Shown one piece after another: positions 1-26,095 of a DNA stretch of 26,095 bases. Each line of letters opens with the position of its first letter. Position 1 is the first letter of the stretch. Under the pieces are notes generated by a model that was not told where the DNA came from, did no database searches, and saw only the letters and a list, made by a program, of their open reading frames with translations. This DNA comes from a virus: the IMG/VR virus record IMGVR_UViG_3300017967_000178, positions 1 to 26,095 of that record; one strand, given 5' to 3'. A program made the position numbers and the translations under genes.

Positions 1-3000
1 ATCCAGAACGTTTCGATCTTCGCTGTTGGTTTCGCTGATCACTTCCTGATGGAAAGTGGCGGTGACATGTCGATCACCAACTCGAACTCCAACTTCGGTA
101 ATACATCACTTCATGCAATCGGTCACAAAGGATTTGCATTCAATAGTGATAAGGGTGGATATATTGATGCTATTATTCCTCCAAAAGTTATTGAAACAAC
201 TGAAAAGAGGATCAACTACTATCCATTCAACTTACCTGCAACCATTAATGGTGTAGAAGGTATTCAAACTGCTAACCAGGGACTTCCTGTTTTAAACCAT
301 ACAAGACTATATCTTGAGTCTAACGACGATGCTCTTGATCCTGCAAATCGTCCCGCTGTTTCTATCGATGGATATAGACTAGGTGCCAGACAGAATGACA
401 AGATTTATGTAAAACTTGAGAAAGGATATTCTACTGACGACCAGGAATATAGTGCAGAACTAAATCCAACTGGTTTCGTCAAGTTTATCGCTAAACCAGA
501 TATCATTGCTCCTTCTACTGGCGGAGCAATTGATAATCTTTCTCTTGATGCTGCAAACCTAATCGAGGCAAACAAAACATTCTTCCAAGAAGAAGTGTTT
601 GGTTATGTTCTAGAGAAGTATCCCGATCTTCAGCAAATTTCTTATGTTAATCCTGGTCTAGATCCAGAATCTAATCGCTACCAAGATGCTCGCAATCTCA
701 TTGTTTCAAACAGAGACGAGATTGTAAATGAGGCATATGATTCGATGTATGCTGCTTTCGGTCCTGCTGGTGAGAACAATGCTCAGTTCTTGGCAGGAAA
801 CGATGAAACCAAGTGTAAGCGTGACATCGGTTATATTGTTGATGCCATTGCAGAGGACCTAAGAGACGGTGGAAATAGCAATATTATTAATGCAACCAAA
901 GAATATTTCAATCCAGATGGAACACCACTTGCAAATGGTCTCGTAGGTGAAGAAGAGTTTGCTATCTTTGCATTCCGCAGAGCTCGTGATCTCTGTAAGC
1001 AAGCAATCGCAAACTTGTTGACAGTAACTGATAATACTATCACCATTGATCCTGCTAATACTGTTCCTCAGTCATACAAACCAACAAATGCAACATATGA
1101 CCCAGCAACTGGAGATTTTGTAATCACCATTGTTGATCATGGATTCAAAGTTGATGATTACTTAGAGATTAATACCGAGTCATTCACATTTACATGTGCA
1201 ATGGATGGTAATAAAACCGAGCATTCATATCCAACTGTTGGTCAATTTGCTTACAACAAGACAATCCCTGTTGCTGCAGTAACTGACGATACTATTACTA
1301 TCAATGTCGGTGCATCTGGTCCAGATGTTACTTTTACACCATCTGCTGCCACATATGATCCAGCAACTGGTGACCTTGTACTAGAAATTGGTGCTCACAC
1401 ATTATCAACTGGCGAAGGTATTGTCATCGATGACAACTCGCTGAGCTTTACCTGTGCTTTTGATAACAACCAGTCAACAAAGACATATCCACGCCCTGGT
1501 ATTGATCCTTATGCTGGTAGATCAATGCCTATCACGGCAACCACTGCTACCAGCATCACCGTAAATGCTGGTGCATCTGGTCCTAATGTCGCATTCACTC
1601 CAACAAATGCTGTTTATGATGCTGCCAATGGAGATTTAACAGTTACTGTTGGGCAACATGGTCTAGGTGTTGGACGCAGCGTAAAACTAGCAGACAACTC
1701 ATTCACCTTTACCTGTGATCAGGATGGCAATGCTACACAGCATACATATCCACGCCCTGGGCAAGATCCATATGCTGGTCAGGCAATTGCTATTACATCT
1801 GTTGGATCTACACAACACACAGTAACAAATGCATTGTATAATGCTGCCAGTGGTGTTGTTACGCTGACTATCCCAACTCATGGATTCTCTAACGGTGATT
1901 ACATCAAGGTTGCCGATGCTTCTCTCACTTTCTCTTGTGAGTTAGATGGTAACACTGTAAACAAAGCATATCCTCGTGCTGGATACGACTATCCAAGTGG
2001 TAGATGGTTGGCAATCAGCAATGTAACTACAAATACATTTGAAATCAATATTGGATCTTCTTCTTACACTGGTGTTCATACTTTCGTTAGTGCAACCACT
2101 AACGGTGTAGATCGTCAAGATGGTACATTTACCATCAATGTTGGAAATGCTGGAACTGCATCTGGTTCTCTTCATACTTTCGTGAGTGCAGCAACTAACG
2201 CTGTTATCCACCAACCACAAACTCAGCATACTTTTGTTGGTTCAACTGCAAATGCTGTAAGACACCTACCTCAGTCTGCTCATACATTTGTTAGAGCAAC
2301 TGACAATGCAGTTACAATCTATCCAGTATCTAATGTTCTCACTCCATCTGGCAGAAATAAGGATTCTAGAAATCTAATTCTTGCCAACAAGAATGACATT
2401 ATTGACGCTGCTATTGCTGCTATCAACGCATACAACCCTGGTTTTGTCTTCCCAGGTGGAAGTGATGCTAAGTGTAAGCGTGACCTAGGACTTATCATTG
2501 ATGGTATTGCACAAGACCTTTGGTTCGGTGGTAACGAATATACTGTTGCCAATGTAATTGAATACTTCGATGGTAACTCTCTTCTAAGCAATGGTGTTGC
2601 TGGCGAAGTTAATGAGACAATCATTGCTCTACAAAAAGTACAGGATCAAATAAATCTTGCTATCAATAACCAATTAGCAAGTGTAGATAACACTCTAACT
2701 CTTGATGGATCTGGAGATCCTGCTATCGTTGATGACAGTCATGCTGATGCTGAGCAATTAATCAGAAAGAATAAGAAGTTTATTGCTAAAGAAGCATATC
2801 AGCGTATGCTTTCTGCATTCCCAGCATACACACCACAAGCAGGTAATACAGAACAGGATTGTTTAGATGATGTTTATACTGTACTTGATGAAATTCTTTA
2901 TAACCTCAAGTTTGGTGGTAACCACAAAACATATGATGCTGCTAATGTTTATGTAACCAATACACTTGACGGTCAACCAGTAAATACATTTATTGATGCT

Positions 3001-6000
3001 GAGCGTGATGAAGCTTCTAGAGTATTCCAAGAAGCAAGAGACATTGCCATCGATGTAATGCGTAACATCTCTGTTACACCAACTGGATGGACTCCTTCAG
3101 GCGATACTTTACAAGTAACTGATCCAACAATTATCGTTGATACGACAAATCCAACATGTCAGGGTGTTGCTTCTTCGTTGACGACTCTGTTTGGTATCAT
3201 CATTCAGGCAGTTGGAACTGATGCTGGCGTTGGCGATCTCAATGGAATTTCGAGAACTGTACCAACACAACCAACTTCATATGTTGTTGGTAACTGTACA
3301 GATGTTCTTGCCAATGTCGATACTCTCGTCAATATCTTTGTTGATAATCTATATGCTGGTAATTTAAATTCGTTACCAGCAATTGATAATGGTCTTTGGG
3401 ATTGTGCTAATGTAAGAAGCACCATTGATACATTGACCTCCATTATTATTGATGCTATTGATAGTGGAAGTCTTGCAGGTCTACCTGATGTTTCTGCTGG
3501 TGGATTTGCACTTGATAGATTATCTTCTAAGTGCTATCGTGATGTCGGAATTATTACTGATGCAGTTATCAATGACTTGCGTTTTGGTGGTAACCTCAAC
3601 AGCATTCAGGCAGGTGAGGCATACTTTATTGGTAATAATCTAGCATATATCGATGGTGAGAAGACAGAAACTCTCGATGCATGGGGTGTTATCAAGAACC
3701 TTGCAGTCTCTGCTATCCGCAATCACACCACTCAAATCAATGGTTGTCAGTTAGTCAACGGTAGCGCAATTGTCAATGTCGGATCTAATACTGGTCTTGC
3801 TATTGGCATGAGAGTTACTGAGTATCTTCCTACTGACTTCTCTTCTGATGCTCAGTTGAACAATGGTGCTACTCCAATCTACACTAACATTGAAGAGAAT
3901 ACATTCATTAAGAGATTGATTGGTAGTGATCAAGTTGAACTCGGTGTTGAGAATGCAAGATTGAATACTGGTGCCACGAAACCAGTAATTGGTTCTGGTG
4001 GATCCAACATCACTCTATACTTCCAGTTAGAGAGAGGATATTGGGCAGACACTCTACCTACAACAGATCCTACTATCTCTACATCTAATGCTGGATATCC
4101 AGAATGTGCAAATACTGCTTCTGCAGTTGCAACTTTAGTAGATAACATCATCTCTATCATCAACAATGGTATTGGTGCTGTTGACCTTGTAGATCAGATT
4201 GCAACTTCTGCTGATTATGCTAAGAGGGCAACAATCTGGACCATCGATACAACAGGAACCAGTTCACCAAATCCACACAAACTTGAGACTGGTACTGCAG
4301 TTAGACTGGTCCCAAGACCAAGATGGGATGATGAAGCAGGTAAGTATGTTGATGTTGATAAGCGTCTTATCAGACTTCCAAACGGATTTGATACTAACAG
4401 AACTTACTTTGTAATTGCTCCTGGAAGAAAAACATTACCACATGATTACTCATCTACTGGTTTTGCTAAGACAGAAGTTACCAAATTGATGCTTGCGGAA
4501 ACCAAAGCAAACGCAGCTGCAGGTATTTACATCTATTCTTCCGAATCGGATACTATCGATAAGGATGTTGAAATTGATATGTATCAATTTGTACTTGATG
4601 AGAAGTACGATCTTGATACTTACAAGTGTACTCTAGATGTTCCAGTTGCTGGAGGATCTGCAGTTACTGGTGGTATTGTGGCAAATGTTGCACACATCTT
4701 CGATGTTCCACAGAGCGTACCACAAAGAGTCTTCTTCAGACCAATTGGTAACTCAAATCTACCTTTACTCGCAGCAATTCTTCAGGGCGATAATGCTGCT
4801 GCTAATAACAACGATTCGACTGCTGGAATTGCTGATTCTGCTGGTAGACTAAACCCAGAGTTTGAATTCTATGTTCGTTATCAACCATCTCTTTCAAAAC
4901 CAAACAAAGTCTTTACAATCTATAAGACATTCTCAAATGCTATCAATGATATTGATAGAATTACTTTCCAAACATTAGATCCAGATCTAAAGTTCACAGT
5001 ATACGCTAACAAGTCTAAGTCTCCATTTGGATTTGATCCAAGAGGAATTGATTATTCGAATAGCGCAACTGGTAGATGGTATATTAAGGTCAAAGATACT
5101 TCTAGTAACAATAATGCTCTGTCTGTTCAGCAAGAAAGCATTCTCTGGAGAACTCATCAGTCTGATTATACTCAATCTCCAGATCCTAAGACTGCGGATT
5201 CCTGGTACTTTAGACAAGAAGATGATCGTGGCGCGGATGATAGAACATATAAACTTCGTTATGTCATCCCTCAGTATCTTGAGGGCGTTAGAGATCCTAT
5301 CAATGGATTTGTTCTCAAAACAAGAACTGATACTAGCCGTAGACTAAGACCACAAAAGATCCTACTAAAACCAGCACCTGGCAATTTCAAGACGGATGCA
5401 TATTTCCAGAATGATGCAAACCCAGGGGAAAGAATTGGTTGGACAACTGATGAAATCTTAACAAACCTAGGATCTCTGAACAATGCATATGATCCATACA
5501 ATTTAGCACAGGGTAAGAAGACAATTGTTAGTGATAACAATGTCAGCATGACCATTCAGTCTGGTAGATTTAAGACTGTTGATGGTCAAAACCTACTAGA
5601 ATTGACTGTTTATGATTACGAACCAAATCCAAACATTCTAAGTTTGGGTAAGGCGAGATTTAGAACAGTTAAGATTACTGCACCACAAGGCGGTTCATTT
5701 GAAGTTGAAAAGACTTTGGATGCTGGTTCTATTAATTCCGCAAACCGTATTACATGGTCTGGTAATAGTTCTGGTAGTGCATATGTACATGCATATACAA
5801 ATATTGGTAATGATCATTACCTAATTCTAAAGGGATATAGCGATGGTGATCTGGAATATTCTCCTTTCTACAACACCAGATTCCAACAAGGTAAGATTTA
5901 TGCTGATCTTTTAGACGATCCAGATAGTGGCAAGTCTCTTCCACTCAAGAGATTGATTGAGAAGGAGAGAAACGATCTATTCTACAAGCAAGACGGAGCG

Positions 6001-9000
6001 CCAGTATATACTATTACTCCTGGTGATACTATCAAAGAAGATGGAACTGAGAACAGATATGTTGTTGCTTCTGTTGAAGATGCTGGTGAGATTGAAGATA
6101 CTTTCTACATCTTTGATATTGAAACTCTGCAGCGTAGAATTAGCGGTCAGCAAGATGGTATTTACTATCTAACTGCAATTCGTGGTAATATTTCTCCTCT
6201 ACCATTGGGTGCTGGTAACCAGCGTAACTTCCGCAACTTTAAGTTCTCGCAACCAGTCTCCTACTTGTATCCACAAAATTACAAGAACGATCCATATTGG
6301 TTCCAGTATGCTGGTACAACAGCAAATGAGAAGGCAAATGCTGCAACATTGATTGATCCACCAGCAACATACTCTGCTGCTGACAACTATGTACATGGTT
6401 TAGTTAGAACTAACGATTCTAAGTCTTCTATGACCAAGGAGACAATTCTTGATCTTATTAAGACTCCTGCGTTTGAAGATAATACTTACACCACTGTTGC
6501 AGGTGAGATTGATGCTAGAATTCAGGCACAAGAAGGTAATGCATCTTCTGGTGCTGAAGATCGTCAAATTCCTATCGCTGGTGATAACAGAGTATATGTC
6601 GATCAAAAGTGGTATGTTGAACTTCGTAGACCATCTATTGCTCGTGCTGGTAACCATACATTTGAATATCTTGGTTTCGGTCCTGGTAACTACTCCACAG
6701 GTCTCCCAGCGCGTCAGGAGATCGTCTTAACGGCGACTCAGGACTACTATGCCCAAGCGAAGCGCCAAGACGCTGGTATCGTCTTCTACACGGGTATTAA
6801 CTCGAATGGTGAACTCTACATTGGTAACCGTAAGATCAACGCTATTACTGGCGAAGAAGAGTTCCTAGAAAGAGCAGCACTGATTGACTCTGATGATACT
6901 GATGATGATATCAGTTCACTTGTTACCACCTTTGATGTTCCTGTTACATTTAACCAGAACATCACAATCAATGGTGGAGATGGAGAACTAGTTAGCAACT
7001 TCAATGCTCCTATTGCTCTCAATGTTAACAATGAAGATCTGACATTCCAACCAAATGCTCTGCAGGTTTACTCCAATGTCAATGTTACCAATCCAGATGG
7101 AACGGCAAACAACCCATTACTTGATCGTACTTCGTTTACTCCTCGTCAGACTGGAGATATCTTTATTGGTAAGAACCAAGTTAAGGCATCTCAGTTTGTA
7201 ATTAATGCGATTAGAAACGGACAGAGCTATCAGTTGCAGACACATACTACAATTGAAAGCAGTGGTGCTTTAGCATCAAATGTGACTCCAAACCAATCTA
7301 CCTTGTACACACAAGGATTTGGTGGAAGCGCATTAGATACCAAGCAAAATGTTAAGTATGGCAGTCAGGGAGCATATATTCTTCCTTCTGATGGAGATAT
7401 TCTACTTAAGGGAGAATCTGTTGAGAGATCTGGATCTCTTGGATGGATCTTTGCAAACTACTACACAAATATTCCTGCTGATAGCATTGCTTCCATTCAA
7501 TTTAATGGAACTGTTTATGTTAAGATCAATTGGAACTTAGTTAACTCTGTACAGCAAACCAATGCTACATTAGGAATCAGAGAAACCTCTAGAATCAGAA
7601 TTGATAACTTCTATCCAAATGGTGCCTTAAATTCCAATGGTGGATTCCCAATTGTTTCTCCAACCATTCAAAATGTAAATTATCCATTCGCTGCTGGCGA
7701 TACATATTGCTACATCCAAATCGGTGAAAGTATCGCTGCAGTATCTTATGATACTGATGGTGATGGACAACTTGATAACCCAGTTTCCAATCCAACTTGG
7801 GCAAACCTTGTACTAAGAGCTGGAACACCTATTAACGGTGGAACTCCTGCTCCTACAATGGACTTCTCTTCTGCAAACTGGAAAGAGACTGGAATTATTG
7901 GCGGCGAGGTTCTTAGAACTGCTACTGAAACCATTGGTGACTATAAGTTGGGAATCAACACTATTGCAGCTGCTGCTCATAGTGCATATGAAACAGCATT
8001 TGTAAGTGCTGACACAGATCCTAAGGCAAACTTAGATGTTGTTGGTACAACATGGATTAGCGGTAAGAAGGTTCTATCTTGGTTAGATGAGTCTGCTGGA
8101 ACTCTGGTAAACAGAACAGAAACGGCACAAGCAAATGCATTCCTAGTTGGTTACTTTAGAGATTCACCCGATTCTACCGCACTCTTGAGAGTCAATACTC
8201 TTACAAATAGAGTCGGTATTAACATTGCTAACAACAATACCTTACTTGATAAGACATTTGTTGTTGATGGTGAAGTTAGATTCTCTAATACTTTGACTCT
8301 AACGAATGGAACTATTGAAAGTCCTTCTGGAACCTTTAACCTAGGTCCTACAAGTACGACTATCAACCTGTTCCCAGCAGCAACTACTCTAAATGTTGCA
8401 AATACTGCAACAGCAGCTCAACAAATTAACCTAGGCAATAACACATCAAATCAAAGTATCACAGTTGGATCTGCTGCTACTCAAACTCAATTATATCTAC
8501 ATAGCAATTCTCAGAATTCTATTATTGATATCGGTACAGTATCTAACTCCAGTTCTGCATACCAGTCTACCATCCTCATGGGTGGTGCATTCCAGAATAC
8601 ATCTTCACTCTTCAATGTCAGAAACAGACTATTTAAGGCGGATGGTGATATTCAGTTTGGTACTCCATCTACTGGTATCACGAAGATGTATTCGTTCACT
8701 CCAAAACTGGAGTTGTTCAGTGCATCTGGTGGATCAAACGAAATTGATCTTTGCCGTACTGGTTCTATTCTCAGCATCGGTGCTGATGCAGGAACTACAA
8801 CCATCAATAACAGTCTATATGTTAAAGCGAGTGAAGAAGTTGACGGCAACATCACATTAAATGGTGGTCTATCTGTCGGTATCATTACTGCAACTAGAGG
8901 TATCTTCTCTACATCTACTTCATCACATGCTGTTGGCGCAACTGATGATCTCAACATTGATATTTACAGAAGAGTTGAGATTGGTAAGACGATTGACTCA

Positions 9001-10425
9001 CAAGGTAATTCTCTCTGGGGTGGAAGCACCTTCCTATACGGAGCTTCTACATATTTCTTACCTGTTAATGAGGCAATTGGTGTTACTGATATAGCTATTG
9101 GTGATCTACTTCTAATCGATAGATCTACAACAATTGGCGGTAGCAACCAAGCAAACTCTGAAATTGTTAGAGTTGAATCTATCATCAATGGTACTAACGC
9201 TGCAGATCCTGAGGGTTATAGAGTTGAAGTTTCGAGAGCACAGGAAGGAACCACACTTAGAACTGATCACCCCGATAATGTTGAGGTCGTTAAACTCAAC
9301 AAGCAGAATAATGTAAGTTATCTAACCACTGCGATTCCTACTGCTGGTAATCAGGGTGATTCGGTACAGATTACAACTGCTGAGTTTGGTGGCAGCATCA
9401 ATATTAACGACATCATCAGACTAAATGATACTGAATTGTTTAATGTTACTGCTGTAAGCACTGATGCAGATAACATTCAAGGTTTGAGAATCAACGACGG
9501 TGCTGAACCAACTGCATTTACTGTATTCACAGTTCTTTCTACCACAGGTCAAACGACAATTGAAGGTCCAACTGAAATCAGAAATGACATTACTCTAACT
9601 GGTAGCACATCAAATAATGATAAGATGTTCACTATCACGAATGGTGCTTCTACTCCTATTACTGTATTTGATGTTGACAGTTCTGATGGTGATACTAGAA
9701 TTCTTGGTGATTTGAAAGTTGGTGCAAACTTCCAAGAGTTTGAAGTTGACGGTGATCTTGGAAATATCACCATGAGAGGTGGTTCAATTGATATCTTTGA
9801 TAATGCTGGAACTACCAAGAAACTTGAATTCATTAACGGCAACGGCAACCTAACCATTGCTGGTGTCATTGAAACTGAGGGAACGGGAACAAACCTATTT
9901 GCAGGTGATGTTCAACTTAATGGTGGTGATCTCACTGTTAATGATGGAACCACAACGAGATTCAAGGTAAATAATGATGGTGGAATTGATCTCGGTGGCA
10001 TCACTGATTACTTTAGTCAGTCTGGTGCTAGAAAGTGGATCTATCAATCTACAGTATCTGGTGACGGCGGAGTCTTGACTCCTAATGTCAACTACTTCAC
10101 CAAAGCATCCTCTGACCTTGTTCTCAAGTTACCTGCGAATGCATCTACTGGAGATATGATTAGATTTGTTGATATTGGCGGCGCTTTGACCTATAATATC
10201 AGAATGATTATTAGAGCACCTGACGGCATTCCTGTTGCAGGAGACTCTACAAATACTGACCTAAGTATTAGTGGTGTTGACTTCACTGATTATGATGGTG
10301 GAGAACTAATTGTTACTACACCTAACGCATCGTTTGGTCTGGTTTATTCTGGAGCAACGAACGCAGATGGAACTGCTACTGGAGTTCCAAGCAACCTACA
10401 AGGTTGGTGGTTAATGGAAATTTGA
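1..10425 (+). CDS. Giant virion structural / tail-fibre-like protein, 5' end outside window
   Basis: The reading frame is already open at base 1, and the first in-window ATG (49) has no obvious ribosome binding site, so the true start lies upstream; at least 3474 codons are present. From the left the protein shows a short conserved N-terminal stretch, then copies of a helical unit with the motif KCxRDxGxIxDAxxxDLxxGGN (nt about 541-3735), four beta-rich units of about 80 residues (nt 1081-2076), 18-residue HTFV repeats (nt 2077-2330), and Cys-led amphipathic helices (nt 3150-4180). A GC-richer island encodes the GFGPGNYSTGLPARQE region (nt about 6660-6860). The last third is rich in short Asn/Gly/Thr beta-repeats with GDxxxxGxLxV-like turns, as in trimeric phage fibres, and ends in GWWLMEI. 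From memory, similar repeats occur in very large cyanomyovirus structural proteins. The exact virion location (baseplate, fibre or whisker) cannot be decided here. It is followed by two in-frame stops (TGA TAA). Confidence 0.85.
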   Translation: MQNVSIFAVGFADHFLMESGGDMSITNSNSNFGNTSLHAIGHKGFAFNSDKGGYIDAIIPPKVIETTEKRINYYPFNLPATINGVEGIQTANQGLPVLNHTRLYLESNDDALDPANRPAVSIDGYRLGARQNDKIYVKLEKGYSTDDQEYSAELNPTGFVKFIAKPDIIAPSTGGAIDNLSLDAANLIEANKTFFQEEVFGYVLEKYPDLQQISYVNPGLDPESNRYQDARNLIVSNRDEIVNEAYDSMYAAFGPAGENNAQFLAGNDETKCKRDIGYIVDAIAEDLRDGGNSNIINATKEYFNPDGTPLANGLVGEEEFAIFAFRRARDLCKQAIANLLTVTDNTITIDPANTVPQSYKPTNATYDPATGDFVITIVDHGFKVDDYLEINTESFTFTCAMDGNKTEHSYPTVGQFAYNKTIPVAAVTDDTITINVGASGPDVTFTPSAATYDPATGDLVLEIGAHTLSTGEGIVIDDNSLSFTCAFDNNQSTKTYPRPGIDPYAGRSMPITATTATSITVNAGASGPNVAFTPTNAVYDAANGDLTVTVGQHGLGVGRSVKLADNSFTFTCDQDGNATQHTYPRPGQDPYAGQAIAITSVGSTQHTVTNALYNAASGVVTLTIPTHGFSNGDYIKVADASLTFSCELDGNTVNKAYPRAGYDYPSGRWLAISNVTTNTFEINIGSSSYTGVHTFVSATTNGVDRQDGTFTINVGNAGTASGSLHTFVSAATNAVIHQPQTQHTFVGSTANAVRHLPQSAHTFVRATDNAVTIYPVSNVLTPSGRNKDSRNLILANKNDIIDAAIAAINAYNPGFVFPGGSDAKCKRDLGLIIDGIAQDLWFGGNEYTVANVIEYFDGNSLLSNGVAGEVNETIIALQKVQDQINLAINNQLASVDNTLTLDGSGDPAIVDDSHADAEQLIRKNKKFIAKEAYQRMLSAFPAYTPQAGNTEQDCLDDVYTVLDEILYNLKFGGNHKTYDAANVYVTNTLDGQPVNTFIDAERDEASRVFQEARDIAIDVMRNISVTPTGWTPSGDTLQVTDPTIIVDTTNPTCQGVASSLTTLFGIIIQAVGTDAGVGDLNGISRTVPTQPTSYVVGNCTDVLANVDTLVNIFVDNLYAGNLNSLPAIDNGLWDCANVRSTIDTLTSIIIDAIDSGSLAGLPDVSAGGFALDRLSSKCYRDVGIITDAVINDLRFGGNLNSIQAGEAYFIGNNLAYIDGEKTETLDAWGVIKNLAVSAIRNHTTQINGCQLVNGSAIVNVGSNTGLAIGMRVTEYLPTDFSSDAQLNNGATPIYTNIEENTFIKRLIGSDQVELGVENARLNTGATKPVIGSGGSNITLYFQLERGYWADTLPTTDPTISTSNAGYPECANTASAVATLVDNIISIINNGIGAVDLVDQIATSADYAKRATIWTIDTTGTSSPNPHKLETGTAVRLVPRPRWDDEAGKYVDVDKRLIRLPNGFDTNRTYFVIAPGRKTLPHDYSSTGFAKTEVTKLMLAETKANAAAGIYIYSSESDTIDKDVEIDMYQFVLDEKYDLDTYKCTLDVPVAGGSAVTGGIVANVAHIFDVPQSVPQRVFFRPIGNSNLPLLAAILQGDNAAANNNDSTAGIADSAGRLNPEFEFYVRYQPSLSKPNKVFTIYKTFSNAINDIDRITFQTLDPDLKFTVYANKSKSPFGFDPRGIDYSNSATGRWYIKVKDTSSNNNALSVQQESILWRTHQSDYTQSPDPKTADSWYFRQEDDRGADDRTYKLRYVIPQYLEGVRDPINGFVLKTRTDTSRRLRPQKILLKPAPGNFKTDAYFQNDANPGERIGWTTDEILTNLGSLNNAYDPYNLAQGKKTIVSDNNVSMTIQSGRFKTVDGQNLLELTVYDYEPNPNILSLGKARFRTVKITAPQGGSFEVEKTLDAGSINSANRITWSGNSSGSAYVHAYTNIGNDHYLILKGYSDGDLEYSPFYNTRFQQGKIYADLLDDPDSGKSLPLKRLIEKERNDLFYKQDGAPVYTITPGDTIKEDGTENRYVVASVEDAGEIEDTFYIFDIETLQRRISGQQDGIYYLTAIRGNISPLPLGAGNQRNFRNFKFSQPVSYLYPQNYKNDPYWFQYAGTTANEKANAATLIDPPATYSAADNYVHGLVRTNDSKSSMTKETILDLIKTPAFEDNTYTTVAGEIDARIQAQEGNASSGAEDRQIPIAGDNRVYVDQKWYVELRRPSIARAGNHTFEYLGFGPGNYSTGLPARQEIVLTATQDYYAQAKRQDAGIVFYTGINSNGELYIGNRKINAITGEEEFLERAALIDSDDTDDDISSLVTTFDVPVTFNQNITINGGDGELVSNFNAPIALNVNNEDLTFQPNALQVYSNVNVTNPDGTANNPLLDRTSFTPRQTGDIFIGKNQVKASQFVINAIRNGQSYQLQTHTTIESSGALASNVTPNQSTLYTQGFGGSALDTKQNVKYGSQGAYILPSDGDILLKGESVERSGSLGWIFANYYTNIPADSIASIQFNGTVYVKINWNLVNSVQQTNATLGIRETSRIRIDNFYPNGALNSNGGFPIVSPTIQNVNYPFAAGDTYCYIQIGESIAAVSYDTDGDGQLDNPVSNPTWANLVLRAGTPINGGTPAPTMDFSSANWKETGIIGGEVLRTATETIGDYKLGINTIAAAAHSAYETAFVSADTDPKANLDVVGTTWISGKKVLSWLDESAGTLVNRTETAQANAFLVGYFRDSPDSTALLRVNTLTNRVGINIANNNTLLDKTFVVDGEVRFSNTLTLTNGTIESPSGTFNLGPTSTTINLFPAATTLNVANTATAAQQINLGNNTSNQSITVGSAATQTQLYLHSNSQNSIIDIGTVSNSSSAYQSTILMGGAFQNTSSLFNVRNRLFKADGDIQFGTPSTGITKMYSFTPKLELFSASGGSNEIDLCRTGSILSIGADAGTTTINNSLYVKASEEVDGNITLNGGLSVGIITATRGIFSTSTSSHAVGATDDLNIDIYRRVEIGKTIDSQGNSLWGGSTFLYGASTYFLPVNEAIGVTDIAIGDLLLIDRSTTIGGSNQANSEIVRVESIINGTNAADPEGYRVEVSRAQEGTTLRTDHPDNVEVVKLNKQNNVSYLTTAIPTAGNQGDSVQITTAEFGGSININDIIRLNDTELFNVTAVSTDADNIQGLRINDGAEPTAFTVFTVLSTTGQTTIEGPTEIRNDITLTGSTSNNDKMFTITNGASTPITVFDVDSSDGDTRILGDLKVGANFQEFEVDGDLGNITMRGGSIDIFDNAGTTKKLEFINGNGNLTIAGVIETEGTGTNLFAGDVQLNGGDLTVNDGTTTRFKVNNDGGIDLGGITDYFSQSGARKWIYQSTVSGDGGVLTPNVNYFTKASSDLVLKLPANASTGDMIRFVDIGGALTYNIRMIIRAPDGIPVAGDSTNTDLSISGVDFTDYDGGELIVTTPNASFGLVYSGATNADGTATGVPSNLQGWWLMEI
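1081..2076 (+). repeat. Four tandem beta-rich units of about 80 residues
   Basis: The units begin near 1081, 1339, 1600 and 1821 with xTNAxYDxAxGDxxxTI-like strands. They continue with HGFxxGDxIxxxDxSxTFTC, then a DGNxTxHxYPRPGxDPYAG loop and a VTTxTxxINxGxS strand. The central Cys and the YPRPG loop are the best preserved parts. They look like a small repeated beta-fold in a fibre or shaft. I do not recognise a named family. Confidence 0.75.
2077..2330 (+). repeat. Short HTFV repeats (18-residue period)
   Basis: His-Thr-Phe-Val starts at 2077, 2173, 2227 and 2281. The last two intervals are exactly 54 bases (18 residues) and the first is 96 bases. Each unit reads HTFVxxxxNAVxxxxxx. This directly continues the 80-residue units, whose ends carry the same strand, so it looks like local expansion of one terminal segment. 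Confidence 0.7.
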
Positions 10426-10434
10426 TAAAAACAG

Positions 10435-11658
10435 ATGGCAACTTACGGAACACTTAAGACAATGAAAGCCGCCGCCATTGGCACCATCATGCCATGGGGC
10501 GGCGACTTGACTGGCATCCCACCTGGATGGTTGATCTGCAATGGGCAGACTTTGCAAGCGGATGATTTTCCATTGCTTACACAAGTAATTGGAGATAATT
10601 ATGGAGGTACAAGTTTAGCAGGAACATTTCCAAACTACACTGGATCAATTGCTCTTCCCAACATTAACCAGAGAGCACTAGTTGATATTGACTCTTCATA
10701 CTTTGATAATAGTAATACCATTGATACAACTGAAGCACTCGCTGCCCTAGTTGATCCAGTAAACCAAGCAAATTTGATTGGAACTGACATCGACAATGGT
10801 GTTGGTACTGATTATGGAGCATATACCGACATTAATTTTGCTTATACACCCGAGAGTGACTTCACTGGTAAACTAACAGGATCTCAACTCAACGATACTT
10901 TTGGTTCCAAGACAGTTTATATGTCTCACCGAAAGTTGGGAAGAAAGCATATTACTATTCATAGTCACCCAACAACATTTGATACGATGTATCTCCCCTC
11001 TTCGGGAACTAGACCTGGAGCAGGTGTTACTGCATGGGGTGAAATTAACTATCGTATTTCTCGTGCTAGTTTTGATCAACTTGACTATTCTCAGGTTCAA
11101 GCGCAGTTGACCATTCAGTATACCAATGACCAAGGATTTGGTGGCGGTGCTGCTGGTGTTGTGATTGCTAATGTTCAGGGTGAGAACCCAACATACAACT
11201 TGAAACCTGAAAATGTTGTTGGATCTCCAATTTCCAACTGGTTTGGACCATATCAGGTTCCAAACACCACCAGTAGCAATACAATGGATGAAGAGTTTCA
11301 ACAAGGAGATACTCTAGCTTATACTCCTGGCGGTGGCACTCAAACAGTTGGAAATAGAAACTTTGACCCAGGTGGTGCAAATAGCACTACTGATAGTTGG
11401 AACAAGGCGATGTATGATAGCAATGCTATCAGTTTTAATCAAAACACCGCAATTGCTGGTCAGCAAGTAGTTATTCAACCACATAACCACGAACCATTTG
11501 AAGTTCAGTTTGACAAAGCAAATTTGAGAGTTCCAACCACAACAAATACAACTGCTATCTCGAATGTTACTCCAGAAAATATTGATAAGGCATTTCGTTT
11601 GGATGTAGCAGTTCCAACACCAACTCTTATCTGTTTATACCTAATCAGAGCATACTAA
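10435..11658 (+). CDS. Tail collar domain protein 1 (short-tail-fibre-like)
   Basis: A phage tail collar domain sits at about residues 14-85, with the diagnostic GTIMPWGG, IPPGWLICNGQ and a FPLLTQVIG helix. The domain is known from T4 gp12 and many tail-fibre tips. Further on there is an HITIHSHP motif (His172, His176, His178) and a PHNHE motif (His350, His352), possible metal-binding His-X-His pairs of the kind that hold zinc in gp12 or iron in the gp37 tip. The protein ends in CLYLIRAY, an ending echoed in the two other collar proteins of this window. It starts 9 bases after the giant gene, in the same reading frame beyond two stop codons, with no strong Shine-Dalgarno sequence. It probably forms part of a receptor-contacting fibre; host target unknown. 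Confidence 0.85.
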   Translation: MATYGTLKTMKAAAIGTIMPWGGDLTGIPPGWLICNGQTLQADDFPLLTQVIGDNYGGTSLAGTFPNYTGSIALPNINQRALVDIDSSYFDNSNTIDTTEALAALVDPVNQANLIGTDIDNGVGTDYGAYTDINFAYTPESDFTGKLTGSQLNDTFGSKTVYMSHRKLGRKHITIHSHPTTFDTMYLPSSGTRPGAGVTAWGEINYRISRASFDQLDYSQVQAQLTIQYTNDQGFGGGAAGVVIANVQGENPTYNLKPENVVGSPISNWFGPYQVPNTTSSNTMDEEFQQGDTLAYTPGGGTQTVGNRNFDPGGANSTTDSWNKAMYDSNAISFNQNTAIAGQQVVIQPHNHEPFEVQFDKANLRVPTTTNTTAISNVTPENIDKAFRLDVAVPTPTLICLYLIRAY

Positions 11659-12530
11659 TGGCAAATTACGCAAGAGAAAAAGGAAAATACGGTGGTGTCA
11701 CGGGAGCAATCCAAATTTTTACCAGCGATTTGCCTCTCCAAGGAGACCCTACTGATCCACAGTGGAGACAAAAAATTCCCGCAGGATTTTTGCGTTGTGA
11801 TGGTAAAATATACAGCGCAAATGATTATCCCGAACTTGCTGCAATATTAGGTACTGGTGGTGCGTGTAAGTTTAAGAAAGAAAGTCAAACATTAGCAGAT
11901 GATCAATTTCAAGTTCCTGACATTGGAGCAAAGTATTTGAGTCCTGGATTAGCATCTGGTACTTATCAAAGCATGGTCGTTGCTCAAACCATTACTGAAA
12001 ATTCTTCTGGTGATCCTAGAGTTGGTGCAGAAGTTGTAGTTTCTGCACAGGCAAACTCTTTTACTATTGGTTATAGTGGAAATTTCACTGTTGTTGGTCA
12101 AAGTGATATCCCTTTACAGGGAAATGCAAGATTTACTCCACCTAATGAAGATATCGAGACACAAGAGACATTCTTAGATGCTTCTTCTTTCCAAGCACAT
12201 GGTCACCAAACTAATGCTAAAGTTTTAAATTATACTGGTAACTTTAAAGTTGGTGCTGAGGGAAAGAGTGGAACTGATCTAACACCATTTGCTGGAAATA
12301 GTATTATTGGTTCTGGTAACCCTACGAATGATGCTGCTGCAAACCACCTACATAATATTCAATGGCCTACTTCTCCAGATTATGAGCAGAATTTTGTTTA
12401 CTCATTTCCAACATTCAATGTTGGAGCAGATAATTTGCAGACCACATTAACCGTCCAAACAAAAACAATTGACGAGTTACCAGAGTCTATCCAACCATTT
12501 ATTCTAGTTGAATATATTATTAAATTTTAA
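11658..12530 (+). CDS. Tail collar domain protein 2
   Basis: This 290-residue protein has a collar domain at about residues 15-95, marked by GAIQIFTSD, IPAGFLRCDGK and DYPELAAILG followed by the FQVPDIG strand. Two His-X-His motifs follow: HGH (His181, His183) and HLH (His230, His232). The C-terminus ILVEYIIKF resembles that of the third collar protein. Its ATG overlaps the previous stop in TAATG, which suggests translational coupling with collar protein 1. It is much shorter between the collar domain and the C-terminus than its two paralogues, so it may be the minimal form. The role is a fibre or baseplate structural protein by family; exact position in the virion is not shown. Confidence 0.82.
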   Translation: MANYAREKGKYGGVTGAIQIFTSDLPLQGDPTDPQWRQKIPAGFLRCDGKIYSANDYPELAAILGTGGACKFKKESQTLADDQFQVPDIGAKYLSPGLASGTYQSMVVAQTITENSSGDPRVGAEVVVSAQANSFTIGYSGNFTVVGQSDIPLQGNARFTPPNEDIETQETFLDASSFQAHGHQTNAKVLNYTGNFKVGAEGKSGTDLTPFAGNSIIGSGNPTNDAAANHLHNIQWPTSPDYEQNFVYSFPTFNVGADNLQTTLTVQTKTIDELPESIQPFILVEYIIKF

Positions 12531-12532
12531 AA

Positions 12533-14578
12533 ATGGCAGATTTAATTTACGATTTACGACCAGGAAGTGCTGGATTTGACTTCACTGGAGTTAATGATTA
12601 TTTAAATGGATGTGCCATTTATGATAGTGGATATGGTGTTTCTGGCGCTGCAGGAACTGGAGAACTTGGCGGATTTATTAACAATATAGGAACCAAACAT
12701 CTAAGTTTGGGAACTTTTAATAGTACCCTATTTGTGGGTAATAGAATTGCTCAGTTTGCTTTGAATACCACTAATATGGAATATATGATCATCGACCTTA
12801 TTACAGGTGATGACTTTAATGGTGGAGAAAGACCAAATGATGGTAATGAAGGACTTAAGATTAAATGTACGACTGGTGGTGACACTAGTACAACACAATT
12901 AGTTGCTGGCGGTTCTGGATATGGTCCATATCCTGGAGTAGAAGGTGGTCCTGGATGGATTACACGACAAGTTAATATTCCTGCTAGTAATAGAGGAAAT
13001 TTTCTCTGGCAAATTTTTATGACAGCATCTGCTCCCGAATTTCAAGGTGCTGGCGGTGTATTTGCCAACAATCAGAATGCTGGTGATAGGTATGCCATTT
13101 CTAGACTTAGAATTTATGGCACGGTTCCTACAACTATCACATACTTCAGAGCGAATGATGATTCTCCCACCACACTAATTTCTCCTGGAGATCCTGTAAC
13201 TTTGTCTTGGAACACTCTACTAGGATCTTTTGCTGGTGCTACTAGTGGATCTATTAATCAGGGTATTGGCGCAATTTCTCCAATTGGAAATGGTTCTACT
13301 ACATTAAACCCAGGTCCAACCACTGAGACCACATATACATTAACAGTTCAGGGTCCTACAGGATCTTTGAGTTCTACTGTCACGGTAGAGATGGATCTTC
13401 CTGACAGTGATCCTGATCTTTTTACTTTTGATGGTGTACAGAGTGCTGCACTGAGTACAACATATACAAGTAATACCGTTACTATTAGTGGTATAGAGAC
13501 CAGTGTTACTGTTCAGGCATCTAATGGAGCACAAACATCAGTAAATGGTGGAACCTTTAGTACCGCAAATAAAACCATTTCTAATGGACAGACATTGAGA
13601 GTTCGAATGGTTTCTTCTGGAAACTATAATACAGCAAAAACAACCACAGTTCAGGTTGGCAGTTCATCAGCAACTTGGACTATTACTACACTGACTGAAC
13701 CAGCACAAATTCCAAATACATTCTCATTTAATGATGTTCAAGATGCTGGTTTAAATACTACTATTACCAGTAATGAGGTAACGATTACTGGTATTACACA
13801 GTCTGTTCCAGTTTCTGCTCCTACAAATGGATTTGAAAGTTCTGTCAATGGCGGTACATTTTCCACTGCAGAAAAAACTATCACAAATGGGCAAACATTA
13901 AGATTGCGTTATACCACAACTGGAAATACAGGCGAGACTGCTAGCACAATTATTACGGTTGGTGGAAGTCCTAATGTTCCCTGGAATGTAACTAACCAAG
14001 GAACAGCAGATACAGATCCAAACTATTTCTTTTTTGATGATGTTGACGATGCAGCTGCTAGCAGTCTCATTACCAGCTCACCAGTTTTGATTGATGGTAT
14101 TAATGTACCAACTCAAGTTACAGCAACAAATGGTGCAGAAATTCGTGTTGCTAGTGGTAGTTGGGTTGCTGGATCTACTGGAACAACTATCAGCAACGGG
14201 CAAAATCTTAGAGTTAGAATTACTTCTAGTGCTGATCCTGGTGGAGTGGTAGAGACCGATGTAACAGTTGGTAGTCTCTCTGATACATTTACAGTGACAA
14301 CAACTACTGCAAATGATACTACACCTGATCCATTCTATTTTGCAGATAGAGATAACCAACCACCTAATACATATATTGAGAGTAATGTAATTGTTCTCCA
14401 AGGTATTACATCACCATCTAATGTAGTCGTCACTGGCGGACAATTTTCTAAGAATGATGGCACTGGATGGAGTACATTTGCAGCAACAGGACAAGTAAAT
14501 AATGGTGATCAGTTTAAGGTTAGAATCTTAACTGGTGGATTAGCATCAACTAGTAACTTAAGCGTAACAATTAGTTAA
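12533..14578 (+). CDS. Multidomain Ig-like fibre/adhesin protein
   Basis: There are three parts. Residues 1 to about 200 form a Gly/Asn-rich, probably beta-rich domain that I do not recognise. Residues about 203-288 are an Ig-like domain with the pattern ITYFRANDD, PVTLSWNT, NQGIGAIS and TTYTLTVQG, a pattern common in bacterial and phage surface proteins. Residues 291-681 are four tandem modules of about 85-105 residues, each with PDxFxFxD, SNxVTIxGI, an SVNGGxFS-like strand and NGQTLRxRxxSSG. The same Ig-plus-four-module block closes the next gene. No enzyme motif, signal peptide or membrane segment is visible. The gene begins 2 bases after the previous stop. It is most likely a fibre subunit whose repeats act as a stalk or as carbohydrate-binding units; that role is inferred from context. 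Confidence 0.7.
   Translation: MADLIYDLRPGSAGFDFTGVNDYLNGCAIYDSGYGVSGAAGTGELGGFINNIGTKHLSLGTFNSTLFVGNRIAQFALNTTNMEYMIIDLITGDDFNGGERPNDGNEGLKIKCTTGGDTSTTQLVAGGSGYGPYPGVEGGPGWITRQVNIPASNRGNFLWQIFMTASAPEFQGAGGVFANNQNAGDRYAISRLRIYGTVPTTITYFRANDDSPTTLISPGDPVTLSWNTLLGSFAGATSGSINQGIGAISPIGNGSTTLNPGPTTETTYTLTVQGPTGSLSSTVTVEMDLPDSDPDLFTFDGVQSAALSTTYTSNTVTISGIETSVTVQASNGAQTSVNGGTFSTANKTISNGQTLRVRMVSSGNYNTAKTTTVQVGSSSATWTITTLTEPAQIPNTFSFNDVQDAGLNTTITSNEVTITGITQSVPVSAPTNGFESSVNGGTFSTAEKTITNGQTLRLRYTTTGNTGETASTIITVGGSPNVPWNVTNQGTADTDPNYFFFDDVDDAAASSLITSSPVLIDGINVPTQVTATNGAEIRVASGSWVAGSTGTTISNGQNLRVRITSSADPGGVVETDVTVGSLSDTFTVTTTTANDTTPDPFYFADRDNQPPNTYIESNVIVLQGITSPSNVVVTGGQFSKNDGTGWSTFAATGQVNNGDQFKVRILTGGLASTSNLSVTIS
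13403..14575 (+). repeat. Four-module Ig-like repeat block, copy A
   Basis: Module boundaries set at the PDxFxF strand fall at 13403, 13700, 14006 and 14321, giving lengths of 297, 306, 315 and 255 bases. Each module aligns with the module at the same rank in the block at 17783-18940. Confidence 0.8.
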
Positions 14579-17500
14579 ATGGCAACTCAAACAGTCACCT
14601 ATGATCAAGCAGGTACATACAATATTGTATTACCAACTAATGTGAAATCTCTCACATATGAGATTCGTGGTGCGTCTGGTGGCGGCACTGGTCCTGGTAT
14701 TGCTATCAACCCAGTTTTTACTCCTGGAGATCAAATTGATGGTGGTCCTGGTGAAAGGATAACTGGGCAATTTTCTGCCGCTGCAGTTTCTGGTAAGACA
14801 TTAGTCGTTGTTATTGGGACAAAAGGTTTTAATGGAACTACTAACTTTGGCACTGATAGTGCTGCTGCTGGTGGTACTGGAGCATTTAATGGCGGTGCTG
14901 GTGGATCACAACCTGGCGGCGAAGTTATTTGTAACTCTGGTGGTGGAGGAGGTGGAGGTTCTGCTACCACAGTTAGTATTGATAATGGATATGTTCTTAT
15001 TGCAGGAGGAGGTGGTGGTGCAGGCGGTGCTACTTATGATCAGTGGGATTCTCAGTATAGAGAACCAAACGGTAGTGCTATAAATCCTGGAACTGTTGGT
15101 ACTACACTAAATGCTTCATCGGGTCAAGCGGGTGCTGCTGGAAACCTTAGTGCTAACGCTGGTTCAGGTGGCGGCGGTGGTGGAAACAACGGAAACTTTT
15201 ATAATGACGGTGGTGCTGGTGGTGCGGCAGTTGCTTCAGGAAACCATATTGGTGGTAACCATGGTCAGAAGGGTGGAAGTTATAGAGACACTAATTTTGT
15301 CAGCGAAGCATCACCAGTAGCAAATGCTTTTAGAGATAATGATGGATTCTTTGAATTGACATATGAAACTGGAGATCCACCCAATGTCCAGTTCAGTGTT
15401 GCTCCTGCTGCTGTTATTGTTAATGGAACTGGTGCTACTTTAAGTTGGGAAGCCAGTGGTGACGCAGCATCTGCTCCTACAAGTGTTACATTAAACGGTG
15501 TAGCAGTTCCGTTCATTGGTAGTCAAGCTGTTAATCCGAATGCAACAACAATTTATACTCTTGTTGCTGAAGGTCCTGGAGGAGTTACATCAGATAGTAT
15601 TACATTAACTGTTGTTCCAGAAGGAAATGCTTTAAATAATGAATTTGTTACTACCTATGGTATTGGTAGTCACACGCTGTTTGTTCCAGCAGGAACAACT
15701 AATGCTTTTGTTACAATCGCTGCTGGTAGAGGAGGTAGTGGTGGATCTGATGCTGGTGGATCTGGATGTCCTGGTGGAGCTGGTAGGGTAGGACAATTTA
15801 GACTAAAAGATGATGGCGCTGGAAATCCATATGGCGCTGGTGGATCTGTAAATCAGACAATCTATCAAGATACTACAGTTGCAGTTCCTGCTAATATAGA
15901 CACACTTAACTATGAAATACAAGGTGGTAAAGGAGGAGATACCTCTGCCTTTACTACTGGACATTTGGGACAAAAAATTACTGGTGTTCTAACAAATATT
16001 GCTGGGCAAACATTGAGCATTAAAGTTGGTGGTAATGGTGGTGCTGGTAACTCTGCGATTGATCTTGGTAGTGCTGGTCAGGGTTATAATGATGGTGGTG
16101 CTGGTGGATTAGGTGCCACGGTCAGTAGTACATACATTACAGTTCCACTGTACAGGTATTTTAATAGCACAACGGGAGATCATTTTACTGGGTTGTCTGC
16201 TACTCCTCCAACTGGATATGCTTTAGAGGGACAAATTGCAAATGTCTTTAGTGATCCACAACCACCAGGAACTATTGCTATATCTGATGCTGAACCAGGA
16301 AAACCATCTAGTACATATACTGCATATGCTTTTCCTCCAACTGGTACACCACCATTCTTTATTGATGTAACTGAGATTGCAACAACTGTCTTTTATGCAA
16401 AGACAAATGGAACTGATGTTTTGTGGACATCTGATGCAACTGAAGGAAATGCAAATGGATATACCTTAGATACTTCGAATAATGCGTTTGGATATGTATT
16501 CTACGCACCAACTTCTCCTGTTAATTTAAGCGTTGATGGTGAAACAGGAACTAGAGGTGGCGGCGGTGGGGGATCTAGTGCCATTCATATTGGTAACACC
16601 GTATTGGTTGTTGCTGGCGGTGGTGGTGGTGCTGGTGGTCAAGATGCTTGTGGAACACTTAATCAAACTGGTGGTCAGGATAATGGTATTTTGTATACAA
16701 CAGGTGCCAGAACTGATGGATTAGATGGCAGCGACGCCCAAACCAATGGCGGCGGTGGTGGCGGTGGCGGCGCTGGCGGTGGTTGGACTCCCACAAATTT
16801 ACCTGGAGATGGTGGTGGACCTTGCGAAGGTGGTACTGGAGGTAAAACTGGCAATGGATATTATAATCTTGCATATTCACAGAATGCTGGAGTTTTATCT
16901 CAGGGAGATGATTTTAACTCTGGTAATGCATATGTAAAGTTAACTGGTGCTGGAGCAAATGATTGGAATTTAATTCTGAGAGTTGGAGATCAAGGTAGTA
17001 ATGGTGCATCTGGATCTCCTGGTGGAAAACCTGGAGGTCAAGGCGGTGCTGGCGCAGCAGGGTTCATGGACGGCGGCGGCGGAGGATCTGACAGTCTAGG
17101 TGGTGGATGGTCTGGATCTGGCGCTGGTGGTGGTGCAGGATCTGGCATCTATGACACAGACAACCAACGCTGGTTTGCCGCTGCAGGCGGCGGCGGTGGT
17201 GGTGGAGGTGGATCGTGGAACCGCAGTTGCTCGGGAACTGCCGCTTCTGGTGGAACATGGTCTGCTACTACTAATGTTAATAACGCAGATGGTGGCGCTG
17301 GTGCTAACTGCGGTGGAGACGGTGGTGGAGGCGGCGGAGGCGGCGGCGGTCACTCAGGTGGCGGTGGTGGCGGCGCTGGTGTTGATAATAATTATGGTGG
17401 TTCTTCTGGTGGAGGAGGAACATCTAGATATGATGATAATGCACTAGAACTACTTCAGGGTGGCAGCACAAATAGTGCAAGTGGATATGCTATTGTTTCA

Positions 17501-18943
17501 TTCTCAGTACCACCTTCTATTCAGTATTTTAGAGCAAATGATGATGCTCCAACAACAGATGCTTACGAAGGAGATCTTGTAGTTTTATCTTGGAGTACAT
17601 TCTTCAATGGCATCGAAACAGCATCATTTGCAGAAATAGACAATGGCATTGGTGCTGTTAGTGTTGGGGATGGTAACACTTATACAATAACTGCTCCATC
17701 TGAAACGACAACATACACAATGACAGTTAGTAATGCTGGTGTATTCTCTCAAAGATCTGTTACTGTAAATGTTCTCGCTCCAGATGATATTCCAGACATC
17801 TTTACTTTTGATAGTATTTTTGACGCAGATATTTCAACACTTTACGAGAGCAATGAAGTAACAATTAGTGGCATTCAAGTTCCAGTTACTGCATCGGCAT
17901 CAAATGGAGGTGCAATATCAGTTAATGGAGGTGCATATTCCCAAAATGTTCAAACTGTAAACAATGGCGACACTGTTAGAGTTAGAATGGAATCCTCTGG
18001 ATCATATACAACAAAGAAAACTAGTACAGTCACTGTTGGATTGACAGTTGCTACTTGGTCAATTACTACTGTTAGTGAACCAGGACAGTTTCCAAATGCA
18101 TTTGAATTTGAAGATGTTCAAGATGCTCCAACTAGCACATATGTTGAGAGTAATGAAGTTACGATCACTGGTATCACTACGCCAGTTTTAGTTTCTTCTC
18201 CAACAAATGGATTTCAAAGTTCTGTTAATGGAAGTGCTTACAGCACATCACAAAAAGTTATTAACAATGGAGAAGTTTTAAAATTAAGAGTATTAACTAG
18301 TGGAATCTTGGGGGAAACTGTCACAACATCAGTAACTGTTGGAGACAGTCCTAATAAGAATTGGAATGTTACTAATGTTGCAACAGCAGACCAAGATCCA
18401 AACTATTTTGATTTTGTTAATGTTGTTGGAGCTGCAGCAAGTACATTGACAACCAGTTTGGCACAAGTCATCACTGGAATCAATGTTCCAACCCCAGTTA
18501 CACTGACCAATGGAGCAGAGTTTAGAGTAAATGGTGGTAATTGGTTAACAAGTGGCAATGTTAATGTTAATGATTCTGTTGAGTTGAGGATTACTTCTAG
18601 TGCTGATTATGGTGGTGAAGTTGAGACTGAGGTTACTATCGGATCTCTCACTGATGTATGGAAAGTTATCACAACATCTGATGGTGATCAAATTCCAGAT
18701 GCTTTCTACTTTATTAATCAAACAAATCAAACACCAAACACATTTGTATACAGCAATACTGTTCTTGTTCAAGGTCTTACTGCTGCAGCAAACATTACTG
18801 TAAGTGGCGGTAGTTTTAAAGTTGGAAATGGTGGTTGGGTCACTAGCGGTCAAATAAATAACGGTGAGACATTGCGTTTAAGAATACTTACACCTAATGG
18901 TCTCAATCAAACAGGAAGCATGTCAATCACAGTTGGTCCATAA
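14579..18943 (+). CDS. Large glycine-rich adhesin with Ig-like modules
   Basis: The order of parts in this 1454-residue protein is: glycine-rich unit I (residues 1 to about 265, starting QTVTYDQAGTYNIVLP); an Ig-like domain (about 269-347); a short and then a long glycine-rich start (EFVTTYG near 355, QTIYQDTT near 427); a DUF5648-like domain (about 522-646, VPLYRYFNSTTGDHF and GYALEG); glycine-rich unit III (about 655-985) with runs such as GGGGGG; a second Ig-like domain (about 981-1067); and four Ig-like modules (1069-1454). Glycine-rich sandwich domains form the receptor-binding tips of T4-type adhesins such as gp38, so this is the best candidate receptor-binding protein here. A short collagen-like Gly-X-Y stretch lies at residues 803-828. 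The gene starts directly after the previous stop (TAAATG). Alternative: a structural fibre without direct receptor contact. Confidence 0.75.
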   Translation: MATQTVTYDQAGTYNIVLPTNVKSLTYEIRGASGGGTGPGIAINPVFTPGDQIDGGPGERITGQFSAAAVSGKTLVVVIGTKGFNGTTNFGTDSAAAGGTGAFNGGAGGSQPGGEVICNSGGGGGGGSATTVSIDNGYVLIAGGGGGAGGATYDQWDSQYREPNGSAINPGTVGTTLNASSGQAGAAGNLSANAGSGGGGGGNNGNFYNDGGAGGAAVASGNHIGGNHGQKGGSYRDTNFVSEASPVANAFRDNDGFFELTYETGDPPNVQFSVAPAAVIVNGTGATLSWEASGDAASAPTSVTLNGVAVPFIGSQAVNPNATTIYTLVAEGPGGVTSDSITLTVVPEGNALNNEFVTTYGIGSHTLFVPAGTTNAFVTIAAGRGGSGGSDAGGSGCPGGAGRVGQFRLKDDGAGNPYGAGGSVNQTIYQDTTVAVPANIDTLNYEIQGGKGGDTSAFTTGHLGQKITGVLTNIAGQTLSIKVGGNGGAGNSAIDLGSAGQGYNDGGAGGLGATVSSTYITVPLYRYFNSTTGDHFTGLSATPPTGYALEGQIANVFSDPQPPGTIAISDAEPGKPSSTYTAYAFPPTGTPPFFIDVTEIATTVFYAKTNGTDVLWTSDATEGNANGYTLDTSNNAFGYVFYAPTSPVNLSVDGETGTRGGGGGGSSAIHIGNTVLVVAGGGGGAGGQDACGTLNQTGGQDNGILYTTGARTDGLDGSDAQTNGGGGGGGGAGGGWTPTNLPGDGGGPCEGGTGGKTGNGYYNLAYSQNAGVLSQGDDFNSGNAYVKLTGAGANDWNLILRVGDQGSNGASGSPGGKPGGQGGAGAAGFMDGGGGGSDSLGGGWSGSGAGGGAGSGIYDTDNQRWFAAAGGGGGGGGGSWNRSCSGTAASGGTWSATTNVNNADGGAGANCGGDGGGGGGGGGGHSGGGGGGAGVDNNYGGSSGGGGTSRYDDNALELLQGGSTNSASGYAIVSFSVPPSIQYFRANDDAPTTDAYEGDLVVLSWSTFFNGIETASFAEIDNGIGAVSVGDGNTYTITAPSETTTYTMTVSNAGVFSQRSVTVNVLAPDDIPDIFTFDSIFDADISTLYESNEVTISGIQVPVTASASNGGAISVNGGAYSQNVQTVNNGDTVRVRMESSGSYTTKKTSTVTVGLTVATWSITTVSEPGQFPNAFEFEDVQDAPTSTYVESNEVTITGITTPVLVSSPTNGFQSSVNGSAYSTSQKVINNGEVLKLRVLTSGILGETVTTSVTVGDSPNKNWNVTNVATADQDPNYFDFVNVVGAAASTLTTSLAQVITGINVPTPVTLTNGAEFRVNGGNWLTSGNVNVNDSVELRITSSADYGGEVETEVTIGSLTDVWKVITTSDGDQIPDAFYFINQTNQTPNTFVYSNTVLVQGLTAAANITVSGGSFKVGNGGWVTSGQINNGETLRLRILTPNGLNQTGSMSITVGP
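16142..16516 (+). other. DUF5648-like domain inside the glycine-rich adhesin
   Basis: Residues 522-646 contain LYRYFNSTTGDHF followed by GYALEGQIANVF, then a second half with TVFYAKTNGTDVLWT and GYTLDTSNNAFGYVFY. This matches my memory of DUF5648, an extracellular repeat found in bacterial surface and secreted enzymes, with its R-[FY]-[FY]-N and GDHF hallmarks. Glycine-rich units flank it on both sides, so it looks inserted into the adhesin. A sugar-binding role is only a guess. Confidence 0.6.
17783..18940 (+). repeat. Four-module Ig-like repeat block, copy B
   Basis: Modules start at 17783, 18080, 18386 and 18686, with lengths of 297, 306, 300 and 255 bases. Three of the four lengths are identical to the equivalent modules of copy A (13403-14575). 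Shared rank-specific phrases include SSPTNGFQSSVNG / SAPTNGFESSVNG in module 2 and RITSSAD in module 3. Confidence 0.8.
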
Positions 18944-20610
18944 TGGCGTATACTACTACTTGGTCTGTATCCACATATGCTAGTGCTGACAATGTGCAGT
19001 TCGGGCATTGGTACAGTCAGCGAAATCCTAAATTGGATGGAATGACCATCGGAACAGTTATGTCTATCTTTAGAGATAAGACAGGCAACTGGGGTACTCT
19101 TGATGGAACTCTTACATCTAGGTTTCCTGGATGGATTGAATGTGATGGTAGAACAGTAAGTGCAGAAGATTTTCCAGATTTGTTTGATGCGATTGGAACA
19201 AAATATGGTGGTACTGCTACAAAAACACAGAGCGGTAACACATATACCTATTCTGGAAATTTTGTACTACCAAACTATCACAACAGAAAATTATTTGGTA
19301 TTGGAAATGTAGATGGTAACTCTCCATCCTCTCCTTCTATAGTTACTTACAAAGGTCCAGATGTTACTCAAGGTGCTAGTGGAGATTCTACTACTGTCGG
19401 ATCTAGTGGTGGAAACTGGTTTATTAAAAAAATTGATGCGATTGGCGATCCTCCAGATGAACAAGTTTACCCTGGTATTACTGAACCAGATGGTCAGGTT
19501 GTAGGATTTCAATTGTGGCAAAATGAGGATATTCCTACGGATGGATATGTAACCAAAGCTATTGGTGAATGGGTACAAAGAAATGAGGGTGGTACTCAAA
19601 ACTGGTGGAATAATATAAATGAATTCCAAGAGGCAGATATTACAATTAGTGGTGGTACTGGCACTGGACTGCAAATTAGAGTAAGAGCAGAAGCACAATA
19701 TGAGGATGATGGAGTTACTGTTGGGGACACCAGATTTAAAATTCTTTCTGTATTAAATCCTGGCGAAGGATATGCTGTGGGTGATACAATGAATATCACA
19801 TTTCCATCAGCTGCCCCTGGTGGAGGAACTATTACTTTTAATCCTGGTCTTAGGGTTCTGACAGTAACAGATGAATTTACTACTAACACGGAAGGTAAGT
19901 TCTTTAAGTTAGGTTCTCTTTCAACAACTGGCATCGATGGCATTCAAGGTCAGACAGAGTTTAATATTGTTGGTAATTTGACAGCAGCTATTGGACCCTT
20001 GGGAGGCACACCAACTATTCCAGCGCAACACACTCATGATATTATTTCAGCGACTGTAGATGCTATTGGTGTCGGATATGTTGCGTGGGGAACTCCTGCT
20101 TTCTATCAAATTGGTACTGGTGAAATTGGTTCCGCTACTTATTCGAGCATCGGTTATAATACTGTAGTATCTCCTGGTGGAGAACTTAACTTTACCTTCA
20201 ACAACTATTGGGCGGGAACTGCTCAAAACAGCATTCCTGGACTTCCTAGCGGAGGTAATGCATCTGCTGGTATTGGTGTAAACGAAGTCCAAGGCAATAT
20301 GATTGTCTATAACCCAGGAACATTACTGACACATACGCACTATTTACAGCAGAATGATTTTGGTGACGCTGAAAATGTATATGGATATGGTAATGAAAAT
20401 GGGGGAGGTATTTCTGCTGGAGGCATGGCAACCAATAATACAACAACTATTAATTTTTCTCAAACAGATCTCGCTATTGCTGCAAATGAACCATCATTTG
20501 AGTTAAACTTGTCCAAGACAGTTGTACCTACACCATCTCTTGTACCAGAAACCACTATTCCACTGTTGACTAAATACCATCGAGTCAAGTATATTATTAA
20601 AGCATACTGA
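18943..20610 (+). CDS. Tail collar domain protein 3
   Basis: A collar domain lies at about residues 36-122: GTVMSIFRD, FPGWIECDGRTV, EDFPDLFDAIG and FVLPNYHNRKLFGIG. It is preceded by about 35 extra residues. Two His-X-His motifs follow, HTH at His363/His365 and HTH at His464/His466, and the C-terminus reads RVKYIIKAY, like the other two collar proteins. The middle part (about residues 125-350) is Gly/Thr-rich and unassigned; it may be where host specificity varies. The ATG overlaps the adhesin stop in TAATG. By family it is a short-tail-fibre-like structural protein. Why this phage needs three collar proteins in one operon is not evident. Confidence 0.83.
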   Translation: MAYTTTWSVSTYASADNVQFGHWYSQRNPKLDGMTIGTVMSIFRDKTGNWGTLDGTLTSRFPGWIECDGRTVSAEDFPDLFDAIGTKYGGTATKTQSGNTYTYSGNFVLPNYHNRKLFGIGNVDGNSPSSPSIVTYKGPDVTQGASGDSTTVGSSGGNWFIKKIDAIGDPPDEQVYPGITEPDGQVVGFQLWQNEDIPTDGYVTKAIGEWVQRNEGGTQNWWNNINEFQEADITISGGTGTGLQIRVRAEAQYEDDGVTVGDTRFKILSVLNPGEGYAVGDTMNITFPSAAPGGGTITFNPGLRVLTVTDEFTTNTEGKFFKLGSLSTTGIDGIQGQTEFNIVGNLTAAIGPLGGTPTIPAQHTHDIISATVDAIGVGYVAWGTPAFYQIGTGEIGSATYSSIGYNTVVSPGGELNFTFNNYWAGTAQNSIPGLPSGGNASAGIGVNEVQGNMIVYNPGTLLTHTHYLQQNDFGDAENVYGYGNENGGGISAGGMATNNTTTINFSQTDLAIAANEPSFELNLSKTVVPTPSLVPETTIPLLTKYHRVKYIIKAY

Positions 20611-20618
20611 GGTAGATT

Positions 20619-21278
20619 ATGGGAGCACAACCGATTCGTCCACTAGAATTGATGGACGATCCAAATATCACGCAGTCCGATTTTACGGACTTTATTGGAG
20701 TTTGGGAAAATTTTGTACCAAAAACTAGGTGTGAGGCACTTATTAAACACTTTGAAAATGTCGCTAACAACGCTTCCGTTGCTCAAAGTTTTGATGATGC
20801 TATTGGTGGGTCAATTGCTGATGGCACAAACCAATTTCCGAATGGTTCACTAGGTAGAAAAGATGAATCAATTCTGTTAAATTATTCCGATCCTAATCTA
20901 AACTATGAGGTGAATCAATATCTTACCGCGTGTGTTCAGCACTATGTAAAAAAATATGATCAGTTGAAACATGGTAAGTATGTATCTGAAGATTCAAAGA
21001 TGCAGAAAACAAAACCAGGCGGTGGATATCATGTTTGGCATTATGAAAGTGCAGGATTTGGACACCATGCTAGAGAGTTGGTGTGGATCATTTATCTAAA
21101 TGATATGCCAGATGGTGAGGCAGAGACTGAATTTCTTTATCAGCGTAGAAGAATCAAACCAACTGTAGGAACAGTAGTTGTTTGGCCAGCAGGTATGACA
21201 CATGTACATAAAGGCAACACGGTGTTCACTCAAGATAAATACATTTTGACAGGATGGTACATTAAGGTTCCAAATTAA
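20619..21278 (+). CDS. 2OG-Fe(II) oxygenase, prolyl-4-hydroxylase-like
   Basis: The second half of this 219-residue protein carries a double-stranded beta-helix oxygenase pattern. GGGYHVWHYE gives a probable first iron-ligand pair His141-x-Glu143 (HxE instead of the commoner HxD). LVWIIYLND is the following strand. TVVVWPAGMTHVHKG gives the distal His195 (or His197), and Lys207 in DKYILTGWY is the likely 2-oxoglutarate contact. Length and order fit prolyl-4-hydroxylase-like phage enzymes. A real Shine-Dalgarno sequence (GAGG, six bases from the ATG) lies between the collar gene and this start, unlike most genes here. Such enzymes hydroxylate a protein or small-molecule carbon using O2 and 2-oxoglutarate. 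The substrate is unknown; the position after the fibre genes makes a virion protein plausible. Confidence 0.75.
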   Translation: MGAQPIRPLELMDDPNITQSDFTDFIGVWENFVPKTRCEALIKHFENVANNASVAQSFDDAIGGSIADGTNQFPNGSLGRKDESILLNYSDPNLNYEVNQYLTACVQHYVKKYDQLKHGKYVSEDSKMQKTKPGGGYHVWHYESAGFGHHARELVWIIYLNDMPDGEAETEFLYQRRRIKPTVGTVVVWPAGMTHVHKGNTVFTQDKYILTGWYIKVPN

Positions 21279-21279
21279 A

Positions 21280-22227
21280 ATGGCAGAATACTTCTATCAA
21301 AAACCAACGGACGACGAGATTAGGGAATTTTGGTCGAAGACCATTAGACCTAGAGAGTCTGTCATGGAGTTGAATTTTGCCGAAAAGGCAGTCACTCTCG
21401 GTAATGTTGCAGAGGGAGGAAGAACTACATTTGTCGATGAAAAAGCATGGACAGATATTGTTCTTCCCGCTATTTCTGCCGAGTGGCATGATCCTGGCAA
21501 GGATGAAATTAAAATTTTAGTCCTTTATAGTGATAACACATATCTTTGCTTCAGAAAGAAAATTAGATATGAATTTGACACAAATTCAACTAGGTGGGTA
21601 GATTATACCTATAAGAAGGGAAATGTTTCTGATGTAAAAGCAATTTACGAGACAATTCGTGCAGTTGCTATAATCCAAAAAGAAGCGAAGGAAGCAGAAC
21701 TCCTAGAAGAAGTTAGAAAGTTGAATCTAGAAGCACTTGACTATTACTATGATAGTAAGTGGTACAAGAAAATGGATGAAATTCAGAAATTACTATTGTA
21801 CTCTGATTTTAGAGTCCTTCCTGATGCACCTCAAAAATTTGATGGTGAGAGAGATCTGTGGATCACTTGGAGACAAAGACTTAGAACGCTTCTTCCAAAG
21901 AATCCAAGAGAAGAGTTTGCAGATAACTTCGAGATGTTTAAATTTGTACAAACTCTCAAGTATCCAATTGATCCTAGAGTTTATCTAGATATGTACCCAG
22001 ATCGTGATGTTGAATATCTATCAACTGATGATCAGTTTAAAAAGTATGACTTCCAAGTTTCGAAAGATTTTGTTGGTAAGACACAATTGAACTTGATTCA
22101 GTTCTTAGAGACATATGATGCTAATACTAGACCTATTGAGAAAAAGGTGTTAGACTTAGCAAAGCAATTACGATTAGAGACTGTATACGAAGGATTGAAC
22201 TACGAAAAATTTGTTGCTGAAGAGTGA
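21280..22227 (+). CDS. Hypothetical protein, possible tail/fibre assembly chaperone
   Basis: I do not recognise the whole 315-residue protein. Residues about 118-155 are strongly charged and heptad-like (KEAKEAELLEEVRKLNLEA), suggesting a coiled coil. Residues 194-232 (LWITWRQRLRTLLP followed later by LKYPIDP) resemble the W-x-x-[YW]-R-x-x-LR-x-L ... P-x-x-P signature at the end of phage tail-fibre assembly chaperones. No catalytic motif or membrane segment is seen. It starts 1 base after the preceding oxygenase stop and is followed 3 bases later by another oxygenase. Assembly proteins commonly sit right behind fibre genes, which supports but does not prove the call. Confidence 0.45.
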   Translation: MAEYFYQKPTDDEIREFWSKTIRPRESVMELNFAEKAVTLGNVAEGGRTTFVDEKAWTDIVLPAISAEWHDPGKDEIKILVLYSDNTYLCFRKKIRYEFDTNSTRWVDYTYKKGNVSDVKAIYETIRAVAIIQKEAKEAELLEEVRKLNLEALDYYYDSKWYKKMDEIQKLLLYSDFRVLPDAPQKFDGERDLWITWRQRLRTLLPKNPREEFADNFEMFKFVQTLKYPIDPRVYLDMYPDRDVEYLSTDDQFKKYDFQVSKDFVGKTQLNLIQFLETYDANTRPIEKKVLDLAKQLRLETVYEGLNYEKFVAEE

Positions 22228-22230
22228 TTT

Positions 22231-22875
22231 ATGATTTATGAATATGATATGCTCCCAAAAGGAGTTGTGAAAAATATATTAGATTTCTATCAGTTCTGTG
22301 AGTTTACTGATGGATCTTGGTCTGGATCTTCAAAGCGAGAACTCAAATATAATGAACAATTGTTGGATCAAGTTCATTATCCAACAATGGTTTCCTTGAT
22401 GAACAAGTATATCTCTGAAAATCAGGGATTTAATTATTATTTCATGCCTCGGGGTCATACACATCCAAACTTTCTTAGATATAAAGAAGGGATGCATTAT
22501 GATTGGCATAATGATATGTGGATTATGGATGGTATCAAGACAGATTATAGTATAACTGTATTTCTTAGTGAACCCGATGAGTATGAAGGTGGGGAGTTGG
22601 AAATTAAGGTTGGCGATTCTGTTAGAGAATATAAACTTGAAGCAGGTAGAGGAGTAATTTATCATACAGGACTTCAACATAGAGTTAAACCAGTTATTAG
22701 TGGTGAACGAAATGTAGTTACATGGTGGTTCTGCTCTATGATTGATAATGGTAAAGTTCGAGATATACTCACTGATTTCTCTCGTGTTCTTTCTGAACTT
22801 GATCATGACCATCCATTGAAATGGAAATTTGAAACTATTCGTCAAAATTTGATTAGAGAACATGCAACTTTCTGA
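22231..22875 (+). CDS. PKHD-type 2OG-Fe(II) hydroxylase (YbiX/PiuC-like)
   Basis: The core FLRYKEGMHYDWHND, then ITVFLSEPDEYEGGELEI, then GVIYHTGLQHRVKPV, then GERNVVTWWFCSM follows the order and spacing of the PKHD-type hydroxylase family (YbiX/PiuC). Likely iron ligands are His93, Asp95 and His150, with Arg160 contacting 2-oxoglutarate. At 214 residues it is close to the usual family length, and the C-terminal helix after SM (VRDILTDFSRVLSELD) is also typical. All expected catalytic residues appear present, so it is probably active. It overlaps the next oxygenase by 14 bases. The substrate is unknown; bacterial relatives are often linked to iron uptake genes. Confidence 0.85.
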   Translation: MIYEYDMLPKGVVKNILDFYQFCEFTDGSWSGSSKRELKYNEQLLDQVHYPTMVSLMNKYISENQGFNYYFMPRGHTHPNFLRYKEGMHYDWHNDMWIMDGIKTDYSITVFLSEPDEYEGGELEIKVGDSVREYKLEAGRGVIYHTGLQHRVKPVISGERNVVTWWFCSMIDNGKVRDILTDFSRVLSELDHDHPLKWKFETIRQNLIREHATF

Positions 22876-23380
22876 TATTGTAGAATACCAAAACTTTTTT
22901 GGTCCTACGGATTTCTTATCAATCACAAGATCTATAAGCAATAAACCGTGGTATTGGGGTCATGTAAGTCATCCAAAACAAAGTCAGGGACTTCCTCCAT
23001 TTTGGCAGATGCCTCTGAATGATGACAAGTTCTTTACTAACTATCTCCTAAATAAGATTGAAGAAAATACTGGCGTTGAATATGACCTTGAGCGTGTTTA
23101 CGCAAATGGTCAAACCTATGGTATGAGAGGCAGTATTCATCAAGATGGTTTTGATGAGAGTTGTAGAACTCTACTATATTATCCAGTTGAAACTTGGAAT
23201 CCAGAGTGGAATGGCAAAACTGCTTTTAAACTTGGATCTGAATATCGTTATGTTGTTCCTGAACCAAATAAAGCAGTTATATTTCCTGGTGCAATACCAC
23301 ATTGGGCAGAAGAAACTTCAAGAACATTTGCTGGACTAAGAATAACAATCGCATGGAAGCTCTTCATTAAAGTAAAATGA
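22862..23380 (+). CDS. 2OG-Fe(II) oxygenase
   Basis: This 172-residue protein has YGMRGSIHQDG (His93-x-Asp95), a strand and turn CRTLLYYPVETWNPEWNGKT, then AVIFPGAIPHWAEET (His147) and FAGLRITIAWKL (Arg160). This is the standard HxD...H...R layout of a small 2OG-Fe(II) oxygenase, similar to those frequently found in cyanomyoviruses. The start overlaps the previous gene by 14 bases. An ATG at this position gives a family-like N-terminus, so I keep it. The stop overlaps the next start as ATGA. Residue layout suggests an active enzyme; substrate unknown. Confidence 0.8.
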   Translation: MQLSDIVEYQNFFGPTDFLSITRSISNKPWYWGHVSHPKQSQGLPPFWQMPLNDDKFFTNYLLNKIEENTGVEYDLERVYANGQTYGMRGSIHQDGFDESCRTLLYYPVETWNPEWNGKTAFKLGSEYRYVVPEPNKAVIFPGAIPHWAEETSRTFAGLRITIAWKLFIKVK

Positions 23381-23712
23381 ACTATCAGGTATACGAATTT
23401 CAAGAAATCATTGAGCAGGCAATCCAATGGAGGAGAAGACCTACTGTTTTCGTTCGTAATATCGGTCCACGAGCAATCACGGACGAAGCAAAGAGAAATG
23501 AAGTTTATGGCACATACAGAATGCTGTTAACTTCTGATGTGATGCAAGGACTTTTGAACAATGAATATATTTTCATCTCGTTTGACGATCTAGATGATGC
23601 TAGAGCATACGCTGTTGATAATTTCCCACGCAACTCTAATGGTGATCCTGATTTTTATATTAGGGTCGAAGTATATGATAATGAAGGAAGAATCGAGTAC
23701 CATAACAGATAA
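23377..23712 (+). CDS. Hypothetical protein, 111 residues
   Basis: I do not recognise this gene. It starts by ATGA overlap with the preceding oxygenase and ends 2 bases before the next gene, so it is very likely real. The protein is acidic towards the C-terminus and soluble-looking, with a basic patch QWRRRPTVFVRN near residues 18-29, a helix-like TYRMLLTSDVMQGLL segment, and a FDDLDDARAYAVDNFP stretch. No signal peptide, membrane segment or known catalytic motif is visible. It may be an accessory partner of the neighbouring oxygenases or a small structural protein; neither can be chosen from sequence. Confidence 0.7.
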   Translation: MNYQVYEFQEIIEQAIQWRRRPTVFVRNIGPRAITDEAKRNEVYGTYRMLLTSDVMQGLLNNEYIFISFDDLDDARAYAVDNFPRNSNGDPDFYIRVEVYDNEGRIEYHNR

Positions 23713-23714
23713 TC

Positions 23715-24578
23715 ATGGCAGTAACCGAACATTATATGGGTGCTCAAGAGCACAGTATTAACACAGAGACATTCTTAAATTACCATAGATATGTTCCTCA
23801 GGCATATGTAAAGTATGATCTGATTGCTGAACCTGCTCGTTTAAAGTTGCAAGAGTTTTGGGATTTCATTGTAAAAGCAACTATTAGACCAGGATTTAAT
23901 TCTACAGCAGTTTTAAAAAAGAATGATTCTGGAGTCTGGTTTACGACTGTAGATAATACATTTTCTGAAGATCTTGCATTCCATGCATATAGCACCGTAG
24001 ACTATAGTTCTGTTGATCGTGATGAACTATATGGTTTGTTTGGTAAACAGGAACCACAGTTAATGTGTGCATTAAGACAGGAAAAACTTGATATTGGTTT
24101 AGAGGGAGTATCTATTTCTCCTGATGGTGAGATACAGAAGTATATTTTTGTATTCAGACCTAATTCACATGTTCTGTCACTCTTGAATCTACCAAACTAT
24201 GAGAATATGCAGAAGTTTGTAGATCTCAGTTTTGAAGAGTTTAAGACATCTACCACTGCTTCCACATCATTCAGTTCACCAATTCGCTTGCAAGTTGATC
24301 CAGAAGATGATACACTGTCTGTAGAATTTGTCAGTGCCTTCTTCCAGAAAGATTTCTACATTAGTGGTGGCAATCATGATACTTATCTCAATAGAAAAAA
24401 CCTCTATTTTGATAGAATGATCGAATCTGAGTTGTTAACAGAAGATGAGGTTGCATATTGCAAAACAAATAGTCCATCTTGGCAGCAATTCTCTATCAAG
24501 TTTAAGTATAGAGGTGGAGAACTAATTGATAAGAAACTGTACACATTCGATGTAAGTGATTTTGAAACTGTAGTATGA
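23715..24578 (+). CDS. Hypothetical protein, 287 residues
   Basis: I do not recognise this gene. It is a soluble mixed alpha/beta protein with no signal peptide. Two beta-hairpin-like phrases resemble one another: GEIQKYIFVF at residues 138-147 and GELIDKKLYTF at 268-278. A DxDxLSVEFVSAFFQ-like strand lies between them. There is no HxD...H...R oxygenase set, so it is not another copy of its neighbours. It begins 2 bases after the previous stop and its stop overlaps the next start (ATGA), so it is clearly part of the operon. A sugar- or prenyl-type transferase fold was considered from the repeated hairpins but is not supported enough to name. Confidence 0.65.
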   Translation: MAVTEHYMGAQEHSINTETFLNYHRYVPQAYVKYDLIAEPARLKLQEFWDFIVKATIRPGFNSTAVLKKNDSGVWFTTVDNTFSEDLAFHAYSTVDYSSVDRDELYGLFGKQEPQLMCALRQEKLDIGLEGVSISPDGEIQKYIFVFRPNSHVLSLLNLPNYENMQKFVDLSFEEFKTSTTASTSFSSPIRLQVDPEDDTLSVEFVSAFFQKDFYISGGNHDTYLNRKNLYFDRMIESELLTEDEVAYCKTNSPSWQQFSIKFKYRGGELIDKKLYTFDVSDFETVV

Positions 24579-25141
24579 TTCTTGGTAATATTATTCATGA
24601 GTACAAACTTGATTGTGATCAAATAAACAAACAAGTAATTGATTTTCTCTACGACTATAAAAAAGTAAAATCTGATTCTGATGTCAGGTCCAATAGAAAT
24701 GGATGGCAGAAGAATCATTTAGAAGTATTTCCACAACTCAAACCACTGACAGATCTGATTGCTGTTGAGTTTGAGAAATTTATTATCAACGAAATGTTGC
24801 CACTGGTAGAAACTAGATTCTATCTTGGTAATCTGTTCTGCAATATTAATCCTCCTGGAGCAGGAAATGTTCCTCATGTACATCAGGGAGATTTTACTGG
24901 TGTATATTATTTGCAAGCACCTGAAGATTGTGGTATACTAGGAATCCTGAACCCACATCAATGTTCAAATACTGCAAGAATGACAGCATTGTTTGCTGCT
25001 GTTAAATTAGAACAGAAAATTGTTCCCGCTGCTGGTGTAGGATATTTCTTCCCAACACATCTTGTCCATTATGTTGAGGAGAATAGATCGACTGAGGATA
25101 GAATTTCATTGTCATACAATATTAATGTTGAACCAAAATGA
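24575..25141 (+). CDS. 2OG-Fe(II) oxygenase, TIGR02466-like
   Basis: Conserved stretches are CNINPPGAGNVPHVHQGDF, then FTGVYYLQAPEDCGIL, then VGYFFPTHLVHYVEEN and RISLSYNIN. They match in order the putative 2OG-Fe(II) oxygenase family I know as TIGR02466/PF13759, widespread in cyanophages and marine bacteria. Metal-site candidates are His101 and His103 (an HxH pair, as usual for this family, rather than HxD), the distal His165, and Arg176 for 2-oxoglutarate. The start is coupled to the preceding gene by ATGA, and its stop overlaps the next start in the same way. The reaction is presumed O2- and 2-oxoglutarate-dependent; the substrate is unknown for the family as far as I know. Confidence 0.85.
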   Translation: MILGNIIHEYKLDCDQINKQVIDFLYDYKKVKSDSDVRSNRNGWQKNHLEVFPQLKPLTDLIAVEFEKFIINEMLPLVETRFYLGNLFCNINPPGAGNVPHVHQGDFTGVYYLQAPEDCGILGILNPHQCSNTARMTALFAAVKLEQKIVPAAGVGYFFPTHLVHYVEENRSTEDRISLSYNINVEPK

Positions 25142-25722
25142 TTTGCAGAGTTCTTGATGGATTATTTGATCCCGTCTATCTACATCAAATAGACGCACTG
25201 GTGAGAGATATTCCCCTGTGTACAAATAATATTGCTAATAGGAAAACATATCCTTATGGTACAGAGGGCACACATAGATTAATGGGTCAGATTCTATTCA
25301 ATCGTGAAGATATTAATACTATCACTACATTGAAACCAGAATGTGAGGAATTTTTCAAGATACTCAAGGTAGTTGAGAAAGAACTCAATGCATACTTCTA
25401 TTGCTCTCAGATTACTGTTAATGTTCAGCACTCTGGGTGTGATGGTACTACACATGTTGACAGTCCTGACCCAAACGACTATACTATCTTACTGATGTCT
25501 AATGGCATTTGGAAACAAGAGTGGGGAGGAAAGTTTCAATTGATTGCAGATGATGAAGTTCTTGAAGAACATGACTATATTCCTGGTAGAGTCATTGTAG
25601 TGCCATCAAAGCACCCTCATAGAGGTCTTGGACCAACAGAACCATATGTGTATAGGTCATCTGTAGCATTTAGAGTAACTCCTCTCGATTATCATCTTCG
25701 TAAGAATTATCAAGGACAGTAA
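25138..25722 (+). CDS. 2OG-Fe(II) oxygenase
   Basis: This 194-residue protein has CDGTTHVDSPDP (His106-x-Asp108), then YTILLMSNGIWKQEWGG, then PGRVIVVPSKHPHRG (distal His161 or His159) and YVYRSSVAFRV (Arg173). This is a full HxD...H...R set with the GG turn typical of prolyl-4-hydroxylase-like enzymes acting on protein or small-molecule substrates. N-terminal residues 1-90 contain YPYGTEGTHRLMGQILF and two helices that probably cap the barrel. The start overlaps the previous stop (ATGA) and its own stop overlaps the last small gene (TAATG). It is probably active; substrate unknown. Confidence 0.8.
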   Translation: MICRVLDGLFDPVYLHQIDALVRDIPLCTNNIANRKTYPYGTEGTHRLMGQILFNREDINTITTLKPECEEFFKILKVVEKELNAYFYCSQITVNVQHSGCDGTTHVDSPDPNDYTILLMSNGIWKQEWGGKFQLIADDEVLEEHDYIPGRVIVVPSKHPHRGLGPTEPYVYRSSVAFRVTPLDYHLRKNYQGQ

Positions 25723-25952
25723 TGAAAGTACCAACACAATATGAACTGCAGCATATGCAACTACAAGCAATGCTCCGTGATCACAATATCCCAGAGACTG
25801 AGATCAAATACTTGGGTGAATTTGAATACACTGCTGAATACACAGCACATCCAGAATTGCATGGTTACATGATGCATTGGTATCGCATTGCTAATGAACA
25901 TGAAGTTCCTGTCTGTGACATTCAATCTGTGGATCGAGTGGACGATCAATAA
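25722..25952 (+). CDS. Small hypothetical protein, 76 residues
   Basis: I do not recognise this protein. It starts by TAATG overlap with the preceding oxygenase gene, and its stop lies 10 bases before a terminator-like hairpin, so it is the last gene of the unit. It is rich in His and Met in the middle (HPELHGYMMHWYRIANEHE) and acidic at the end (DRVDDQ). No membrane segment or signal peptide is seen. A metal- or enzyme-partner role could be imagined from the His content, but nothing proves it. Confidence 0.6.
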   Translation: MKVPTQYELQHMQLQAMLRDHNIPETEIKYLGEFEYTAEYTAHPELHGYMMHWYRIANEHEVPVCDIQSVDRVDDQ

Positions 25953-25962
25953 ACTGTCACAC

Positions 25963-25983
25963 GGGGTCTTCGGACCCCTTTCT
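25963..25983 (+). terminator. UUCG tetraloop hairpin, probable terminator
   Basis: GGGGTC (25963-25968), loop TTCG, and GACCCC (25973-25978) form a perfect six-pair stem with an exceptionally stable tetraloop, followed by TTTCT. It sits 10 bases after the last stop codon of the long unit and before a new gene. The T-run is short, so termination may be partial. No other such hairpin separates the genes upstream. Confidence 0.75.
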
Positions 25984-26018
25984 CATGCCCTATACTATTC
26001 TCATCAACGACGCACCGC

Positions 26019-26095
26019 ATGACCCTGACCCTTCGCCCTCACCAGCAGCGTATGCTCGATGCTCTGCTGTCTGCTGACCGTGGGCGTCTTACCTG
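26019..26095 (+). CDS. uvsW: Start of a helicase gene, probably UvsW-like (3' end outside window)
   Basis: An ATG at 26019 opens a frame that stays open to the window edge: MTLTLRPHQQRMLDALLSAD then RGRLT. The LRPHQ phrase followed by a helix is what precedes the Walker A motif in UvsW-type superfamily 2 helicases, which remodel recombination and replication forks in T4-like phages. Only 25 residues are visible, Walker A itself is outside, and no good Shine-Dalgarno sequence is seen, so the gene name is tentative. Its DNA is visibly more GC-rich than the small genes before it. Another short frame from 25985 overlaps it. Confidence 0.5.
   Translation, partial: MTLTLRPHQQRMLDALLSADRGRLT

Follow-up and report, generated by a model that had tools for sequence, protein, structure and literature searches.

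Conserved 2OG-Fe(II) oxygenase genes around a predicted tail-fibre chaperone in Kyanoviridae: candidates for fibre hydroxylation

Few auxiliary genes are as numerous in ocean cyanophages as those for 2OG-Fe(II) oxygenases, with up to 24 in a single genome (PMC9602691), and in the literature we found no specific substrate for these cyanophage enzymes. The closest described arrangement to the one analysed here is in S-PM2, where p226-p233 (T4-GC 740, 240, 741, 28, 166, 742, 743 and 101) follow the order of our window from the last fibre gene through an orphan gene. Syn1, S-CAM1/3, ACG-2014e/i/j and Sf-CH1b share this order over the same genes. A further oxygenase gene, D, also occurs in S-PM2, Sf-FP1, S-H9-2 and Sf-CH1b; unlike in the S-PM2 block, another oxygenase gene, E, is added directly after D in the window and the Sf-CH1b group. 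An earlier note on this DNA had presented the cluster as possibly undescribed. This has to be withdrawn, since S-PM2, Syn1 and other genomes already contain the block, with each gene annotated singly. We did not find it described as one system in the literature.

The window is the whole stretch analysed, positions 1 to 26,095 of IMGVR_UViG_3300017967_000178, and all features given below lie on its plus strand. Two Collar-domain short-fibre proteins (10435-12530, as 10435-11658 and 11658-12530) and a fibre/adhesin-like protein rich in glycine (14579-18943; 1454 amino acids, 20% Gly) are candidate substrates. The last fibre gene (18943-20610) encodes a Collar domain (PF07484), two HxH motifs and the C-terminus KYIIKAY. 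Collagen-like G-x-y repeats were considered as prolyl-4-hydroxylase targets and set aside, as they form just short runs inside the glycine-rich protein. Behind the fibre genes, five different 2OG-Fe(II) oxygenases are encoded head to tail at 20619-25722, in confirmed open reading frames: A (20619-21278; prolyl-4-hydroxylase-like; T4-GC 240, phrog_61), B (22231-22875; PKHD/PiuC-type; T4-GC 28), C (22862-23380; EGLN/OGFOD1/FlmC-like; T4-GC 166, phrog_274), D (24575-25141; TIGR02466/PF13759 family) and E (25138-25722; a divergent relative of C; phrog_274). Between the end of the last fibre gene (20610) and 25952, the spacings are 8, 1, 3, -14, -4, 2, -4, -4 and -1 nt. The final gene (25722-25952; phrog_2020) encodes a small protein with no assigned function and precedes an intrinsic-terminator-like hairpin, GGGGTC-TTCG-GACCCC (25963-25978), followed by TTTCT, which is probably the end of the unit.

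The gene between A and B, whose identity the earlier note had overlooked, is by its profile matches a tail-fibre assembly chaperone and a divergent member of the Phage_tail_APC family (21280-22227; T4-GC 741). Its product matches phrog_4697 (E = 1.5e-55). Of 15 aligned orthologues, 9 match PF16778 (Phage_tail_APC; best E = 2.5e-13), whereas the window's own protein does not. A 15-sequence chaperone alignment proved too diverse for scanning; tighter alignments worked. Between C and D lie genes for a small protein (23377-23712; phrog_4883, T4-GC 742) and for the fast-diverging orphan (23715-24578; T4-GC 743 position), both with no assigned function, and PDB profile searches with these two returned nothing credible.

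Open reading frames, Pfam and orthologue profiles agree on the five distinct oxygenases that the earlier note had placed here. A and B score above the PF13640 cut-off of 27 (35.5 and 53.1 bits), and D matches PF13759 over its cut-off (48.2 bits). C and E fall below the PF13640 cut-off (23.1 bits, E-value 1.5e-4, and 20.8 bits, E-value 7.6e-4), and their membership is backed by orthologue profiles. Against the PDB, the A profile matches Bacillus/Pseudomonas prolyl-4-hydroxylases (3itq, E = 3.5e-10), the B profile matches PKHD/PiuC over its full length (3dkq, E = 5e-40; 9ghl, E = 8e-38), and the D profile matches 3bvc/2rg4, D also passing the TIGR02466 cut-off. The joint C/E profile gives weak matches to OGFOD1, EGLN1 and Pseudomonas 4iw3. 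In an independent structural survey, a 2OG oxygenase of S-H9-1 matched human EGLN3 (TM 0.87; PMC12774648). The subtypes named earlier (prolyl-4-hydroxylase-like, PKHD-type and TIGR02466-like) are borne out by A, B and D, as is the tight coupling of the genes to each other and to the fibre genes, the largest gap being 8 nt.

We counted residue invariance over distinct homologues having a letter at the position. The metal and cosubstrate residues are invariant in A (H141-x-E143..H197..K207; 106/106 homologues), B (H93-x-D95..H150..R160; 89/89), C (H93-x-D95..H147..R160; 83-86 homologues) and E (H106-x-D108..H161..R173; 11/11), each with an H-x-D/E...H metal triad and a basic 2OG-binding residue. 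D instead has H101-x-H103..H165..R176 in 19/19 homologues, and its D106 is not conserved. Given this invariance, an HxD triad is missing from D, and A carries HxE plus a lysine, so the recognisable metal-site layout claimed for all five genes holds for A, B, C and E and not for D. The dN/dS against Sf-CH1b is 0.08-0.15 in all eight genes from A through E; the catalytic residues of A-E are intact and under purifying selection, and we infer that the enzymes are active.

Judged by sequence, the families of A, B and C/E (P4H, PKHD and EGLN/OGFOD-like) include known protein hydroxylases, and the substrates are probably proteins. AlkB-like DNA repair, or an activity as DNA endonuclease V, is hardly credible here. 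DNA endonuclease V is the current RefSeq name for C, an AlkB-like role was earlier suggested for Syn9 (PMC2984593), and uvsX/uvsY are given as Syn9 neighbours in the literature; nevertheless, AlkB and endonuclease V chains are absent from the PDB matches of the A, B, C/E and D profiles (for endonuclease V and C/E, up to E = 1), C and E have the invariant H-x-D..H..R, and the operon is linked to fibres, not to repair. We therefore reject the name DNA endonuclease V for C (phrog_274, RefSeq), which shows no relation to T4 DenV by the PDB matches of the C/E profile and carries a conserved 2OG site instead; this corrects a misleading name on many RefSeq cyanophage genes. The enzymes could also modify a glycan, lipid or diffusible molecule of the host surface and so aid adsorption, release or superinfection exclusion. 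The genes do adjoin host-contact genes, and C weakly matches an FlmC-family 2OG oxygenase model (NF052475; 54.6 bits, well below the curated cut-off of 240), but the operon is without glycan- or lipid-processing genes and four of its enzymes (A, B, C and E) are similar to protein hydroxylases, which makes such a role very unlikely. The name FlmC was not adopted for C, since the FlmC of Caulobacter, a cytidylyltransferase, has no relation to the NF052475 model.

The block is an operon conserved within the Kyanoviridae and is not peculiar to this window. The order last fibre, A, chaperone, B, C, small protein, orphan, (D), (E) is present in S-PM2, Syn1, S-CAM1/3, ACG-2014e/i/j, Sf-FP1, S-H9-2, S-RIM44 and others, and A lies directly 5' of the chaperone in 76 of 97 non-redundant chaperone loci, with a median gap of 1 nt. 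Oxygenase content is nested (A < AB < ABC) in the 62 loci with enough flank: ABC in 48, AB in three, A in two and none in nine, with no other combination. The orphan is limited to loci also carrying A, B and C. S-WAM2 and Sf-FR1 have the fibre and chaperone genes and no adjacent oxygenases. Where oxygenases are absent, the small protein (phrog_4883) lies directly 3' of the chaperone gene and adjoins it; thus, the oxygenases lie within an assembly unit.

Clustering of the 2OG genes exceeds chance: in 12 complete relatives, which were picked via homology to the block, 39 of 108 such genes fall in a 7.4-kb stretch, for which rotation expects 4.1 and reached a maximum of 21 over 20,000 rotations. 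Relatives of A outside the operon are only partly linked to fibres, with a tail-fibre gene nearby in about 8 of 28 examined loci. Seven loci in other phages place A relatives near different tail fibres, and in S-TIM4 the homologue (ORF23) lies beside a tail-fibre gene. ORF23 was mutated, together with fibre and baseplate genes, in populations evolved on cyanobacterial hosts, and its product was not particle-associated (PMC6224464). The earlier note would have been contradicted by oxygenases lying mostly away from fibre genes in relatives. This is not so for the block orthologues, and it is so for the A relatives just described and for the whole repertoire, 69 of the 108 genes (about 64%) lying outside the stretch.

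The numerous 2OG genes, together with NtcA sites, led Sullivan et al. 2010 (PMC3037559) to propose an auxiliary metabolic role, in which 2-oxoglutarate consumption or action on metabolites would steer the nitrogen or energy status of the host; the proposal was made again for S-SCSM1, whose genome has 24 of these genes (PMC9602691). For this block we consider it distinctly unlikely, as bulk 2OG consumption fits badly with five diverse enzymes that have strictly conserved active sites and ties to a fibre chaperone and late-promoter motifs, and protein hydroxylases are among their closest relatives of solved structure.

The late-promoter motif NATAAATA, published for S-PM2 (PMC2984593), sits inside A at 21235-21241, where GAT-AAA-TAC encodes D-K-Y with the cosubstrate lysine, and 45 nt 5' of the chaperone start. 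The embedded motif is kept in 70 of 75 loci, against 37.3 +- 4.2 expected from codon use, and the lysine codon is AAA in all 75 (AAA usage 67%). A relatives without the chaperone carry the motif in 13 of 33 cases (Fisher 5e-9). By its promoter distance and its conservation beyond coding need, NATAAATA at 21235 qualifies as a promoter motif. Another late-promoter-type motif, ATAAATA (18854-18860), lies 89 nt 5' of the last fibre gene, within the end of the previous gene, and is at equal distance in Sf-CH1b; several relatives also have a late-promoter motif 34-40 nt ahead of the last fibre. To judge by these conserved motifs, oxygenase and fibre genes are apparently expressed together, late in infection.

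The embedded promoter could by itself hold A beside the chaperone, and the oxygenases may then have unrelated functions, being kept in place by a recombination hot spot at the fibre cassette and by the chaperone's dependence on the promoter in A. Very similar cassettes can indeed be without A, and the same superfamily is present elsewhere in the genome. Divergence bears on this reading. Over 17 genomes, A and B diverge in correlation with fibre and chaperone (rho 0.63-0.87; A with the last fibre 0.87, A with the chaperone 0.84, B with the last fibre 0.66), whereas rho of A or B with gp20/gp23 (portal/capsid) is 0.06-0.36 and gp20 with gp23 reaches 0.86. A and B evolve in step with the fibre cassette, not with the backbone. 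Shared divergence would also be expected from physical linkage alone, and a helicase control did not separate linkage from function, since in the nine genomes having the helicase every gene correlates, backbone included. Hitch-hiking nevertheless leaves unexplained why a single enzyme class came to supply three to five genes, in a constant nested arrangement to either side of the chaperone, and why A relatives occur separately near other fibres, and we rate it as fairly improbable.

The last-fibre types differ between oxygenase-content classes. The earlier note had suggested a fibre-modification set. What stands of this is a tie to fibre assembly in gene position, evolution and promoter motifs, but in the clade where A was gained and lost (lost twice), no fibre domain and no fibre Pro or Lys tracks the presence or absence of A. 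Only V, L, L, E, A, A, S, N and N in the fibre are conserved where A is present and missing where it is not, and this may be chance.

Pseudomonas PPHD modifies EF-Tu, and OGFOD1 modifies ribosomal protein uS12. With the C/E profile matching OGFOD1, EGLN1 and Pseudomonas 4iw3, A matching a P4H-type enzyme, and many more 2OG genes of the same superfamily away from fibres, A-E could be late-expressed hydroxylases of host translation or other host proteins, placed in the fibre operon by a shared late promoter. This is rather unlikely: it leaves unexplained why the genes were inserted in nested fashion to either side of a fibre chaperone and why their divergence follows the fibre, and late-promoter motifs make a role in host takeover less natural.

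We give about an even chance to the reading that A-E are late-expressed protein hydroxylases acting on phage fibre/adhesin chains. The five enzymes would form part of the operon from which a T4-like cyanomyovirus assembles its fibres at the late stage. At that stage, the last collar-type fibre would be made, and then the chaperone with the oxygenases encoded on either side of it. Drawing on host 2-oxoglutarate, O2 and Fe(II), the oxygenases would hydroxylate side chains, most likely of proline for A, B, C and E (D being uncertain), in new fibre/adhesin chains or their chaperone-bound form ahead of trimerisation. The modification would adjust how the fibres fold, how stable they are or how they contact the receptor, and several oxygenase subtypes would serve several sites or fibres. 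A more elaborate version, which we hold tentatively and as somewhat short of probable, is a dedicated fibre-hydroxylation pathway. Here a set of P4H-, PKHD-, EGLN/OGFOD- and TIGR02466-type enzymes, added stepwise (A, B, C, D/E) around the chaperone and with a late promoter inside the cosubstrate codons of the first enzyme, would mature marine cyanomyovirus adhesins by oxygen-dependent modification. Fibre hydroxylation, if it occurs, would make adsorption dependent on the oxygen, iron and 2OG of the infected cell. The chaperone-centred set, the late-promoter motifs and the fibre-following evolution give a testable substrate hypothesis for five subfamilies, and phages with the same chaperone and no adjacent oxygenases are a natural control.

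Compared with known systems, A matches the Bacillus P4H 3itq in sequence (3itq, 5hv0; a family that holds protein prolyl hydroxylases), but it has HxE and Lys where those enzymes have HxD and Arg, and it lies in a phage fibre operon. B aligns over its full length with the PKHD-type PiuC, YbiX and CciO and shares their H-x-D..H..R. Bacterial PiuC operates with iron uptake and is without a known substrate (PMC12004947). Unlike PiuC, B lies beside a fibre chaperone and has no TonB receptor partner (no TonB-dependent iron receptor is annotated near B in the neighbourhoods of block relatives), and it falls below the NCBIfam PKHD/PiuC equivalog cut-off (128.5 bits against 143). C and E share the H-x-D..H..R core of the EGLN and OGFOD1 prolyl hydroxylases, with weak sequence similarity and no eukaryotic-type substrate, and their joint profile matches Pseudomonas PPHD (4iw3) in sequence. 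D passes the family cut-off of TIGR02466 (3bvc, 2rg4), with an invariant H-x-H..H..R. Finally, in contrast to Phage_tail_APC (PF16778) proteins in general, the predicted chaperone at 21280 is flanked on both sides by oxygenases and takes its late-promoter motif from the oxygenase gene ahead of it.

The window derives from a T4-like cyanomyovirus (a 26-kb IMG/VR fragment); among isolates, Synechococcus phage Sf-CH1b comes closest (81% nucleotide identity across 99%). Six fibre/adhesin genes (49-20610) lie ahead of the oxygenase block; nine close-packed genes 3' of the fibre set end at 25952 and are followed by a terminator-like hairpin (25963-25978). The five 2OG-Fe(II) oxygenases reported in an earlier sequence-only note are present where it placed them: A (20619-21278), B (22231-22875), C (22862-23380), D (24575-25141) and E (25138-25722). 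Between A and B sits a gene (21280-22227) matching the tail assembly chaperone family phrog_4697 (E 1.5e-55). Phage_tail_APC (PF16778) was found in 9 of 15 aligned chaperone orthologues, the window protein itself having no match. In Sf-CH1b two more 2OG oxygenases flank the cluster, one directly 5' of the giant fibre (9766-10362) and the other ~0.6 kb past E (38696-39361); these are Sf-CH1b coordinates, and both positions fall beyond the window.

The enzymes belong to several subtypes. A is prolyl-4-hydroxylase-like (profile match 3itq, E 3.5e-10), B is PKHD/PiuC-like (3dkq, E 5e-40) and D belongs to the TIGR02466/PF13759 family. C and E form a single loose family (24.7% identity, E 1e-7), whose joint profile weakly matches OGFOD1, EGLN1 and Pseudomonas 4iw3; C alone gives a sub-threshold match to the FlmC model. 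Counted over distinct homologues having a letter at the catalytic positions, the A site H-x-E..H..K is invariant (106/106), as are H-x-D..H..R in B, C and E and H-x-H..H..R in D (19/19). Because of the latter arrangement D lacks the carboxylate of the classical triad, and D and its homologues may use three histidines as metal ligands. Public records name the phrog_274 members, to which C and E belong, DNA endonuclease V (e.g. RefSeq YP_009321297.1 and YP_195263.1); we reject this name, as they have a conserved 2OG oxygenase site instead and no endonuclease V similarity was found in the PDB. Relative to Sf-CH1b, dN/dS is 0.08-0.15 for the eight genes A through E, figures that are rough because dS is near or above saturation.

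The cluster is conserved and already in databases. Its gene order is kept across Kyanoviridae genera, including S-PM2 and Syn1, and is reduced or rearranged in S-RSM4, S-MbCM7 and S-H9-1. Among 97 non-redundant chaperone loci, assembled from IMG/VR scans with chaperone queries and from reference loci, A lies immediately 5' of the chaperone in 76 (median gap 1 nt). Past the chaperone come B, C, a small protein (phrog_4883; 23377-23712) and an orphan (23715-24578). Since chaperone and small protein adjoin directly in oxygenase-free loci, the oxygenases sit inside an otherwise compact unit as insertions to either side of the chaperone. Only four oxygenase combinations occur in the 62 loci with enough flank: ABC (48), AB (3), A (2) and none (9). 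The orphan, at the T4-GC 743 position, is found only where A, B and C occur; it diverges fast (<20% identity to most orthologues) and matched no Pfam, PHROG or PDB family.

The cyanophage late promoter has been published as NATAAATA (PMC2984593). Its core, ATAAATA, occurs twice in the window against 6.7 expected with both strands counted, and both copies are on the coding strand shortly 5' of gene starts: at 18854, upstream of the last fibre (18943-20610), and at 21235-21241 (NATAAATA), inside A and upstream of the chaperone. The second copy lies within the A codons GAT-AAA-TAC (D-K-Y), K207 being the cosubstrate-binding position by alignment. The motif is present at this site in 70 of 75 non-redundant A genes 5' of a chaperone, where codon use predicts 37.3 ± 4.2; the lysine codon is AAA in all 75, compared with 67% usage. 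In chaperone-less phages 13 of 33 A relatives carry it, which is about chance; the two groups differ (Fisher 5e-9). Chaperone loci without A have the motif ahead of the chaperone in just 1 of 21. Coding and promoter constraints thus overlap in A of the window, and likewise at loci L006-L017 and L204-L208. Several relatives have a second motif 34-40 nt 5' of the last fibre, which in S-PM2, Syn1 and others is the variant CTAAATA. The layout of the motifs predicts late transcription in two units, one covering fibre and A, the other running from the chaperone through B and C onwards.

The giant fibre gene (49-10425) encodes a 3458-aa tail-fibre-like protein with phycobiliprotein-like segments at 550-1020, 2230-2640 and 3340-3720. 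The whole protein matches PF00502 (E 3e-9). In the PDB the first segment matches phycocyanin or phycoerythrin chains almost exclusively (best E 0.011); the third, searched alone, had no Pfam match. The repeats share C-x-R-D-x-G...D-L...GGN. Each collar-type fibre (10435-11658, 11658-12530 and 18943-20610) carries two HxH motifs (e.g. AQHTH, LTHTH), the iron- or zinc-binding motif of T4 gp37/gp12 tips; last fibres of oxygenase-free loci also carry them.

Pairwise protein distances across 17 genomes tie A to the last fibre (rho 0.87) and to the chaperone (0.84), and B to the last fibre (0.66), versus only 0.06-0.36 for A or B against portal gp20 or capsid gp23, which follow each other (0.86). 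Between ACG-2014j and ACG-2014e, for instance, gp20 and gp23 are each near-identical, whereas fibre and A differ strongly. Linkage in a recombining cassette alone would be sufficient to produce this shared divergence, and a helicase used as linkage control gave no information. The 7.4-kb block holds 39 of the 108 2OG genes of 12 complete genomes, versus 4.1 expected by position rotation (0 of 20,000 rotations reach this count), a statistic to be taken with caution as the genomes were chosen via homology to A or the chaperone. The other 69 lie outside, which means that the block accounts for only part of the repertoire.

Our best reading, which we regard as evenly poised, is that A-E hydroxylate fibre or adhesin chains, given their protein-hydroxylase-related families, the fibre operon with its late motifs and their change with the fibre. 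The idea of a fibre- or adhesin-modification set, put forward in the earlier note, finds clear support in the way the operon is built, in co-divergence and in the late-promoter motifs; the substrate we can only infer. Neighbourhoods of A relatives in other phages support hydroxylation only in part: some lie near differing tail fibres (L283, L322, L311, L266, L288, L294, L302), and at other loci the largest neighbours are a dehydrogenase, a helicase, endonucleases, a methyltransferase or unrecognisable. Several points weigh against the reading. The promoter embedded in A offers a reason other than function for A to remain beside the chaperone. In S-WAM2 and Sf-FR1, fibre and chaperone are present with no oxygenase alongside. 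The chaperone tree contains at least two losses of A within one clade, in which we found neither fibre domain loss accompanying A loss nor any Pro or Lys alignment column that varied with A presence.

We did not find fibre modification proposed for these genes in the open-access literature searched. Roles previously proposed for cyanophage 2OG oxygenases are nitrogen/2OG metabolism (PMC3037559), DNA repair (PMC2984593) or unspecified host reprogramming (PMC9602691; PMC9146016). Two published results lend support to fibre hydroxylation. The A homologue ORF23 of S-TIM4 adjoins a tail-fibre gene; it was mutated in experimentally evolved populations alongside fibre and baseplate genes, was not detected in particles and was tied by the authors to nutrient limitation (PMC6224464). 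In a structural survey, a 2OG oxygenase of S-H9-1 resembled human EGLN3 (TM 0.87; PMC12774648).
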